A program made the translations under genes and the position numbers. Below are positions 1 to 64,000 of a stretch of DNA of 64,000 bases, one piece after another; the stretch's first letter is position 1, and every line of letters starts with the position of its first letter. This DNA is from Thermincola carboxydiphila (GTDB lineage Bacteria; Bacillota; Thermincolia; Thermincolales; UBA2595), in the NCBI GenBank assembly GCA_016841045.1, contig JAENZX010000008.1:62001-126000 (forward strand), written 5' to 3'. Under the pieces are notes generated by a model. The model was not told where the DNA came from, made no database searches, and saw only the letters and a list, made by a program, of their open reading frames with translations.

Positions 1-246
1 ATATTTATTGAAAACCATAATAAATTAAGAACGGTTGTTAGTGAGCTGTACCAGGAAGGCATCTATTCAACACCTATTTGCTTTCCAGCCGTCAAGCTGC
101 ATGAAGGAAGAATTAGACTAATCTTAAACGTTGGGCACTCAAAAGAACAGATAGACCGTACTGTTAATGCCTTAGAGAGAATATGCATAAAACATGGAAT
201 CATAAGGAGCTGCGATGAGGAGATGGTAATGCGAAAGGTTGTATAG
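1..246 (+). CDS. C-terminal part of a PLP-dependent alpha-oxoamine synthase-like acyltransferase (partial)
   Basis: An open frame enters from the left edge and ends at TAG 244-246, giving 81 residues. The segment GIYSTPICFPAVKLHEGRIR followed by a final helix with HSKEQIDRTVNALE resembles the C-terminal small domain of 8-amino-7-oxononanoate synthase / glycine C-acetyltransferase family enzymes, which condense an amino acid with an acyl-CoA or acyl-ACP. The catalytic PLP lysine lies outside the window, so substrate and exact subfamily cannot be decided. A strong terminator follows at once. Confidence 0.6.
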   Translation: MFIENHNKLRTVVSELYQEGIYSTPICFPAVKLHEGRIRLILNVGHSKEQIDRTVNALERICIKHGIIRSCDEEMVMRKVV

Positions 247-272
247 CCGCATCTACGAAAACCGCTAAAGAC

Positions 273-300
273 GCCGGGGTCAATTTGACCTCGGCTTTTT
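273..300 (+). terminator. Rho-independent terminator after the aminotransferase-like gene
   Basis: A GC-rich stem (GCCGGGGTC paired with GACCTCGGC, one G-T pair) with a 5-nt loop is followed by TTTTT. It lies 27 nt after the stop codon of the partial gene. Confidence 0.8.
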
Positions 301-357
301 ATATTCTGACTAAGATTAAACCGGATTAATTCTAATTATTAGTGGTTTCGAATTCCT

Positions 358-1257
358 TCACGAAAAAGAGCAGACCTTTATAGCTGCCTGTATGTCTGAT
401 GCCAATGGAACATCTAGAATTACTTCTTTTCTACTGCGGGGGTGAATGAAGCGAAGCCTGTTAGCGTGCAGAGCTTGTCGATTTATAAATGGTGAAGCAC
501 ACCCGTATAAGAGGTCTCCGCATATCGGATGACCAATAAAACTTAAATGCACTCTTATCTGGTGGGTTCGACCGGTTTCCAATTTTAACGCTAGAAGAGT
601 ATGTTCAGGATATTTCTCAAGCACCTTATAATGAGTTACTGCTGGTTGACCATCTGAATGGACTATTCTCCGGCGAATTTTATCATCTGGCCGGGCGATT
701 GGTTGGTTGATGCAATCGCCGTCTTTTGATACTGCTCCTTCTACCAAAGCAACATATCTTCTCTCTATGCTGCGGCCCTTTATCTGATTAAATACGCCTT
801 GGTGTGCAAACTGGCTTTTCCCAATCAGGATTAAACCCGAAGTGTCTTTATCCAGGCGGTTTATCGGGCGAAAAAGGGTATTTCTGCCAGAACTCTGCCA
901 ATAATAAGTTACTGCGTTGGCAAGAGTACCGGTGCCTCCCGGTCGGGATGGATGAGTTGATAGACCTGCGGGCTTGTTTACCACCAGGAAGTCCATGTCT
1001 TCGTAAACTATATCCAGAGGAATCGATTCCGGTATGATGTTATTCTCTTCGGTGAAGTCCATATCAATGGTGATAATATCTCCTGCACTGATACGGTAGT
1101 TGGTATGAGCTTTGTACCCGTTCACTTTTATTTTGTTCTCCTGCTTAAGCCGTATTATCAGAGAATGGGACAATAATAATTTAGTGGATAGTACGTCCCG
1201 TAGAAACGTATCCTGATCCAGAATACTTGCTGTGTATGTTAGCTGTGTATTGTTCAA
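358..1257 (-). CDS. RluA/RluD-family RNA pseudouridine synthase
   Basis: 299 residues. Residues about 15-65 form an S4-like RNA-binding domain. The catalytic domain follows, with the family signature RPINRLDKDTSGLI (nucleophile Asp about 136) and the later RTHQIRVHL motif. It isomerises uridine to pseudouridine in rRNA or tRNA; length and domain order fit RluD-type enzymes, but the target position cannot be told from sequence alone. ATG start. The gene is monocistronic, convergent with the partial gene on its left. Confidence 0.9.
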   Translation of the reverse strand: MNNTQLTYTASILDQDTFLRDVLSTKLLLSHSLIIRLKQENKIKVNGYKAHTNYRISAGDIITIDMDFTEENNIIPESIPLDIVYEDMDFLVVNKPAGLSTHPSRPGGTGTLANAVTYYWQSSGRNTLFRPINRLDKDTSGLILIGKSQFAHQGVFNQIKGRSIERRYVALVEGAVSKDGDCINQPIARPDDKIRRRIVHSDGQPAVTHYKVLEKYPEHTLLALKLETGRTHQIRVHLSFIGHPICGDLLYGCASPFINRQALHANRLRFIHPRSRKEVILDVPLASDIQAAIKVCSFS

Positions 1258-1382
1258 ACTTTACCTCGCTTTTTTTAGTGTATTATTATTACAATACTAA
1301 CATAAAAACTATTGGTATTGTAGCTAAGGCTTTGTGCAAGTAGAAGAAGCACCTCCCGGAGGATTTGGCCATTTACATTGAA

Positions 1383-1427
1383 AAAAGCGAACAGCCGCTA
1401 CATATTGTAGTGTGCTTGTTCGCTTTT
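1383..1427 (-). terminator. Terminator below the 52-residue protein gene
   Basis: A perfect 11-bp inverted repeat (AAAAGCGAACA / TGTTCGCTTTT) encloses a 23-nt loop and has T-rich ends on both strands. It lies just downstream of the stop of the minus-strand gene 1459-1617. Confidence 0.65.
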
Positions 1428-1458
1428 GCTTTTGAGTAAGCCCTGTTTGGCTTTTAAG

Positions 1459-1617
1459 TTAGTCTAATCTTTTATCCGCCATTTTGGCTGCTTGGGCAAT
1501 TTCTTTACCGGATGTTAGGCTGCGTTCCTTAAAGCCAATTCCTGGACCGATATGTGGACGGTTGTTTAGTGTAATATTTGATTTTCCCACTATTCCCTTG
1601 TGCGTTTTACGTACCAA
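1459..1617 (-). CDS. Small basic hypothetical protein (52 aa)
   Basis: I choose the TTG at 1617 because a full AGGAGG site (complement at 1625-1630) sits 7 nt upstream; an upstream in-frame ATG at 1653 has no such site. The product is basic, with no cysteine and no membrane segment; it contains NRPHIGPGIGFKERSL. I do not recognise the family. It is flanked by a terminator on the 3' side and shares its upstream region with the divergent MFS gene. Confidence 0.6.
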   Translation of the reverse strand: MVRKTHKGIVGKSNITLNNRPHIGPGIGFKERSLTSGKEIAQAAKMADKRLD

Positions 1618-1770
1618 TATAATTCCTCCTTTTTGTTTTTTAGTGTATCCCAAAAGACAATAGACAATGTCATAGAGACTTGCATAAATAGCACAAAGAA
1701 ATATTTTTCTTAGTCTTTGTCCACCAAATCGTATACAATAGATATAAAAAAGCTGATTAGGAGTGTCAGA

Positions 1771-3273
1771 ATGAAGGAAGATAAAAAAACCAACCGACCA
1801 GTTGTGCTGGCCACGATCATGATGGCCATGTTTATTGGTGCCATCGAAGCAACTATTGTTGCTACAGCTATGCCTAGTATAGTCGGCGACCTGGGTGGGT
1901 TTTCGCTTTTTACCTGGGTATTTTCTGCTTTTTTACTCACTCAGGCTGTAACTGTGCCTCTATATGGAAAATTGGCAGACTTGTTTGGTCGAAAACCGGT
2001 ATTTATTTTTGGGGTAGTGGTGTTCTTAATCGGATCAGTTTTGTGCGGCTATGCCCAAACAATGAATGCCTTGATTCTCTTTCGCTTAATTCAGGGGATA
2101 GGTGCCGGGGCAATTCTGCCCATTGCCACAACTATCGTAGGGGATATTTACTCACTTGAAGAGCGGGCGAGGATTCAAGGATACCTGGCAAGTGTTTGGG
2201 GGATTTCTTCGATTATAGGACCAGCACTTGGGGCAGTATTTGTCCAATATTTTCATTGGGCTTGGGTGTTCTGGGTGAATATTCCCTTAGGCTTGATTTG
2301 TATTGTAGGTATTTGGTTTTTTCTACATGAAAATGTTGAGGCCAAACAGCATAGTATTGATTTCTTAGGGGCTGCCTTATTACTAATTGGGGTAAGTGCT
2401 TTAATGATTATCTCTATTCAAGGTGGCAGCGCTTGGCCTTGGCAGTCTAAACCGGTATTTTTCCTTCTGGCGATAGTACTAATTTCTTCAGTACTATTTA
2501 TCATACAGGAGAAAAGAGCTGCAGAGCCTGTAATGCCTATGGCTATCTGGAATAACCGGCTGATTGCCTTGGCTAATATCTGTGCTTTTACTACTGGTGC
2601 CTTAATGATTGGAGTAGCAACCTTCCTGCCTACCTTTGTACAGGGTGTTATGGGACAGACACCAGCGGTGGCCGGTTTTACTCTCGCCATGATGTCCATA
2701 GGCTGGCCAATAGCGTCTACTATTGCAGGAAGAGTAATGATAAGATTTGGTTATCGGAGAATTGCATTACTGGGAGGATTGAACTTGGTTGCAGGTGCAA
2801 TTTTCTTGGTTACCCTACAACCGGCAAAAGGACCATTGTGGGCTGCGGCCGGGACATTTTTAGTTGGAGTAGGCATGGGTCTAACTGCCACTACATTTAT
2901 TGTTTCTATCCAGAGTAGTGTTGACTGGACAATGCGAGGGGCAGCTACAGCTTCACATATGTTTATGCGGATTTTAGGAAACACTGTTGGAGCCGCTGTA
3001 CTGGGAGGAGTATTAAACAACTATCTAAGCCGTTTTCTACAAAGCCAGGCTGGGGCAACCAAAATACCTCTAGACTTGAATGTGGCTAACCTGTTACTAG
3101 ATCCCCAGAGAAGGGATAGTCTTTCGGAAACAGCATTATTAATACTTCGGCAGGGTTTGGCGGAATCACTACACGTTGTGTATTGGGGAGTTTTAGCAGT
3201 TGGGTTTTTAAGCGTATTACTGATATACAATTTACCTAAAAAAGAGGAGCTTAGTAACATGAAGGGGAGATGA
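1771..3273 (+). CDS. MFS drug-efflux transporter, DHA2 (EmrB/QacA) family
   Basis: 500 residues from ATG 1771, chosen for the TAGGAG site at 1758-1763; an earlier in-frame ATG at 1717 lacks one. The protein is hydrophobic throughout with about 14 membrane segments. It has the MFS motif-A type loop GKLADLFGRKPVF and the DHA2 motif-C-like stretch ASVWGISSIIGPALGA. Family members export drugs, dyes or metabolites by proton antiport; the substrate is unknown here. The gene stands alone and converges on the SHOCT gene with a 4-nt gap. Confidence 0.9.
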   Translation: MKEDKKTNRPVVLATIMMAMFIGAIEATIVATAMPSIVGDLGGFSLFTWVFSAFLLTQAVTVPLYGKLADLFGRKPVFIFGVVVFLIGSVLCGYAQTMNALILFRLIQGIGAGAILPIATTIVGDIYSLEERARIQGYLASVWGISSIIGPALGAVFVQYFHWAWVFWVNIPLGLICIVGIWFFLHENVEAKQHSIDFLGAALLLIGVSALMIISIQGGSAWPWQSKPVFFLLAIVLISSVLFIIQEKRAAEPVMPMAIWNNRLIALANICAFTTGALMIGVATFLPTFVQGVMGQTPAVAGFTLAMMSIGWPIASTIAGRVMIRFGYRRIALLGGLNLVAGAIFLVTLQPAKGPLWAAAGTFLVGVGMGLTATTFIVSIQSSVDWTMRGAATASHMFMRILGNTVGAAVLGGVLNNYLSRFLQSQAGATKIPLDLNVANLLLDPQRRDSLSETALLILRQGLAESLHVVYWGVLAVGFLSVLLIYNLPKKEELSNMKGR

Positions 3274-3277
3274 TTTT

Positions 3278-3553
3278 CTATTTTTCTTTTATGTCATTAA
3301 GCATTTCCTCGAATTGCTCACGGGTAATTTCTCCCTTTGCGTATCGCTGTTTCAAGATGTCTTCTGCTGTAAACTGATTATTTGATAGGGTCTGAAAATA
3401 GCTATCATTACCAGGTCTTCCCAAGGGGACCCCACGAAGCAGTCGAACTGCAACATATAAAATAAAAATCCAGAAAATCAGTTGAATGACCATAGCTAAT
3501 CCCATTCCGAGCCAACTGCCGCCCGAAGGCCCATAAAACCAATGTCCCATCAT
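3278..3553 (-). CDS. Small SHOCT-domain membrane protein (91 aa)
   Basis: One transmembrane helix at about residues 15-40 (GLAMVIQLIFWIFILYVAVR) is followed by a C-terminal SHOCT domain (AEDILKQRYAKGEITREQFE), a short motif found at the C-terminus of many bacterial membrane proteins and probably used for oligomerisation. ATG 3553 has a GGGAGATG site. Function unknown. Confidence 0.85.
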   Translation of the reverse strand: MMGHWFYGPSGGSWLGMGLAMVIQLIFWIFILYVAVRLLRGVPLGRPGNDSYFQTLSNNQFTAEDILKQRYAKGEITREQFEEMLNDIKEK

Positions 3554-3657
3554 AATAATATCATCTCCCTTACTTGGTAATATTAGTTCTTCTCGTCATC
3601 TATAATTAGTGTTTCCATAGAGTCAAAAAATATTTGCTTGTTTAAGAAGGAGAAAAT

Positions 3658-4800
3658 ATGTGGGGAATTATATCTACAACGTTCTTAGGAATATATTGTT
3701 TGATGAGTTATTACATAGTTCGCAGGGGTTGCACTATAATGGGTGATTCTTTTTCACCTTTTTACCGGAAAGTGTTCTGGTGTTTTTTGGGATTAACGAT
3801 ATTTTCTTTTCCCATATCAGAGCTAACAGAGGACTTTTTACCTGCAGCTGGTGGTTTTTGGTTAACCCTCTGGGGTTGGTACTCTATGGTTGCTGTAGTG
3901 TATTTATTCTTGTTTGTCCTGTTCATAGATCTATTTAGGCTGCTTGATCAAGGCATTGGTTTCGTCCCTGTAAGAATAAAAGATAGCACCAAAACCCCAA
4001 TTGTTTTAGGGGCTTCAGTTATATTGATGGTGATTTTAACTCTGGCGTACGGTACTTGGAACGCCCGAAACCCCATTGTGACCAACTATGAGATAACAAT
4101 GGATAAAGAGGCTGGTTCCCTGAAACAACTTAGAATTGCCATGATTTCGGATATCCACTATGGCGCAATTATCGATGCCCAACGACTTGAAAGTATGGTA
4201 AAGATAGTAAACCAACTAAAACCTGATTTAATATTATTTGCCGGAGATATAGTGGAAGGGTCACCGACACAAGCAGAAACAAAAAAACTTGCAGCGATAT
4301 TTAATGAAATGCATGCTAAATACGGGAAGTTTGCTGTTCCTGGCAACCATGATCGTGCATTGCGAAATGACAAGGAGCTATTATATTACTTCAAAGAAGC
4401 AGGTATTAGTGTACTAAGAGACGATTATATTAGGGTTGGGAACAGTTTTTATGTGATAGGAAGGGACGATCCGGGGCATGGCAGGCGGCAGCGGAGGGAT
4501 TTAAGCTATTTAGTGAACGGTGTTGATCCTTCATATCCATTAATTGTACTGGATCACCAGCCTATAGATTTAAAAAAAGCCCATGAAAATAATATAGATC
4601 TTCAACTATCTGGTCATACCCACAGGGGGCAAATATTCCCCAGCCAGTTTATAACAGGGCAAATATATGATTTGGATTGGGGTTTGCTTAAGAAGGGCAG
4701 TTATCATCTAATAGTATCCTCTGGTTATGGTACATGGGGACCACCTATGAGGATCGGCAATCGTCCAGAAGTTGTTTACGTTAAAGTTAACTTTAGATAA
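3658..4800 (+). CDS. Membrane-anchored calcineurin-like metallophosphoesterase
   Basis: 380 residues with four N-terminal transmembrane segments (about 1-135), then a metallophosphoesterase domain. The dimetal motifs are all visible in order: SDIHYG, GDIVEG, GNHDRA and SGHTHRGQ. It resembles YkuE/YaeI-type proteins, some of which act on lipid-linked phosphate substrates; the substrate here is unknown. ATG follows AAGGAG at 5-nt spacing. A short gap separates it from the glycosyltransferase gene on the same strand. Confidence 0.85.
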   Translation: MWGIISTTFLGIYCLMSYYIVRRGCTIMGDSFSPFYRKVFWCFLGLTIFSFPISELTEDFLPAAGGFWLTLWGWYSMVAVVYLFLFVLFIDLFRLLDQGIGFVPVRIKDSTKTPIVLGASVILMVILTLAYGTWNARNPIVTNYEITMDKEAGSLKQLRIAMISDIHYGAIIDAQRLESMVKIVNQLKPDLILFAGDIVEGSPTQAETKKLAAIFNEMHAKYGKFAVPGNHDRALRNDKELLYYFKEAGISVLRDDYIRVGNSFYVIGRDDPGHGRRQRRDLSYLVNGVDPSYPLIVLDHQPIDLKKAHENNIDLQLSGHTHRGQIFPSQFITGQIYDLDWGLLKKGSYHLIVSSGYGTWGPPMRIGNRPEVVYVKVNFR

Positions 4801-4918
4801 TGAGGAATGTTGGTGTTTTGAATCAAACTAAATGGTATACTTGTAAAAAAAGAATATTTTAATAATAGAAGAGCAAAGTTAAATTGAATTAAACGATATA
4901 ATAGAAGGGCGAACATAA

Positions 4919-5965
4919 ATGAAAGTTGTACTAGTGACTCCGTATTATCATCAACCGCGAGGAAATACGGTAACTGTAGAACGTATTTCCCTTGGATTGA
5001 ATCGACTTGGGATCTCAACTAAGATAATTTCAATAACCAAAGAGAATTATTTTCCTCCACTTCCCTCAGCGGATTTGGTTCATGGTTTTAATGCTTATGA
5101 ATTTCAAAAATACTGGGAGTGTCGGGGGTCGTTATCTTGTCCGTATATGATTACGTTAACGGGAACAGATCTGAATTATAATCTCTTTAATGAGAAAGCT
5201 AAAGATCGTCTTATCCATACTTTAGAGGGCTCAAAGGCTATTCATGTTTTTAATGAAGAAGCCCAAAATATGCTGTGTCAAGAGGTTCCTGGGTTGAAGG
5301 ATAAAATACACCTAATCCCTCAGGGAATCTATAGTTTTCAGCAGAATAGTTTTCAGCTAAATAACAGCAGGGTTAAAAAAGATGAGGAAAGTTTTATATT
5401 TGTTCTCCCGGCAGGTATTCGAAAGGTCAAAAATATTCCTGCAGCGATTTTACTATTGAGTCCTCTTTATGAACAGGATCCAAGAATACGTCTATGGATT
5501 GTAGGGCCCATTATCGAGAAGGAGGAAGGGGACAAGGTACAGAAAATGGTGAAGCAAAATTCCCACTGGATTCGATATTGGGGGGAGATACCTCATTCTG
5601 AGATGGGAGAAATCTATAGACATGCAGATGTGGTATTAAACACTTCTTTATCAGAAGGTCAGTCTTCCGCAATTTTAGAAGCAATGTCGTTGGGTATACC
5701 TGTCCTTGTTTCAAATATTACAGGCAATCGGGATATCGTGCTCCATGGAGAGACAGGGTTTTTGTACTGTAACAAACACGATTTTACTCAGTATGTTCAT
5801 CTTTTGATAAAAGATGCGGAGTTAAGGGCCAAAATGGGGATTAGAGGTCAAAAGTACGTCCAAACCTATCATTCAAGCGAAAAAGAAGCAAGGGCTTTAA
5901 AAGATATCTATCACCAGATAATTGGATGTGAAACCTTGAATGGAATAGAAGAAAAAAGCAATTAG
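4919..5965 (+). CDS. Glycosyltransferase group 1 (GT4-like, GT-B fold)
   Basis: 348 residues. The N-terminus (VVLVTPYYHQPRGNTVTVER) is the usual GT-B start. The C-terminal half carries the nucleotide-sugar binding pattern with the EX7E-like segment SEGQSSAILEAMSLGIPVLV. It probably transfers a sugar to a cell-envelope glycan or lipid; donor and acceptor are unknown. It lies 42 nt upstream of a polysaccharide deacetylase, suggesting a shared pathway. Confidence 0.85.
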   Translation: MKVVLVTPYYHQPRGNTVTVERISLGLNRLGISTKIISITKENYFPPLPSADLVHGFNAYEFQKYWECRGSLSCPYMITLTGTDLNYNLFNEKAKDRLIHTLEGSKAIHVFNEEAQNMLCQEVPGLKDKIHLIPQGIYSFQQNSFQLNNSRVKKDEESFIFVLPAGIRKVKNIPAAILLLSPLYEQDPRIRLWIVGPIIEKEEGDKVQKMVKQNSHWIRYWGEIPHSEMGEIYRHADVVLNTSLSEGQSSAILEAMSLGIPVLVSNITGNRDIVLHGETGFLYCNKHDFTQYVHLLIKDAELRAKMGIRGQKYVQTYHSSEKEARALKDIYHQIIGCETLNGIEEKSN

Positions 5966-6007
5966 ACTGTTTAAGGGGGGCTGAGAGTGAAAAGGAAAAG
6001 TCCTTGA

Positions 6008-6628
6008 GTGGTCGAAGATTCTAAGGTCGTGTACGATCTAAACGACCAAGTTGTTACCCGTGCCCACGAACTAACCAAAAATCGTCAAAAGTGTGTAGTA
6101 TTGACTTTTGATGACGGGCCGGGTAGATACTTGCCGCAAATTCTTGATGTTTTGAAAAATGAAAGCGTCCCGGCGGTATTTTTCTGGCAAACTCGTCTTC
6201 TGCATCCTAAACGTCCCTGGAAAAGAGTTCTTGAGGAAGGTCATATAATCGGTTCCCATTCCTGCAAACACCCGGACCTTCGAAAAATGCAATACCAGCA
6301 ACAATACCACGAAATATTTACAAGCAAAAAAAAGCTCCAAGATATTATAGGGGAACCAATCCGTTATTTCCGTCCTCCTTTTGGTCAGTATAATGCCGAC
6401 ACCTTAAAGGTCTTAGAAGAGGTAGATATGAAGGCAGTGATGTGGAGTACTGCATCATTGGACTGGGAATTAAAAGCACACCCTGAACAAATCGTATCGA
6501 ACGTAGTTTCCCATATAGAGGAGGGAGCGATTATTCTTCTCCATGAATTACCACAAACACTACTAGCATTGCCTGATTTAATCAGGCAAATTAGAAATGA
6601 GCATTATTTTTTTACTTTATTACCTTAA
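6008..6628 (+). CDS. Polysaccharide deacetylase (NodB domain, CE4)
   Basis: 206 residues. The CE4 motifs are complete: TFDDGPG (catalytic base Asp and metal Asp), SHSCKHPDL (metal His pair), RPPFGQYN, and LLHE near the end. The family removes N-acetyl or O-acetyl groups from chitooligosaccharides, peptidoglycan or related glycans. No signal peptide is visible, so it may act on a cytoplasmic precursor, like LmbE/BshB-type logic but on a different fold. The start is uncertain: a better-placed GTG at 5987 behind AAGGGGGG reads only six codons before an in-frame TGA (6005-6007) directly before GTG 6008. Confidence 0.85.
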   Translation: MVEDSKVVYDLNDQVVTRAHELTKNRQKCVVLTFDDGPGRYLPQILDVLKNESVPAVFFWQTRLLHPKRPWKRVLEEGHIIGSHSCKHPDLRKMQYQQQYHEIFTSKKKLQDIIGEPIRYFRPPFGQYNADTLKVLEEVDMKAVMWSTASLDWELKAHPEQIVSNVVSHIEEGAIILLHELPQTLLALPDLIRQIRNEHYFFTLLP

Positions 6629-6661
6629 TATCAAAGATTAGCCTGTTGTTTTAAACTGAGT

Positions 6662-6688
6662 CAGCTTAAGTTGAGCTGTCTTTTTTTT
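6662..6688 (+). terminator. Terminator after the glycosyltransferase/deacetylase pair
   Basis: A short stem CAGCTTA / TGAGCTG (one wobble pair) with a 3-nt loop is followed by TCTTTTTTTT. It separates this pair from the GntR operon. Confidence 0.7.
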
Positions 6689-6691
6689 GTA

Positions 6692-6721
6692 TTGACAAAA
6701 ACAACACATACTGTATATACT
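6692..6721 (+). promoter_or_regulatory. Sigma-A-type promoter of the GntR-ABC operon
   Basis: TTGACA at 6692-6697 and TATACT at 6716-6721 are separated by 18 bp. The -10 box lies inside a perfect palindrome (6707-6737), so regulator binding would occlude RNA polymerase. Confidence 0.75.
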
Positions 6722-6737
6722 GTATATATACAGTATG
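6707..6737. promoter_or_regulatory. Perfect 31-bp palindromic operator for the GntR/YtrA-type regulator
   Basis: Two 13-bp arms (CATACTGTATATA and its exact complement) flank a 5-nt centre. It overlaps the -10 box and ends 11 nt before the AGGAGG site of the adjacent GntR-family gene, which fits autorepression. Binding by that protein is inference. Confidence 0.75.
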
Positions 6738-6762
6738 TCGGGCGCTCAGGAGGTGATTTAAC

Positions 6763-7137
6763 CTGAATATAATAATTTCCAATTCTTCTCAGAAACCAAT
6801 TTACCAACAAATTGTAGACCAAATGAAAAACCTGGTGGTACGTGGGGAGCTTAAAGAAGGGGAGAGCCTTCCTTCCATCCGTAACTTGGCCAGAGAACTA
6901 CAAATCAGCGTTATAACCACCAAGAGGGCTTACGAAGAGTTGGAGCAGGAAGGCTATATTGAAACAGTTGCCGGCAAAGGTTCTTTTGTTGCTGCGCAAA
7001 ATAAAGAGCTTTTTAGGGAAAAAAGAATCAGAACTGTTGAGGAAAAGCTGATAGAGGCGATAGACGCTGCCAAAAGTATAGATATAAGTTTGGATAGCCT
7101 GTACACAATGTTGAAAATCTTTTATGAGGAGGGTTAA
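6763..7137 (+). CDS. GntR-family transcriptional regulator, YtrA subfamily, apparent CTG start
   Basis: 124 residues if translation starts at CTG 6763, 9 nt after AGGAGG (6748-6753). The first ATG in frame (6823) would cut off the conserved N-terminal strand and helix (SSQKPIYQQIVDQMKNLVV) that begins every member of this family, so the CTG is preferred. The winged-helix motif LPSIRNLARELQISVITTKR and the KGSFV turn are clear. The short C-terminal tail is YtrA-like. Such proteins repress a downstream ABC transporter operon; here stop and next start are 1 nt apart. Confidence 0.85.
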   Translation: MNIIISNSSQKPIYQQIVDQMKNLVVRGELKEGESLPSIRNLARELQISVITTKRAYEELEQEGYIETVAGKGSFVAAQNKELFREKRIRTVEEKLIEAIDAAKSIDISLDSLYTMLKIFYEEG

Positions 7138-7138
7138 C

Positions 7139-8008
7139 TTGGAAAATATTTTAGAGGTTTGTAAGCTGTCGAAAAGCTTTCCCGGTTTCTCAATAAGAGA
7201 AGTTAGCTTTGAACTGCCCCGCGGTTATATCATGGGGTTCATAGGGCCTAATGGTGCAGGCAAGACTACTATAATAAAATTGATAATGAACCTGATAAAA
7301 AAAGATTCGGGAAAAGTAAATATATTTGGACTTGACCACAGTGCCAACGAAATTGAGATTAAGAACAGGATTGGTTTTGTATATGATGAAAATCACTTTT
7401 ATGAAGAATTGAATGTCAGTGAGATGTCATTTATCGTTTCTAGATTTTACAAAAACTGGGACGAGCAAGTCTTTAAAAAGTATTTGGACAAATTCGGTAT
7501 ACCTTTAAAGCAGAAGATAAAGAAACTATCTAAAGGAATGAAAATGAAATTTTCTTTGGCAGTAGCTTTGTCACATAATGCGGAGCTTTTGATAATGGAT
7601 GAACCTACTTCTGGTCTAGATCCTCTGGTCAGAAATGACCTTATGCAGATTATTTCTGAATTAATTCAAAGTGAGAAGAAAGGGGTGTTTTTTTCGACTC
7701 ATATAACTTCCGATCTTGATAAAATTGCTGATTATATCACCTTCATTAATAATGGAGAAATCATTTTTAGCGAATCCAAAGAAAAAATCTTTGAAAAGTA
7801 TAGAATTGTTAAAGGAGACAAACGAATATTGGACCCTATAAGAAATAGATTCGTTGGATTAAAAGAGAACAGCTACGGTTTCGAAGGACTAATACTAGGA
7901 ACTGAGGATATTGGAATTGAGAATGATGATCGTTGTTTAATTGAAAAACCAACTTTGGACGATATAATGTTATATACGGTCAGGGGGATTGAGAAATGCT
8001 TGTCTTGA
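7139..8008 (+). CDS. ABC transporter ATP-binding protein (YtrB-like)
   Basis: 289 residues from TTG 7139, with AGGAGG at 7127-7132; the ATG at 7124 overlaps that site and is rejected. Walker A GPNGAGKTT, signature LSKGMKMKFSLA and Walker B LLIMDEPTSGLD are intact. It should energise the ABC-2 permease whose start overlaps its end by 13 nt. Substrate unknown; relatives respond to cell-wall-active compounds. Confidence 0.9.
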   Translation: MENILEVCKLSKSFPGFSIREVSFELPRGYIMGFIGPNGAGKTTIIKLIMNLIKKDSGKVNIFGLDHSANEIEIKNRIGFVYDENHFYEELNVSEMSFIVSRFYKNWDEQVFKKYLDKFGIPLKQKIKKLSKGMKMKFSLAVALSHNAELLIMDEPTSGLDPLVRNDLMQIISELIQSEKKGVFFSTHITSDLDKIADYITFINNGEIIFSESKEKIFEKYRIVKGDKRILDPIRNRFVGLKENSYGFEGLILGTEDIGIENDDRCLIEKPTLDDIMLYTVRGIEKCLS

Positions 8009-8655
8009 TTTTGAAAGACCTGCTGTTGTCTAAAAAGATGTTACCTTTGGTTGCTGTGTACGGCTTTTTTATGATTATTATGTTTTCCGGGGCGCTTGAT
8101 AATGGAGGGGCTGCTTATGCGGCCGTAACAGCGGCAGTTGGATATATTCTTATGACCCGCGCTGCATACTACGAAGATCTAAATAAATCCGAACTGATGA
8201 TAATGAGTTTGCCTGTACGCAGATCTCAGGTGGTCTTTTCAAAGTACTTATCAGTTATGGTATTCTTTATATTGGGGGCTTTCTCGTATGGTATTGCGGC
8301 AGCAATTATAACTCTGGCTAAATTACCTCTGAATGTTCCACCAATCACGGTTGAAATCCTTGCAGGAGCGGCGACGGGATTACTTCTTTTAGTATCTTTG
8401 TCAATTCCGCTATTATTTAAGTTTGGGTATATAAAATCGAGAATTATTAATATGTTTTTGTTTTTCGGCGCATTTTTTATCCCGCTAATAGTTTCAAAGA
8501 ATAACAACGGGGTGCCTCTTATAAGTAGTCTAATAAGTTACTTGAAAAAACAGCCCGATTTTATTGCTGTAGCTTACATGCTGGGATTTGCATTTCTAAT
8601 TACGATAGTTTCTATAATTGCCTCTCTGAAGATATACAAAAACAAAGAGTTCTAA
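7996..8655 (+). CDS. ABC-2 type permease
   Basis: 219 residues, six predicted membrane segments, with the cytoplasmic segment NKSELMIMSLPVRRSQVVFSK typical of ABC-2 family exporters that work with YtrB-type ATPases. The start has GGGGGATT upstream and overlaps the ATPase gene, so the two are translationally coupled. A 17-bp perfect terminator closes the operon. Confidence 0.85.
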   Translation: MLVLILKDLLLSKKMLPLVAVYGFFMIIMFSGALDNGGAAYAAVTAAVGYILMTRAAYYEDLNKSELMIMSLPVRRSQVVFSKYLSVMVFFILGAFSYGIAAAIITLAKLPLNVPPITVEILAGAATGLLLLVSLSIPLLFKFGYIKSRIINMFLFFGAFFIPLIVSKNNNGVPLISSLISYLKKQPDFIAVAYMLGFAFLITIVSIIASLKIYKNKEF

Positions 8656-8665
8656 TGACAAAGAA

Positions 8666-8712
8666 CGGGAGTATCTCATAAGCACATCTTATGAGATACT
8701 CCCGCCTTTTTT
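8666..8712. terminator. Strong terminator after the GntR-ABC operon
   Basis: 17-bp perfect stem (CGGGAGTATCTCATAAG and complement) with a 5-nt loop and a CCTTTTTT tail. Confidence 0.9.
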
Positions 8713-8753
8713 AATGAATTGGGAAAGTATAAATTTTTTAGGAAGAAACGTAG

Positions 8754-9020
8754 TTAGTCTTTTTGCATTGACTGCTGATTATTGTGAGCAATGTCAGTTT
8801 GCTGTTGGGCCATATTTTCCATTTTATATTGAGGTTCCTGTCCTTCAATGTAGCCAATGCGATTAGTTAGGTCAGTAATCATTTGATCCATTTGCTTGCC
8901 GAAATTAGTATACATTTGTTTTGCCATGGGGTCTTGAGTATCCATAGCAAAGGTATGGAAATTTCCACTTAGCATTTTCATCATGCCAAGAGATTGATGT
9001 ACCTTTGTACCAGTAGTCAT
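8754..9020 (-). CDS. DUF1657 family protein
   Basis: 88 residues. The pattern of MTTGTKVHQSLGMMKMLSGN, then ETFA-like FHTFAMDT, QMYTNFGKQ and the EPQYK box matches DUF1657, a short helical family found in endospore formers, often near spoVA-type genes. AAGGAGGGG precedes the ATG. The C-terminal 20 residues are Gln/Asn-rich. Function unknown; a spore role is inferred from the family's distribution. Confidence 0.8.
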   Translation of the reverse strand: MTTGTKVHQSLGMMKMLSGNFHTFAMDTQDPMAKQMYTNFGKQMDQMITDLTNRIGYIEGQEPQYKMENMAQQQTDIAHNNQQSMQKD

Positions 9021-9140
9021 TATATACCCCTCCTTTTTTATCTAGTATTTGATGTTAAAGGTTTCCCTATGCAAACCATTGTTGCCTTAATTGTATAAGT
9101 TCAGAATAACTACAAAGAATAGCAAAAGAGGTGATAAGGT

Positions 9141-11012
9141 TTGAAACGATTCGGACTTTATTTTGCTGTTCTTTTAATTTTCACAATGAGTATTCTGCCG
9201 CTATATTCATTGGTTGAAAGTTTACGCATTGGAAAAATACCTAAGGAAGTCACTAGATTACATATGAGTACCAATAATACAACAAGGGTGTTGGCAGATA
9301 ATTATCAGGAACTTCAGCAGAAGATATTGGAAATTAAAAACCCTGAAGGAGAAGCCCCGGACTTAATAATCTTAGTTAGCTCTGAGAACTGGGTTCAGGC
9401 TGTTACAGCCACAAGCTTGTTAGCTCCTCCAATAAATTCAACTTTATTGTTGGTAGATAGAAATAAGGAAAACGAAGTTTTAGAGTATATAAATAAGCTC
9501 CAACCAAGGGGTGAACGTGCTTTAAACGGAGCGCACATATTAGCAATTGGGCAAACAGCTCAAATTAGTGAGAAGATTAAGGAGCATGGGTTTAAAGTTA
9601 AAATTGTTACTGGTGATAATGCAACAATTGCTCAGAAAATATATGATGTTAAATCAAAATTAGCCCTAAGAAAAAATCCTTGGGTGATCATAATAGATCA
9701 GCGGATAGGGCATAGCTATGCATTACCGTCTATCAATTGGGCTGTGCACCGGGGAACCCCTATTTTAGTTGTTGATGGCGATAAATTGCCTAAGGCAACG
9801 GAAGATTCTATCAGGTCACAGGGAAAACAGCTCAGCTTTTATGTTATGGCTTCAGCGGACAAATTTTCCAGTACAGTCCGGAAAAGTTTAGAGGAATTTG
9901 GAAATGTAATTGAAATTGGAAACAGAGATCCAATACAAAACGCCATTAATTTTGCCAAATATTATGATGACCGTACCGGCTTCGGTTGGCAAACAACTAC
10001 CGAAACTGTTGAGGGGGGTAAAAATTTTCTTGTAGTTAATGAAAAGGACTGGCAGTCTGCCGTTATTGGATCACAGATTTTTAATAAAGGGTTATTTGGG
10101 CCCCTTCTGCTTACAGCGAGCCCAAACAAATTGCCGGTGGTTTTAGAAAAGTTTTATTTTGGAGTTTCACCAGACTGGTGGGTAACCCCCGCCGAAGGTC
10201 CATATAATCACACATGGCTTTTAGGAAGCACTGATAAGATATCCTATGCTGTTCAAGGTAGATTAAATTTTCTGCAGGAAATAACCAATTATGAAAATCA
10301 GGGAAGCCAGGGAATTAGTGGTTTAGAGGCTCTGACTATTGTCTGGTATGCTTTGGCTGTTTGTGGAGCAATTTGGATATGGTTTCACCTTTCAACAAGG
10401 ATGTTTCAGCTTTCTCCCTTTATGAGAGTAATCTGGGTTCTGGTGGTATTATCATTAGGTCCAGTAGGCCTATGGGCATATTATATCTGCTACAGAGGCT
10501 ATGGACATCAAGTCGCTTTAGGTGAATTTCCAAGACCCTTATGGGTGAAAGTGCTTGCTGCAACTTGTAGTACAATTGGCTCAGGGATGCCTACTATGAT
10601 TGGAACAGGTTTTGTTATAGTTTTTTTAGGGGCGCCGCTTTTTCTTAACCGAGGCCCACTATTTGTATTAACCGGACCTATGGCACAGACAGTATTTTGG
10701 TCTTACCTTGCTGCTGTAATAATAAATGCTTTTATCTTTGTTCCAATTATGTTGGCCTTCAAGGAAAATTCTACTTATTGGGGTACTGTAAAGGCCAATT
10801 GGCTCACTGTGCTAATATCTATGACAGCAATAAGTGTAGGTATGATGAGCACTATGTGGTGGTTTATGATGGAGTATCTTGCAATGATGCCCGAAGAAGT
10901 AAATGTACTTTGGTGGGGAAGCATGTACGCAGCTAATATAGCCGGATTAATCACAGGGTATATTGGGAATTGGGTTTTAGTCATTCGCGGTGAGAAGAAA
11001 GGTACTATGTGA
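9141..11012 (+). CDS. Cell-wall-binding-repeat-like protein fused to a C-terminal polytopic DUF4396-like membrane domain
   Basis: 623 residues from TTG 9141 (GAGGTGAT upstream). An N-terminal signal anchor (about 5-27) is followed by about 370 residues of alternating alpha/beta units such as LIILVSSENWVQAVTATSLL, like cell-wall-binding repeat 2 modules. The C-terminal 220 residues contain five to six membrane helices and end ITGYIGNWVLVIRGEKKG, which resembles DUF4396. It is the first gene of an operon with a paralogue of its outer domain (11040-12242). Role unknown; a surface structure tied to a membrane domain is suggested. Confidence 0.6.
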   Translation: MKRFGLYFAVLLIFTMSILPLYSLVESLRIGKIPKEVTRLHMSTNNTTRVLADNYQELQQKILEIKNPEGEAPDLIILVSSENWVQAVTATSLLAPPINSTLLLVDRNKENEVLEYINKLQPRGERALNGAHILAIGQTAQISEKIKEHGFKVKIVTGDNATIAQKIYDVKSKLALRKNPWVIIIDQRIGHSYALPSINWAVHRGTPILVVDGDKLPKATEDSIRSQGKQLSFYVMASADKFSSTVRKSLEEFGNVIEIGNRDPIQNAINFAKYYDDRTGFGWQTTTETVEGGKNFLVVNEKDWQSAVIGSQIFNKGLFGPLLLTASPNKLPVVLEKFYFGVSPDWWVTPAEGPYNHTWLLGSTDKISYAVQGRLNFLQEITNYENQGSQGISGLEALTIVWYALAVCGAIWIWFHLSTRMFQLSPFMRVIWVLVVLSLGPVGLWAYYICYRGYGHQVALGEFPRPLWVKVLAATCSTIGSGMPTMIGTGFVIVFLGAPLFLNRGPLFVLTGPMAQTVFWSYLAAVIINAFIFVPIMLAFKENSTYWGTVKANWLTVLISMTAISVGMMSTMWWFMMEYLAMMPEEVNVLWWGSMYAANIAGLITGYIGNWVLVIRGEKKGTM

Positions 11013-11039
11013 TTTTGTTTCATAGGAGGGGCTTTGCGA

Positions 11040-12242
11040 ATGGACATTAAGCGTCGTTTAAAACACACAAGATTATGGTTTTGGCTGCTTCTTGGAAGCA
11101 GCCTGCTGCTGGCTGCCTTTTTACTTCTTTATAATCCTAATTATTATAAGGTTGCTTTAACAGGACAACAAATGGAAACAGAATTAACGAGGACAACCAC
11201 TCGCATTCCAGGAAAAAATGCAATGGAAGTTGCCATTGCTGTCGCTCAAAACTCATATCCTGCCACTTTTAAGGACAATAAGCCTGGGGCCGTTATCCTG
11301 GTCCCTGCTGATGATTGGCAGGCCGCAGTTTTAGCTGCAGAGATAATACATTTCCCCATAAATGCGCCGATATTATATACTGAACGGGAAGTTATTCCTC
11401 AAGATACCTTGAAAGAATTAAAACGTCTTGACCCTGAGGGGAACTTTCAGGATGGGAATGTTAAAGTTATATTGATTGGTAATATTGGTGAGGGGGTAAA
11501 AAGTCAGCTAAAGAAGGAAAAATTAAAATTTAGGGATTTAACAGCAGATAAAACGGAACAATTGGCATCACTATTAGACGATTATAAAGCAATGATTCAT
11601 GCCAACCACGATGATGAAGTCATTATTGTACCTAAAGAAGATCCTGCTTCGGCGATATTGGCTGCTTCCTGGGTAGCTCATATGGGACATTCAATATTTT
11701 TTGTAGGCAAAGACTCGGTCTCTAATGAAACCAGGAAATCATTGGCCAAGCGGCCGCAGGATGCTTTTATATATATTTTAGGCAGCGAGGAAGTTATTCC
11801 TAAGAAGATTGCAGAAGAATTAAGCCAGTATGGCCACGTTCAACGCTTTCCCGGAAAAGATGCCTGGGAGCTGGCTGTAGGATTTGGTTCATATATAGAT
11901 TTTGGCCGGAATTTTGGGTGGTGGGTTCGCCGTACACCACGTATGTTTGGCTGGGGTATAGGTGAGGCGGGACATAATTTTATTTTTGTTAACCCCAAGT
12001 ATCCCCTTCAAGCAGTTCCGGCTGCAGTATTATCCCATATGGGTAAACACGGTCCTTTTCTACTGGTAAAAGAAGATGACATTCCAGACCCGGTAATTAG
12101 ATATTTGCAAACGGTTCAACCTAATTTTACTTCTTCTAGAGAGCAGCTTTTCAATCATGGCTGGATAATTGGCCAGTCTATAAATATAAGCAGTGACGTA
12201 CAGCAGCAAATAGATAAACTATTACAGGTTAAAGGTCCTTAA
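11040..12242 (+). CDS. Membrane-anchored cell-wall-binding-repeat-like protein
   Basis: 400 residues from ATG 11040, 9 nt after AGGAGGG (an in-frame TTG at 11034 is too close). One N-terminal anchor (about 13-35) precedes an outer region with the same repeated alpha/beta pattern as its neighbour: AVILVPADDWQAAVLAAEII and EVIIVPKEDPASAILAASWV. It lacks the C-terminal membrane domain. Spacing of 27 nt to the upstream gene supports one operon. Probably a wall-associated partner of that protein. Confidence 0.6.
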   Translation: MDIKRRLKHTRLWFWLLLGSSLLLAAFLLLYNPNYYKVALTGQQMETELTRTTTRIPGKNAMEVAIAVAQNSYPATFKDNKPGAVILVPADDWQAAVLAAEIIHFPINAPILYTEREVIPQDTLKELKRLDPEGNFQDGNVKVILIGNIGEGVKSQLKKEKLKFRDLTADKTEQLASLLDDYKAMIHANHDDEVIIVPKEDPASAILAASWVAHMGHSIFFVGKDSVSNETRKSLAKRPQDAFIYILGSEEVIPKKIAEELSQYGHVQRFPGKDAWELAVGFGSYIDFGRNFGWWVRRTPRMFGWGIGEAGHNFIFVNPKYPLQAVPAAVLSHMGKHGPFLLVKEDDIPDPVIRYLQTVQPNFTSSREQLFNHGWIIGQSINISSDVQQQIDKLLQVKGP

Positions 12243-12260
12243 TCAGAAGGGGGATTTTTT

Positions 12261-12728
12261 ATGAGAAAAGTAGTTGCTTTTTTTCAAAATAAAGATGATG
12301 CCTTTCGCGCTGGAGAAGCACTTACTTTGGAGGATCTTGCAGACTATTCTTTAACAGAGCTGAGTCTTGACTATGAGCAGCAGATTCGCCAGGAAGTATT
12401 TTTGAGACCGAAGGAGTTAAACTATATTGTAATAGGTGTGCTTTTGGGAATGATTATTTTTGGAACCTTATTTTATTTGCTTAGTGTACAAAGTAATTTA
12501 GGGATATTATTAGCCAGATGGATGGCTGGAGGGCTGCCTGCAGCAGCATTTACCGGAGCAGGAATAGGATTGGCGTTAGGTGGCCTTTTGGCTGGTGTAT
12601 ATTCTTTATCACTACCCCTAAACAGGGACTATACTGGATATTGGATGGTGACATTATTTACTTTAGGCCCAAATCAGAAGCAAAAGGCTGTCGAAATTAT
12701 TAAAAGTCATTTTGGTCTTTTTGTGTAA
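12261..12728 (+). CDS. Small membrane protein with GSP17M-like N-terminus
   Basis: 155 residues. Residues 1-45 (VVAFFQNKDDAFRAGEAL...) look like a small soluble alpha/beta unit; two membrane helices follow at about 52-75 and 88-115 with Gly/Ala-rich packing (GAGIGLALGGLLAGV). This order resembles proteins of the general-stress-protein 17M type. AGAAGGGGG precedes the ATG. It is 18 nt from the preceding gene, in the same operon. Function unknown. Confidence 0.55.
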   Translation: MRKVVAFFQNKDDAFRAGEALTLEDLADYSLTELSLDYEQQIRQEVFLRPKELNYIVIGVLLGMIIFGTLFYLLSVQSNLGILLARWMAGGLPAAAFTGAGIGLALGGLLAGVYSLSLPLNRDYTGYWMVTLFTLGPNQKQKAVEIIKSHFGLFV

Positions 12729-12770
12729 GGTTTAGATGACAGACAGATTAAACTTTTGGGGGTTATTTAA

Positions 12771-13253
12771 ATGAAATACAAAATTAAACATCAAATTAAG
12801 ACAAGCTTTAAAGAAAGAATAAGAAATGACAGATTTATACTCGGATTTGTATCAGGCTTAATCGCAGCTATAGCAATGAGTATTCTTAACATAATCATAA
12901 TATATACTACACCGGCCAAGAACCTTTATGCTGATTTTGTAGGGATTATGTTATTTGGTACTAAACCTGACAGTCTTGCCGAAATAATCATCGGTTCTAT
13001 TGCTCATATTTTTTTAGGTGGGGTTATTGGTGCTATTTTTTCTTACTTAATTTTACTAATTTCAAAGGACTATTTGATTATAAAGGCAACTATTTTTGGA
13101 GCACTAATGTTTTTTATTTTGTTTTCATTTGGTGTAATTTTTAAGATTACTGGTTTGGAATACAGTATGCTGCTTACTGTTGTGACAAAAAGCATTGGTT
13201 CGGCATTTTATGGTTTTGTACTAGGGTACTCGATTTTAAGCTTCAACAAGTGA
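12771..13253 (+). CDS. YqhR-like four-helix membrane protein
   Basis: 160 residues with four membrane helices. The pattern (RFILGFVSGLIAAIAM start, a central IFLGGVIGAIFSYLI helix, C-terminal GSAFYGFVLGYSIL) recurs in the gene at 60268-60801, so the two are paralogues. The family is common in spore formers and uncharacterised. TGGGGG precedes ATG. Terminator at 13266-13289. Confidence 0.6.
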   Translation: MKYKIKHQIKTSFKERIRNDRFILGFVSGLIAAIAMSILNIIIIYTTPAKNLYADFVGIMLFGTKPDSLAEIIIGSIAHIFLGGVIGAIFSYLILLISKDYLIIKATIFGALMFFILFSFGVIFKITGLEYSMLLTVVTKSIGSAFYGFVLGYSILSFNK

Positions 13254-13265
13254 AAGCTCGCTTCC

Positions 13266-13289
13266 AGCGTACCAATGGTGCGCTTTTTT
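13266..13289 (+). terminator. Terminator of the 9.1-13.3 kb operon
   Basis: Stem AGCGTACC / GGTGCGCT (one mismatch) with a 3-nt loop and a TTTTT tail, 13 nt after the preceding stop. Confidence 0.65.
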
Positions 13290-13399
13290 AAAATTCTAGG
13301 CTTGTTGACTTACAAAGGAATCGAAGTTACCATAATATATATAAAATATTTTTCTTTATATATAAAATATTTTGAGCCAGAATTCAAAGGGAGGAGCTA

Positions 13400-13993
13400 A
13401 TGAATATTTTTAATGCAGTGGACCCCAACTTGTTTTCATGGGTTATTTTACCCTTGTTAATATTCCTTTCAAGAATATTTGATGTATCCCTTGGAACAAT
13501 GAGAATCATATTTGTATCGAGAGGCGCCAAGCTTATAGCACCTCTTCTGGGTTTCTTTGAGGTATTAATCTGGCTTATCGCAATAGGCCAAATAATGCAG
13601 AACTTAAACAATGTGATGAGCTATCTTGCTTATGCTGGAGGCTTTGCTGCCGGAACTTACGTAGGTATTATGATAGAAGAAAAACTGGCAATAGGAATTC
13701 TTGTCATCAGAGTTATTCTAACTAAGAACGAATGTCAATTAAAAGAACGGCTCGCTGCTTCCGGTTACGGTGTAACAGTAGTAGATGCTAAAGGGGTAAA
13801 TGGTGAAGTAAAGGTGGTTTATACCATTGTGCGTCGAAAAGACATCGACAACGTCATCACCATAATTAATGAGTGTAATGAAAAAGCATTTTATTCTATA
13901 GAGGAAGCTAGAACCGCAAGGGAAGGGGTATTTCCTGTAAAGAAGGCAAACAGCTTTTTTAGTAACAGACTATTTAGTGCGGGAAGAAAATAA
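13400..13993 (+). CDS. UPF0316 membrane protein with C-terminal DUF2179 domain
   Basis: 197 residues. Three membrane helices (to about residue 100) contain LIFLSRIFDVSLGTMRIIFV, the hallmark of UPF0316. A cytoplasmic DUF2179 domain follows (RVILTKNECQLKERLAASGYGVTVVDAKG, then VYTIVRRKDIDNV). DUF2179 is thought to bind small ligands or nucleotides. GGGAGG precedes ATG. Two copies of TATATAAAATATTTT lie just upstream (13338-13374) and may belong to its promoter region. Confidence 0.85.
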   Translation: MNIFNAVDPNLFSWVILPLLIFLSRIFDVSLGTMRIIFVSRGAKLIAPLLGFFEVLIWLIAIGQIMQNLNNVMSYLAYAGGFAAGTYVGIMIEEKLAIGILVIRVILTKNECQLKERLAASGYGVTVVDAKGVNGEVKVVYTIVRRKDIDNVITIINECNEKAFYSIEEARTAREGVFPVKKANSFFSNRLFSAGRK

Positions 13994-14075
13994 TTATGTT
14001 GCAATTGTTAATGAGTCTAAGACTCAACTGAATCGAAAAATTTCATTAGTGAATGATGCATGTTAGTGACTTGAT

Positions 14076-14104
14076 AAAAGCTCCCGTTTGGGAGCTTTTA
14101 ATCT
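14076..14104 (+). terminator. Terminator after the UPF0316 gene
   Basis: 10-bp perfect stem AAAAGCTCCC / GGGAGCTTTT with a 4-nt loop. Confidence 0.7.
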
Positions 14105-14233
14105 TAGTGAAACACTTTATGTTTAAGTGGATTTGCCTCAGAAGCTGAAGTAAAAGAAAAAGTAAATAGGGTTTTGTCAAAACCTGTCGAATATGTAATA
14201 CATACTATAAATTGAAAGAAAGCAGGATGCTTC

Positions 14234-15682
14234 TTGAAAAGCTACATTGAGCATATCATATTACTCTTTGAAGGCAATACTGAAATAATATATTTTATTT
14301 ATGGTCTTGTCTTTTTCTTAATGGGTTTTGCAATCTTATTTCAAAAAAGGATTCACAGTAATATTAAGTTGGCATCTTCCCTCAAATACTTGGCCTTATT
14401 CGGTATAACTCATGGCTTGTCAGAATGGGCTACGATTTTTATTCCGATTCATCAAAAATTGGTAAACCTGCAGACCCTCAGTCACTTAAAGGTTTTCGAA
14501 GTTTTTTTTACATCAACCTCTTTGTTCTTTTTATTCCTATTTGGTTTAAAGCTGTTGCAGGAAAGGTTTCAAAGAAGCAATCTAATTTTTGCAATTCCTT
14601 GGTCCATTTACCTAAGTTGGACTGGAGCATTTTTTTTTAATATTGCAAACCTTGACGGAGACCTTCTAATCAAAATAAATAATTTTGAGGCACTGGGCAG
14701 ATATTTTATGGCATTTCCCGGAGCTTTAATTAGTGGGTATGGTTTATTTTTACACTCCAAACATTTTAAAAAGCGGGGGATGCAGGAAATCAGTAAATAC
14801 TTTTTTTACGCCGCTTGTGGGTTCACTGCTTATTCTATCGCGGCGGGATTGATAGTTAAGAAAGTTGACTACTTCCCGGCTAATATATTAAATAAAGCCA
14901 TATTTTTTCAGACTTTTGGATTTCCGGTTCAGATTTTTAGAGCTATCTGCGGTTTGGTCATTTCCGTGTTTATAATCAAAGGTCTTGAATTCTTTAATCT
15001 TGAATACCGCAAACGGCTAGAAGAGGCAGAGAAGAATGAGGCTTTATTTATCGAACGTAATCGTATTTGTAGGGATCTTCACGATGGGATAATTCAATCT
15101 ATTTACGCGGTTGGACTAACAATGGAAAACAGCCTAAATTTGGTTAAAACTAATCCCGACCTTGCCGAAAAATTGATTAATCAAAACATGGAACATCTGG
15201 ACTTGGTTATTAAAGACATTAGAAGTTATATAATGGAGCTAACCCCTGCTGAATTTGACCCTGCTTGTTTTGAAGCGAGTCTTAATTCACTCATTGAACA
15301 ATTTAAAATAAATTCATTAATTCAATGCAGCATTTCAATATCTCCTAACCAAATTAACTGGCTAAAGGACGACTATAAACTTGAAATTTACCATATTTTA
15401 TTAGAAGCTCTCAATAATATTCAAAAGCACTCAAGGGCTAATTATGTTGAAATCAATTTTTCACAATCAAATGACACATTGGTTTTATCGATTAAAGATA
15501 ATGGTATTGGTTTTGATAAGGAGGCAGTTATTAACTACGGTAACAAAACCGGTTCCGGCCAAGGCTTAAAAAATATGATGATAAGAGCTAACTTATGTAA
15601 TGGAACGTTTAACATAGACAGTGAAATTGGTAAAGGAACAGAAATTCGGGTAGTAATCAAAAAAGGCCCTGGATTGGAGTGA
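14234..15682 (+). CDS. Membrane sensor histidine kinase, NarL/LiaS type (HisKA_3)
   Basis: 482 residues from TTG 14234. Seven or so membrane helices occupy residues 1-255 with no large outer loop, so the signal is probably sensed in or near the membrane. The kinase core follows: H-box RDLHDGIIQSIYAVG (His about 280), N-box EALNNIQKHS and G-box DNGIGFD. It should phosphorylate the regulator starting 4 nt downstream. The nearest further gene is a six-haem cytochrome lipoprotein, a plausible target. Confidence 0.9.
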   Translation: MKSYIEHIILLFEGNTEIIYFIYGLVFFLMGFAILFQKRIHSNIKLASSLKYLALFGITHGLSEWATIFIPIHQKLVNLQTLSHLKVFEVFFTSTSLFFLFLFGLKLLQERFQRSNLIFAIPWSIYLSWTGAFFFNIANLDGDLLIKINNFEALGRYFMAFPGALISGYGLFLHSKHFKKRGMQEISKYFFYAACGFTAYSIAAGLIVKKVDYFPANILNKAIFFQTFGFPVQIFRAICGLVISVFIIKGLEFFNLEYRKRLEEAEKNEALFIERNRICRDLHDGIIQSIYAVGLTMENSLNLVKTNPDLAEKLINQNMEHLDLVIKDIRSYIMELTPAEFDPACFEASLNSLIEQFKINSLIQCSISISPNQINWLKDDYKLEIYHILLEALNNIQKHSRANYVEINFSQSNDTLVLSIKDNGIGFDKEAVINYGNKTGSGQGLKNMMIRANLCNGTFNIDSEIGKGTEIRVVIKKGPGLE

Positions 15683-15686
15683 GTTT

Positions 15687-16343
15687 ATGGAAGAGACTAA
15701 AGTATTAATAGTAGATGACCATGAAGTAGTACGTTTAGGGCTGGCTGCTCTTCTCAACAGGAAGAGTGGGTTTGTCGTTGTTGGTGAAGCGGGAAACGCA
15801 TCTGAAGCAGTTCAAAAAACTTTGGATTTAGATCCTGACATTATAATTATGGATATAAGGCTGGGAGAGGAAAATGGAATTGATGCTTGTCGGCAGATTA
15901 AAGATTTCAAGCCTGATGCAAAAGTTATTATGCTTACTTCATACGCTGATGATGAAGCCGTTTTTGCGTCCATTATGGCCGGTGCAGTGGGTTATGTATT
16001 AAAAAAAATCGGAAGTGACGAACTTTTGCGAGCCTTAGAAAGTATTCAAAGGGGAGATGCTTTGTTAGACCCGAAGGTAACGGAAAAAGTCCTGAAAAGG
16101 ATGCAGGAAATGGCTACCCGCCAGAATGATGAAGAAGAACTGTTAACGTTAAAGGAGCAAAAAATTATTTTATTGATTGCTGAGGGAAAGACCAATAGGG
16201 AAATTGCAGAAAAGTTATTTTTAGGAGAAAAAACCATTAGAAACTATGTAAGTAACATTTTATCCAAGTTAGATTTAAGTAATCGCTCCCAGCTGGCATC
16301 TTATGCTACTAAAAAGAAAATGTTTAACAATTGGGAGAAGTGA
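15687..16343 (+). CDS. NarL/LuxR-family response regulator
   Basis: 218 residues. The receiver has DD at 10-11, phospho-acceptor Asp56 in IIIMDIRLG, Thr in MLTSYAD and Lys in VLKKIG. The C-terminal LuxR helix-turn-helix reads EGKTNREIAEKLFLGEKTIRN. It is cotranscribed with the sensor kinase and followed immediately by a terminator. Confidence 0.92.
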   Translation: MEETKVLIVDDHEVVRLGLAALLNRKSGFVVVGEAGNASEAVQKTLDLDPDIIIMDIRLGEENGIDACRQIKDFKPDAKVIMLTSYADDEAVFASIMAGAVGYVLKKIGSDELLRALESIQRGDALLDPKVTEKVLKRMQEMATRQNDEEELLTLKEQKIILLIAEGKTNREIAEKLFLGEKTIRNYVSNILSKLDLSNRSQLASYATKKKMFNNWEK

Positions 16344-16345
16344 TA

Positions 16346-16369
16346 ACCAGTGCCTGGCACTGGTTTTTT
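16346..16369 (+). terminator. Terminator of the two-component operon
   Basis: 8-bp perfect stem CCAGTGCC / GGCACTGG, 1-nt formal loop, then TTTTTT. Confidence 0.8.
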
Positions 16370-16372
16370 GTT

Positions 16373-16454
16373 TAAATACTTTGCCAAATTATTGGCAAAG
16401 TATTTAAGGAAACTGTACGAAAGGCACGTAAATCGGTCGATTTACGTGCCTTTC
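16373..16454. repeat. Two consecutive perfect inverted repeats
   Basis: The first has 15-bp perfect arms (16373-16387 / 16392-16406) with a 4-nt centre. The second has 17-bp perfect arms (16419-16435 / 16438-16454) with a 2-nt centre. Neither is followed by a T-run on the plus strand. The 318-nt gap 16344-16661 holds these, the terminator before them and no gene. Confidence 0.85.
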
Positions 16455-16661
16455 CCGTAAAAAAATGTTAAGAAAGTGGCACATGTCCTTAACTTTTGGG
16501 ACATTTATCAACTGACGGGAATTACGAAATATGTCAAAATTTTTTTAGTGACAAGTAGCTTTGTTGGCTGTGCTTCCTGTCACTGTAACGTCATTCGTCC
16601 GACAAATAGAAGTTGTTTTGCCAGGCAGCTTCCAAGGGTCAAAAAAATGGAGGTGAAGTAG

Positions 16662-17741
16662 TTGAAATCAAAAAGATTGGTATTATTAGTATCTTTACTT
16701 GCTCTAATGGCCTTTGTGGTTGTTGGTTGTGGGCAAGGGGATGAAAAACCAAAAGACTCAGGAAAAAAGGAACCGGCATCCTCGGAAGAAGTAGCAACAT
16801 ACGTGGGTTCAGAAAGCTGCAAAACTTGCCATAGTGCTATTTATGAAAGTTACTCCAAGACCTTACACACCAAGATGGTTCAAGATGCAAAAGCAGATCC
16901 AAGTGTAATTATAGGTGATTTCAGCAAAGAGGGAGAGCCGCTTTCAATAGCAAAAGTCAATAAAGAAGATATTGTTTTTACCATCGGTTCAAAATATAAG
17001 CAGAGATATGTTATTAAAGATGGAGAAGCCTTAAGAATTTTACCGACAGAATATAAGTTCGGTAAAGGTGAATGGGTAGATTATCATGGCAGCGATTGGA
17101 ATAAGAGAGATTATCAAGAAAAATGTACAGCTTGCCACACAACAGGTGTAAATCTTGAAACCGGTGCCTGGACTGAAATGGGTATTGGGTGTGAAGCCTG
17201 CCACGGACCTGCAAGTTTACACGTAAACAATAGTGGTGATAAATCTAAAATTGTTAACCCTGCAAACCTTGAGACTGCTCGTCAAACTGACGTCTGTGCC
17301 CAATGCCATATCCGTGGTAAAAATACCAAGTATGAAGGTCGTGAAGATGCTTTAGGATTCTTACCTGGTATGAAGTTAACAGATGTTTATAAGTGGAACA
17401 CACCTGCAACCGACGATCCTGAAAAGCCAATTTTCCACGAAGACGGTGCTTCTAAAAAGCATCATCAGCAGTTCCAGGATTTTGAGCAGAGTAAACACTC
17501 TACATCAGGTATGACTTGTACATCATGTCATGATCCTCACACTAACATAGCTGAAGGTCAGCTTAGAGATACTTTGGAAAAGCTTTGTTTAAGCTGTCAT
17601 AATGAAGGCGGAAAAGCTGCTACAAAGCTGGAAACTCCGATTGCTGACAACTTGGACAAGTATATGCCGGAAAGAGCCAAGAGCGGTTCTTCTCCTGATA
17701 TCCGTACTCATACCTTCAAATTAAATCAACCAACAAAATAA
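16662..17741 (+). CDS. Six-haem c-type cytochrome lipoprotein
   Basis: 359 residues from TTG 16662 (GGAGGTG upstream). A lipoprotein signal ends VVVGCG, so the protein should be lipid-anchored outside the membrane. Six CxxCH motifs are present: CKTCH, CTACH, CEACH, CAQCH, CTSCH and CLSCH. The first is separated by about 95 residues from the second, and a KHSTSGMTCTSCHDPH segment supplies distal His candidates. The arrangement resembles cytochrome c554-type and other extracytoplasmic multihaem proteins. It probably carries electrons at the cell surface; its redox partner is unknown. Confidence 0.88.
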   Translation: MKSKRLVLLVSLLALMAFVVVGCGQGDEKPKDSGKKEPASSEEVATYVGSESCKTCHSAIYESYSKTLHTKMVQDAKADPSVIIGDFSKEGEPLSIAKVNKEDIVFTIGSKYKQRYVIKDGEALRILPTEYKFGKGEWVDYHGSDWNKRDYQEKCTACHTTGVNLETGAWTEMGIGCEACHGPASLHVNNSGDKSKIVNPANLETARQTDVCAQCHIRGKNTKYEGREDALGFLPGMKLTDVYKWNTPATDDPEKPIFHEDGASKKHHQQFQDFEQSKHSTSGMTCTSCHDPHTNIAEGQLRDTLEKLCLSCHNEGGKAATKLETPIADNLDKYMPERAKSGSSPDIRTHTFKLNQPTK

Positions 17742-17881
17742 TTAGTTTTTAAATTAAGATTTAACTAGCCTTAAAATCCTAAGGATTAAGCGGATGAATG
17801 ATAACTGGCAGGCACTAATAGCACAATTTTATACAGCATAATTGTGATTTTCAAATAAGTGGTTCCATGGGTTACTTTAAT

Positions 17882-17920
17882 AAAGGCGGTATTCGATTAG
17901 TTAATCGAGTACTGCCTTTT
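17882..17920. terminator. Bidirectional terminator between the cytochrome and ablB
   Basis: An 18-bp imperfect stem (AAAGGCGGTATTCGATTA pairing with TAATCGAGTACTGCCTTT) carries T-runs on both strands. It overlaps the last codons of ablB. Confidence 0.7.
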
Positions 17921-18776
17921 CAGTATATTTCACCCAAAGGTTCATATCTTCGTAACTGGTACAAATGTTACAGTTATTAATGAGTCTTCCGCGGTATTGG
18001 TATCCCATTTTCCGGAAGACTTTTCCTATTCCGGCGGACTTTGCTCTTGCAAGGGTATAAAAGCAGTTAATATTCCGCGACTGAACATCAGCTTCCAGCG
18101 CGGTAACCAGAAAGTACATGAGCCCTTTCCCCCTGTGATCGGGCAGAGTCGCACAGTCAGTAATTTCGGCATTACCAAGTTCAAAGTCCATATCTGCCGA
18201 TGCGGCGCTCACCACTTCCCCTTGGTGTTCCACCAGGTAAAACACTGATTTGGTGTTTATAGCCTGTAAAAGATATCCTGGCTTGGAAACAGGCACCGGG
18301 TAAGTTTCAAAAACCCGGGCGAATAAATTTGATAATGCATTGACATCGTGAGTAGAAGCTTTCCTAAGGCTATAGCTCTTAGGCGGAACTGAGTATAAGT
18401 TCTCTTCCTGAGTTAGCTTAAGAACTTCGAAAAGAATTTTTTGCTCTTCCCTGTAATTAAAAGAAAACCTTCGGTCTTCTGTAAGGAAGTACGACATAAA
18501 ATAACCCGTCTGCCCCTGCAGGTAACCTTCGGCTGCACCTTCCAAAACAAAACCACGTGACAAAAATTCAATCCATTCATTACTTGAACATACAAGCCAT
18601 ATCTTACTGCAGTCTTGCTTCTCAGTCGTCAAGAGTAAATGCTCTGTTAATTTATCATAGTCTCTGGCGCGAAAACTTATCAGCCGAACACGTTTGTTTG
18701 GTATGTCGGTGTATAGTACGGCTTTGAAGCCAGGCTGTTCAATTGTTTCAAGTCGAGTTTCTAAAACTGTTGTCAA
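17901..18776 (-). CDS. ablB: Putative beta-lysine N6-acetyltransferase
   Basis: 291 residues from TTG 18776, which has GAGGAG 7 nt upstream; a GTG at 18791 overlapping the ablA stop would have that site inside the coding sequence. The C-terminal half is a GNAT domain with DCATLPDHRGKGLMYFL as the acetyl-CoA binding segment. In the known Abl pathway, AblB acetylates beta-lysine, the product of AblA, to N6-acetyl-beta-lysine, a compatible solute in methanogens and some bacteria. The adjacent ablA makes this assignment firm by context. Confidence 0.88.
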   Translation of the reverse strand: MTTVLETRLETIEQPGFKAVLYTDIPNKRVRLISFRARDYDKLTEHLLLTTEKQDCSKIWLVCSSNEWIEFLSRGFVLEGAAEGYLQGQTGYFMSYFLTEDRRFSFNYREEQKILFEVLKLTQEENLYSVPPKSYSLRKASTHDVNALSNLFARVFETYPVPVSKPGYLLQAINTKSVFYLVEHQGEVVSAASADMDFELGNAEITDCATLPDHRGKGLMYFLVTALEADVQSRNINCFYTLARAKSAGIGKVFRKMGYQYRGRLINNCNICTSYEDMNLWVKYTEKAVLD

Positions 18777-18787
18777 GGTTTGTCTCC

Positions 18788-20044
18788 TCACTGCATAAAT
18801 TTTTCACGCCTTTTTAAACGTAAGTTTCCTTTTGGGATGAGACTTAACCTACGGTTAGCGAAAAGTTTTTCTAATCCAACATGGGGCTCATCATCTTCAC
18901 AATAGTCACAGTTATGACACTCCGTCTCTGCAGAGGCTGGTTCGGTATAAGAGGCGATTACTCCTTCGTAATTTCGCAGGATAACTTTTTCTCTTGATTG
19001 AGAGACCAGGTACTGGGGAAAGACAGGAATCTTGCCGCCGCCACCTGGAGCATCAATAACATAAGTAGGTACAGCCAATCCTGAGGTATGACCCCTCAGG
19101 CGTTCAATTATTTCAATTCCTGCAGAAACCGTTGTTCTAAAATGCTCAAGGCCCTCCGATAAATCACACTGGTAAAGGTAGTAGGGTCTTACACGCATTT
19201 TCAAAAGAAGGTGGTTAAGTTTTTTTATTATATGTGGACAATCGTTGACACCTTTTAGAAGGACTGTTTGATTTCCCAAAGGAACTCCGGCATCGGCCAA
19301 TTTTGTGCATGCATTAATTGATTCCACTGTAACTTCTTTTGGGTGGTTAAAATGAGTATTAAGGAATATAGGGTGATATTTTCTTATTAGCCCACATAAT
19401 TCTTCAGTAATCCTTTGGGGTAACACTACGGGTGTTCTCGTGCCAATACGAATTATTTCAACATGAGGAATTTTACGAAGCATATGTAAAATATATTCCA
19501 GCTTGTCCTCATTAATTAGAAGACTATCCCCACCGGAAAGAATTACATCTCTGACAGCAGGAGTCTTTCTTATATATTCAAGGGATTTTTCAATGTTTTC
19601 ATCAGGCATGGATTTATCTGTTGAGCCTGCAATTCTCCTTCTGGTACAATGCCGACAGTACATGGAACACTGGTCTGTCACCAGGAAAAGCACCCTGTCA
19701 GGATACCGGTGAGTAAGGCCTGGGACAGGAGAGTCGCTATCTTCAGCTAATGGATCAGGCAGGTCGCAGTTACTAGTTTCCAACTCCCAAATTACCGGGA
19801 CAGCTTGCTTTCTTACAGGACAGTTGGGGTCATCCGGGTCCATTAAGGAGGCATAGTAAGGAGTAATAGCTATTCTCAGTGTTTTTAGGCAATTTTTTAT
19901 TCCTTCTTCTTCATCGGGTGTGAGCCTAATTACCTTTTGAAGTTCCTCGAGAGTCGTTATCCTGTTGGCAACCTGCCATTTCCAGTTATTCCATTCTTCA
20001 GGCTTAACATTTTTCCATAGTTCAGTTTGTTGATATTGTTCCAA
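18788..20044 (-). CDS. ablA: Lysine 2,3-aminomutase
   Basis: 418 residues from TTG 20044, preceded by AGGGGG; the upstream GTG 20068 has no good site. The radical SAM cluster motif is CSMYCRHC, and the PLP-binding segment DAPGGGGKIPV and C-terminal Cys-rich HNCDYCEDD zinc-type motif match KamA/AblA. It interconverts L-lysine and L-beta-lysine using SAM, PLP and a 4Fe-4S cluster. Pairing with an acetyltransferase 11 nt downstream indicates osmolyte synthesis rather than lysine fermentation. Confidence 0.93.
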   Translation of the reverse strand: MEQYQQTELWKNVKPEEWNNWKWQVANRITTLEELQKVIRLTPDEEEGIKNCLKTLRIAITPYYASLMDPDDPNCPVRKQAVPVIWELETSNCDLPDPLAEDSDSPVPGLTHRYPDRVLFLVTDQCSMYCRHCTRRRIAGSTDKSMPDENIEKSLEYIRKTPAVRDVILSGGDSLLINEDKLEYILHMLRKIPHVEIIRIGTRTPVVLPQRITEELCGLIRKYHPIFLNTHFNHPKEVTVESINACTKLADAGVPLGNQTVLLKGVNDCPHIIKKLNHLLLKMRVRPYYLYQCDLSEGLEHFRTTVSAGIEIIERLRGHTSGLAVPTYVIDAPGGGGKIPVFPQYLVSQSREKVILRNYEGVIASYTEPASAETECHNCDYCEDDEPHVGLEKLFANRRLSLIPKGNLRLKRREKFMQ

Positions 20045-20139
20045 GTTAATCCCCCTGAGATCTGACACTCTTTTATTTAGTAGTAAAATTTTAAAGATAG
20101 TATATTTTTTGCAGTTAGGCAGGATATATACAGGGAAAC

Positions 20140-21492
20140 CTAAAATGGAAGTGTATTTTTTAGGTGACTGAAGCCCGATAAATATAAACAGTAAGCTAAA
20201 GGGAAATCGTACATTTGGGATCGCCAGTCTGGATATTCACCTAAAGCTGCTCTGGGCATTAGTCCAGGATTGCCATTCGCTTCAATTAACCAAGGTTTGC
20301 CAAAATTATCAACAACAATATCGATTCCCAGCTTACCAAGTGGACCAAACTTTTCATCAAGAGCATATGCGGCTTTAATAGATATTTCGGTCAGTAAGCT
20401 TAAAAAGTGTTTATTTGAATAGGGTAATTTATCTTGAATACCATTTAACAGGTCTCTTAAGAATATTATTTTTGCTCCTGCAGAGGTATTAGTAAGAAAT
20501 CCGGTGGGATCTGAGGTCTTGGCAAAAATCGCGGGAACTGACCACTGACCACTTCCGTTTTTAACCGCCATTGCTCTTAAGCCAAAGGCCTGTTTATTAT
20601 ATTCCATCCTTAAAATTTCAGCTTGAATGATATATGTTTTTTTCCCTTTGCCAACGCATTTCAATACATCAAATATGTCGCAGGATTGTTTGATTATATG
20701 GGTTTTTGGACCTTGTTCACCCATGTATCTGCAAACCAGATTATTATCTTGTTTCTTTAGTTGAATAATTCCTTTTCCCTTCATTCCGTTTACAGGCTTC
20801 ATGAAAAGGCCGGGATGTTTTCTTAGCATATATTCAAAATCAGATATGCTGCCAAAAAGCCTTGTTTCCGGAACATGATTTTGAAGAAAATTATCCTTAT
20901 GTAGTGTTCTGGAAAAGTTAATTTTATTAATTAGGGTTTTTTTATTAAATATTCTGTTTTGCCCAATAATTTTTTCAAGTTCTGAGTGGGATTTTCTGTT
21001 GTTGGGGTAAATTCTATCCATTACTACATCTGGGAAAGGAAATTCTGTTTCCTGCCAAGCGTTTTGCCTAAAATTATAATAAAATCCTTTAATCGTTCTC
21101 AAAGTAGAATCTATCGACTTAGGGCCGAAGACATACAAGAAACCAATGTTTTTCATTTTCACGGCATAGGGTATGTAACGGTTCAAATCTTTTTTTGCAA
21201 TAACATGAGAAAATGTTAATATTCCTATCAGTGGTCCTAAGCGAAATTTGTTACTGCCTTCAGATTTGATGCCTATTTTTGAATTTGTCAGCAACCTCAA
21301 ATGATTTAATATGTCATTGGTAAGACCAATACTTTTATCGCAGCTGGTAATTACTTTTGCCTGAGCAGATAAAGAACCGTGTTTTATCTCTACCATCTGA
21401 CCTTCTGTTAAGCCATGTTGTGAGGCAGCTTCATAAGGAATTGACCAAAGTTTGTCTCCTGGGATTTTATTTATTAATAAGCTTTCCTGCAT
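20140..21492 (-). CDS. YheC/YheD family ATP-grasp protein (spore coat-associated)
   Basis: 450 residues. An N-terminal region (GPLIGILTF, RYIPYAVKMKNIGFLYVFGP) precedes an ATP-grasp domain with KPVNGMKGKGIIQL and the metal-binding end WLIEANGNPGL. This is the pattern of YheC/YheD endospore coat-associated proteins. The ligase substrate is unknown. It is followed 30 nt further upstream on the same strand by a second ATP-grasp gene, likely the same operon. Confidence 0.85.
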   Translation of the reverse strand: MQESLLINKIPGDKLWSIPYEAASQHGLTEGQMVEIKHGSLSAQAKVITSCDKSIGLTNDILNHLRLLTNSKIGIKSEGSNKFRLGPLIGILTFSHVIAKKDLNRYIPYAVKMKNIGFLYVFGPKSIDSTLRTIKGFYYNFRQNAWQETEFPFPDVVMDRIYPNNRKSHSELEKIIGQNRIFNKKTLINKINFSRTLHKDNFLQNHVPETRLFGSISDFEYMLRKHPGLFMKPVNGMKGKGIIQLKKQDNNLVCRYMGEQGPKTHIIKQSCDIFDVLKCVGKGKKTYIIQAEILRMEYNKQAFGLRAMAVKNGSGQWSVPAIFAKTSDPTGFLTNTSAGAKIIFLRDLLNGIQDKLPYSNKHFLSLLTEISIKAAYALDEKFGPLGKLGIDIVVDNFGKPWLIEANGNPGLMPRAALGEYPDWRSQMYDFPLAYCLYLSGFSHLKNTLPF

Positions 21493-21522
21493 ATTGACCT
21501 TAACCCCTTTCTTTCAAGAGTT

Positions 21523-22722
21523 CTAAGTTATACCATGCTGAGCAAGCAAGCGCTCCTTGTTAAGAATATCTTTCCTGGAAGAACCAACTAACACACCTGA
21601 AAAAAAGGGAGAATAGATTGAATAGGGACTTGATGAGGAATTGTAAATGGATAAAGGAATAAGGTATTTGCTTTCAATAAATTCCGTGCAGACCGACATG
21701 AATACTTTCCACTCTATGCTTGTTTTCCAGGTGCGGTACAACAAAACGGCAGCATCATTGCTTCGCATAATACCGTCTTTTAGAAGCTGTGCAGGTGTAG
21801 AGCCGTTTAATCGGAAGTTGAGGTCAAGGGCGAAAACCCGATTATCTTTGGAAATTGCAATATCAAACCCAGCTATGCCGAAAAATCCTAAGCTGCAAGC
21901 ACATTCCATAATCGAACGACCCAATTCCATGACAAGTTTTGGGGGCTCATAATTTTTATAAATCCAGTTACCCAGATAATTCCCTGAAGGGGTACATATC
22001 TGTTCGGATGTGCCAAGGTAGATGGTTTGACCATGAACAGTTTTAGCAAACTGGATATTATAGATGGTATTTATTTGAATAAACTCTTCCATTACAACTA
22101 ATTTACATGTGCGAAAATATTCGCATGCATAACTAATCTCTTTTTTACTACTGCAAATGATTACATCATATCCCCCGCCGGTAGACTGTCTGGTTGCAGC
22201 TTTAACTACCAGAGGAAATTCCATTAGATAGGCAGCTTTTTTTATCTCACTTGAGTTGACTGTTACTCTATGTGGAATATGGCTTAAGGGTACAAATTTA
22301 GCCAGATTGGCTTTGTCATTCAAGAATCCTAAAACTTCAGGGTCAATCCAGTATCCCTCATAATTCATTTCATTTGGTGGATGAACATGATTAAAAACTA
22401 ATTTTTTATTTTGTATTCTCATTAAGTCCAGTAGATCTTTATATTCTTTTTCTGTACGGTATATATGTGGGAAAGGGGCCACCTGAAGATTAGCTTTCTC
22501 CAGCAGAGATATTACCTCTTCAGTAATTACGGAATCACTGCAAATCACAGGTAAATTACCAGTGACCGGGAGAGGTGAACCTGTCAGAAGATCCTGTTTT
22601 ATTGGATCTTTAGGCAACCACCCATAATTTGAAAATGGAGGTCTGGGATTTAATATTAGATCCTGGCCAAAAATATCATCTAACGTGATTATAGGTAATA
22701 TTTTTGTTTTGTCCTTCACCAT
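21523..22722 (-). CDS. ATP-grasp ligase-like protein
   Basis: 399 residues from ATG 22722, with AAAGGAAA upstream; the longer frame to 22785 lacks a site. The segment VVKAATRQSTGGGYDVIIC is the ATP-grasp small-loop region, and IAGFDIAIS...ALDLNFRLNGSTP supplies the metal ligands (Asp, Asn). Ligase specificity is unknown. Its coupling to the YheC/YheD-like gene suggests joint action, perhaps in a peptide-like spore-coat modification, which is inference. Confidence 0.75.
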   Translation of the reverse strand: MVKDKTKILPIITLDDIFGQDLILNPRPPFSNYGWLPKDPIKQDLLTGSPLPVTGNLPVICSDSVITEEVISLLEKANLQVAPFPHIYRTEKEYKDLLDLMRIQNKKLVFNHVHPPNEMNYEGYWIDPEVLGFLNDKANLAKFVPLSHIPHRVTVNSSEIKKAAYLMEFPLVVKAATRQSTGGGYDVIICSSKKEISYACEYFRTCKLVVMEEFIQINTIYNIQFAKTVHGQTIYLGTSEQICTPSGNYLGNWIYKNYEPPKLVMELGRSIMECACSLGFFGIAGFDIAISKDNRVFALDLNFRLNGSTPAQLLKDGIMRSNDAAVLLYRTWKTSIEWKVFMSVCTEFIESKYLIPLSIYNSSSSPYSIYSPFFSGVLVGSSRKDILNKERLLAQHGIT

Positions 22723-22883
22723 AAAGTTTCCTTTCTCATTTGTTTCACTTTGAAATGATAAAAGTAAGAGTTGGCAGTTCGCCAACTCTTAAATAATGCT
22801 TGCCAAAGCTCGTGATTGATGGCAATTTATAGTATGTAGATCGTCTGAAGAGGGTGACATTAAACTAGCTGCTCTTCAGAAAA

Positions 22884-22914
22884 AAAGAAACTCAGGCTTA
22901 GCCTGAGTTTCTTT
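22884..22914 (-). terminator. Terminator of the first radical SAM gene
   Basis: 14-bp perfect stem AAAGAAACTCAGGC / GCCTGAGTTTCTTT with a 3-nt loop and an A-run that reads as a T-run on the minus strand. It overlaps the stop codon by 2 nt. Confidence 0.85.
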
Positions 22915-23788
22915 ATAGTCCTCTGAGGTTTTCACTTTTGAAGATATGTTCTGGGGCAGCCAGAGCCTTGTCAATAAGTGACAGTAATCTTTCTTTATCC
23001 TGCGGGAGGGTGCCGCCCAAAGGTACATAATTAGAAGCATGATTGGCTCTAAAGATACAATTAGTAAGCTGTAAATTCTCCAGAAGGAGTTTTGTCTCTG
23101 TCAGTACTTCCCGGGGATTTAGCAGGGTGAATTTACCCGATTTCCACTGATCATATAATTCCATTCCTTCTTGCAGGAGAAGCGTTAATAGTCCCAGGTA
23201 TTCAGGATCAATCTCGTTAAGTACTCTGGCGGTGTCAACTGCATGCTGCCGGAAATTCTCTGCCCCTCCTAATCCTGAAATTATCGTAATAGATAAGGGA
23301 ATGCCCGCTCTTTTTATTCTTTGTCCCGCTTTGATCATTTCCTCAGAGGATGTATTTTTTTTGACAAAAGTAAGAATTTCATTATTTCCTGATTCAAGGC
23401 CAAAATAAATCATCCCCAAACCAGCCTCTTTTAATTGTTCTAACTCATTATCAGTTTTACGATTAGTGTCTTTAGCTGAACCATACAGACTGATTTGTTT
23501 ACATTCAGGAAACAACTTCTTAATCGTATTTAGTATCACCAATAAATCGCGAGTGGGAATAACAAGCGCGTCACCGTCAGCCAGGAAGACTTTCTCAACA
23601 TAACGGTATTTAGTTCGTGCTTCCTCTAATTCCCTTATTATTTCATCCAGCTTTTTTATTCGAAAGGTTTTATTTTTGTAAGCTATGCAAAATGTACATT
23701 TATTATGAGAGCAGCCTATAGTAATTTGAACAATTAAGCTATAAGACTCACTTGGGGGTCGAAAAAGTGGACCTTCGTATTGTGGCAT
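22913..23788 (-). CDS. Radical SAM protein, paralogue 1
   Basis: 291 residues. The cluster-binding motif is CSHNKCTFC near residue 26, with ADGDALV and GLESGNNEIL as further SAM-barrel motifs of Elp3/MiaB-like radical SAM proteins. The reaction is unknown. The last 94 codons are identical at DNA level (280 bp, 22927-23206) to the paralogue at 24525-25400, whereas the remainder is clearly diverged. The unit includes a related upstream region. Confidence 0.85.
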   Translation of the reverse strand: MPQYEGPLFRPPSESYSLIVQITIGCSHNKCTFCIAYKNKTFRIKKLDEIIRELEEARTKYRYVEKVFLADGDALVIPTRDLLVILNTIKKLFPECKQISLYGSAKDTNRKTDNELEQLKEAGLGMIYFGLESGNNEILTFVKKNTSSEEMIKAGQRIKRAGIPLSITIISGLGGAENFRQHAVDTARVLNEIDPEYLGLLTLLLQEGMELYDQWKSGKFTLLNPREVLTETKLLLENLQLTNCIFRANHASNYVPLGGTLPQDKERLLSLIDKALAAPEHIFKSENLRGL

Positions 23789-24054
23789 ATGTCTGACAAG
23801 CCTCCATTATTAAATTAAAATATTGAAAATTGCCAATGATTTTGCTATCAGATTACCAGAAGGTGTAGTAAAAGTCAATAATAGCCAGTACAGTTTGTTT
23901 AACGGGGTGATGAGTTTGTACACGTTGAAAAATATTGAGTCTTGTATGGTGAGCGGAAAAGATTTACAATAAAAGACAGGAGGTACTGGTTCCGGTGGTC
24001 TGAGAATAGTTAAGATTAATTTCAAGCAATAACTAGATTTCGGAGGTGCTTTAT

Positions 24055-24441
24055 ATGGCTATATTAACGGCTGAAATGAAAGAATTTATCAAGGAAATAA
24101 AATTGGGAGTTGCTGCTACTGTTGACGGGAATGGAATGCCCAACGCATCTTTTAAAGGTTCAATTCAGGTTCTGGATGATGAACATTTGATTTTTGCAGA
24201 CATTTTTTCAGCCAAAACAAGAAGGAACTTACAAGAAAATAACAAAATATGTATTCTCGTAGGAGATCACAAGAAAATGGTTGGATATCAATTTAAAGGG
24301 GAAGCTGAACTCCTGGATCAGGGTGAACTCTACGATAAGGTGTGTGCTGCAATAGCAGGCATGAAAATGAACTTTCCTAAACCAACATATGTTGTAAAGA
24401 TAAAAATTACCGAAGTTTACCCTGCCCCTGCGGCTAGATAA
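24055..24441 (+). CDS. Pyridoxamine 5'-phosphate oxidase-like flavin-binding protein
   Basis: 128 residues from ATG 24055 (GGAGG at 24042-24046; the GTG at 24046 overlaps that site). The split-barrel pattern KLGVAATVDGNGMPNASFKG and the later EHLIFADIFSAKTRRNLQEN matches the PNPOx-like FMN-binding family. Substrate unknown. It sits on the opposite strand between the two radical SAM paralogues and shares a bidirectional terminator with the second. Confidence 0.85.
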   Translation: MAILTAEMKEFIKEIKLGVAATVDGNGMPNASFKGSIQVLDDEHLIFADIFSAKTRRNLQENNKICILVGDHKKMVGYQFKGEAELLDQGELYDKVCAAIAGMKMNFPKPTYVVKIKITEVYPAPAAR

Positions 24442-24494
24442 TGTTGTTATCTTAGTAATTAGAATTAAAGAATATTTACAACTTTGAAAGTATT

Positions 24495-24525
24495 TAAGGA
24501 AGCTGTTACAGCTTCCTTAAATTTT
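24495..24525. terminator. Bidirectional terminator between PNPOx-like gene and radical SAM paralogue 2
   Basis: 11-bp perfect stem TAAGGAAGCTG / CAGCTTCCTTA with a 3-nt loop and T-rich tail. Confidence 0.8.
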
Positions 24526-25400
24526 TATAATAATCTTTGGTTTTCACTTTTGAAGATATGTTCTGGGGCAGCCAGAGCCTTGTCAATAAGTGACAGTAAT
24601 CTTTCTTTATCCTGCGGGAGGGTGCCGCCCAAAGGTACATAATTAGAAGCATGATTGGCTCTAAAGATACAATTAGTAAGCTGTAAATTCTCCAGAAGGA
24701 GTTTTGTCTCTGTCAGTACTTCCCGGGGATTTAGCAGGGTGAATTTACCCGATTTCCACTGATCATATAATTCCATTCCTTCTTGCAGGAGAAGCGTTAA
24801 TAGTCCCAGGTATTCAGGGTCCATCACATTTAGTACTTTAGCGGTGTCAAGGGCGTGCTGCCTGAGCTTTTCAGGTCCTCCCAGCCCTGAGATTATCGTA
24901 ATAGACAGGGGTATACCTGCCTTCTTAACTTTTTGTCCTGCTTTAATCATATCCTGAACAGATACGTTTTTCTTAACAGCAGCAAGAATCTCTTCATTTC
25001 CTGATTCGAGGCCGCAATAAATAATTCCCAAACCAGCTTCTTTTAATTGAATTAATTCCTCTTCTGTTTTACGATTGATATCTTTGGCTGAACCATAAAC
25101 ACCAACTCTCTTACATTCCGGAAAAAGAGACTTTATAGTCTGCAATATCACCAATAAATCCCTGGTAGGGACAATGAGTGCATCACCGTCAGCTAAAAAA
25201 AACTTTTCCACATGACTGTAATGAGTTCTTGCTTCCTGTAATTCTTTTATTACTTCATCTAATTTTTTTATTCGGAAAGGTTTATCCCTGTACAGAGCGC
25301 AGAACGTACATTTGTTGTGAGAGCAGCCCATTGTGATTTGAATAATCAGACTATAAGCTTCGCTAGGGGGACGATAAACTGCGCCCTCATATTTTGGCAT
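24525..25400 (-). CDS. Radical SAM protein, paralogue 2
   Basis: 291 residues with the same CSHNKCTFC motif and length as paralogue 1. AAGGAGG precedes the ATG. The N-terminal two thirds differ by roughly a quarter of residues; the C-terminal 94 residues are identical because of a 280-bp identical DNA block (24539-24818). Upstream regions (about 25488-25537 and 23845-23895) are also recognisably related, so the whole transcription unit was duplicated. Confidence 0.85.
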   Translation of the reverse strand: MPKYEGAVYRPPSEAYSLIIQITMGCSHNKCTFCALYRDKPFRIKKLDEVIKELQEARTHYSHVEKFFLADGDALIVPTRDLLVILQTIKSLFPECKRVGVYGSAKDINRKTEEELIQLKEAGLGIIYCGLESGNEEILAAVKKNVSVQDMIKAGQKVKKAGIPLSITIISGLGGPEKLRQHALDTAKVLNVMDPEYLGLLTLLLQEGMELYDQWKSGKFTLLNPREVLTETKLLLENLQLTNCIFRANHASNYVPLGGTLPQDKERLLSLIDKALAAPEHIFKSENQRLL

Positions 25401-25606
25401 ATCTGCATACCTCCTTATAACTTATTTTTTCCTGCTAACCGTGTTAAATGTTAGGTTCAATGTTAGAATGTAACTATAAGATTAAATATCGCTATCAGAT
25501 TATCAGAAGGTTTCCCAAAAGTCAATATTAGCCAAGCTTTGTTGGACAGTAAGATAAATTACGTGATATAGTTTAGTTTAACAGTACGATTTCTGGAGGA
25601 ACATCA

Positions 25607-26545
25607 ATGCCTTTTAATTCAAAGATATTCCAGTTAACTATTCCTACTCCCTTTCCGGTTGGAAGTGTCAATATTTATGCCGTTAGAGGACCTAAAGGCT
25701 ATTATCTTATTGATGCGGGGGTTATTACTGATGAGGCCAGAAAGCTTATAAGTGAGTGGCTGCCAGGCCCCTTAAGCGGTATCCTGCTTACACATGGGCA
25801 CCCGGACCACTTGGGTCTAGCCGGGGAACTGTCAAAATCAAACAACTGTCCTATCTATATGAATTCTGATGAACATCGCCGATCCCAAAATCCCTCTTTC
25901 AGGCAGCGGGTCATGGCTGTGTTAATGCAAAAAGGCGGAGTACCGATTGCCCTTGTTTCCCAAGTGATAGAAAGTCATCAAAACTCGGTACAGAATTTTT
26001 TCAGTGAGTTCGAGGTGAAGAAAATCCTGCCCGGACAGCAATTTACTACCGATTTAGGGCTTTTAGAAGCAATATATACTCCGGGACATTCCATAGGACA
26101 TTGTTGTTTTTATATATCTGAAAGCAGAATTCTTTTTTCAGGTGATCATATTTTAACATCGATTTCTCCCAACCCTTTATTAGACCTGACAATGGACGGT
26201 AGCAGGCGGCTCGCCTATGTGGAATACTTAAATAGTGTTAATAAGATTGCTTCACTTTCTATTGAGCGGGTTTATCCAGGGCATGGACCAGCTATTGATA
26301 ATCTGGAAAGGGTATTAAGCAAGTTCTACACATTTCATGCGAAGAGAGAAAAGGGAGTTTTAGCGGCCCTTTCAGACCAGATGAAGACTCCTTTTGAAGT
26401 GGCTAAGAAAATTTATCCGGGTGTTAAGGATTTAGATATATTTTTAGCCCTGTCCAGAGTCTGGGGACACTTGGATTTATTAGAGAAACAAGGTAAGGTT
26501 CTTTGCCTGGAAAAGGACAATCTTGTTTACTACTGTCAACCTTAG
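25607..26545 (+). CDS. MBL-fold metallo-hydrolase
   Basis: 312 residues. The metal-binding motif LLTHGHPDHLGL (HxHxDH) is followed by further His/Asp ligands in TPGHSIGHC, SGDHIL and YPGHGPAI, giving a complete dinuclear zinc site of the beta-lactamase fold. The C-terminal 70 residues form a winged-helix-like extension (GHLDLLEKQGKVL), as in LACTB2/RNase-like members. Substrate unknown. TGGAGG precedes ATG. Confidence 0.88.
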   Translation: MPFNSKIFQLTIPTPFPVGSVNIYAVRGPKGYYLIDAGVITDEARKLISEWLPGPLSGILLTHGHPDHLGLAGELSKSNNCPIYMNSDEHRRSQNPSFRQRVMAVLMQKGGVPIALVSQVIESHQNSVQNFFSEFEVKKILPGQQFTTDLGLLEAIYTPGHSIGHCCFYISESRILFSGDHILTSISPNPLLDLTMDGSRRLAYVEYLNSVNKIASLSIERVYPGHGPAIDNLERVLSKFYTFHAKREKGVLAALSDQMKTPFEVAKKIYPGVKDLDIFLALSRVWGHLDLLEKQGKVLCLEKDNLVYYCQP

Positions 26546-26601
26546 TTAATAACTTGATTGATTTGTTTAAAAATAGAATATGGCGAAAAAATACCGGCAA
26601 C

Positions 26602-26645
26602 TAAACCAGTGGGCTTAATGAAAAGCCCACTGGTTTAAAATTTAA
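26602..26645 (+). terminator. Terminator after the MBL hydrolase
   Basis: 15-bp perfect stem TAAACCAGTGGGCTT and complement with a 6-nt loop. Confidence 0.7.
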
Positions 26646-26769
26646 TTATTTTGTCTTTGTTTTAGAGGAATATCGACTTTTTTTGCTGAAACGATTATAA
26701 TAATAGTAAAAAATACCATATTTCATTTTTATAATACGAGTTTTAGCCCGATTTTTTGGGGGGTCTTGA

Positions 26770-28017
26770 GTGAAAAAAATCTTAACAATATTTTTTTTTG
26801 TGTTCATCTTGCTTGGTATAAACGGCGATGCATATGGATGGTCTGGTAATGCCAGCAACGATCCCGTCCACAGAGGCAGCCGGACATTTGACCGGGATTC
26901 AACCAATTGTCAGTATTGTCATCCAGCCGGTAATTATCATACATCGGGTCCTCACGGAAACTATACTGCTACTACAGACTTTTGTAAAATTTGCCATCAG
27001 GTGCATAATTCTAAGAACAGATCGCTGTTGAGAATGGGGGCTGAAACAGCAACTGATGTATGTTTATACTGCCATGATTTAACTCAAAGTAAATATGCAC
27101 CCTATAGTTTCTATGACAGTGGGTCTGTAACGGCATCAGTTTATGCTGCTCATCGGGTTCCGGGAATTATTCTTCCACATGACTATGTTAATGCACTTGG
27201 TGAACAGGTAAGTGGAGGCAGGGATTATGTGCTGTCAGGATTTATAGTTCCGGGAGGTTCAGAAACTGATGGCGGATTGGGTTATTTTGATGGATCACGC
27301 CAGGGTAAACTTAGCGGGAATAGCCTCAGTTGTTTTAGCTGTCATTCTGTGCATGCAGTAGCTGGCTCTATGATAAAACCCTATTTGGGTGAGTCACAGA
27401 CTAAGGTAGCCGTAGAAGAATCCGGCCACGAAAAAAAATTATATCTGACCAGCAGGTTGCTGAGAAACCGGCCTGATGTAACAGGAGCTTATGTATATGA
27501 ATATGGGGCCCAATGGTGCATGGCCTGTCACAAGGGAAGAGGCGGTACTCTAATGGTGGGATTTAATCACCCGGTAAATAACGAGGGATATGGGTATGAT
27601 TTTTTGAACAATTTGCAGGAAAGTGAATACGTTTTTCCGGGTGGTAAAGAAGCAGCGCTGTTAGATATTATTGAAAAGAAATATGTTATCGTCGATGACG
27701 GTTTAGAAAATGGCACGATGGAAGGAGCGCATATCAGAAAAGAACCCCGAAATAATGCATGGTATACAATGGTATTAAAGGATGCAATTAGCGGAGCTGA
27801 CCGTCCAGATGGAAATACTACTTATAGTATTGGCGGCCCATCCTGTCAGCAGTGCCACGCCAACCCCAGGGATGTAGAGCGTGCATTTGCTATCGGCGGT
27901 GTTGATGAGAACCCTCTAAGAATGAGTTTTCCGCATGTAAGCAGAAATCAAGGCATGCTAGTAGAGACATTAGATGATTTGTGTACAAATTGTCACGGGT
28001 TAGTCAATTTACCTTAA
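26770..28017 (+). CDS. Secreted seven-haem c-type cytochrome, orphan copy
   Basis: 415 residues from GTG 26770 (GGGGGG upstream). A cleavable signal (about 1-24, ending DAYGWSG) precedes seven CxxCH sites: CQYCH, CKICH, CLYCH, CFSCH, CMACH, CQQCH, CTNCH. It shares with the genes at 33616 and 39093 the features SGPHG, AHRV, PGG, PYLGES, RLL, NHPV, CQQCHANPRDVE-type and the exact C-terminal pattern CTNCHGLxNLP-stop. No membrane anchor beyond the signal. It probably carries electrons outside the membrane. It is more diverged than the other two. Confidence 0.88.
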   Translation: MKKILTIFFFVFILLGINGDAYGWSGNASNDPVHRGSRTFDRDSTNCQYCHPAGNYHTSGPHGNYTATTDFCKICHQVHNSKNRSLLRMGAETATDVCLYCHDLTQSKYAPYSFYDSGSVTASVYAAHRVPGIILPHDYVNALGEQVSGGRDYVLSGFIVPGGSETDGGLGYFDGSRQGKLSGNSLSCFSCHSVHAVAGSMIKPYLGESQTKVAVEESGHEKKLYLTSRLLRNRPDVTGAYVYEYGAQWCMACHKGRGGTLMVGFNHPVNNEGYGYDFLNNLQESEYVFPGGKEAALLDIIEKKYVIVDDGLENGTMEGAHIRKEPRNNAWYTMVLKDAISGADRPDGNTTYSIGGPSCQQCHANPRDVERAFAIGGVDENPLRMSFPHVSRNQGMLVETLDDLCTNCHGLVNLP

Positions 28018-28104
28018 TTACAAAAGTAACAAAGCAGTCTTATGCAGGTCTGCTTTTTTCGAGGGAAGAAAAATAAAAGAACTAAATACCAGCTGGGAGG
28101 AAGT

Positions 28105-29181
28105 ATGATTAATAGAGGTGCTGTTCGGGGGCGAGTAGGCCGCGAATTGTTAAGAATAAGACAGCAGATATCAGAGAGAAAAAAAGATGCATATCTGCCT
28201 CAGCAATCTGATAATTGGGGCAAAGGTTCTAATTTCACAGAAATAAATTTGATATCACAAGATGTGCTTAGAGAGCGTATAAGTGATTTAGAGAAGGAAT
28301 GTGAAGCGCTGCAGTCTGAAGTTAAAGCCGTAAGACAAGCCTTTAAGGAACAAAAAGAAATGACGGAGCAGTTGGAAGTACAGTTGAGGGGACAGATAAG
28401 AGACCTGGAAAGGTCCAAAAAAGAACTGGAGCTTCAAGCTATAGCTGATAAAAAAGCTATTGAGGAGCAAGAGGACCACGCTGAACAGCATGAGAAAAAA
28501 ATTAAAGTTCACCTTAGCGAACTTGAGCAGACTAATAAAAACTTAAAGCTTGAAGTTATTTCAAGCAGACAGGCATATGAAGAACAAAAAGAACGTGCAG
28601 AGTTGGCAAAGAAGCAGCTTAAGGAACAGGTTTATAAGTTGGAAAGGGAAAATAAAGATATCCAACTGAACATCGATACTTTGAGACGCGCCTATGAAGA
28701 ACAAAAAAATAGAGCTGACCGATTGGAGATAGAGCTAAAGGACCACGTAGAAGAATTAGTGCGGGTTAATATGGAGTTAGAACTTCAAGTTAAGGCAGGA
28801 AGGAAGGTATACGAAGAACAAAGACTCCGTGCCGACCGGTTGGAAGTTCAAATGAACGAAGAAATTGAAAAACTAGAAAATATTAATAAAGAATTGAACC
28901 TTCAGATGCAAAATTTTAAAAAATCTCATGCTGAGCAGAAGCAAAGTGTAAAACAAATTGAGGTTCAAGCCAAAGACCAGATTGCTGAGCTTGAAAACGC
29001 CAACAAAGAACTCAAGATTGAAATTAGAGCAGGTAAAAGAGAATTAGAAGAGCAGCGTGAACGCGCTAATAGGCTTGAAATGCAGCTTAAGGAACTGTTT
29101 GCTGCTCTAAATAAAGAAGCCAAAACTCCGGCAGATCTCAAAAAATTCTTAAAAGAAAAAGATTTTACGGTGGTTGGATAA
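28105..29181 (+). CDS. Long coiled-coil protein with 39-residue repeats
   Basis: 358 residues from ATG 28105 (GGGAGGA upstream). After about 70 residues the protein is continuous charged coiled coil built of six full 39-residue repeats plus a partial seventh. Each starts near AYEEQKxRADRLEIQLK and continues to a KELELQ-type end. No signal or membrane helix is visible, so it may be cytoplasmic. It is 87 nt downstream of a seven-haem cytochrome and upstream of two cytochrome cassettes. Function unknown; a structural or spacer role is inferred. Confidence 0.75.
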   Translation: MINRGAVRGRVGRELLRIRQQISERKKDAYLPQQSDNWGKGSNFTEINLISQDVLRERISDLEKECEALQSEVKAVRQAFKEQKEMTEQLEVQLRGQIRDLERSKKELELQAIADKKAIEEQEDHAEQHEKKIKVHLSELEQTNKNLKLEVISSRQAYEEQKERAELAKKQLKEQVYKLERENKDIQLNIDTLRRAYEEQKNRADRLEIELKDHVEELVRVNMELELQVKAGRKVYEEQRLRADRLEVQMNEEIEKLENINKELNLQMQNFKKSHAEQKQSVKQIEVQAKDQIAELENANKELKIEIRAGKRELEEQRERANRLEMQLKELFAALNKEAKTPADLKKFLKEKDFTVVG

Positions 29182-29213
29182 TAAATATTTGGTCTGTTCT
29201 AAGTTTAAAGATA

Positions 29214-29513
29214 TCAAGTCATTGGCAAATCCCGGTCTCTTTCAAATTCCTTAATAAAGGACTCCATAAAAACAGTCCACGTAAATGTAATGATAGCAGA
29301 TATAAAACCGAATTTCAGAGAATACCAAAATGAACTGGAATTGCCAGACCAGGAAACTGCCAACCCGAACCAGAACCCCTGGCAATAGGTACAGCTAAAC
29401 AGCTTACGAAAAAAGTAGGACTTTGTTTTTAAGATTTCTCTACACCTCTTGAATAAAATAAAATCAAATACGAAAAATCGTATACTTAAAGTAAAAAGTA
29501 AGTCAATAAACAT
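29214..29513 (-). CDS. DUF1360-like small membrane protein
   Basis: 99 residues with two membrane segments and the motif FSCTYCQGFWFG, the Cys-pair signature of DUF1360, a family found in spore formers. AGGGGGT precedes ATG, and this site lies in one arm of an inverted repeat (29520-29578). Function unknown. Confidence 0.75.
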   Translation of the reverse strand: MFIDLLFTLSIRFFVFDFILFKRCREILKTKSYFFRKLFSCTYCQGFWFGLAVSWSGNSSSFWYSLKFGFISAIITFTWTVFMESFIKEFERDRDLPMT

Positions 29514-29519
29514 TCAAAT

Positions 29520-29578
29520 ACCCCCTGGAACAGTTTTTTCGGTCATTACATAATATGCAGAACTGTTTTACAGGGGGT
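29520..29578. repeat. Long-range inverted repeat covering the ribosome-binding site of the DUF1360 gene
   Basis: ACCCCCTG pairs with CAGGGGGT and, inside, AACAGTT with AACTGTT, around a 25-nt loop. On the minus strand the AGGGGG ribosome-binding site of the adjacent gene is inside the stem. Confidence 0.6.
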
Positions 29579-29685
29579 TAAAATTCACCATAACTATGTC
29601 TAGGAAATGAAAGATACGTATAAATCTACTCGTGTTTAAGCAATAATAGAGCTAGATTTCTTAAATTTTGACAGGAGGATTGGTT

Positions 29686-29922
29686 ATGAATGTTACCCTT
29701 GATCTCAGAACGGGTGATTTAGATGAACGTGCTGTTCACAGACTTTTAGAGACTATTCCAAGAATCGGACCTGATGATGAACTCACAATTTTGGTGAATT
29801 CTACAGATGCGCATGAAACAGACGACCTTGTTGATGAATTGCGAAGACAAGGTTTTGATTATCAACCGAAAGGGGCAGATGGGCCAACCTACAATATTAC
29901 AGCTAAAAGACTTTATCAGTAG
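29686..29922 (+). CDS. Small acidic alpha/beta protein (78 aa), possibly TusA/DUF2249-like
   Basis: ATG 29686 follows AGGAGG. The predicted pattern (MNVTLDLRTGDLDERAVHRL, then DELTILVNSTDAHETDDLVDELRRQGFDY) is a beta-alpha-beta-alpha unit like the TusA/SirA or DUF2249 fold, but the CPxP motif of TusA is missing. It is monocistronic, with a terminator at 29987-30026, between the coiled-coil gene and the first cytochrome cassette. Function unknown. Confidence 0.6.
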   Translation: MNVTLDLRTGDLDERAVHRLLETIPRIGPDDELTILVNSTDAHETDDLVDELRRQGFDYQPKGADGPTYNITAKRLYQ

Positions 29923-29986
29923 CGCTGCAAATCATCAAAATTGTCATCAAAATATTATATGTAATTATAAAAAGTAATTATAAAAG

Positions 29987-30026
29987 GCCGGACTTCGTCA
30001 ACTATTTTGCGAGGTTTGGCTTTTTT
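29987..30026 (+). terminator. Terminator before the first cytochrome cassette
   Basis: Stem GCCGGACTTCG pairs with CGAGGTTTGGC through two G-T pairs, then TTTTTT. Confidence 0.7.
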
Positions 30027-30104
30027 GCTTTATTTTTTGATAAAAAGGAAAAAGGTTTTCTGTTGTTGAAAATTATGGGATAATTACATCGGGGGTAAGC
30101 ATAA

Positions 30105-31583
30105 ATGGATAATAAGGAAAAGGATATCCAATTAAAAGCAAAAAGAATACTTCAGTTGTTTATTAGCCTTAAATGGAAGAGAATTATTCTTTTGACTGGC
30201 CTTACTGCAGTTATTTTATTTGGTTTGGCTGCAAAGGCTACCCGATATGTTGAGCAACCTGAGTTTTGCAAGAAATGTCATTCTATGAAACCATACTATA
30301 GTTCCTGGGCGGAATCTTCTCATCAAGGCGTATCTTGTTTTGAATGTCATTTTGGATATACCAAGGTAGTTAAGACGAAACCTCTTCCCCTTACCCCTAA
30401 AGATGTCTGGGTCATTAATTTACAGGACCGGACTATTAATGTTTCTAAACAAATGAACACTGTCAAAGGCTTGATGGCCCGTACAAATGTTCAAATCGAC
30501 AATTTTAGAACCAACTTAGTTGAAGTCAGGTCAAAAGTGGCTGATTTAAGAAAAGTTTATATCATGGTTACTGGCGGGTCAACTTCTGGTGACAATGAAG
30601 GCTTTTGGGGAAACTGCATTGAATGTCACAAGGATACTTTTGAAGACAATTCTAAAACTGACAGTTTTGGGCATGTGCCGCACCTTAACAGGGATCTGGC
30701 TTGTAATGACTGTCACCGCAATACGGTTCATGGGAGAATGATAGAACCGTCGCGTCAGGATTGTGTTAGCTGTCACAGTGAAACGATTAGGCCATCTTCT
30801 CATAAGTCCGGACTGTTTAGAGTTACTCACGGTCAAAGTTATTTAAAAGTAGGAGGATGTGAATTATGCCACACTAAGGGACTGGATGAGCCCTTATGCA
30901 CCAATTGCCATGGAATTAAAATGCCGCATAAGCCTGAATATACGATTGATCACATAAAAGACATTAAGCAGGTGGGAATAAAGACATGCATGAACTGCCA
31001 TACCGACGAAGAACAACCGGCATTTGCCGGTGGGGTTTCTCCTAAAGCTGTATCATGTAAAAGCTGTCATGGGCCTGATCTCCCTCATAAAGGATACCAG
31101 TCAATACTCCGCAGTCACGGTTCTCTGGTTGCGCAAAAAGGCACAAAAGGATGTCTAAGCTGCCATGCTTCCAAACAATGTACTGACTGCCATGGTATGG
31201 CAATACCTCATCCCCCGAACTTTATCACAAAGCACATGCCTGAAGCCAAAAAATATGGGTTCGAAAAGTGCCTTAACTGTCATGAAAGGGGCGGCAAAGC
31301 TGTCTACTGTGGTCAGTGTCATGTAGTTGATATTCCACATCAACCGGATTGGAATTGGACCCACGGTACTAAAAAAGACCAAAATTGCAACTACTGTCAT
31401 TCTTCTAAAAATCCGGCCAATCCAGGGGCACCGTGGGCTGTAGAAAATTTTTGTCAAAAGTGTCACGGTATAGAAGAACACTTTAGCAGGCATTGGAATA
31501 TGCCTGAGTACAGTCTTGAGGATTGTTTCAGATGTCACGGAAGTAAGCAGGCCTGCACCACATGTCACAGTATGGAATTATGA
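30105..31583 (+). CDS. Membrane-anchored 17-haem cytochrome with NapC/NirT-like N-terminus, cassette 1
   Basis: 492 residues. One membrane helix (about 26-44) is followed by two haem sites in a NapC/NrfH-like setting (CKKCHSMKPYYSSW, residues 55-59, then GVSCFECH at 78-82). Residues 83-170 carry no haem and look helical or coiled. Fifteen further CxxCH follow in about 320 residues, 17 in all. NapC/NirT-type proteins oxidise menaquinol, and normally have only four haems. So this looks like a quinol-oxidising anchor fused to a long haem wire reaching through the wall. The paralogue is at 35300-36880. Confidence 0.88.
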   Translation: MDNKEKDIQLKAKRILQLFISLKWKRIILLTGLTAVILFGLAAKATRYVEQPEFCKKCHSMKPYYSSWAESSHQGVSCFECHFGYTKVVKTKPLPLTPKDVWVINLQDRTINVSKQMNTVKGLMARTNVQIDNFRTNLVEVRSKVADLRKVYIMVTGGSTSGDNEGFWGNCIECHKDTFEDNSKTDSFGHVPHLNRDLACNDCHRNTVHGRMIEPSRQDCVSCHSETIRPSSHKSGLFRVTHGQSYLKVGGCELCHTKGLDEPLCTNCHGIKMPHKPEYTIDHIKDIKQVGIKTCMNCHTDEEQPAFAGGVSPKAVSCKSCHGPDLPHKGYQSILRSHGSLVAQKGTKGCLSCHASKQCTDCHGMAIPHPPNFITKHMPEAKKYGFEKCLNCHERGGKAVYCGQCHVVDIPHQPDWNWTHGTKKDQNCNYCHSSKNPANPGAPWAVENFCQKCHGIEEHFSRHWNMPEYSLEDCFRCHGSKQACTTCHSMEL

Positions 31584-31733
31584 AATACTTGAAATTATTG
31601 AGATTATATACGAATTAGTTCAAGATATTTAAATAAAGCACGATATTTTAAAGTAGGATGAATATCCCTAGGTTGCTATTAATAACCATTATTGATTATA
31701 ATTTAAAGTAATCAAGCTTGCTTAGAGTTTTTT

Positions 31734-31762
31734 TTCACTTAAATGGTTATTCATGGTATAAT
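31734..31762 (+). promoter_or_regulatory. Candidate promoter for the TPR-NHL-cytochrome genes of cassette 1
   Basis: An extended -10 TGGTATAAT (TATAAT at 31757-31762) lies 17 bp after a weak TTCACT box, in the 223-nt gap after the 17-haem gene and 44 nt before the TPR start. It suggests that the three downstream genes can be transcribed separately. Confidence 0.5.
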
Positions 31763-31806
31763 AAAAAATATGGATAATTATATAAATTATAAAAGAAGTG
31801 GTCAGA

Positions 31807-32466
31807 ATGGGCGAAACTGGTGTCAAAGTTACTTCAAATCAGAAAGTTACTTCAAATAAGAAGTTTATTTCCGGCTCTCAATTGGTCTTGATATTATTGA
31901 TTTTAGTGAGTATAATGACTGTCCTGACTTTTAAGAAATTTCTTGACGTAGGGATGGTTATGTCACCATCTGAGGCAGAAATAAAAAAGTTAACAAAAAT
32001 CGTTAACAAAAACCCTAATTCATTGGATTTAAGGTTAAAGCTGGCTTATTCATTCCAAAAAGCGAAACGATATGACGAGGCAATAACTCAATATAATGAG
32101 GTGCTCAATGTCGATAATGGGAATCAGGGGGCCTTGTATAACCTGGCAGTTATTGCCCGTGAGCAGAGGGAGTTTGATGAGGCGTTGAGGCTGCTATCGA
32201 CCCTTATTGCACAAAACCCGGGACATATTTTGGGTTCTATTGAACTTGGGGATATGTATCTGCAAAAGCATGAATATGATGAAGCTATAAGAGTCGTAGA
32301 TGCGGGTATTAAAAACAGACCCAGTGTTATTGAACTGCATTACATTAAAGCAAGGGCCCTTGAGGGTAAAGAAGAATATAATGCTGCAGTGGCTGAATAC
32401 CGGGAAGTGTTGAGATATTTTCCCGACCATAAAAAGGCTCTTGAAGCGATACGAAGAATTTACTAA
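31807..32466 (+). CDS. Membrane-anchored TPR protein, cassette 1
   Basis: 219 residues from ATG 31807. One membrane helix (about 23-41) then an outward-facing domain of four to five tetratricopeptide repeats, e.g. AKRYDEAITQYNEVLNVD, REFDEALRLLSTLIAQNPGH and HEYDEAIRVVDAGIKNRP. TPRs bind protein partners; anchored TPR proteins assist cytochrome c maturation or assembly in several systems. Position between the 17-haem and NHL genes suggests an assembly or scaffold role. Paralogue at 37310-37933. Confidence 0.85.
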   Translation: MGETGVKVTSNQKVTSNKKFISGSQLVLILLILVSIMTVLTFKKFLDVGMVMSPSEAEIKKLTKIVNKNPNSLDLRLKLAYSFQKAKRYDEAITQYNEVLNVDNGNQGALYNLAVIAREQREFDEALRLLSTLIAQNPGHILGSIELGDMYLQKHEYDEAIRVVDAGIKNRPSVIELHYIKARALEGKEEYNAAVAEYREVLRYFPDHKKALEAIRRIY

Positions 32467-32487
32467 CCTTTTGAAAGGAAACTTATT

Positions 32488-33582
32488 GTGGATAGGGAGA
32501 ACTCTAAAAACCTGACCCGTGTCTTGGTTGCAGTGCTTCTGGTACTTCTGTGTATTCTCCTGTACACATATTTCGTAGTTCTGGAATCAGGCGGGGGCAT
32601 AGTATCTACAACAAAGAAAAAGGTAGGTAAAATAGAATTTCTATTTGGAATTTATGGCCCGGGGAGGGGTGAATACCCCGAGTTTAATATGCCTATGTCA
32701 GTTGACACTGATAAAGATAATAATATCTACATAACTGATTCAGGACATAACAGGGTTTGTGTGTTTGACAATAATGGTGAATTTTTATTTGAATTCGGTG
32801 AGAAGGGGGTAGCCCACCCTATACCTGGTGATAAGGCAAACTGGAAGCCGGGTACGTTTAGTTATCCGTATGGAATTGCCATAGATGATGAAACTGGGAA
32901 TATTTTTGTCGCAGACATGGTAAATGAACGGATTCAGGTTTTTGACTACGGAGGAAGATTTCTGGATTGGTTCCCTAAAGAACCTTATGGAGGTACTGCT
33001 TCTAACATTTTCCCAACGGACATTGCGGTGAAAAATGGCAAGGTATATGTCTGCAGCTCTTATCAGGTAGTCATCTTTACTACCGGAGGCAAATATGTAA
33101 CTGATTTCGGGATGCCTGGTACTGGAGTAGGACAGTTAAACAGACCTAACGGTATTGATGTTGGCGAAGATGGAACTATTTATGTTGCTGATTCTAACAA
33201 CTTACGGCTGCAGGCGTTTACTGAACGGGGAAAAGTGAAGTGGGTAGTGGGTAAACCGACTGCTGTAGGGGCAGGAATAGAGCGGGAAAAAGACAGAGTT
33301 TTCGGACTGCCTCGAAATGTTGCTGTCGGACCTGACGGAAACATATATGTAGCGGATGCGTTCCATTTTCAGATAAAGGTTTTTTCTCCGGAAGGTAAGC
33401 AGCTGGCTGCTATGGGCAAACGGGGAATTGGTGATGGGGAGTTTAATTTTAATAACGGGATATCGATCACCAACGACGGAATTATTTATATTGTTGATAA
33501 ACAGCCGGGACGTGTCCAGGCTATACGTTTTTCGGGTTTTTGGATGGAGGATTCGCTGGAAGATTCCTTAGAGGACAATTGA
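32488..33582 (+). CDS. Membrane-anchored NHL-repeat beta-propeller, cassette 1
   Basis: 364 residues from GTG 32488 (AAAGGA upstream). An N-terminal anchor (about 9-30) is followed by six NHL repeats forming a predicted six-bladed propeller outside the membrane: PMSVDTDKDNNIYITDSGHN, YGIAIDDETGNIFVADMVNE, NGIDVGEDGTIYVADSNN and RNVAVGPDGNIYVADAFHF among them. No catalytic motif is evident, so binding or scaffolding is more likely. It sits 21 nt from the TPR gene and 33 nt before the seven-haem gene. Paralogue at 37953-39032. Confidence 0.87.
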   Translation: MDRENSKNLTRVLVAVLLVLLCILLYTYFVVLESGGGIVSTTKKKVGKIEFLFGIYGPGRGEYPEFNMPMSVDTDKDNNIYITDSGHNRVCVFDNNGEFLFEFGEKGVAHPIPGDKANWKPGTFSYPYGIAIDDETGNIFVADMVNERIQVFDYGGRFLDWFPKEPYGGTASNIFPTDIAVKNGKVYVCSSYQVVIFTTGGKYVTDFGMPGTGVGQLNRPNGIDVGEDGTIYVADSNNLRLQAFTERGKVKWVVGKPTAVGAGIEREKDRVFGLPRNVAVGPDGNIYVADAFHFQIKVFSPEGKQLAAMGKRGIGDGEFNFNNGISITNDGIIYIVDKQPGRVQAIRFSGFWMEDSLEDSLEDN

Positions 33583-33615
33583 TATGAGGAAAGTAAGATA
33601 GGGGAGATGGTAAGT

Positions 33616-34974
33616 ATGTACAAATGGTTTTTGAAGGGGTGCCTGATTATTGTAATAATACTAACAATGGCCCCGGCTGCTTTTGCTGTTCATAGTTTAG
33701 ATGATGCCGTTGAACAGACTGTTCGTACAGGCTGGGATAAAGCTATGGCCCAAGAGGACGGCAAGAAGTGTACATATTGCCATTCAACTCAACCCGAACA
33801 TACTTCAGGCCCTCATGGTGGATATCAGTCAACAACTGATAAATGTGTTGCCTGTCATACTGTGCACAAGGCTCAAAACGAATCACTTCTTCCTGGTAAA
33901 ACCGTTGCCGAGACGTGCAACTTCTGTCATGATCTTACTCAGTCAGAGGTTGCGCCATACTATACTGACTACATGACTACAGAGAGTGAAGTTAAATCTG
34001 CCCATCGGGTTGACGGTCTGGCCGTAAAGTCCAAGACTAACAACTGGGTCGGAGAAGTATGGGAAGGAAGTCTTATTATTCCTGGTGGAGATCCAATAAC
34101 AGGCGATTCGGCAACTTTAAATACAACACACCAGGGGACAGTATCAAAAAATAACTTTACCTGTGACAGCTGCCATACTCCACATGCTATAGATGATTCA
34201 ACCGTTGAACCATATCTTGGCGAATCTCAATTGAAGTTTGAAATTGCCGACAATGCAATCCCCAGTGCTGCTAACGGTAATGCAGGGAGATTTTGGATAA
34301 CTGACAGACTTCTTAAGGCAAGATTAAACGGAGTAAGTGGTTTTGTATATACAAAATATAATTCAGACTGGTGTGCGGCCTGTCACCAGGGAAGGTTTGA
34401 CGATGACGGGTCTCAGATTCATAACCACCCTGTTGCCATGAACTCTCAGGCTGAAAATACTGCCGAAAGAGAAAACGCCATGGGATACCAGTTTCTTGAT
34501 TTCCTTGCACCGGAAGATTTTGATGCATATCTTAATAAAGAATCACTGATTGCTGCCGCTAAAGATGAAAATGGTATCTACAGAACATTTTACTGGGCTA
34601 CCCCTGAAGCATATTCTGCCATGGGAAATACCATTGATTATACTGTTGGTGCAAAACATGTTACCGGAGTCCGCACCATTAAGAAGGATCCCCGCACGAA
34701 TAAACAATATTCAATGACGGCAGGTGATCCACTAAATAGTAATCAAGCCAGGCCCGATGGTCATGTGCCAATAACTGAATATCCTAAAGGTCCTGCCTGT
34801 CAGCAATGCCATGGAAACCCGAGAAATGTTGAAGAGACTTTCCTGGCGTCCCTTGAAGTAAGTAACGGAAAGAGAGTTATGAGCTTCCCGCATGTCAGCA
34901 TGAATGAAAACTTAACTGTGGAGAATAATGACGATTTTTGTACCAACTGTCATGGTCTTGAAAACTTACCATAA
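33616..34974 (+). CDS. Secreted seven-haem c-type cytochrome, cassette 1
   Basis: 452 residues from ATG 33616, 9 nt after GGGGAG; ATG 33607 is too close to it. A signal peptide ends at about APAAFAVHS. Seven CxxCH motifs: CTYCH, CVACH, CNFCH, CDSCH, CAACH, CQQCH, CTNCH. The spacing is paired at both ends (YCH...ACH; QQCH...TNCH) with long haem-free stretches between, and single His residues such as GPHGGY, NHPV and FPHVS as candidate distal ligands. The C-terminus is CTNCHGLENLP. Likely the extracellular carrier of the cassette. Confidence 0.88.
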   Translation: MYKWFLKGCLIIVIILTMAPAAFAVHSLDDAVEQTVRTGWDKAMAQEDGKKCTYCHSTQPEHTSGPHGGYQSTTDKCVACHTVHKAQNESLLPGKTVAETCNFCHDLTQSEVAPYYTDYMTTESEVKSAHRVDGLAVKSKTNNWVGEVWEGSLIIPGGDPITGDSATLNTTHQGTVSKNNFTCDSCHTPHAIDDSTVEPYLGESQLKFEIADNAIPSAANGNAGRFWITDRLLKARLNGVSGFVYTKYNSDWCAACHQGRFDDDGSQIHNHPVAMNSQAENTAERENAMGYQFLDFLAPEDFDAYLNKESLIAAAKDENGIYRTFYWATPEAYSAMGNTIDYTVGAKHVTGVRTIKKDPRTNKQYSMTAGDPLNSNQARPDGHVPITEYPKGPACQQCHGNPRNVEETFLASLEVSNGKRVMSFPHVSMNENLTVENNDDFCTNCHGLENLP

Positions 34975-34999
34975 ATAAGGTCTAACATGTTATCAAATG

Positions 35000-35036
35000 G
35001 GAGTGAGCCTAAATGAATTTTGGCTCACTCCTTTTC
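35000..35036 (+). terminator. Terminator of cytochrome cassette 1
   Basis: 10-bp stem GGAGTGAGCC / GGCTCACTCC with a 12-nt loop and TTTT. The remaining 34975-35299 gap shows no gene; it holds only this hairpin and AT-rich sequence. Confidence 0.8.
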
Positions 35037-35299
35037 TGTTATTCTTTGGAGCCCGGCAGAAAAAATATGTTCGAAATAAAAAAAGACTATTGAACATGAT
35101 AGATCAAACAATTAAGCTTAAAGTAGGTTATTGCTTATAGGTACTACTCAAGGGTCAAGTGAGTTGTGGGTAGTGAGTAGTATAGGATTAAGCCAATAAT
35201 TAACAGCGATTAGAGTATAAGTTTTTACGATAAATAAAAGGGAAATAGCCTCTTTATGCTGAAATTTATTCTAGTAAATGCTGTAGGGGTGTAAAAAAT

Positions 35300-36880
35300 A
35301 TGGACAGTAACCATAAACAGGAAAAGAATCATGATAAAACATCCCTTAAGATAGGGATTGGCAAGTCCAAAAATGTTAAGAAGATTTTCCTGATTGTTGG
35401 TGTAGTTCTTTTTATTTTCTTTCTGTTGACTCTAAAGGCAACGACTTACATAGAAAACCCGGACTTATGCAAGCGATGTCATTCAATGAAGTTTTATTAC
35501 AATACATGGACGGAATCATCTCATAGTAAGATTGGGTGTTATGACTGTCATTTTGGATTCACTCCTGTAGCAAAACAAGAGTCTATCCCTGTGACAACCA
35601 GGCAATACTGGAACATAGAAATTGGGAAAGAAACTATTAATGTATCAGATACTATGAATCGCATAAAAGACACGATTATTAAGATAAACACCCAGATTAA
35701 TAACTTTAATGCCAGAGTTAGTGAAATAAACTCAAAGGCCTCTGATCTGGGGAAGGTGTACGAAATTGCTCTAGGGGATTCGACTTCCGATGAAAATCCG
35801 GACTTTTGGGCCAACTGTCTGAAATGTCACAAAGATTTGTTATCCCAAAATTCCAAAGTTGACAATTACGGCCACAGTCAACATTTTAATAAGGGGCTTG
35901 CCTGTAACCAGTGTCATCGTGTTGTTGTTCACGGTCGACCGCTCAAACCTACACGTCAGGAATGTGTTCAGTGTCACAATAAACCATTAACTTGGCCGAG
36001 CTCCCATCAGGAAAGCTCTTTTCCGGTTACACATGGACAAAGCTATACAGGCAGCTGCACTTTATGTCACGAAAAAGGTGTAAAGAGCGATTTGTGTCAG
36101 AACTGTCACGGCATTGATATGCCTCATACTGAGGGTTACACAATGTATCATATTAAAGAAATAAACCAAGTGGGAATTGATACCTGCCTAAAATGTCACC
36201 AAGATCCTCCCCAAAAAAATGGTAGTACCGGTATTGCCAATCCCTATGTTGTTAGAAATCCAAACTTTAAGCCAAAGGTTAAAACTGATAGCAAACCTGA
36301 AATCAAACCACTTGCAAAGGCAATGTCCTGCAATGAATGTCACGGACCGGGGCTGCCACATAGGGGATACCAGAAGATTCTTCGGACTCACGGTACTCTT
36401 GCGATGGAAAAAGGGACCAAAGGGTGTTTGAGCTGCCACCAATCCAAGAAATGTACTGATTGTCACGGCATGACAATACCTCATCCCAATGGATTTATAC
36501 AACAACATCCCTCAGTTGCAAAAAGCTCAAACACGGATAAGTGCCTGCAGTGTCACAAGGACTATAATAAAGATGCGAAAGCAAAGTCCTGCAACAGCTG
36601 TCATACAGTACAAATGCCCCACCCTGAAAACTGGAATAACGACCATGGTAATTTTAAAGACGCGAACTGCAGCTACTGCCATTCATCCAAAAATCCGGTT
36701 AATCCAAAAGCTTCCTATGCGAGAGATAACTTCTGTCAAAAGTGCCATGACGTAAAGCCACATCGTGATATTCATTCACAGCCTGAAAAGTGGCCGTGGA
36801 CAGAAAAACAATGTTACTCATGTCATGATGGGGGAAAAGGTTGTGCCACCTGTCACCAGAGAAATGGCGGAGTGGAGTGA
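35300..36880 (+). CDS. Membrane-anchored 17-haem cytochrome with NapC/NirT-like N-terminus, cassette 2
   Basis: 526 residues with the same plan as the gene at 30105: anchor at about 29-45, NapC-like haem pair (CKRCHSMKFYYNTW, GCYDCH), an 85-90-residue haem-free helical insert and then 15 more CxxCH, 17 in total. It carries an extra 30-residue Lys/Pro-rich linker (about 305-340) between haems 8 and 9 that the first copy lacks. Haem order and the surrounding His residues are otherwise collinear, so duplication of a full-length gene is clear. Confidence 0.88.
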   Translation: MDSNHKQEKNHDKTSLKIGIGKSKNVKKIFLIVGVVLFIFFLLTLKATTYIENPDLCKRCHSMKFYYNTWTESSHSKIGCYDCHFGFTPVAKQESIPVTTRQYWNIEIGKETINVSDTMNRIKDTIIKINTQINNFNARVSEINSKASDLGKVYEIALGDSTSDENPDFWANCLKCHKDLLSQNSKVDNYGHSQHFNKGLACNQCHRVVVHGRPLKPTRQECVQCHNKPLTWPSSHQESSFPVTHGQSYTGSCTLCHEKGVKSDLCQNCHGIDMPHTEGYTMYHIKEINQVGIDTCLKCHQDPPQKNGSTGIANPYVVRNPNFKPKVKTDSKPEIKPLAKAMSCNECHGPGLPHRGYQKILRTHGTLAMEKGTKGCLSCHQSKKCTDCHGMTIPHPNGFIQQHPSVAKSSNTDKCLQCHKDYNKDAKAKSCNSCHTVQMPHPENWNNDHGNFKDANCSYCHSSKNPVNPKASYARDNFCQKCHDVKPHRDIHSQPEKWPWTEKQCYSCHDGGKGCATCHQRNGGVE

Positions 36881-37309
36881 CGATGTATTAGAAAGTAATG
36901 TTTCAAAGGGATAATCAGTCATCTGGAGTGCGATAAAAAAAAGTTATGAAGATATTCGAAAAAAAGAAGGAAGAGGAAGGAGGTTTGGCGAACTAAATAA
37001 ATACAGTAACAAAGTAATGTGCTAAACTACCAAGTAAATACATATCAAATTAGTGAATCGAGAGGGGATTACTAATACTTTTAAATACTTCAAAAAAAAA
37101 TAAAAAATGATTTATTTGCAGAAGGAAATTTGAAAAACATATAGAATTAATAATATAGAAAATAGTAATTGAGGATATAAAATGAACAAATGCCTTAGTT
37201 TACTAGTGCAAAAAGTTTAAGGCTGCTCAAGAAAGTGAATACAGGAACAAAGCGTAATACATTAGAAATCTTGCAAATATCTTAGTAAATAATGATAGGA
37301 GTGAATGAG
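36881..37309 (+). other. 429-nt A-rich intergenic leader in cassette 2
   Basis: No protein gene of normal size is visible between the 17-haem and TPR genes. The stretch is A-rich and purine-rich on the plus strand and contains a possible 12-codon leader (37182-37220). In cassette 1 the same interval is only 223 nt and not evidently similar. Confidence 0.5.
37182..37220 (+). CDS. Possible 12-residue leader peptide
   Basis: ATG 37182 follows GAGG at 7-nt spacing and reads MNKCLSLLVQKV before TAA. It lies 90 nt before the TPR gene in a long leader. Coding status is unproved; chance ORFs of this size are common. Confidence 0.2.
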   Translation: MNKCLSLLVQKV

Positions 37310-37933
37310 TTGTCCGTCACAAAGGCAAAAAAAGGGTCTCTAAACTCTACGATAATCATTATACTGCTTATAGCGATAGTGGTAATGGGTCTCCTGACAG
37401 GGAAGAGATTTTTGGAAGCATCAAGAGTTGATCCGGTTGACAATGAAATAGAAAACCTAACAGAAATTGTAAATGAAAACCCCGAAAATTTAGAGGCGAG
37501 AATTGCACTGGCATATACTTATCAAAAGCAAAAAGAGTGGGATCAGGCTCGGGAAATTTATGAGGATGTTCTTAGAGTAGACAGTGCCAATCAGGCGGCT
37601 ATGTATAACCTGGCGGTTATAGCTCTGGATAACAAACAGTATGATGATGCCGAAAAGAAATTTAAAGAGCTGCTGACAAAATACCCCGACCATCTTCTGG
37701 GCCTGCAGGCTATGGGTGAGATTTATCTGGAACAGAAAAAGCCAGACCTGGCAATCCAGTATGTTGATAAGGCCATTAAATTCAGGCCTGACATAATTGA
37801 TTTCCATTTTGTAAAGGCAGCGGCTTATGAGGCAAAGGGAGACAAGGCTAAGGCCAAAGCAGAGTATCAGGTGATTTTAAAATATGTTCCCGAGAATCCA
37901 AGAGCAACTGAAGCACTTTCAAAACTCAAGTAG
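37310..37933 (+). CDS. Membrane-anchored TPR protein, cassette 2
   Basis: 207 residues from TTG 37310, chosen because AGGAG (37297-37301) overlaps the alternative ATG/GTG starts. One membrane helix at about 11-27 (STIIIILLIAIVVMGLL) precedes TPR units such as KEWDQAREIYEDVLRVDSAN, KQYDDAEKKFKELLTKYPDH and KKPDLAIQYVDKAIKFRPDI. Collinear with the cassette 1 TPR protein including the conserved start of the outer domain (EIENLTEIVNENPENLEARI). Confidence 0.85.
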   Translation: MSVTKAKKGSLNSTIIIILLIAIVVMGLLTGKRFLEASRVDPVDNEIENLTEIVNENPENLEARIALAYTYQKQKEWDQAREIYEDVLRVDSANQAAMYNLAVIALDNKQYDDAEKKFKELLTKYPDHLLGLQAMGEIYLEQKKPDLAIQYVDKAIKFRPDIIDFHFVKAAAYEAKGDKAKAKAEYQVILKYVPENPRATEALSKLK

Positions 37934-37952
37934 CTAGGAAAGGAAGAAGAGT

Positions 37953-39032
37953 ATGAAGAACAAGAAGAAGACGATTTTCCGTGCAACTGTCATAGTACTT
38001 ATTCTGATTCTGGCAGTATTGGCGTACATGTATTTTGTAATGCTGAAGTCCGGTGGGGGGATAGTTTCGGCAAAAAAGAAAACTGTTGGGAAGGTTGAGT
38101 TCCTATTTGCCATATACGGCCCGGGCAGGGGAGAAAACCCGCGGTTCAACAAACCGATGTCTGTTGCCACTGATAACGAGAACCGTATTTATGTAGCTGA
38201 CTCTATGAATAACAGGATTGCAGTATTTGACAGCAACGGGGATTTCTTGTTTGAATTCGGGAAAAAAGGTGTGGCACATCCCCTTGGTGGTTCAAAGGCG
38301 ACATGGAAACCAGGAACCTTTAGTTACCCATACGGAATAGATGTCGATAAAGAAACAGGTAATATATTTGTAGCTGACATGGTAAACAAAAGAATTCAGA
38401 TTTTTGATAATGGAGGTAAGTTTATAGACTGGTTCCCCAAAAAGGACTTTGGCGGCTGGGCTTCTGATATATACCCTACAGATATTGCTGTGGAAAAAGG
38501 CAAGGTATATATAAACAACCCTTATCAAATAGTAGTTTTCACGACTAAAGGCGAGTTTGTAAAAGAAATTGGAATGCCTGGTGATACCCCGGGTAATTTT
38601 AACAGACCTAATGGTATAGATGTGGGTGAAGATGGAACAATCTATGTTTCTGATTCCAACAACATGCGCTTACAGGCCTTAACTCCAGAAGGCAAAGTTA
38701 AATGGGTTATTGGTAAACCAGCAGAGAATGGTGCAGGCATCCAACGTGAAAAAAGTGTTTTTGGAAATCCAAGAAACGTTTCTGTAGGTCCTGATGGTAA
38801 TATTTATGTGATTGACCCATTCCACTTCCAGATCAAGGTATTTGCGCCAGACGGCAAGCAGCTTGCTGCTATGGGCAAACAGGGTAGAGAAGAAGGATAC
38901 TTTAACTTCCCTAATGGAATTGAAGTTACAAAAGATAAAATCATATATGTAGTAGACAAAGAAGGCAGCAGAGTACAGGCTGTTAAACTGACCGAATTTG
39001 TTATGGAAGACCCTCTGAAAATGGAACAGTGA
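37953..39032 (+). CDS. Membrane-anchored NHL-repeat beta-propeller, cassette 2
   Basis: 359 residues. Anchor at about 9-28 and then six NHL repeats, with YGPGRGENPRFNKPMSVATD, YGIDVDKETGNIFVADMVNK, NGIDVGEDGTIYVSDSNN and RNVSVGPDGNIYVIDPFHF. It is closely related to the cassette 1 copy along its whole length, including the motif SGGGIVS straight after the membrane helix. 19 nt separate it from the TPR gene. Confidence 0.87.
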   Translation: MKNKKKTIFRATVIVLILILAVLAYMYFVMLKSGGGIVSAKKKTVGKVEFLFAIYGPGRGENPRFNKPMSVATDNENRIYVADSMNNRIAVFDSNGDFLFEFGKKGVAHPLGGSKATWKPGTFSYPYGIDVDKETGNIFVADMVNKRIQIFDNGGKFIDWFPKKDFGGWASDIYPTDIAVEKGKVYINNPYQIVVFTTKGEFVKEIGMPGDTPGNFNRPNGIDVGEDGTIYVSDSNNMRLQALTPEGKVKWVIGKPAENGAGIQREKSVFGNPRNVSVGPDGNIYVIDPFHFQIKVFAPDGKQLAAMGKQGREEGYFNFPNGIEVTKDKIIYVVDKEGSRVQAVKLTEFVMEDPLKMEQ

Positions 39033-39092
39033 TTTTTACCGGCATAGCCGGTGAAGATAAGAGAATCGCAGCGAAAGGAGGTGAAACAAATA

Positions 39093-40436
39093 ATGCGTAA
39101 ATTAGGTTTAGCTTTTCTGTTGGCTCTTTGCATGGTAACTCTAGTAGCTACTGTTGCATTAGCAGCACACAGTGACAGGGCTGAATTGGGTGTATCTGGT
39201 CAGGTTGGCGGTGACGCTGAGACTTCCTCTGGTGGTCTTAACTGCTCATACTGCCACGAAGCTCAGACCAAGCACACCTCCGGTCCTCACGGTGGATACC
39301 AGACTACTACCAACAGGTGTCTGACTTGCCACGGTCTTCACGCCAATGCTAATAGCGGTAACGTGAAAGCCTGGACAGACCGATTACTCCCTGGTACAGA
39401 TCTTCAAGCAGTATGTAACTACTGCCATGACCTTACCCAGAGTAACCTTGGTCCTTACTACACCAGCTTTATGGCAGGTGAAGGTAAAGTAGTTAAGTCT
39501 GCTCACAGAGTAACCGGTATCGTTTACTCCGACAATGAAGGTAGTAAAACCATGAACATGGATACCCTCATTATCCCTGGTGGTAGCTATGTAACTGGTG
39601 GTGCTGCAAACCTGGAAACAGGTAACCAAGGTATGACTTCAGGTAATGCTTTTACCTGTAACAGTTGCCACACTCCTCACGCTGTTAAGGGTTCAACTGT
39701 AGATCCTTACTTTGGTGAGTCTCACCGTCTGTTCAGTGAAGCTACTGACGAAGTAGGTGAAACTGTTTACAGAGTTTACCTTACTGACAGGCTGCTTAAA
39801 GCAAGGCTGCAGGATCCTAACAGAACGAGAACTGTAACTGACAGAGTTTATACCAAGTATAACTCTGACTGGTGTGCAGGCTGTCACCAAGGTCGTTATG
39901 ACAGCGCTGAAGCTGAAGGTTCCGGTACTGTCCACAACCACCCGGTTGCTATGGGCGATGCCAACCCGAAAGCCGATGGTTACAAGTACCTCCAGTATAC
40001 CAACTTCATCAACGGCTACACTGCTGATTCTTTAATCGCAGAGATAGTTGCTGGTAGAGATGCTGGTACATACCCGAATGTCTTCATTGACCCACTGGGT
40101 CGTGCAGAAATCTCTGGTACATCACATGGTACTCCATGGACCAAAACTCCGTTCGCTGATAATGATGGCCGCAGCAACAAGCAGTACACCATGACTTCTA
40201 CTGACCCGATTTCAGGAGATGCTCGTCCTGATGGTTACGAGGTAATCGATGACTACAGAGGCGGTCCTTCCTGTCAGCAGTGTCACGGTAGTGCTCGTGA
40301 AGTTGAGGCTGCATTCCACGGCGCTGGTGAACCAGAAGCACAAACATTCCCTCACGTAAGCGAGAACAAGTACTTGCTGGTTGAGGAGAACGACGACTTC
40401 TGTACCAACTGTCACGGTCTTGACAACCTGCCCTAA
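39093..40436 (+). CDS. Secreted seven-haem c-type cytochrome, cassette 2, probably highly expressed
   Basis: 447 residues from ATG 39093 behind AAAGGAGGTGA, the strongest ribosome-binding site in this cluster. Signal peptide ends at about TVALAAHS. Seven CxxCH: CSYCH, CLTCH, CNYCH, CNSCH, CAGCH, CQQCH, CTNCH; C-terminus CTNCHGLDNLP. Unlike its paralogues it uses mostly C-ending Tyr, His, Asn and Phe codons and GGT/GCT/GTT, a bias typical of very highly expressed genes. It is thus the likely bulk extracellular cytochrome of this strain. Confidence 0.88.
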   Translation: MRKLGLAFLLALCMVTLVATVALAAHSDRAELGVSGQVGGDAETSSGGLNCSYCHEAQTKHTSGPHGGYQTTTNRCLTCHGLHANANSGNVKAWTDRLLPGTDLQAVCNYCHDLTQSNLGPYYTSFMAGEGKVVKSAHRVTGIVYSDNEGSKTMNMDTLIIPGGSYVTGGAANLETGNQGMTSGNAFTCNSCHTPHAVKGSTVDPYFGESHRLFSEATDEVGETVYRVYLTDRLLKARLQDPNRTRTVTDRVYTKYNSDWCAGCHQGRYDSAEAEGSGTVHNHPVAMGDANPKADGYKYLQYTNFINGYTADSLIAEIVAGRDAGTYPNVFIDPLGRAEISGTSHGTPWTKTPFADNDGRSNKQYTMTSTDPISGDARPDGYEVIDDYRGGPSCQQCHGSAREVEAAFHGAGEPEAQTFPHVSENKYLLVEENDDFCTNCHGLDNLP

Positions 40437-40453
40437 AAATGATACAGAAGTTC

Positions 40454-40483
40454 ACAGCACCCCTTATGGGGTGCTGTTTTTTT
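40454..40483 (+). terminator. Strong terminator of cytochrome cassette 2
   Basis: 10-bp perfect stem ACAGCACCCC / GGGGTGCTGT with a 4-nt loop and seven T. Confidence 0.92.
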
Positions 40484-40485
40484 GT

Positions 40486-40523
40486 GTGCGACGGGCAGTC
40501 GCACCGCCCCGTTTAAACGGGGC
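40486..40523. repeat. Two short palindromes in the 40.4-40.8 kb gap
   Basis: GTGCGAC/GTCGCAC (40486-40504) is followed directly by the perfect 18-bp palindrome GCCCCGTTTAAACGGGGC (40506-40523). The 389-nt gap contains no gene that I can support; its sequence is more GC-rich than the flanks. Confidence 0.6.
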
Positions 40524-40771
40524 AATTTGTGAATTAAGGGCGGCGGTTACGTTACTGCAGCCAAGGTAGCAAAAAAGGGACGCCCAATCTTATGAAGCGC
40601 CCCCTTGAAAAAAGCTTTAGCTATGAGTAGAAAAATCTGCTTCCGCTGGTACAGGTGTAGACTAGACGGTGAAATTGCAGGTAGTGTTACTAGGTTTATG
40701 AAGCCCGGATGACGCGGATCAACACTGATATCAAAACGCTTAGACTTCTAGCATTCCCTTATAGGGCTGAA

Positions 40772-40811
40772 AAAGCTCTAGACGACCAACTATGGTCTAA
40801 TCTAGAGCTTT
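40772..40811 (-). terminator. Terminator of the minus-strand lipoprotein gene
   Basis: 11-bp perfect stem AAAGCTCTAGA / TCTAGAGCTTT; the A-run at 40770-40774 reads as T on the minus strand. Confidence 0.75.
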
Positions 40812-40825
40812 ATGACTTAGAATTA

Positions 40826-41320
40826 CTAATCCTTCTTATCTTTTGATAAGTGTGCTTTTTCAAATATGTCTGGACTTATTTCCTTTTTACCTGAATCAGA
40901 AATATTGATTGCATAAATAAACCAGTTACCATTAGTTCCTCTTCTCAAGTCAATATCCATTGGAAGATTTCTTTTACTTGTTATAATATTTGTTTTAATA
41001 ATTGCTTGTCCATTCAGATCATCAAGATAAATATCTTTTTCCGAGAAGGTCCACTTTTTAATGGCTCCCACTTGTTGTTCGAAGTTACTGAAGAACTGTT
41101 TCATTTGCGGGTCTATAGTAAAACCCCGGCGCATAGTGTAACTGATAGTTCCGTAAATCTTGTTGGAATCCTTATCTCTTATGCCCTCTAGATAAGTAGA
41201 AATAATTTTTTTCTGTAACGTAACATCTGGTGCCTTCTTAGCAGAAGAAGTATTACAGCCGGTAAATATAAACAGGGACATGAGAAAAAGGAACAATGCA
41301 GCCAAATGTTTCTTCAACAT
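40826..41320 (-). CDS. Lipoprotein, NTF2-like/DUF4878-like
   Basis: 164 residues. A lipoprotein signal ends IFTGCN. The mature part starts with KIISTYLEGIRDKDSNKIYG, a pattern of small NTF2-like outer domains, and ends with a DLRRGTNGNWFIYAI strand. It is paralogous to the gene at 43119-43550, which has TYLEGFRDRKPEKIYN and DVRRIGDRWYVHGL at the same places. Function unknown. Confidence 0.7.
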   Translation of the reverse strand: MLKKHLAALFLFLMSLFIFTGCNTSSAKKAPDVTLQKKIISTYLEGIRDKDSNKIYGTISYTMRRGFTIDPQMKQFFSNFEQQVGAIKKWTFSEKDIYLDDLNGQAIIKTNIITSKRNLPMDIDLRRGTNGNWFIYAINISDSGKKEISPDIFEKAHLSKDKKD

Positions 41321-41520
41321 ATCACCCTTTCTTATGTAATTTATATCGATATCACAATCTATTATAGCATGAGTTGACAGGTGCTAACAATAAAAGATTG
41401 CAATAATTATCACATAAAAATAATTTCCTGCAGGAATTAATCCTGGTATAGGAGAAATATATAACATCAGAATAAAAGCTTATGATTACATAACTTATGA
41501 GGTCAAAGTGAGGGATTTAA

Positions 41521-43029
41521 TTGAAGGTAACTAAGAATAACAATATCAAAAGCCAGGGCATTGATTTATGGGTCTTATATGTATTCTCGATATTATGCGG
41601 AGCAGTTCTGATGGCAGTTGAAATAGTTGGTGGCAGACTGCTGTCACCATACTTTGGCAGTTCGGTATATGTTTGGGGCAGTATAATTTCAGTATTTTTA
41701 ATAGCGCTGAGCGCCGGATACTATCTTGGGGGGATAGTTGCAGATAAAAAACCGAGTATAGTTTTGCTTGCTGGATTTATATCTGTTTCTGGGCTTCTTA
41801 TATTGATGATACCACTATTAGTTTTGCCCTTGGTAAGAGTAGCCTTCAATGCTGGTCTAGGTAATTATGGCGCCCTTGTTGTGTCACTTTTGTTATTTTT
41901 TCTACCCAGTTTGGGCTTGGGTATGGTTTCCCCCTATGTTGTAAAGCTGGGCATGAAGGAAGCTGACCGCCTTGGTAACCTTGTTGGCGGGTTTTATGCC
42001 ATTTCCACTTTTGGCAGCATCATAGGTACTTTTTTGACCACTTTTGTTCTTATTCCGATCTTTGGTGTAAGAGAAATACTTATTGCATCAGGAATACTGT
42101 TGGTTGTGATATCACTAATCGTACTTTTGAGTCAGCGGTTTCTCCTGGAAGGGGCAATAGTAATGTTTCTTCTTACTGTTAGTTTGATAGTTACGTATTT
42201 TTTGATTCCGGGGACTGCTGAGAGTTACCAAGGGAAAGAAGTGCTGTACAGTAGGGAAACTTTGTATAACAATTTAGCTGTTGTTGACAATAATCAGGGT
42301 TACAGGTATTTGATGTTTAATGAAACACAACAAACGGCCATGAATAAAAAAGCTCCCAATGACCATGTCTGGCCATATACAGCGGTTATGAGTGCAGCAG
42401 CTAATTTTTACGCCCCTGATGGAAAAAGTGTTTTGCAGATTGGTCTGGGCGGTGGGACAATTCCCAAATATACACTGGCTTATCGGCCAGATGTACATAC
42501 CGATGTAGTGGAAATAGATCCTGAGGTAATAAAGACTGCTCAGAAGTATTTTTCTGTACCGGAAACACCGAAACTAGATCTATATGCGGAAGATGGGCGC
42601 ATGTTTTTGCGGGATAAAAAGAATGAGTATGATGTAATTATGGTTGATGCATACAACAGATTAAGTATTCCTTTTCACTTGACCACTAAGGAATTTTTTG
42701 ATCAACTGGGAGCAGCATTGAAACCAGGCGGAGTGGTAATTTTCAATGTGGTCAGCAGTATTGAGGGTGAATACAGCCCTTTTTTTAAAAGCCTGCTTCA
42801 TACAGCGGAACAGGTTTTCCCCAACAGAAGGCTGTTTCAGACTGAAGCAACAAAGCCTACTGACCTTGATAATTTAATCCTGGTGGTATCAAAAGAACAA
42901 TTGGAGCCAGCACAAAGGCTAGCCGGACGCCCCGAATATACCGGCCAAATAGATGTAAGTGATTCGATAATTCTTACAGATAATTATGCTCCTGTTGAAA
43001 ACTTAGCAGTAAGCATTATGACTAAATAA
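41521..43029 (+). CDS. Spermidine synthase-like protein fused to an MFS-like membrane domain
   Basis: 502 residues from TTG 41521. Six to seven membrane helices occupy residues 1-235 (start of the first: LWVLYVFSILCGAVLMAVEI). The C-terminal half is a Rossmann methyltransferase-like domain with VLQIGLGGGTIPKY, VVEIDPEVIKTA and the DAYNR loop where SpeE has its DSxD motif. Such fused proteins are widespread; whether they make polyamines is unproved. Two related lipoprotein genes flank it on the opposite strand. Confidence 0.85.
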   Translation: MKVTKNNNIKSQGIDLWVLYVFSILCGAVLMAVEIVGGRLLSPYFGSSVYVWGSIISVFLIALSAGYYLGGIVADKKPSIVLLAGFISVSGLLILMIPLLVLPLVRVAFNAGLGNYGALVVSLLLFFLPSLGLGMVSPYVVKLGMKEADRLGNLVGGFYAISTFGSIIGTFLTTFVLIPIFGVREILIASGILLVVISLIVLLSQRFLLEGAIVMFLLTVSLIVTYFLIPGTAESYQGKEVLYSRETLYNNLAVVDNNQGYRYLMFNETQQTAMNKKAPNDHVWPYTAVMSAAANFYAPDGKSVLQIGLGGGTIPKYTLAYRPDVHTDVVEIDPEVIKTAQKYFSVPETPKLDLYAEDGRMFLRDKKNEYDVIMVDAYNRLSIPFHLTTKEFFDQLGAALKPGGVVIFNVVSSIEGEYSPFFKSLLHTAEQVFPNRRLFQTEATKPTDLDNLILVVSKEQLEPAQRLAGRPEYTGQIDVSDSIILTDNYAPVENLAVSIMTK

Positions 43030-43118
43030 TTTACTGCAATAAATAAACTGCCGTGGAGATTTATTTCCAGGGCAGTTTATTTATTATATTTAAAAATATT
43101 TATTTGGAATTATTTTTT

Positions 43119-43550
43119 CTATTTAGAACTATTTTTATTTGTTGATTGCTTCTGCTTGAGACCATGTACATACCACCTGTCACCAATTCGTCTGACATCG
43201 AATTCAAAAATAAATGTCTGCGTGGAAGTTTTCACCAGGGTCTCTATTATGGCCTGATTATTAACCTCGTCAATATAAGAGTCTCCTACAAAATTCCACC
43301 CGGTAATCTTGCCAAACTGGTGATCCTGTGCCCGAAAGAGTCCTTCCAGTTTACCGGGAAATCGGAGTTGTTGGTAAGCTTCAAAGGATATGGTATTATA
43401 AATCTTCTCCGGTTTTCTATCTCTAAAGCCCTCAAGATAGGTATTTATAATTTCTTTAGGCGGCCCGTCGTTAACTTTTGGTTTACCGCATCCAGTGATA
43501 ACGGATATAGTAATTAGCCCTATTAATAAAAAAACAATTCTTTTTTTCAT
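43119..43550 (-). CDS. Lipoprotein, paralogue of the gene at 40826
   Basis: 143 residues from ATG 43550 (AAGGATGG upstream; the longer frame to 43601 is rejected). The signal ends SVITGCG. The mature domain aligns end to end with the 40826-41320 product, with the shared TYLEG-RD, KIY-TIS, NQAIIET/NGQAIIKT and W-V/F-Y segments. Function unknown. Confidence 0.7.
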   Translation of the reverse strand: MKKRIVFLLIGLITISVITGCGKPKVNDGPPKEIINTYLEGFRDRKPEKIYNTISFEAYQQLRFPGKLEGLFRAQDHQFGKITGWNFVGDSYIDEVNNQAIIETLVKTSTQTFIFEFDVRRIGDRWYVHGLKQKQSTNKNSSK

Positions 43551-43672
43551 TGAATATCCATCCTTTTTTAAAAGTTCTGCAAAAACTATGTACAAGTTCA
43601 TTATACAGCCCTGCTGTTTTTATCACAATAGAAATGACCAGTTTATTCTTATAGATAATTCAGAGAAGGTGC

Positions 43673-43701
43673 AAAAAACCCCGGGTTTTCAGCCCGGGGT
43701 C
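43673..43701 (-). terminator. Terminator of the minus-strand lipoprotein 43718-44257
   Basis: Stem GACCCCGGG / CCCGGGGTT region with a short AAAA-type loop, and AAAAAA at 43673-43678 reading as T-run on the minus strand. Confidence 0.8.
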
Positions 43702-43717
43702 AAATATTGTTTAATTT

Positions 43718-44257
43718 TTACTGCGCAATGGAAATAGTCATAACTGCAACTGTTTTATCTGCAGCTTTTAAAGGAAGATATACTTTCTGATAGGTGGAGG
43801 AACCCATGGAACCCGCATTTGTGACTAAAATCTTACCACTTGTCATCGTCTGGCCAACTTCTGGTGGTGTTGGGTAACCTTTGAGTACTGGCTTTCCATT
43901 TTCCTTAATGTTACTTGAGACCCTGTCTTCACCAACAAAAATTGATACCATTGCACCTGGATAAAGTTTTTCAACTTCAGCAACCATCTCGTAGTTATCA
44001 TTTTCTGTGTAGGATCCTTTTTTAAGTGTAGTACCAGATGTGCTCCAATCCCCAGGATACTTGGCGTCCAGAGCTTTAGTAATGTTTGCTGCAACTTCGT
44101 CGCCGTTAATTGGTTTGGCCGGTGCGGAATCAATAGGAGCGCCAGTACCCTGGCCGCCTGGTACGGAAGTATTGTTAGAAACTTCTTTTTTCGAACAGCC
44201 AAAACCTGCAATTAAAAGTGAACCTGCCAAAACACCTATTAGTACTTTTCTGAACAT
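43718..44257 (-). CDS. Hypothetical lipoprotein
   Basis: 179 residues. The lipobox is LIAGFGC followed by a Gly/Ser/Pro-rich linker (about 25-50) and a globular outer domain (ANITKALDAKYPGDWSTSGT... to the end). AAAGGAGAGG precedes ATG. No family recognised. It is the third lipoprotein gene on the minus strand in 3.5 kb but is not visibly related to the other two. Confidence 0.65.
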   Translation of the reverse strand: MFRKVLIGVLAGSLLIAGFGCSKKEVSNNTSVPGGQGTGAPIDSAPAKPINGDEVAANITKALDAKYPGDWSTSGTTLKKGSYTENDNYEMVAEVEKLYPGAMVSIFVGEDRVSSNIKENGKPVLKGYPTPPEVGQTMTSGKILVTNAGSMGSSTYQKVYLPLKAADKTVAVMTISIAQ

Positions 44258-44468
44258 ATTTCCTCTCCTTTATCTGTATTATTTACTCCAAAGAACGAGG
44301 CGGAGTACAACCTGACCTTTCAATTATAACTCTTTTTTTCACTAATAACCAGTACTTTTTTGAAACCTAAAGTTTGGAAATTAAACCGAAATTTAAAAGG
44401 AGAATTAAAGGGTAAACCTGGCAATAATATCTTTGTAATTATATTTTGGATAAAGTGAGGTGTGTTAA

Positions 44469-44669
44469 ATGCTGGACAGGATTTCCCTTGTACTGGTTAT
44501 CATCGGAGCGCTTAACTGGCTTCTGGTAGGGTTGTTTAGGTACGACCTGGTGGCAAGTCTATTTGGTGGAGCTGATTCGCTAATTAGCAGAATAATTTAC
44601 GTCGTTGTTGGTTTAGCGGGTCTCTGGTGCATTACGTTACTGTTTAGACCTCGTGAAAAGGCGAACTAG
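44469..44669 (+). CDS. DUF378 (YuzA-like) membrane protein
   Basis: 66 residues, two membrane helices. The pattern SLVLVIIGALNWLLVGLFRYDLVASLFGG and the second helix YVVVGLAGLW is DUF378. Function unknown. Monocistronic, closed by a hairpin at 44681-44713. Confidence 0.88.
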   Translation: MLDRISLVLVIIGALNWLLVGLFRYDLVASLFGGADSLISRIIYVVVGLAGLWCITLLFRPREKAN

Positions 44670-44680
44670 CGTAAAGACTA

Positions 44681-44713
44681 AAGCAGGCTGCTGATAGGAT
44701 CGGCAGCCTGCTT
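44681..44713. terminator. Bidirectional hairpin between DUF378 and hcp
   Basis: 11-bp perfect stem AAGCAGGCTGC / GCAGCCTGCTT with an 11-nt loop between two convergent genes. Confidence 0.75.
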
Positions 44714-44729
44714 TCTCATCAACCTAACA

Positions 44730-46022
44730 TTAACCTAACATTTTTTCTAAGTCTGCTTTTGCATCACCAGTGGTTAGCTGCAGATTGAAGGTTTTGATAA
44801 GAACTTCCGCAACATTTGGGGTGAGGAATTCGGGTGCTTTTGGACCAATCCACATGTTTTTTACTCCCAGGCTGAACAATCCAAGAAGGATAGCAACAGC
44901 TTTTTGCTCAAACCAGGACAGCACGATGGTAAGAGGAAGTTCGTTAACACTGCAGTTAAAGGCGTCGGCAAGGGCTAAAGCGATTTTTACTGCTGATACA
45001 GAGTTATTGCATTGACCAAGGTCAATAAAGCGGGGAATACCTGTGTCCGCGATAGTGCCAAAATCTATATCATTGAAGCGGAACTTACCACAAGAAGTAG
45101 TTAAGATTACACAGTCCTTCGGTACCAGAGAGGACAGCTCCCTGAAATACTCCCTTCCTTTAGTGGGGGCATCACAACCGGCAATGCAGAAGAATCTCTT
45201 TATTTTACCGGCCTTTACGGCATCAATAATAGCCGGAGCAAGGGGGAGAACGTTATCGTGGTGGAATCCGGTGGTCAGGGTTTTATCTGAATCTATATTA
45301 GCAGCCGGAAGTGCAAGAGCTTTATCTATAACAGGTGCAAAGTTGTCGTTCTCGATCTTAGCGCACTCTTCGATTCCTGTAACACCATAAGTCCACATAC
45401 GGTCTGCATAGTTCTTATTTCTGACAGGCATTACACAGTTGGTTGTAACCAGTATAGCTCCAGGAAAATCCTCAAAAATCTGCCGCTGGTCGTACCAAGC
45501 TTTACCTATATTGCCCTTAAGGTGCGGATATTTCTTTAGCTCAGGGTAACCGTGAGCGGGAAGCATCTCTGAATGAGTATATATATTAATACCTTTGCCC
45601 TCGGTTTGCTTTAACAGTTCTTCCAAGGCGAACAAGTTATGTCCGGAAACAAGTATTGCATGACCTTCTACTTTATCCTGTGAAACGGTTACCGGCTTAG
45701 GAGTCCCCAGTCGTGATACATGAGCTTTGTCAAGGAGTTCCATTACCTTAACGGTTGCCGAACCAACTTTAAGGGCCATCCCAATAGTATCATTTAGATT
45801 AAAATTCACATTTGTAAGAGTAGAATAAAGGGCTTCATGAGTAATGGCATCTACTTCGGGGTCACTAAAACCAAGCTCGCGGGCGTGTGTGGAGTATGCT
45901 GCCACACCCTTAAGACCCAGGATAATTGTATCCTGAAGACTGGCTATATCCTCGTTTTTACCGCATACACCTACTTTCGTACATCCACCTTTTGGGGTTT
46001 GCTCACATTGATAACAAAACAT
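44730..46022 (-). CDS. hcp: Hydroxylamine reductase / hybrid cluster protein, short form
   Basis: 430 residues. The N-terminal cluster motif is MFCYQCEQTPKGGCTKVGVC (Cys 3, 6, 14, 20). Hybrid-cluster ligands are visible in SGHNLFALEELL, TTNCVMPV, CIAGCDAP, TTSCGKFRFN and later a conserved Glu/Lys region. The length matches the shorter class III Hcp rather than the about 550-residue classes I/II, as an internal helical domain is missing. Hcp proteins reduce hydroxylamine or nitric oxide in nitrosative stress. AAAGGAGG precedes ATG. Confidence 0.92.
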   Translation of the reverse strand: MFCYQCEQTPKGGCTKVGVCGKNEDIASLQDTIILGLKGVAAYSTHARELGFSDPEVDAITHEALYSTLTNVNFNLNDTIGMALKVGSATVKVMELLDKAHVSRLGTPKPVTVSQDKVEGHAILVSGHNLFALEELLKQTEGKGINIYTHSEMLPAHGYPELKKYPHLKGNIGKAWYDQRQIFEDFPGAILVTTNCVMPVRNKNYADRMWTYGVTGIEECAKIENDNFAPVIDKALALPAANIDSDKTLTTGFHHDNVLPLAPAIIDAVKAGKIKRFFCIAGCDAPTKGREYFRELSSLVPKDCVILTTSCGKFRFNDIDFGTIADTGIPRFIDLGQCNNSVSAVKIALALADAFNCSVNELPLTIVLSWFEQKAVAILLGLFSLGVKNMWIGPKAPEFLTPNVAEVLIKTFNLQLTTGDAKADLEKMLG

Positions 46023-46116
46023 TCAAATCATCCTCCTTTAATTATCTAACTAATTTTATTAGCCTTTCGTTGAGTTTATTATAAATTACTTGGCTGTGTT
46101 AAAACTGTAATCTATA

Positions 46117-46139
46117 TCACACCTGCATGTGAAGTTCAC
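46117..46139. promoter_or_regulatory. Candidate CRP/FNR-family operator upstream of hcp
   Basis: TCACA-N6-TGTGA (46117-46132) overlaps a perfect GTGAA-G-TTCAC palindrome (46129-46139), about 100 nt upstream of the hcp start. Crp/Fnr-type regulators such as HcpR control hcp in many anaerobes. The match is by eye only. Confidence 0.35.
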
Positions 46140-46270
46140 TATGAAGTAAATTGATTTAGGCTTGCTTATTAGCTAAATCTTCAAAATTTGTTCACGGTTT
46201 AATCACAATTAGGGGCGCGTATCCTGCTATACTAAGTAAGGCGATAAAAAACAAAGGGGGATGCGTGTCA

Positions 46271-47341
46271 ATGAGAAAAATTATGTTGATGGTTTTGGCT
46301 GCAATGATGATTTGTTTACTGCAGGCTGCACCGGTACTTGCCAGTGAAATCGACGTTGGGGCTGAGCTTAAGTATGATAAGGATTTTACAATCAGTGAAC
46401 TTGCAAATTCAAATGGCCTCTCCGTTTCAGAAATAATAAGCAGATTGAAAATTGACGAAAGTGATGCGAGTTTGACCATTGATAACGTCAGCAAGAGGTA
46501 TTCTGAGTTAAACCCAGAAATTATTAAAGAAAAGACCAAAAAACTTTTAATTGAACAGGAGATTGAATCACACAAAAACTGGAAACTAATTATGTTGAAA
46601 TTTTTTTTGTGGGTATTATTAGTTCTTAGTCTTGCGGCAATAATGAACAGGAGCAAGAAAATATTTATGAAGCCGGTACTGTTGGTTGTTTCTGCTATTG
46701 TTTTTGGGGTGCTTCTCGGAAGTGATCCAAATCCCCTGGGGACGGTTAAAGACGGTATCGTTTTATATGCTAATGATGGCGTACTGTTTAAACCAAGGTT
46801 TGTTGCTCTTGCTTTTTTGCTTTTGCTTGCCTTAGTTTTTGGCAGGATGTTCTGCGGCTGGGGATGCCAGATAGGAGTAATACAAGATTTATTTTATCGT
46901 TTTAGAGACAAAAAAATAAAAGTTCCTTTTTGGTTTTCAAATTCGATTCGTATACTTGTATTTTCAGCTATGATAGCTTCAGCTTTCCTTTTTCATATAG
47001 ATATTCTTGGATACGTTGATCCCTTCAAGGTTTATAATTTAAGCTTAGTAGATTTAAACTTGGGATTTATCATTCTATTGCTAATATTATCATTTTTCAT
47101 TTACCGTCCATGGTGTTCCTTTGCCTGCCCCTTTGGTCTGATAGCCTGGGGGATTGGTAAAATCAGCTATTTAAAGCTGCATGTTAATAACGATACTTGC
47201 TCTGACTGCGGGTCCTGTTCACGGATCTGCCCTACAGGAGCAGCAGCCGGACGCAGGAACGGAGAAAATTCGGCTGAATGTTACCTGTGTGATAGATGCC
47301 GGGAAGTTTGTCCTAATAAGTCTATTACATATGGACGGTAA
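46271..47341 (+). CDS. NapH/NosR-like membrane 4Fe-4S protein
   Basis: 356 residues (ATG 46271; a GTG at 46265 is possible). A signal-like helix (about 4-24) and a 75-residue outer helical domain precede five membrane helices with the paired Cys motifs MFCGWGCQIGV and RPWCSFACPFGL. The C-terminus has two 4Fe-4S sites (CSDCGSCSRICP, CYLCDRCREVCP). Such proteins pass electrons between quinol pool and iron-sulphur or cytochrome partners. The N-terminal outer domain is an addition to the plain NapH plan. Confidence 0.82.
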   Translation: MRKIMLMVLAAMMICLLQAAPVLASEIDVGAELKYDKDFTISELANSNGLSVSEIISRLKIDESDASLTIDNVSKRYSELNPEIIKEKTKKLLIEQEIESHKNWKLIMLKFFLWVLLVLSLAAIMNRSKKIFMKPVLLVVSAIVFGVLLGSDPNPLGTVKDGIVLYANDGVLFKPRFVALAFLLLLALVFGRMFCGWGCQIGVIQDLFYRFRDKKIKVPFWFSNSIRILVFSAMIASAFLFHIDILGYVDPFKVYNLSLVDLNLGFIILLLILSFFIYRPWCSFACPFGLIAWGIGKISYLKLHVNNDTCSDCGSCSRICPTGAAAGRRNGENSAECYLCDRCREVCPNKSITYGR

Positions 47342-47391
47342 TTATTTTTTCCCGATTAATAGAATTATCCAGCTTAGGTAAGGTGAAATAA

Positions 47392-48555
47392 GTGAGTACT
47401 TCCTCTCTAGATAAGTTAAAGGAAAAATTAAAAAATTATGCCTATTCTATAGGAATAGACAAAATTGGTTTTGCCAGTGCAAAACCGTTGGAGAATCACC
47501 TTGTCAGGCTGATGATGAGACGAAGTGAAAATTACTCTTATACTTTAAATGAAGGTGATCCACTAAAAAGAATTAATCCGGCACTTAGCCTACCAGCAGC
47601 TAAGAGTGTTATTTGCGCAGCAGTAGCTTATGATGGGCAGGAATATATTCCTCATGATAATAGTTTGGGGGAAGCAGGGGCACGGGGGCGTTTGAGCTTA
47701 ATTTCCCGTGGGAGGGACTACCATGTTGTTATGCATGAAAGGCTCGAAAAATTAAAATTATATATAATGAAGGTATTTCCCAATGCTAAAATTTCCATCA
47801 TGGTCGACAAGCATGACATTCTTGAAAAGGCCTTTGCAGTTGAAGCAGGATTAGGCTGGTTTGGCAAAAATACTTTACTGGTCACACCCGAATTTGGTTC
47901 ATTTGTTTATCTGGGGGAACTGGTAACCGATATTCCATTTCCTGCCGATGCACCGGTAAACGAAGGATGCGGAAAGTGTATTAAGTGTCTTGAAGCTTGT
48001 CCAACAGGCGCTCTGGACAAAGACAGAAATCTTAATCCTGATCGCTGTATTGCAGGTGTATCACAGTATAAAGGTGTTATTCATAATGATTTAAGAGAAG
48101 CCATGGGCAATACAATATATGGGTGTGATATCTGTCAAATAGCTTGTCCCTATAATAAAAGGGCTGTGAAAGATACCCTAAAAGACGTGTCCGGTAGTAT
48201 TGTACAAAGCTCTGCAGAGTATAATGATGCTTTCCCTTTGCTAACAGAATTATTTAGGATAACCAATAGTGAATTCAAGAGCCGCTTTGGACACACAGCG
48301 GGAGCATGGAGAGGAAGAACTGTGTTTCAACGGAATGCTATTATTGCTGCCGGAAATCAGGGGAATGCCTGTCTAGTTCCGGAGCTAACTAAGTTCTTAA
48401 AAGAAGACAGCCGTGCAGTGATAAGGGGTGCCGCCGCATGGGCTCTGGGGCGAATAGGGAATTCTGAGGCTGTATCAGTACTAAAAGCAGCCCTCTTAGT
48501 CGAAAGGGACGAGAATGTTCTTAATGAAATAAAATACAGCCTGAAAGTAAATTAA
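47392..48555 (+). CDS. queG: Epoxyqueuosine reductase
   Basis: 387 residues from GTG 47392 (AAGGTG upstream). It has the QueG order: N-terminal cobalamin-binding region with HGKHD-like VDKHDILEKAFAVEAGLGWFG, two 4Fe-4S motifs (CGKCIKCLEACP, CDICQIACP) and a C-terminal HEAT-like pair (RGAAAWALGRIG). QueG catalyses the last step of queuosine synthesis in tRNA. Cobalamin dependence is known of the family. Confidence 0.92.
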   Translation: MSTSSLDKLKEKLKNYAYSIGIDKIGFASAKPLENHLVRLMMRRSENYSYTLNEGDPLKRINPALSLPAAKSVICAAVAYDGQEYIPHDNSLGEAGARGRLSLISRGRDYHVVMHERLEKLKLYIMKVFPNAKISIMVDKHDILEKAFAVEAGLGWFGKNTLLVTPEFGSFVYLGELVTDIPFPADAPVNEGCGKCIKCLEACPTGALDKDRNLNPDRCIAGVSQYKGVIHNDLREAMGNTIYGCDICQIACPYNKRAVKDTLKDVSGSIVQSSAEYNDAFPLLTELFRITNSEFKSRFGHTAGAWRGRTVFQRNAIIAAGNQGNACLVPELTKFLKEDSRAVIRGAAAWALGRIGNSEAVSVLKAALLVERDENVLNEIKYSLKVN

Positions 48556-48597
48556 TGTTTTTTTCAGGCTGAAAGAAAAATTCCTTTTTGTAGATGG

Positions 48598-48619
48598 GGG
48601 GCTGTATTAAGACAGCCCC
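48598..48619. repeat. Inverted repeat between queG and the Met-rich protein gene
   Basis: 8-bp perfect stem GGGGCTGT / ACAGCCCC with a 6-nt loop, between convergent genes. No T-run follows on the minus strand, so terminator function is uncertain. Confidence 0.5.
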
Positions 48620-48624
48620 ATAAA

Positions 48625-48930
48625 TTAGCCTTTAGCATTTCCAAGGTGCATGCTCTTTACGATATTGTAAATTTCATCTACCCGCTTATGAATGTGTTCC
48701 AGCATTTGATGGTGCCGCATCATCATTTCATGCATTTCATGCATTCCTGGCATCATCATATCTCCGCCCATCATTCCGTTATCCATAGGGGGCATCGTTG
48801 GAGAAACCATTGGTGGTGCCATTGGGGGCATGGCTGGAATCATGAACATCGGACACTGACCCGGAGCGTGCATACCTCCGCAGTAGGGACACATATGATG
48901 ATTTTTATGCTTGCTGCATCTTTTTAACAT
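48625..48930 (-). CDS. Met/His/Cys-rich small protein (101 aa), possible metal binder
   Basis: ATG 48930 follows AAAGGAGG. The N-terminus carries CSKHKNHHMCPYCGGMH and then CPMF, a possible zinc- or copper-binding knuckle. The middle is Met/Pro-rich with about 20 methionines in 50 residues (PPMAPPMVSPTMPPMDNGMM), and the C-terminus is a His/Met-rich helix (MHEMMMRHHQMLEHIHKRVD). No signal or membrane segment. I know of no named family; metal storage or a spore-coat role is speculation. Confidence 0.7.
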   Translation of the reverse strand: MLKRCSKHKNHHMCPYCGGMHAPGQCPMFMIPAMPPMAPPMVSPTMPPMDNGMMGGDMMMPGMHEMHEMMMRHHQMLEHIHKRVDEIYNIVKSMHLGNAKG

Positions 48931-49078
48931 GAGTAAAACCTCCTTTATAGTAAACATAATTTAAGCTACTTTATACTATTAAAGGGACTTGTTAAATTGT
49001 GACTTCGAAAAGTAAGTTTTTCTTGAAAATTGTCGGTAATTATGTTAAATTAATTTTGTGGTTTGAACAAATTAAATA

Positions 49079-49149
49079 CGCTCGTATATCTTTGAGAATA
49101 TGGCTCAAAAGTTTCTACCGGGCAACCGTAAATTGCCCGACTACGAGTG
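49079..49149 (+). ncRNA. Purine riboswitch aptamer, guanine/hypoxanthine class
   Basis: The P1 arms CGCTCGTA / TACGAGTG enclose a P2 hairpin (TTTGAGAATATGGCTCAAA, with ATATGGC) and a P3 hairpin (CCGGGCAACCGTAAATTGCCCG). The junction segment GTTTCTACC and the closing GACTAC are the conserved core. The specificity base is C at 49141 (C74 in xpt numbering), which selects guanine-type ligands over adenine. It lies 250 nt upstream of the nucleoside transporter operon that ends in xpt. Confidence 0.95.
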
Positions 49150-49201
49150 AAACTATCCGCCAAGTATTTGGATCAGTTAACTACTGACATCAGGGCAGCA
49201 G

Positions 49202-49253
49202 CTCGGATGAGGGTTTTCACTCTCGGGAGAAAACTAGTCATCGGAGTTTTTTT
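49202..49253 (+). terminator. Riboswitch expression-platform terminator
   Basis: CTCGGATGA pairs with TCATCGGAG (one mismatch) outside GTTTTC/GAAAAC, followed by TTTTTTT. Ligand-bound aptamer would favour this hairpin and stop transcription. The 48931-49402 interval otherwise has no gene. Confidence 0.85.
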
Positions 49254-49402
49254 ATTTTCCCGTCGTTGTTTCTGTTGTCATTTGTCTTGGCAGATGTAAG
49301 AGGGTTATTTATCCTCTTGTTTCACCGTGGCTATGTAGAAAGTTGCAGTCGTATTTTTTTTGTTTGATATAAATAAAAAAACAAAAAAGGGGGAGACTCA
49401 AG

Positions 49403-50515
49403 TTGAAAAAGTTTTTTGTTGTACTTACACTGCTGATCTTTGCAACTGTGGCTTTAACTGGCTGCGGCGGTGGTGATAAGACTGCGACAAGCGATGCAGG
49501 GAATGAACAGGAAAAATTTAAAGTGGCCTTTATTTATGTAGGGCCAGTGGGTGATGCAGGCTGGACCTACGCTCATGATAAGGGACGTCAGTACCTTGAG
49601 AAGGAAATTCCTAATGTAAAAACAACTTTCGTAGAATCTGTACCCGAGAACATGGCTGACGCTGAACGTGTCCTCGAACAGCTTGTTCAGGAAGGTAACA
49701 AGGTTATTTTTGCTACCAGTTTTGGTTATATGGACGCAGTTATAAAAGTGGCCAAAAGGCATCCGGATGTTATATTTATGCACTGCTCCGGATACAAGAC
49801 AGAAAAGAATGCGGGAACTTACTTTGGTCGTGACTATCAGGCCAGATACTTGGCCGGTATTGTAGCTGGTAAGAACTCCAAAAGCGGCGATTTAGGTTAT
49901 GTGGCTGCTATGCCAATCCCTGAAGTTATTCGTGGGATTAATGCATATACTTTAGGTGCCCGGTCCGTTAATCCTAATGCTACAGTGAAAGTCGTTTGGA
50001 CAAATACCTGGTTTGATCCTGCTAAAGAAAAAGAAGCGGGCAAGAGCTTAATAGAGCAGGGTGTTGATGTCATGGCTCAGCACCAGGATACTCCTGGACC
50101 TGTACAGGCAGCTGCTGATGCAGGTAAACTGGCCCTGGGCTATAATTCGGATATGAGAAATTTTGCTCCTGATGCTGTTTTGACCGGCCCTGTATGGAAC
50201 TGGGGTCCCTATTATGTCGAGGTTGTTAAATCTGTTATGGATAACACCTGGACCAATGAGCAATATTGGGGTCCGCTGAAGGATGGAATAATTGACCTTG
50301 GCCCCTATGGTCCAATGGTTACTAAAGATGTTAAGGATTTAGTTGCAAGTAAAAGACAGGAAATTATAGATGGTAGATTGGAAGTATTCAACGGGCCTCT
50401 TAAAGATAATGCCGGTAAAGAAAGAGTTCCCGCCGGCAAGGTAATGACTGATAAAGAAATGTTAGAGTTTAATTGGTTTGTTGAAGGTGTAATTGGTGAG
50501 ATTCCAAAGAAGTAA
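49403..50515 (+). CDS. BMP-family substrate-binding lipoprotein (purine nucleoside type)
   Basis: 370 residues from TTG 49403, GGGGGAG upstream. Lipobox ALTGCG. The mature protein has the BMP/PnrA-like pattern FKVAFIYVGPVGDAGWTYAH, DVIFMHCSGYKTEKNAGTYF and GKEKAGKSLIEQGVDVMAQH-type sequence. Family members bind nucleosides and deliver them to the ABC permeases encoded next. The guanine riboswitch and downstream xpt support a purine nucleoside or base. Confidence 0.92.
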   Translation: MKKFFVVLTLLIFATVALTGCGGGDKTATSDAGNEQEKFKVAFIYVGPVGDAGWTYAHDKGRQYLEKEIPNVKTTFVESVPENMADAERVLEQLVQEGNKVIFATSFGYMDAVIKVAKRHPDVIFMHCSGYKTEKNAGTYFGRDYQARYLAGIVAGKNSKSGDLGYVAAMPIPEVIRGINAYTLGARSVNPNATVKVVWTNTWFDPAKEKEAGKSLIEQGVDVMAQHQDTPGPVQAAADAGKLALGYNSDMRNFAPDAVLTGPVWNWGPYYVEVVKSVMDNTWTNEQYWGPLKDGIIDLGPYGPMVTKDVKDLVASKRQEIIDGRLEVFNGPLKDNAGKERVPAGKVMTDKEMLEFNWFVEGVIGEIPKK

Positions 50516-50525
50516 TAAAAATCGG

Positions 50526-50547
50526 CTGCTGGCTGAAAAGCCAGCAG
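50526..50547 (+). terminator. Intra-operon hairpin after the binding-protein gene
   Basis: 9-bp perfect stem CTGCTGGCT / AGCCAGCAG with a GAAA tetraloop and only a weak T-rich tail (TCCCTTTAT). Probably a partial terminator or 3' stabiliser that keeps the binding protein more abundant than the transporter subunits. Confidence 0.6.
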
Positions 50548-50604
50548 TCCCTTTATCGATAGCTAAACATCTGAACTAAGAATCCTGTTAATGGAGGAAT
50601 AAGA

Positions 50605-52143
50605 ATGGAAACAATGCTGGTGAAGATGGTTTCTATTACAAAAAAGTTTCCAGGTGTTATTGCCAACAGGAATGTTGATTTTGAGCTTAAAGCGGGCCAA
50701 ATCCATGCCCTGCTTGGAGAGAACGGCGCCGGAAAAAGCACCCTCATGAGCGTATTGACGGGGTTGTACATGCCTGATGATGGTGAAATACATATTAAAG
50801 GTCGTAAGGTTAGTTTTACTTCTCCCAGAGATGCAATAAGTGCAGGGATAGGAATGGTTCACCAGCATTTCAGACTGGTAAACTCTTTTTCAGTCGCCGA
50901 GAATATAGTCATGGGTTCTTCATCGGAAGGTTTTCTGATTGATATGCATGAAGCGGAGAAAAAGCTGGCTGCATTCTCTGAGGACTACGGCCTTAATGTC
51001 ATCCCTAAGGCCAAAGTATGGCAGTTATCGGTTGGAGAGCAGCAAAGAGTTGAAATAGTTAAGATGCTTTATAGGGGTGCCGAAATATTGGTGCTTGATG
51101 AGCCAACGGCAGTCCTAACACCCCAGGAATCCCGTGAACTTTTTGCTACTTTGCGGCGGATGACTGATCGAGGAAAAGGAGTAATCGTCATAACCCACAA
51201 ACTGCAGGAAGTAATGGAAAATGCGGATAGAATTACAGTCCTGCGGGATGGTCAATCAGTGGCAACATTTAATGTTAGGGATACGAACCCAAAGGAGTTA
51301 GCCCAGGCTATGGTAGGCCGTGACATTACCGGAAGTTATGAGCTGCCGGAAATTACTAAATGTGAAACTATTCTTCAATTAAAGAATTTATCTGCGTACG
51401 GGGACCGCGGCCAAATTGCATTAAAAGAAATCAACCTTGCTGTGAGACGTGGAGAAATTGTAGGTCTTGCCGGTGTAGCCGGAAATGGCCAGAAAGAATT
51501 GGCTGAAGTAATCGCAGGATTAAGGGAGGTAGCTGGCGGCAAGCTTCATTTTTTGGGCAAAGACTATACAGGAAAGTCAGTACGTCAGATTGTGGATGCA
51601 GGTGTCAGCTTAATTCCTGAGGATCGTCTTGGGACAGGCCTGGTAGGAAGTCTGGATGCGGTAAGTAATAGCATATTAAAAAATTACAGGTTAAAGGATG
51701 CAGGCAGGGGTTGGTTTATAAATTGGCGAAGTGTGAGGAAATGTACTGATAAGCTGGTCAAAGACTATGACGTAAAATTAACACGGTTGGAAGCTCCGGT
51801 CAAGCTTTTGTCAGGCGGCAATTTGCAGAAACTTTTACTAGCCAGGGAGATGTCAAATAACCCAGAAATCATTGTTGCTGTGTATCCTGCCAGAGGGCTG
51901 GATATCGGTGCAATTGAAACCGTTCGCAACACACTTCTCAAACAAAGGGAACAAGGTAAGGCTATAGTACTTATCTCAGAAGAACTTGAAGAATTATTTG
52001 CATTATCAGACAGAATAGCTGTTATTCATGAAGGGGAAATTATGGGTACGGTTGACAGGGATTGTTTGGACTTAAATGAAATTGGTATGATGATGGCAGG
52101 AGAGAGAAAGGAGTTGGCCAATGGCCGGGTTGCTAGCAGTTAA
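50605..52143 (+). CDS. ABC transporter ATPase with two nucleotide-binding domains (NupA/YufO-like)
   Basis: 512 residues. First domain: Walker A GENGAGKST, signature LSVGEQQRVEI, Walker B ILVLDEPTAVLTP. Second domain has the altered Walker A region AGVAGNGQKEL and signature LSGGNLQKLLLAREM, as in RbsA/YufO-type ATPases. It energises the two permeases that follow. Overlaps the next gene by 23 nt. Confidence 0.93.
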   Translation: METMLVKMVSITKKFPGVIANRNVDFELKAGQIHALLGENGAGKSTLMSVLTGLYMPDDGEIHIKGRKVSFTSPRDAISAGIGMVHQHFRLVNSFSVAENIVMGSSSEGFLIDMHEAEKKLAAFSEDYGLNVIPKAKVWQLSVGEQQRVEIVKMLYRGAEILVLDEPTAVLTPQESRELFATLRRMTDRGKGVIVITHKLQEVMENADRITVLRDGQSVATFNVRDTNPKELAQAMVGRDITGSYELPEITKCETILQLKNLSAYGDRGQIALKEINLAVRRGEIVGLAGVAGNGQKELAEVIAGLREVAGGKLHFLGKDYTGKSVRQIVDAGVSLIPEDRLGTGLVGSLDAVSNSILKNYRLKDAGRGWFINWRSVRKCTDKLVKDYDVKLTRLEAPVKLLSGGNLQKLLLAREMSNNPEIIVAVYPARGLDIGAIETVRNTLLKQREQGKAIVLISEELEELFALSDRIAVIHEGEIMGTVDRDCLDLNEIGMMMAGERKELANGRVASS

Positions 52144-53218
52144 AGGCCGTGCACTGACAATTGAAAAACGAGGAGATATCTCAAAGGCAGCAATGATTTT
52201 AAATCCTATACTTTCTGTTGCACTTGCGTTGTTGGTGGGTGGAACATTTCTTGTGCTGACCGGTCACGACCCTTTGGAGATATACAGTACGATGTTAAAA
52301 GGAGCCTTTGGATCTGCTTACGGCCTGTCTGAAACTGTAGTGAAAGCAATTCCGCTGCTTTTGAGTGGATTAGCTGTTTCGGTTGCATTCAGGATGCAGC
52401 TTTGGAACATCGGTGCAGAAGGGCAGTTATATTTTGGAGCCATTGCAGCGACTTGGGTGGCTTTATTCCACGCTGATGGATCACGAATTATAGTTCTTTC
52501 TATGATGGTAGGTGCCGCATTTGTGGCTGGTGGGTTATGGGCAATGATTGCCGCTATACCAAGGGCGTTTTTTAAAGTAAATGAAACTATAACTACACTG
52601 ATGTTAAATTATGTTGCTATTCTATATTCAAATTATCTTATTTATGGCCCATGGAAAGACCCAGAGGGTTATAATTTTCCCCTTACAGCAATTTTCCCTG
52701 AATCAGCTGTCCTGCCGGTTTTGGGAACTTCAAGGATTCATTTCGGATTATTTTTCGGTTTGGCTGCTGCACTGATTTTATATGTTGCATTATGGCACAC
52801 CAAGTGGGGATATGAAATCCGTGTGATCGGTGAAAGTCCTGTGGCTGCAAGGTACGCTGGAATGAATATTGTAAAGAACATACTGATTGTAATGTTTATA
52901 AGCGGCGGCCTGGCTGGTATAGCAGGAATGGCTGAGGTTTCTGGAATAAGCCAGCGGCTTCAGCCAGGGTTGTCACCTGGTTATGGATATACTGCAATAA
53001 TTGTGGCCTGGCTCGCCAGGTTAAATCCTTTTACGATGCTTGGTGTTTCGTTTATCTTTGGTGGACTCCTGGTCGGTGGGTATACTATGCAGACCAGTGG
53101 TCTGCCTGCAGCATTGGTATCCATGCTGCAGGGAGCCATCCTCTTTTTTGTACTTGGAGGGGAAATTTTTACAAAATACCGACTGGTTTTAACCGGTGGT
53201 GACAGGAAAGAGGTGTAA
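52121..53218 (+). CDS. Nucleoside ABC transporter permease 1 (YufP-like)
   Basis: 365 residues, eight to nine membrane helices. It carries the branched-chain/ribose-type permease signature with LWNIGAEGQLYFGAI and YAGMNIVKNILIVMFISGG. AAAGGAG precedes ATG inside the ATPase gene. It forms the heteromeric channel with the next gene. Confidence 0.92.
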   Translation: MAGLLAVKGRALTIEKRGDISKAAMILNPILSVALALLVGGTFLVLTGHDPLEIYSTMLKGAFGSAYGLSETVVKAIPLLLSGLAVSVAFRMQLWNIGAEGQLYFGAIAATWVALFHADGSRIIVLSMMVGAAFVAGGLWAMIAAIPRAFFKVNETITTLMLNYVAILYSNYLIYGPWKDPEGYNFPLTAIFPESAVLPVLGTSRIHFGLFFGLAAALILYVALWHTKWGYEIRVIGESPVAARYAGMNIVKNILIVMFISGGLAGIAGMAEVSGISQRLQPGLSPGYGYTAIIVAWLARLNPFTMLGVSFIFGGLLVGGYTMQTSGLPAALVSMLQGAILFFVLGGEIFTKYRLVLTGGDRKEV

Positions 53219-53220
53219 AG

Positions 53221-54171
53221 GTGAGCGACCCGTTAATTGTTATTCTGTTTGCTACTGCCGTAACTGCAGGAACTCCACTGCTTTATGCAGCCCTTGGGGA
53301 AATTTTCACTGAGAGATCTGGCGTTTTAAACCTTGGAGTGGAAGGAATGATGCTTGTAGGAGCTGTAGTTGGCTATATAGCAACACTTCAAAGCCAAAAC
53401 CATTGGATTGGTGTGTTTGCAGCTATGGCTGCCGGTGGGTTGATGGCCTTAATTCATGCGGTACTTTCCATTACTCTTAGAGCAAATCAGGTAGTCAGTG
53501 GTTTGGCTCTTACCATCTTTGGAACGGGCCTGAGCAGTTACATGGGCAAGTCATTCGTAGGTCAGCCGGTCCCTGATCAATTTAAGCCGATAGATATTCC
53601 GGTTCTTTCACAGCTTCCTTATATCGGGAAGATTTTCTTCAGTCACGATGCTTTGGTTTATCTGAGTTTTGTAATTGTGGCTGCAGCATGGGTCTTTATT
53701 TTTTACACACGGTGGGGTCTGAACTTAAGGGCTGTTGGGGAGAATCCGGCGGCGGCAGACTCAATGGGTATACCTGTCTACTTGACCAGGTACAGTTCTG
53801 TAATAATTGGAGGCGTGCTGGCCGGAGTTGGAGGGGCATATCTATCACTTGCCTATGCACCGTCCTGGATAGAACATATGACAGCGGGACGAGGCTGGAT
53901 TGCTGTGGCTCTAGTTATTTTTGCTGTTTGGCATCCCGGAAAGGCATTAGTTGGTTCATATATCTTTGGCGGGGTCGACTCTCTTGGTTTTCGAATTCAG
54001 GCTTTAGGAGAAAAGGCATCATTTCTAAAAGATATTTCACCATTCTTTCTTCAAATGTTCCCATATATTCTGACGATGATAGTACTGATTCTTATTACTG
54101 CTGAGACTAAAAAACGCCGTGTCGGGACTCCGGCAAGTCTTGGAATCCCTTATGACCGGGAAGAGAGATAG
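53221..54171 (+). CDS. Nucleoside ABC transporter permease 2 (YufQ-like)
   Basis: 316 residues from GTG 53221, 2 nt after the previous stop, AGAGGTG upstream. Eight membrane helices with ERSGVLNLGVEGMMLVGAVV and LRAVGENPAAADSMGI, the matching motifs of the second permease in BMP-type systems. Confidence 0.92.
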   Translation: MSDPLIVILFATAVTAGTPLLYAALGEIFTERSGVLNLGVEGMMLVGAVVGYIATLQSQNHWIGVFAAMAAGGLMALIHAVLSITLRANQVVSGLALTIFGTGLSSYMGKSFVGQPVPDQFKPIDIPVLSQLPYIGKIFFSHDALVYLSFVIVAAAWVFIFYTRWGLNLRAVGENPAAADSMGIPVYLTRYSSVIIGGVLAGVGGAYLSLAYAPSWIEHMTAGRGWIAVALVIFAVWHPGKALVGSYIFGGVDSLGFRIQALGEKASFLKDISPFFLQMFPYILTMIVLILITAETKKRRVGTPASLGIPYDREER

Positions 54172-54184
54172 CGGAGGTAAAAAT

Positions 54185-54754
54185 ATGGAGATATTAAAAA
54201 ATAAAATAAAAGAGTATGGTGTACTTATATCAGATCAGGTTTTAAAAGTTGATTCCTTTTTAAACCACCAGTTAGATCCTGAGCTTATAGTTGATATTGG
54301 GCGGGAGTTTGCCGCAATATTTAGTCAAGACGAAGTAACCAAAATACTTACTGTAGAAGCCTCAGGCATTGCAGTTGCCCTTACTACTGCCATGGAGTTA
54401 AAAGTACCCTGCGTATTTGCCAAAAAAAATAAGCCTTCAACTCTTCAGGGGAATGTTTACTCTTCGGTAGTTTATTCTTTTACAAAAAATGAGACAGTAA
54501 CAATAAGTGTTGCAGGAAATTATATAGAGCCGACTGACCGTGTATTAATAATTGATGATTTTCTGGCAATGGGCTCTGCATCTAGAGGGCTTGTTGATAT
54601 TGTCAAACAGGCTGATGCAGCACTTGTCGGAGTTGGAGTTGTAATTGAAAAAGGCTTTCAACAGGGAGGGCAGGAATTACGATCAGCTGGTGTCAGAGTA
54701 GAGCCGCTTGTAACTATCAAAAGCCTGTCTGAAGGTATCATTGAATTTGAATAA
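54185..54754 (+). CDS. xpt: Xanthine phosphoribosyltransferase
   Basis: 189 residues from ATG 54185 (GCGGAGGT upstream; a longer frame from 54119 overlaps the permease). Sequence start MEILKNKIKEYGVLISDQVL and the PRPP loop RVLIIDDFLAMGSAS match Xpt. It converts xanthine plus PRPP to XMP. As the last gene of the riboswitch operon it pairs uptake with salvage, and agrees with the guanine class call for the aptamer. Confidence 0.95.
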   Translation: MEILKNKIKEYGVLISDQVLKVDSFLNHQLDPELIVDIGREFAAIFSQDEVTKILTVEASGIAVALTTAMELKVPCVFAKKNKPSTLQGNVYSSVVYSFTKNETVTISVAGNYIEPTDRVLIIDDFLAMGSASRGLVDIVKQADAALVGVGVVIEKGFQQGGQELRSAGVRVEPLVTIKSLSEGIIEFE

Positions 54755-54756
54755 CA

Positions 54757-54782
54757 AAAATCCCTCGTTAGAGGGATTTTTT
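54757..54782 (+). terminator. Terminator of the nucleoside operon
   Basis: 10-bp perfect stem AAAATCCCTC / GAGGGATTTT with a 4-nt loop and terminal T-run. Confidence 0.88.
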
Positions 54783-54790
54783 GGCAGTAG

Positions 54791-55015
54791 TTAGGTTGTA
54801 GTTTTGCCTGCCACACTTTGCTGGTAAGCTTCAATCATTCGCTTAACCATGTGACCACCAACGGCTCCACAGTCACGGGAACTGATATTACCCCAGTAGC
54901 CTCCCTGGATGGCATTAGTTACTCCAACTTCATTAGCCATTTCGTATTTGAAATTGTACATTGCCTGCTGAGCCTCAACAACCATGAGTTTGTTTCTTTT
55001 TTGACCAGTACCCAT
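54791..55015 (-). CDS. Alpha/beta-type small acid-soluble spore protein
   Basis: 74 residues. The two family signatures are clear: KYEMANEVGV, containing the GPR protease-type site, and GYWGNISSRDCGAVGGHMVKRMI. These proteins coat and protect DNA in dormant endospores and are made in the forespore under sigma-G. AAAGGGAGG precedes ATG. It shows the host forms endospores or descends from such lines. Confidence 0.97.
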   Translation of the reverse strand: MGTGQKRNKLMVVEAQQAMYNFKYEMANEVGVTNAIQGGYWGNISSRDCGAVGGHMVKRMIEAYQQSVAGKTTT

Positions 55016-55163
55016 TTAATAAAACCTCCCTTTAAAAATTAATTTTTTTGAATCATTATTAATTTGCTCGGAAATAATAAATAAATCCGTTGTAAGTTTA
55101 GGAGAAATAAACTTTAAATCACAGGAATGACACCTTTATATCGAGGTGCCATTTTTTTTGATG

Positions 55164-55745
55164 CTAACTATTTTCTTCCGGTTCATTTTTGGTTGGTTTT
55201 TCGGTTAGTTTATGGTTAAGTCTTTTCTTTGTAAGAACAGGTTTTAAGTAGTCTTTTGACTTAATGGCAGCCGTTGACAAGGTCCCCATGGGACATACTG
55301 TACACCAGGTACGCGGTTGGTACTTAATGCCGATAGTAATTGCAAACAGAGTTGTAACCAGAATCAGCTGTACGAACACTTTACCAATCATTGCAAAATT
55401 TCCCCATGCCTTTATAACACCCCATCCAAGGTTAAAGAAGAGGAATGTCAGCAGTCCGTAACGAAAAGCAGGGGAAGCTAAAACCTTTGGGATTTTTCCT
55501 TTTCTACTGAGGGGCTCAATAAGTTTAGCCAGGAAACTTCCCCGGGGGCAGAAAGAACCACACCAGACACGACCGCCTTTGATAAAACCGTAAATTACAG
55601 GTGCCAGCATGCAAATCACTGCCAAAATACCTATAATTGGGTAAAACCAACCAACTACAATAAAACTCAAAAGAACTATCCAGACCCAATCTGTGACTGC
55701 CATAATAGGCTTTTTTAGATTGTCTTGAGTTGAATTTTTAATCAT
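55164..55745 (-). CDS. NapH/CcoG-like membrane iron-sulphur protein, short form
   Basis: 193 residues, four to five membrane helices with the Cys motifs VWCGSFCPRGSFL and TWCTVCPMGTLS. It resembles the membrane core of NapH-type proteins but has no C-terminal ferredoxin domain, unlike the 46271 gene. AGAGGTG precedes ATG. Likely electron carriage or cofactor handling near the quinone pool; partner unknown. Confidence 0.75.
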   Translation of the reverse strand: MIKNSTQDNLKKPIMAVTDWVWIVLLSFIVVGWFYPIIGILAVICMLAPVIYGFIKGGRVWCGSFCPRGSFLAKLIEPLSRKGKIPKVLASPAFRYGLLTFLFFNLGWGVIKAWGNFAMIGKVFVQLILVTTLFAITIGIKYQPRTWCTVCPMGTLSTAAIKSKDYLKPVLTKKRLNHKLTEKPTKNEPEENS

Positions 55746-55821
55746 TCATATCACCTCTTAGGCTAGTGTTCCCTATTCCTAATGCTTTAATAAATCTCCA
55801 GACTTAGTATTAGGCCGAGAC

Positions 55822-55852
55822 AAAAAAAGAACGACCATGTCACTGGACGTTC
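55822..55852 (-). terminator. Terminator of the O-antigen-ligase-like gene
   Basis: Stem GAACGTCCA / TGGTCGTTC with one mismatch and a 6-nt loop; the A-run 55822-55828 reads as T-run on the minus strand. Confidence 0.8.
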
Positions 55853-55855
55853 CCG

Positions 55856-57106
55856 TTATTTTACGTTGAGGAATATTCTATTTAACAGCGGTTTCATTAA
55901 GATCCCAAGCCTGGAAGACACAATGCTAGGAACATATTCAAAATCTGCCGCATTACGGACAACTCCTGCTGTAATCCACAAGAAAATGCTTAGTTGTGGA
56001 AGGTATAATGTAGCATCAACACTTCCATGAATTAATAGACCAACTATACTTGCCATAGTACCCAGGGCAAGGCTTCGGGTTTGTTGGCAAGAGGAATAAC
56101 GGTACAATTTAAAAGAAATATACATTGTTCCTAATATGTAACCGAAAAAAGCTATGAATCCAACCAGACCGGTTTCAGCCAGTATTTGCAGATAAATGTT
56201 GTGGGCATGTGACACCAGGTAGCCTGCTGCTGTCGAATGAGAGGGCAGGTAAAACCCGTAAGAACCCAGTCCAGCTCCCAGTACGGGATTTTCTTTAAAA
56301 ATGTTGACAGCAGTACTCCATAAATAGTGTCTGTAGGTATTACTTGAGTCGTCAGACAGTATTCCAGGATCCATTCGGCTTAGAACAGCGTCCATCTCCG
56401 GAAGGGTTAGTATCAATGTAACACCTATAATAGATAGTATATAAGGTTTTTCTTTACTAAGTGTAAGAATGATCAGGATACTTACAGCAAGGCCAAGCCA
56501 TGCTCCTCTGGAGTAAGTCAACACCATACAGAAGTAAGCCGCCACCAAAACAACTGGTGTTACAATCTTGCTCCAGGCTTGGGTGGTACAGCGAAAACCC
56601 GCACTGGCCAGGGATATTATAATTATGAGGTAACTTCCCAGGACATTCGGGTTATAAAGAGTTGAGAAAGCCCTGTTAGGTATTTTGTTATAAAGATGTT
56701 TGTCAAGCCATTCCGGAGACATGTGAGAGAAATAATATTGGAAAATGCCGACGACAGATACAATAAGGCTGGCCATAAGAACATAACGCATAATGTTGAG
56801 ATTCTGCTGCCTGTCGGTTATCCGCCGTCTTATAATAATATAAAGGATAACCTGAAGTGAAAATACTGCCAATCCCACCAGGCCGGCAGACTGATTTTTG
56901 GATAACAGGGTGGACAAACCGAAAGAAAATAACAAAAAAGCAGGCCCCGGGTCTTGTTTCATAATACTAAACAATTCACCAACTTTATTACGGCGGAAAA
57001 GATGGGAAATTAGAAGTACTATACCTAAATAGCCGGCTACCGGGAACAGCGATAATAAAATTATACAGATAAGCAATATAGCTAGTGTTTTATCGGCGTC
57101 AGACAT
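55856..57106 (-). CDS. O-antigen ligase (Wzy_C) family membrane protein
   Basis: 416 residues, ten to twelve membrane helices. The large outer loop near the C-terminal half contains the family pattern NPVLGAGLGSYGFYLP and SHAHNIYLQILAETGLVGF. Members polymerise or ligate surface glycans, or add O-linked glycans. AGAGGTAA precedes ATG. No other glycan genes adjoin it. Confidence 0.87.
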   Translation of the reverse strand: MSDADKTLAILLICIILLSLFPVAGYLGIVLLISHLFRRNKVGELFSIMKQDPGPAFLLFSFGLSTLLSKNQSAGLVGLAVFSLQVILYIIIRRRITDRQQNLNIMRYVLMASLIVSVVGIFQYYFSHMSPEWLDKHLYNKIPNRAFSTLYNPNVLGSYLIIIISLASAGFRCTTQAWSKIVTPVVLVAAYFCMVLTYSRGAWLGLAVSILIILTLSKEKPYILSIIGVTLILTLPEMDAVLSRMDPGILSDDSSNTYRHYLWSTAVNIFKENPVLGAGLGSYGFYLPSHSTAAGYLVSHAHNIYLQILAETGLVGFIAFFGYILGTMYISFKLYRYSSCQQTRSLALGTMASIVGLLIHGSVDATLYLPQLSIFLWITAGVVRNAADFEYVPSIVSSRLGILMKPLLNRIFLNVK

Positions 57107-57309
57107 TGAATTTTACCTCTTTTGGCAAAAAATTCAAAACTACTGTTATTGTTTCATAAACACAAAATAATGTCCAGCAAATTTTGCTGAAACTGAGACA
57201 ATTTTTATTATAATATTTTACACAAATATAATCAATAATGTAGGTATTAGTAATGGGACATAATAAAAAGCAGAATCATGTTTTTTAGAAAATCGAAGGA
57301 GGTGAGGAA

Positions 57310-57495
57310 ATGTCGGACAGGGGAATGAACAATTCGCCCAATACCAGAAATCCCAATCGACCGGCATCAAAGCCGTCAAGGCTGGATCAATTTGCTGACG
57401 ACATGTTTGATGATGATCTTAAAGGTAACGGTGAAGAAAAACAGAAGGAAATCAATGTTACTTCCAGGAAAGAGAAACAAAAATACCTTCACTGA
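57310..57495 (+). CDS. Small hydrophilic hypothetical protein (61 aa)
   Basis: ATG 57310 follows GAAGGAGGTGAGGA, a very strong site. The sequence is low-complexity, Asn/Pro-rich at the start and acidic in the middle (DQFADDMFDDDLKGNGEE). No family recognised; small hydrophilic proteins of this type occur among late sporulation genes. Confidence 0.6.
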   Translation: MSDRGMNNSPNTRNPNRPASKPSRLDQFADDMFDDDLKGNGEEKQKEINVTSRKEKQKYLH

Positions 57496-57582
57496 TTTGT
57501 CGACATTTTTTGCAGCGCACAAATAAATATACGCAGGTTCGCTAAAATTTATGACCAAACTTTTTGACCGAAAAAATTCCTT

Positions 57583-57611
57583 TTGACAAGACGTAATTTT
57601 CTTGTTAAAAT
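57583..57611 (+). promoter_or_regulatory. Consensus sigma-A promoter of the tRNA locus
   Basis: TTGACA at 57583-57588, 17-bp spacer, TAAAAT at 57606-57611. The expected start site is about 57618, just before the tRNA fragment at 57625. Confidence 0.85.
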
Positions 57612-57624
57612 AATAAATGCGTCT

Positions 57625-57649
57625 GGGGCATTAGCTCAGCTGGGAGCGC
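57625..57649 (+). pseudogene. Broken tRNA: 5' half only
   Basis: 25 nt match the acceptor 5' strand and D-arm of a bacterial tRNA (GGGGCATTAGCTCAGCTGGG then AGCGC), most like tRNA-Ala. The next bases do not form an anticodon arm, T-arm or acceptor 3' strand. It lies between the promoter and the intact tRNA-Ala. Confidence 0.7.
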
Positions 57650-57696
57650 GACACACGCAACTTACGCACCCACGAAAAAGTGAACAAGAAATAGTC

Positions 57697-57771
57697 GGGG
57701 ATATAGTTCAGTGGGAGAACGCTTGACTGGCAGTCAAGAGGTCGCGGGTTCGACCCCCGCTATCTCCACCA
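57697..57771 (+). tRNA. tRNA-Ala (GGC)
   Basis: Acceptor GGGGATA pairs with TATCTCC, including G3:U70, the alanine identity pair. D-stem GTTC/GAAC, anticodon stem CTTGA/TCAAG with loop CTGGCAG (anticodon GGC, 57729-57731), T-stem GCGGG/CCCGC around TTCGACC, then A73 and encoded CCA. A terminator follows at 57780. Confidence 0.95.
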
Positions 57772-57779
57772 GAAAACAC

Positions 57780-57813
57780 AAACCTTGCAATTCACTTGAT
57801 TGCAAGGTTTTTT
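57780..57813 (+). terminator. Terminator after tRNA-Ala
   Basis: 12-bp perfect stem AAACCTTGCAAT / ATTGCAAGGTTT with a 7-nt loop and TTT tail. Confidence 0.88.
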
Positions 57814-57907
57814 ACTGCCCCAAAAAGTAATAGGCCGATACATCCATTTTTAAACAAAAACCATTAAGGCACTCAATGGAATTCAAGAAAACGGTTTGAT
57901 ATAGATT

Positions 57908-57950
57908 GCGGGTACATTTTCAGCAAAAGAAGATGCACCCGCTTTTTTTT
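57908..57950 (+). terminator. Orphan terminator
   Basis: Stem GCGGGTACAT pairs with ATGCACCCGC (one mismatch) and TTTTTTTT follows. No plus-strand gene ends before it other than the tRNA, which has its own terminator. Confidence 0.75.
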
Positions 57951-58012
57951 ACTAAATTTAGGGGTATATTAGCAATATTCTTGTTGAAATTGAGGTGGGT
58001 ATTTTCAGATAG

Positions 58013-58322
58013 TTTTTCATCCTGACTTTAATTTGCACTATTTTATTAATCGCTTGTTTTAATTCAAAGATTAAACAGCCGGAAGTAGATAAATTTAAGG
58101 ATAATGGTCCTGTTAGATTGATTCAGGTAACAGATAAAATTTCGAAAATGGGTTATTTTTCGTCATCCCAAGAAGTTGATGTGGAATACCAATAATCCGA
58201 CAAAAGAAGAAATTTCCGGGAAGTGGAAAATCAAAGCTCCGAACGAAATTAGTGATATTCTTGGTAATGATATTTTTATTGCGAATCAGTTCAAACTAGA
58301 AGTGAAAAACGAGGGAGCGTAA
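58013..58322 (+). pseudogene. Frameshifted small lipoprotein gene remnant
   Basis: From 58013 a frame reads a lipoprotein-type hydrophobic stretch (ILTLICTILLIACFN) and about 40 more residues to a stop at 58193. Shifting frame at about 58182 restores a coherent continuation (WNTNNPTKEEISGKWKIKAP) to TAA 58320-58322. The 5' end has an in-frame TAG (58010) instead of a start codon. One frameshift and a lost start indicate a decayed gene, unless the sequence has an indel error. Confidence 0.55.
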
Positions 58323-58340
58323 AATGCTCTCTCGTCTTTT
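58309..58340 (+). terminator. Terminator of the decayed lipoprotein gene
   Basis: ACGAGGGAGC pairs with GCTCTCTCGT (one G-T) with a 7-nt loop and CTTTT tail, overlapping the remnant's stop codon. Confidence 0.7.
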
Positions 58341-58365
58341 AAATAAAGGGAGGTAATTCTATTTA

Positions 58366-58710
58366 TTAGCTGTCTTTCCACCATAGCAATATATCAATAA
58401 GTTTATCAACTGCTTTTTGATCGTTCATGCTTCGATTAATCAGCTTATTTGTTATTTTATAAACTATTGTAGTATCTTTCCCTTTAAAGTCAGGATTAAT
58501 AAATCTAAATAATTCTTCAAACGTAATATCTAAAGCGTTTATAACCTTCTCTATACTGTCTATGGTGAAGCTTTTTTCACCTCTTTCGATCTGCCCCATA
58601 TGTGAAGGATGTAAGTTTGCTCTGTGTGCTAATTCTTCTTGGCTCCATCCTTTTTCAACCCTTAATTGTCGAATTCTTTCACCAATAATAGTTTTTACAT
58701 TACTATCCAT
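58366..58710 (-). CDS. XRE-family transcriptional regulator
   Basis: 114 residues from ATG 58710 (AGGGGTG upstream). The helix-turn-helix is RIRQLRVEKGWSQEELAHRANLHPSHMGQIERGEK. The C-terminal 45 residues are helical and may dimerise. It lies in the accessory region and is transcribed divergently from the diguanylate cyclase, so could control it. Confidence 0.88.
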   Translation of the reverse strand: MDSNVKTIIGERIRQLRVEKGWSQEELAHRANLHPSHMGQIERGEKSFTIDSIEKVINALDITFEELFRFINPDFKGKDTTIVYKITNKLINRSMNDQKAVDKLIDILLWWKDS

Positions 58711-58912
58711 CTTTTCACCCCTAATAGACAACATATAGCTACGAGGTGAAAATATCAACGCCTGATAAACGTTGTTTTTAATGAATTCATTTATTTTAAG
58801 CGTTGACATTACTATGCGTTTTCTTTATACTTATATATATATGGAAATTAAATAATAACTGAGTTATAATTAACCTGTTGTTGCTATTATAAAAATGCCG
58901 TGGTGTTATCGT

Positions 58913-59605
58913 ATGAAAGAAACATATTATAAGTTTGCTCCCGTGCTTTTAGCATTTATTGGTTGTGCTATGGGCTTTTGGATTTACTTCCTGCATGACT
59001 ATATATTTCACAACTTTGTGGGAGCATTTTGGACTGTTTTGATTGCTGTTCTTACTTTGACGGGCTTTACCTTTGGGAAGCTTATTAAAAAACTTGATGA
59101 ACGGTCAAACGTAGATACTTTAACCGGGCTTCATAACAGGCGTTATTTTTATAACCGCCTTTTACTTGATATGGAAAGGCTTAGAAGGTCAAAACTACCT
59201 TTATCCCTTGCAGTAATTGACGTAGACAATTTCAAAAAGATTAACGACAGATACGGGCATATAGAAGGAGATAGAGTTTTAACGGCACTTGCCCAAATAT
59301 TTAAGGCTAATGTAAGATCGAATGATACGGTGGTACGCTGGGGTGGGGAGGAATTTATAATTATACTTCCGGGTATAAGTATAGACGGGGCAAAAGCTTT
59401 CGCAGAGCGGATTAGAAGTGTTGTGGAAAGTTACAATTTTAACTTTGAAGTAACTATTTGTGTGGGTCTTACGTGTACAAAGAAAGTTATTGATATAGAC
59501 GAGTTTGTAGCATTAGCCGATCAAGCATTATATAAGGCAAAAGAGAAGAAGAATTCGGTTGTAAGCATGGAAAATTCCGTTTTTGTGGAGGTTGCAGGGT
59601 TATGA
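58913..59605 (+). CDS. GGDEF-domain diguanylate cyclase
   Basis: 230 residues from ATG 58913 (GGTG 7 nt upstream; an ATG at 58895 is equally in frame). Two membrane helices (about 7-25 and 30-53), then a GGDEF domain with DTLTGLHNRRYF, the active site RWGGEEF and the inhibitory RxxD site (RSND) five residues before it. It should make cyclic di-GMP from two GTP and be product-inhibited. Confidence 0.9.
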   Translation: MKETYYKFAPVLLAFIGCAMGFWIYFLHDYIFHNFVGAFWTVLIAVLTLTGFTFGKLIKKLDERSNVDTLTGLHNRRYFYNRLLLDMERLRRSKLPLSLAVIDVDNFKKINDRYGHIEGDRVLTALAQIFKANVRSNDTVVRWGGEEFIIILPGISIDGAKAFAERIRSVVESYNFNFEVTICVGLTCTKKVIDIDEFVALADQALYKAKEKKNSVVSMENSVFVEVAGL

Positions 59606-59666
59606 TTTCCTATGATGTTTATAATTTAGTACAAGCATTTAAATAAAGGGATAAGGGTATTTTTCA

Positions 59667-59891
59667 ATGGCTGTCAGTAAATTGAAATTAGTTGTTTTCG
59701 GTCAAGATGTCGGAGAATTCCTAGCATTTTACTTTAATGATGAAAGTTATAAAGGGTATGAAGGTGAGTGGGTTCAACCTCTTTATGAAGGTGAAAACAT
59801 AATTGACTTAAAGGAGTTTTGTACGACGGCATCGAGATTCAATGTTAAAGTAGGAGTACAAGACGGAGAACGATTTGTTGAAATACCTTAA
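59667..59891 (+). CDS. Small acidic hypothetical protein (74 aa)
   Basis: ATG 59667 behind AAGGGT. The sequence is mostly beta-type with aromatic residues (LAFYFNDESYKGYEGEWVQP). No family recognised. It follows the cyclase by 61 nt on the same strand and may be cotranscribed. The following 376 nt (59892-60267) hold only a TTAA-rich run and the terminator at 60188-60226. Confidence 0.55.
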   Translation: MAVSKLKLVVFGQDVGEFLAFYFNDESYKGYEGEWVQPLYEGENIIDLKEFCTTASRFNVKVGVQDGERFVEIP

Positions 59892-60187
59892 TAACCCTAA
59901 AAATCATTGATATAAAATAAAAAATAACCGTGTCATTCCATGTCACCTATTTAACATAATTAACATAATATTTTAACAGGACTTCAATCCTAGAATTAGT
60001 AGCAAGAAGGGGATGCTTAAAGACAGTTAGAAACTTCTTGATATTGATTCTATTTTATTTATAAGGGTATGGCATATTGAGTATACAGTCCTTCTGTATA
60101 GGCTTGGATAATTAATTAATTAATTAATCTGTCCTCAACCAATTAATAACATGTTTTCATAGGAGTAAATAAGGCTTTCTGAACTTT

Positions 60188-60226
60188 AACCAGACCACTT
60201 CATCTTTCAATGTGGGGCTGGTTTTT
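60188..60226 (+). terminator. Terminator in the 59.9-60.3 kb gap
   Basis: AACCAG..CCAC pairs with GTGG..CTGGTT around a 13-nt loop, followed by a T-run. Probably ends transcripts of the cyclase/hypothetical genes. Confidence 0.6.
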
Positions 60227-60267
60227 AAGTTTGAAGTAAGTCCTTTGCCGTGAATTTTTCGTTATCA

Positions 60268-60801
60268 TTATTTTATCTTTTTTGGTTTTACCGGAGGAAT
60301 TATATCCTTCTCTGATTTCCTTGCAGGTTCGGGAGTAATTCTGAATACCCTTTTATTGCTCTTCGCTTGTTTATAATCTAACCAGCCGAAGGCGTACCCT
60401 AGTGCAAGACCCCAGACGGTAGCTCCTATTAAGTTTGAAATAGCGTTGTTGAGCGGTATTCGTTGCAGTTCAGGAACTTTATACAAAGCCGTGATAGCAA
60501 AAGTTAGGAACCATACCATACTGCCGAATGTCGCACTTTTCAAAACAAGGTTCTCGCTCTTGATAACAGAAATCAGCAGGGCAAACACCGACCCTAATAC
60601 TCCGTAGAAGCCTATCAAAACAAAGAACGCAAACCACGCTTCTCCGCGAGTTTTGGGTAAGCTACCCAAAATCATAGTTGAAGCGAAGTCCAAGTAGCGT
60701 AAACTTGATAAGTGCAAAAAATAGCTTGTTTGGTTTACGGCAATAGACGGAATACCCGCTAAAAGTCCTGCGATCATACCTCTCGTGAATCTATCATGCA
60801 A
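60268..60801 (-). CDS. YqhR-like four-helix membrane protein, second copy
   Basis: 177 residues from TTG 60801 (GGGGTGAT upstream; a GTG at 60810 overlaps it). Four membrane helices and a basic C-terminal tail. The pattern RGMIAGLLAGIPSIAVNQ, YGVLGSVFALLISVI, SATFGSMVWFLTFAI and NLIGATVWGLALGYAFGW aligns with the 12771 gene product. Function unknown. Confidence 0.65.
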   Translation of the reverse strand: MHDRFTRGMIAGLLAGIPSIAVNQTSYFLHLSSLRYLDFASTMILGSLPKTRGEAWFAFFVLIGFYGVLGSVFALLISVIKSENLVLKSATFGSMVWFLTFAITALYKVPELQRIPLNNAISNLIGATVWGLALGYAFGWLDYKQAKSNKRVFRITPEPARKSEKDIIPPVKPKKIK

Positions 60802-60930
60802 AGTAATCACCCCATTAATTCCGTACCAGAGAAATCACCCTTTTTTACTACATATCTTAAATGTTTACCATATAAAATTATATTTTTCCGTTTGCACCAT
60901 TACTATACCCAGCCCCATGTTTGTAAATTC

Positions 60931-60966
60931 AACCTCATCGGTTTAATCCGTTGGGGTTTTTTTATT
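60931..60966 (+). terminator. Orphan terminator at the left edge of the GC-rich element block
   Basis: AACCTCATCGG pairs with CCGTTGGGGTT through one or two wobble pairs and TTTTTTT follows. No plus-strand gene ends before it; the base composition changes about 40 nt later. Confidence 0.65.
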
Positions 60967-60999
60967 GCCCAAATTTAATAATGAAAGGATTGATACAAG

Positions 61000-61137
61000 A
61001 TGATCACTGCCACCATCAAAAACGGTCCATATCCACAAAGGGATCTTATTAACATGACCTTCTCCGTTGGTGCGGAAAGCATAATGGCAAAGCTTAGTGA
61101 GATAGGCATTGGCGAAAGGGGGGATCAAATTGAGTGA
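61000..61137 (+). CDS. Short coupled ORF (45 aa), perhaps a truncated element gene
   Basis: ATG 61000 follows AAAGGA. The 45-residue product (MITATIKNGPYPQRDLINMT start) ends at TGA 61135-61137, overlapping the TTG start of the ArdA-like gene at 61130. The opening looks like the N-terminus of a longer protein that has been cut. Coding is supported by the ribosome-binding site and the overlap only. Confidence 0.45.
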   Translation: MITATIKNGPYPQRDLINMTFSVGAESIMAKLSEIGIGERGDQIE

Positions 61138-62305
61138 AATAAAAATTATGATTTTAAGAGATGACCTATATGATAATCCCGCATATATCGGCTCACACCT
61201 CTGTCTTCCTGCCACAAGCAGTGAGATTCAGGACGCCATCGAGAAAGCAAGGATCACCGATGAGCATCCTAATTTTATTGTGATGGATTATGAATGCGAT
61301 CAGGACTTTCTAAATGAGCTGCTGCCGAAAAAGGCTTTGCTTGATGAGCTTGACTACCTGGCAAGACGGCTATCTAGTATGAATGATTTTGAAAAAGCAG
61401 CCTATGAGGGTGTTGTAAAAATGCAGAAAAAGCCTGACCTTGTAAAGCTCATCAACCTCACCTACAACCTTGACAACTGTAATGTGGTATTTGAAGCGCA
61501 TAATGACGAGCAGCTCGGAAAATTCTACGTGGAAAATGATTTTATTGAAGAGCTGATAAATGTTCCAGATGAGGTTTTGCGATACATTAATTATGAAAAG
61601 GTAGGGCGTATCCGCAGAGAAGCGGAAAATGGCGTATTCACGAAAAACGGTTACGTGGTGCAGACCGAACCGGAGATGCAGATTGTCTATGACGGCACCA
61701 ATATTCCCAAACCCGATGAAGATACGGGATACGTTTTTGAGCTATACCTTATAAAAGCATGTTATGAACCGGAAAAAGCAGAGGGCGTCTGGCTGAAGCT
61801 CCCCGCAACGGAACCTGAAATTGCATCAGTACTGTCGAAGCTTGGGGCTTCCCTTGATGAATGTGTTTTTACCCACTATAAAAGCAGCATGTCCTGCTTT
61901 ACCGATGTGTTCTCGGAAAATGAGGATATAGAAACGCTGAATACCTTAAGCAACGCCATTTCAAAAATCATAAGCGGCAATATGGGAGCCAAGTACAAAG
62001 CTGCACTTCAATATGAAAATTGCACCGACCTGGACTTTGCCGTCGACATAGCAAATAATCTTGACTGCTATAACTTTTACCCGGATTTATCTTCGCCAGA
62101 GGACTATGGGCGGCAGGCACTGCTCGAAACTTCCAAACTTCAAGCCGACGACATGGCATTCAAACATCTTGACTTTAGAAGATACGGTGAAGCCAAGATG
62201 GAAGATGAAGGTGTAAAGTCCACGGATTACGGATTGATTTGCCGCAACGAGAAGGAGTTTATGTTTCATTTTTTTCAGCAGCCGACCGGTCAGCAAATGA
62301 CGTGA
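61130..62305 (+). CDS. ArdA-like antirestriction domain protein
   Basis: 391 residues from TTG 61130, preceded by AAAGGGGGG. Strongly acidic with an ArdA-like N-terminal segment (IGSHLCLPATSSEIQDAIEKA) and a second related unit at about 235 (GVWLKLPATEPEIASVLSKLG). ArdA proteins mimic DNA to block type I restriction and travel on conjugative elements. Length is about twice that of classic ArdA, consistent with the two-unit form found in clostridial elements. Base composition is higher in GC than the chromosome to the left. Confidence 0.65.
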   Translation: MSEIKIMILRDDLYDNPAYIGSHLCLPATSSEIQDAIEKARITDEHPNFIVMDYECDQDFLNELLPKKALLDELDYLARRLSSMNDFEKAAYEGVVKMQKKPDLVKLINLTYNLDNCNVVFEAHNDEQLGKFYVENDFIEELINVPDEVLRYINYEKVGRIRREAENGVFTKNGYVVQTEPEMQIVYDGTNIPKPDEDTGYVFELYLIKACYEPEKAEGVWLKLPATEPEIASVLSKLGASLDECVFTHYKSSMSCFTDVFSENEDIETLNTLSNAISKIISGNMGAKYKAALQYENCTDLDFAVDIANNLDCYNFYPDLSSPEDYGRQALLETSKLQADDMAFKHLDFRRYGEAKMEDEGVKSTDYGLICRNEKEFMFHFFQQPTGQQMT

Positions 62306-62403
62306 ACCTTGGATATGATTTAAAATCAAATATCATTCACTAGAAAGACGTTACCATATATACGGCAGCGTCTTTTTTTATGCCTAAAAAGGAGCTGAGA
62401 AAG

Positions 62404-62592
62404 ATGGATGCAAGTGGAAATATACCCGAGAAAAAAGCCGATGGTCAAAAACAAGTCTACACCGTACGTGGGCCACAGGACACGGAAAAGTGCAAAGGCT
62501 GTCCCTATCCCGGAGTGGGCTTTATCTGCTGGAGTGCAGACGGGAGCTGTATGCGGACCGATATGGACAGAATCAGCAAATCAAGGAGGTGA
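62404..62592 (+). CDS. Small Cys-containing element protein (62 aa)
   Basis: ATG 62404 follows AAAAAGGAGCTGAG. The product contains CKGCPYPGVGFICWSADGSC, four cysteines that could bind zinc or a cluster. It ends 7 nt before the methylase start, so translation is likely coupled. No family recognised with certainty. Confidence 0.6.
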   Translation: MDASGNIPEKKADGQKQVYTVRGPQDTEKCKGCPYPGVGFICWSADGSCMRTDMDRISKSRR

Positions 62593-62599
62593 TGAGTTA

Positions 62600-63538
62600 T
62601 TGAACAGTATTATCAGTTGGGTAGGTGGCAAAAAGGCGCTTCGGGAATTAATTTATGAACGCCTGCCCAAGGAATATGAACGATACATTGAGGTGTTTGG
62701 CGGCGGCGGTTGGGTGCTCTTCGGCAAAAGCCTGGACAGCAATTGCATGGAGGTCTACAATGATTTCAATTCCAACCTTGCCAATCTCTTCTTTTGCGTA
62801 AAGCAGCGCCCCTTTGCCTTCTTGCAGGAGCTTGCCTTCCTGCCGCTAAACTCAAGAGATGAGTTCGAAGTCCTGAAAAAGTTTCTAAAGAAAGAGGAAT
62901 TCACCGAAGAATACTTGAAAGAGGAGCTTGACCTCTCGCAGCACTACTTAAAGGAGCCGGAGTTTGAAGAAATAAAGGCCATCCTGACAGAAAACTCTGA
63001 GGTTACCGATGTCAAACGGGCAGCCGCGTTCTTTAAGCTCATCCGGTACAGCTACGGCAGCGGCTGCACCTCTTTCGGCTGTCAGCCCTTTGATGTGCGA
63101 AAGACCTTTCACCTCATCTGGCAGGCATACCGGAGGCTCGCAGATACGTTAATTGAAAATAAAGACTTTGAGGCGTTGATCCTTCAGTACGACAGGGACA
63201 ACGCCTTTTTTTATTGTGATCCGCCCTACTACCAAACCGAGGGGCACTATGAGGTGGAATTTCGCCAGGAGGATCATGCGCGCCTCCGGGACACCCTCGC
63301 GCAAATAGAGGGAAAATTTCTCGTGTCCTACAACGATTGCGAATACATTAGGCAACTTTATGAAGGTTATCAAATCGAATCAGTAACCCGGCTGAACAAT
63401 TTGGCGCAACGGTATGACGGAGGCTGTGAATATCCGGAGGTACTCATCTCCAACTATGACACCTCGGAACGCATGAGGGATATGCCCATACAGATAGAGA
63501 TTTTTAATATTCCAAATGACTTCGACAGTACAAAGTAA
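62600..63538 (+). CDS. Dam-type DNA adenine N6-methyltransferase
   Basis: 312 residues from TTG 62600, 9 nt after AAGGAGGT. SAM-binding region SWVGGKKALRELIYERLP and YIEVFGGGGWVLF, and catalytic motif FFYCDPPYY match the D12 class (Dam, DpnM). The recognition site cannot be read; GATC is common in the family. No restriction nuclease is adjacent, so it is likely an orphan element methylase protecting it after transfer, together with the ArdA-like protein. Confidence 0.92.
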   Translation: MNSIISWVGGKKALRELIYERLPKEYERYIEVFGGGGWVLFGKSLDSNCMEVYNDFNSNLANLFFCVKQRPFAFLQELAFLPLNSRDEFEVLKKFLKKEEFTEEYLKEELDLSQHYLKEPEFEEIKAILTENSEVTDVKRAAAFFKLIRYSYGSGCTSFGCQPFDVRKTFHLIWQAYRRLADTLIENKDFEALILQYDRDNAFFYCDPPYYQTEGHYEVEFRQEDHARLRDTLAQIEGKFLVSYNDCEYIRQLYEGYQIESVTRLNNLAQRYDGGCEYPEVLISNYDTSERMRDMPIQIEIFNIPNDFDSTK

Positions 63539-63582
63539 CTAAAAAACACCTCTACAATGGGGCTTTAAGGAGGAAACAGACT

Positions 63583-64000
63583 ATGAGAATTATTGAAATT
63601 GAAAGCACCCTGGACAAACAGGGAAAGCTCACAATCCCCGCTCACCTCCTGGGTGAGATGGGGCTTGTATCCGGCGACACGGTGAGGCTTGCCTACATAA
63701 GCAAGTCCTCTGACCTTCCCCGCAATACTTACAGCGAATTTATCCTCACTCCTAACGGTATTGTGACAGCTCTAAGTGAGGTAGAATCGGATGTGCGTGA
63801 ATTCGGAATACCCAATGAGCTGTTGGAAGCGGCAAATATCCCTTTTAACAGCGACATTGAAATTGTCTGCGCAGACGGCGCAATCATTATTACCGGCGCA
63901 AACCTGTTGGAAACGATTCCCGATGAACTGTATCAAATGTTTGTTAAGCTTGATATCAGTCCTGAAACTGTCCGCACGGTCTTAATGAGCGGAGGTGTTT
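63583..64000 (+). CDS. AbrB/SpoVT-like element protein (cut by window end)
   Basis: ATG 63583 follows AAGGAGG; the frame stays open to the window end (139 codons). The N-terminus (STLDKQGKLTIPAHLLGEMG...GDTVRL) is a swapped-hairpin AbrB-type DNA-binding domain. The rest (FGIPNELLEAANIPFNSDIEI) has a second domain with similar strand order. It may regulate the element; the C-terminus is outside the window. Confidence 0.65.
   Translation, partial: MRIIEIESTLDKQGKLTIPAHLLGEMGLVSGDTVRLAYISKSSDLPRNTYSEFILTPNGIVTALSEVESDVREFGIPNELLEAANIPFNSDIEIVCADGAIIITGANLLETIPDELYQMFVKLDISPETVRTVLMSGGV

Follow-up and report, generated by a model that had tools for sequence, protein, structure and literature searches.

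Two collinear copies of a four-gene cassette in Thermincola carboxydiphila join an NrfH-like 17-haem cytochrome, anchored TPR and NHL proteins and an OmcS/CwcA-like secreted cytochrome

The window analysed here, a 64,000-nucleotide stretch of the Thermincola carboxydiphila genome (4.16 Mb, 75 contigs), contains two collinear copies of a cassette that encodes a 17-haem quinol-type cytochrome, a TPR protein, an NHL propeller and a secreted seven-haem cytochrome. This cassette is probably (at roughly 60%) an extracellular electron transfer (EET) module of the Thermincola type, in which the TPR-NHL pair would assemble or anchor a wire of the OmcS family leading from the quinol dehydrogenase through the cell wall. 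Cytochrome nanowires carry electrons out of cells. In several families of the phylum the genes for OmcS-like cytochromes have an anchored propeller directly upstream, usually together with an anchored TPR protein, and these two proteins thereby become concrete candidates for assembly or anchoring. Such candidates matter most for Gram-positive bacteria, where the proteins that assemble and anchor wires are being sought.

Open reading frames were taken as simple longest-ORF calls. All eight cassette genes are found on one strand (+) and in identical order in both copies, and the coordinates and haem counts agree with those given by the sequence-only reading, which had described the copies at 30105-34974 and 35300-40436. 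The cassettes and their flanks comprise the following features:

26770..28017, + strand: third seven-haem homologue, 415 aa, 35-38% identical, with no TPR or NHL gene directly 5'
28042..29181, + strand: coiled-coil ORF lying 3' of the third seven-haem gene and 5' of cassette A, of uncertain membership in the system
30105..31583, + strand: cytA, 492 aa, 17 CXXCH, N-terminal anchor, quinol dehydrogenase domain of NapC/NirT-NrfH type followed by di-haem repeat units
31798..32466, + strand: tprA, membrane-anchored TPR protein, 222 aa
32488..33582, + strand: nhlA, membrane-anchored NHL propeller, 364 aa
33607..34974, + strand: mhA, secreted seven-haem cytochrome with an OmcS/CwcA-like core and one extra N-terminal haem
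35300..36880, + strand: cytB, 17-haem quinol-type cytochrome, copy 2, 526 aa
37292..37933, + strand: tprB, anchored TPR protein, copy 2, 213 aa
37953..39032, + strand: nhlB, anchored NHL propeller, copy 2, 359 aa
39051..40436, + strand: mhB, secreted seven-haem cytochrome, copy 2, 461 aa
40454..40477, + strand: strong terminator-like stem-loop (10 pairs, T tail) directly 3' of the second cassette
41521..43029, + strand: spermidine-synthase-like gene, membrane-fused, flanking the cassette

The 17-haem, TPR and NHL proteins each have one N-terminal hydrophobic segment, in agreement with the membrane anchors assigned earlier to the first three products, and the seven-haem proteins have a signal peptide. 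Within 30105-40436 the + strand contains no terminator comparable to the one that follows the second cassette. The coiled-coil ORF encodes 379 aa and contains repeated blocks. A gene similar to the spermidine-synthase-like one lies directly upstream of the related cassette (15-haem, TPR, NHL and two seven-haem genes) in four relatives, and its presence therefore marks synteny rather than function. Small lipoproteins are encoded on the opposite strand at 40826-41320 and 43119-43601 (-), and similar ORFs, with homology judged by eye, follow the cassette in L044-L047. Further away in the window, two radical-SAM-like paralogues (22913-23788 and 24525-25400, both -) have near-identical C-terminal halves and different N-terminal halves, as after gene conversion, and two adjoining genes at 9141-12242 encode large proteins with cell-wall-binding-like repeats.

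All four products are paralogous between the copies, as had been proposed. BLASTP identity of copy A with copy B is 48% over 522 columns for the 17-haem cytochrome, 43% over 183 for the TPR protein, 67% over 356 for the NHL protein and 44% over 477 for the seven-haem cytochrome. The CXXCH counts (copy A/copy B) are 17/17 and 7/7 for the quinol-type and the secreted cytochrome, respectively, and four adjacent gene pairs with E values from 1e-50 to 0 place the paralogy beyond chance. Since the copies are merely 43-67% identical, a recent duplication or an assembly artefact is rejected. In each of the four gene trees copy A groups with copy B as its sister, with ultrafast bootstrap values of 100 (17-haem), 90 (TPR), 80 (NHL) and 94 (seven-haem), on branches that are long and with a long-branch warning for the seven-haem tree. 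We read the four trees as the result of a single old duplication of the whole block, within this lineage. In five relatives (G001, G004, G005, G006 and G009) the homologous set is present once and comprises a 15-haem cytochrome and two seven-haem genes, of which the second has no NHL gene of its own, leaving one NHL for the two. The two copies of the window probably make two wires of different properties, and may be put to different use.

NrfH is a menaquinol dehydrogenase subunit, and it is also the best PDB match of the large cytochrome. A profile of the 17/15-haem family finds NrfH first in the PDB (E=1.3e-11), followed by NrfB (E=0.026), and Pfam PF03264 (NapC/NirT) matches the two copies with 33.3 and 25.7 bits (cut-off 24.1), so that the earlier assignment of this protein to the quinol type is upheld. 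The NrfH match spans the anchor and the first two haems, and M63 of the CXXCHxM motif is invariant in 7 sequences. The protein thus resembles NrfH and the NapC/NirT family in its anchor, its CXXCHxM first haem and its PDB and Pfam matches, but these relatives have 4 haems, whereas the window cytochrome reaches 17 by means of repeated di-haem units. These units, C-x2-CH-x4-PH...H...C-x2-CH, make up the remainder of the protein, and a simple pattern for them is matched four times in copy A and five times in copy B. Invariant alignment columns suggest that the window copies carry two more haems than their relatives, around C415 and C431 of copy B. Judged by its family, the 17-haem protein most likely oxidises menaquinol.

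NrfH being the quinol dehydrogenase of a nitrite reductase, and multihaem families overlapping as they do, the cassette might instead serve a soluble or periplasmic respiration, such as nitrite, sulfite or arsenate reduction, with its multihaem proteins as ordinary carriers. This is very improbable, as the window ORF list contains no NrfA-like reductase in or beside the cassette, the secreted cytochrome has extracellular filament proteins as its best profile matches, and paralogues occur in known or proposed EET loci. A nitrite reductase operon is likewise rejected, there being no NrfA.

The filament proteins in question are OmcS and OmcE. Searched against 177,635 PDB sequences, the profile of the seven-haem family ranks OmcS at the top (E=1.2e-4) and OmcE next (E=0.02), and two related six-haem families located 3' of NHL genes also find OmcS first (E=6.7e-14 and 7.7e-5). 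For the seven-haem profile, the match to OmcS is of modest strength and lies mainly over three haems. The 17-haem profile, used as a control, does not pick up OmcS in the PDB, and the match is therefore not explained by CXXCH motifs alone. The seven-haem and the six-haem CwcA-type families align with each other with an hhalign match of 99.7%. Because it has seven CXXCH motifs and CwcA six haems, the protein is CwcA-like, not CwcA. It shares with OmcS and OmcE, the cytochromes of Geobacter nanowires, the CXXCHxxH of the first core haem and the CXXCHxPH of the third, besides the best profile matches; it differs in having one more N-terminal haem and a Gram-positive wall to cross instead of an outer membrane, and its polymerisation is one that we infer. 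Among plasmid records, NHL matches are generic propellers and the seven-haem protein is without any match. In other classes, 10-12-haem proteins (L125, L129, L130, L134 and L137) match the six-haem OmcS-like profile as if they were tandem duplicates, and have no NHL neighbour.

Six histidines outside the CXXCH motifs (80, 97, 152, 210, 297 and 435 in mhB numbering) are invariant in 14 of 14 seven-haem proteins, in an order that largely parallels the CwcA-type family, and a seventh is found at H40 or H75. In four paralogues the only further histidine is H40, near the mature N-terminus, leaving exactly seven for seven haems. H97 of mhB aligns with residue 16 of the OmcS chain, which we take to be the inter-subunit ligand of haem 5. 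In the OmcS filament, one of the twelve haem ligands, on haem 5, is supplied by the neighbouring molecule (PMC6584659).

Alternatively, the seven-haem protein may be a soluble or wall-bound shuttle, or a terminal reductase, that never polymerises, its likeness to OmcS reflecting shared ancestry of haem modules only. The number of haems, seven and not six, would suit such a protein, as would the modest E value over mainly three haems and an AlphaFold model that is unusable. Mean pLDDT is 35 for the seven-haem protein (7 sequences) and 33 for the 17-haem protein (4 sequences), and these low values leave the stacking without geometric support. We nevertheless hold this alternative to be unlikely, since the PDB search puts OmcS and OmcE in the first two places, the six distal histidines largely follow the order of the CwcA-type family, and the same type of locus holds CwcA itself, a proposed wall wire. 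A conduit across the Gram-positive wall, as put forward by the sequence-only reading, stays the likeliest interpretation because the seven-haem protein is OmcS/CwcA-like. That conduit had also been called self-contained, which goes too far: the cassette has no surface reductase, and the known Thermincola pathway additionally uses PdcA and OcwA (PMC7911101).

The two NHL proteins of the window match PF01436 with 108.7 and 112.4 bits over four repeats (cut-off 20), and N-terminal anchors are present in 109 of 111 NHL and in all 74 TPR proteins. The host order is represented by ten genomes, the source genome included, and the count from the NHL side covers 72 NHL genes in ten genomes (nine in the class, one outside). 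The next gene on the same strand encodes at least five haems in 59/72 cases (39 with six, 8 with seven), and a TPR gene lies directly 5' in 48/72; several of the exceptions are at contig ends. As these loci were chosen through NHL, the test was repeated from the cytochrome side and outside the class. The six-haem profile has matches in 30 of 398 genomes of the phylum, and 40 regions from genomes of other classes were counted, for OmcS-like genes that encode five to eight haems. NHL is found directly upstream of 27/41 OmcS-like genes, preceded by TPR in 20 of these 27. In the same regions, NHL lies directly upstream of 10/325 other genes (Fisher p=1e-22) and of 6/54 other multihaem genes (p=5e-8); these p values overstate the contrast somewhat, because the regions are not fully independent and include close relatives among the genomes. 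OmcS itself is produced in Geobacter, where an adjoining NHL gene could not be shown for it, GSU2505 being listed as hypothetical in one paper, and this counts against the pairing.

The sequence-only reading had treated an occurrence of TPR and NHL genes beside such cytochromes in this genome alone as an outcome that would count against it. The set recurs in the same order in the five relatives named above and in many more diverged paralogous clusters of the class, and the neighbour counts from both sides support the TPR-NHL pair as a fixed part of the system. It is also found apart from the quinol dehydrogenase: contig 30 of the same genome (G000, L048 7990-13158) has a TPR-NHL-seven-haem cassette with no NapC-type gene. 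Two proteins of twin-arginine type (RRDF), one with two CXXCH and the other with three, follow this cassette. In related loci (L057, L061, L076, L100 and others) very large cytochromes of 14 to 42 CXXCH stand at the end of the cluster, downstream of NHL-cytochrome pairs. Outside the class, 14/41 OmcS-like genes are without NHL directly upstream. Since the third seven-haem gene of the window and the second one of the five relatives have no NHL of their own, one-to-one pairing is a tendency and not a law.

Within the pairs, NHL goes with the cytochrome and TPR is common to several of them, as indicated by TPR-(NHL-cyt)2-3 arrays in 8 loci, in which a single TPR gene precedes two or three NHL-cytochrome pairs with one NHL per cytochrome. 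Across 47 NHL proteins, the distances between them correlate with those between the cognate cytochromes at r=0.83, while permutation of the cytochromes among paralogues of the same genome gives a mean of 0.03 and a maximum of 0.23 (0/2000 reach 0.83). The corresponding correlations are 0.91 for TPR-NHL and 0.89 for TPR-cytochrome, meaning that the modules have been co-inherited through many duplications. Linkage and co-inheritance demonstrate a common history of the modules, not that the proteins touch.

NHL and TPR folds are promiscuous, and two accounts of the pair, apart from a general assembling or anchoring function, have to be weighed. The more specific one makes NHL and TPR the dedicated biogenesis machinery of OmcS-family wires, in which each cytochrome has a cognate propeller that would nucleate or register the polymer at the membrane and the shared TPR protein would recruit; we put it forward tentatively. 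The other assigns to them an electron-handover scaffold or a wall or glycan anchor, the propeller binding peptidoglycan or a surface glycan and holding the finished cytochrome. NHL propellers are general binding modules with relatives that include TRIM-NHL and teneurin, almost all NHL and TPR proteins keep a permanent membrane anchor, and the pairing data suit an anchor as well as a chaperone. Even so, Pfam matches no wall-binding domain in the window proteins, and one TPR common to several NHL-cytochrome pairs is better suited to a shared recruiting step, so that this second account is rather unlikely. The structural sleeve that had been suggested for TPR and NHL is not supported, and a chaperone role for them is one that we infer.

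In the assembling or anchoring module that we favour, the 17-haem NrfH-like protein would take electrons from menaquinol, and its di-haem repeats would lead them away from the face of the membrane. Owing to its relation to OmcS and CwcA, the secreted seven-haem cytochrome would stack into a short wire across the cell wall, in which one haem of each subunit would receive a histidine ligand from the following subunit; H97 of mhB is a candidate for this histidine. Because of the pairing rule and the anchors, the NHL propeller, with the shared TPR protein, may form a cognate assembly or anchoring platform on the outer membrane face, which would hold, nucleate or register the wire against the quinol dehydrogenase.

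Several known systems share parts of this composition. Porin-cytochrome conduits (MtrCAB, Pcc) have a gene for an outer-membrane porin, whereas none is recognised beside the cassette in the ORF lists of the window or of the relatives, and a porin-cytochrome complex is rejected on this ground. Association of NHL or TPR with multihaem cytochromes is already known: NHL proteins accompany an OmcE homologue in Geoalkalibacter (PMC12016550) and are present in cytochrome clusters of Desulfovibrio ferrophilus (PMC9769857). Among Gram-negative systems, NHL lies beside extracellular cytochromes in the Uet pathway (PMC10734462), and a beta-propeller gene adjoins a 26/16-haem operon in SEEP-SRB (PMC12246660); these clusters include a prolyl isomerase and, in Uet, a porin, and the accessible parts of both accounts report no TPR-NHL-OmcS order. 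NHL and TPR genes are also found among the multihaem genes of the Dethiobacter alkaliphilus EET clusters, where an assembly role has been suggested, in an account whose accessible part does not tie NHL to an OmcS-like gene or examine its recurrence (PMC10376724). A tie of NHL/TPR to OmcS-family cytochromes, with its gene order and co-inheritance, was not found described in the literature searched, a set that most subscription papers fall outside.

The closest known system is that of Thermincola itself. In T. ferriacetica, ImdcA (Tfer_0070) has the N-terminus GIRD, and CwcA (Tfer_0075), which has six haems and has been modelled on OmcS, is a proposed wall-crossing protein (PMC7911101). In one relative (G005, L084), a ten-haem gene encoding MGIRDKFKF is followed by 12-haem, 17-haem, TPR, NHL and six-haem genes. 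The six-haem gene comes five genes after the GIRD gene, just as Tfer_0075 does after Tfer_0070, so TPR and NHL would likewise precede CwcA; the spacing of the genes, together with the ImdcA N-terminus, points to Tfer_0073 as the TPR gene and Tfer_0074 as the NHL gene. A locus of this type is also present in the source genome (contig 28, L073). Expressed without its neighbours, CwcA is insoluble in E. coli, which its authors ascribe to wall insertion and a tendency to polymerise (PMC7911101). This behaviour is compatible with a need for partners and also with the authors' reading, and it makes a cheap test of the NHL/TPR role possible.

The view that no named system has this composition thus stands in part. 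The ImdcA-CwcA locus (Tfer_0070-0075 / TherJR_1117-1122) appears to belong to the same cassette type, having membrane multihaem cytochromes followed by TPR, NHL and an OmcS-like secreted cytochrome in the same order, and the seven-haem gene of the window has the position of CwcA, directly after TPR-NHL in an electron transfer locus; NHL and TPR together had, moreover, been noted in Dethiobacter. By contrast, the haem set and the duplication distinguish the window from that locus: in the ImdcA-CwcA locus TPR-NHL comes after 10-, 12- and 17-haem genes and before the six-haem CwcA, whereas in the window it stands between a single 17-haem NrfH-like gene and a gene for a seven-haem protein, and the whole set is duplicated.
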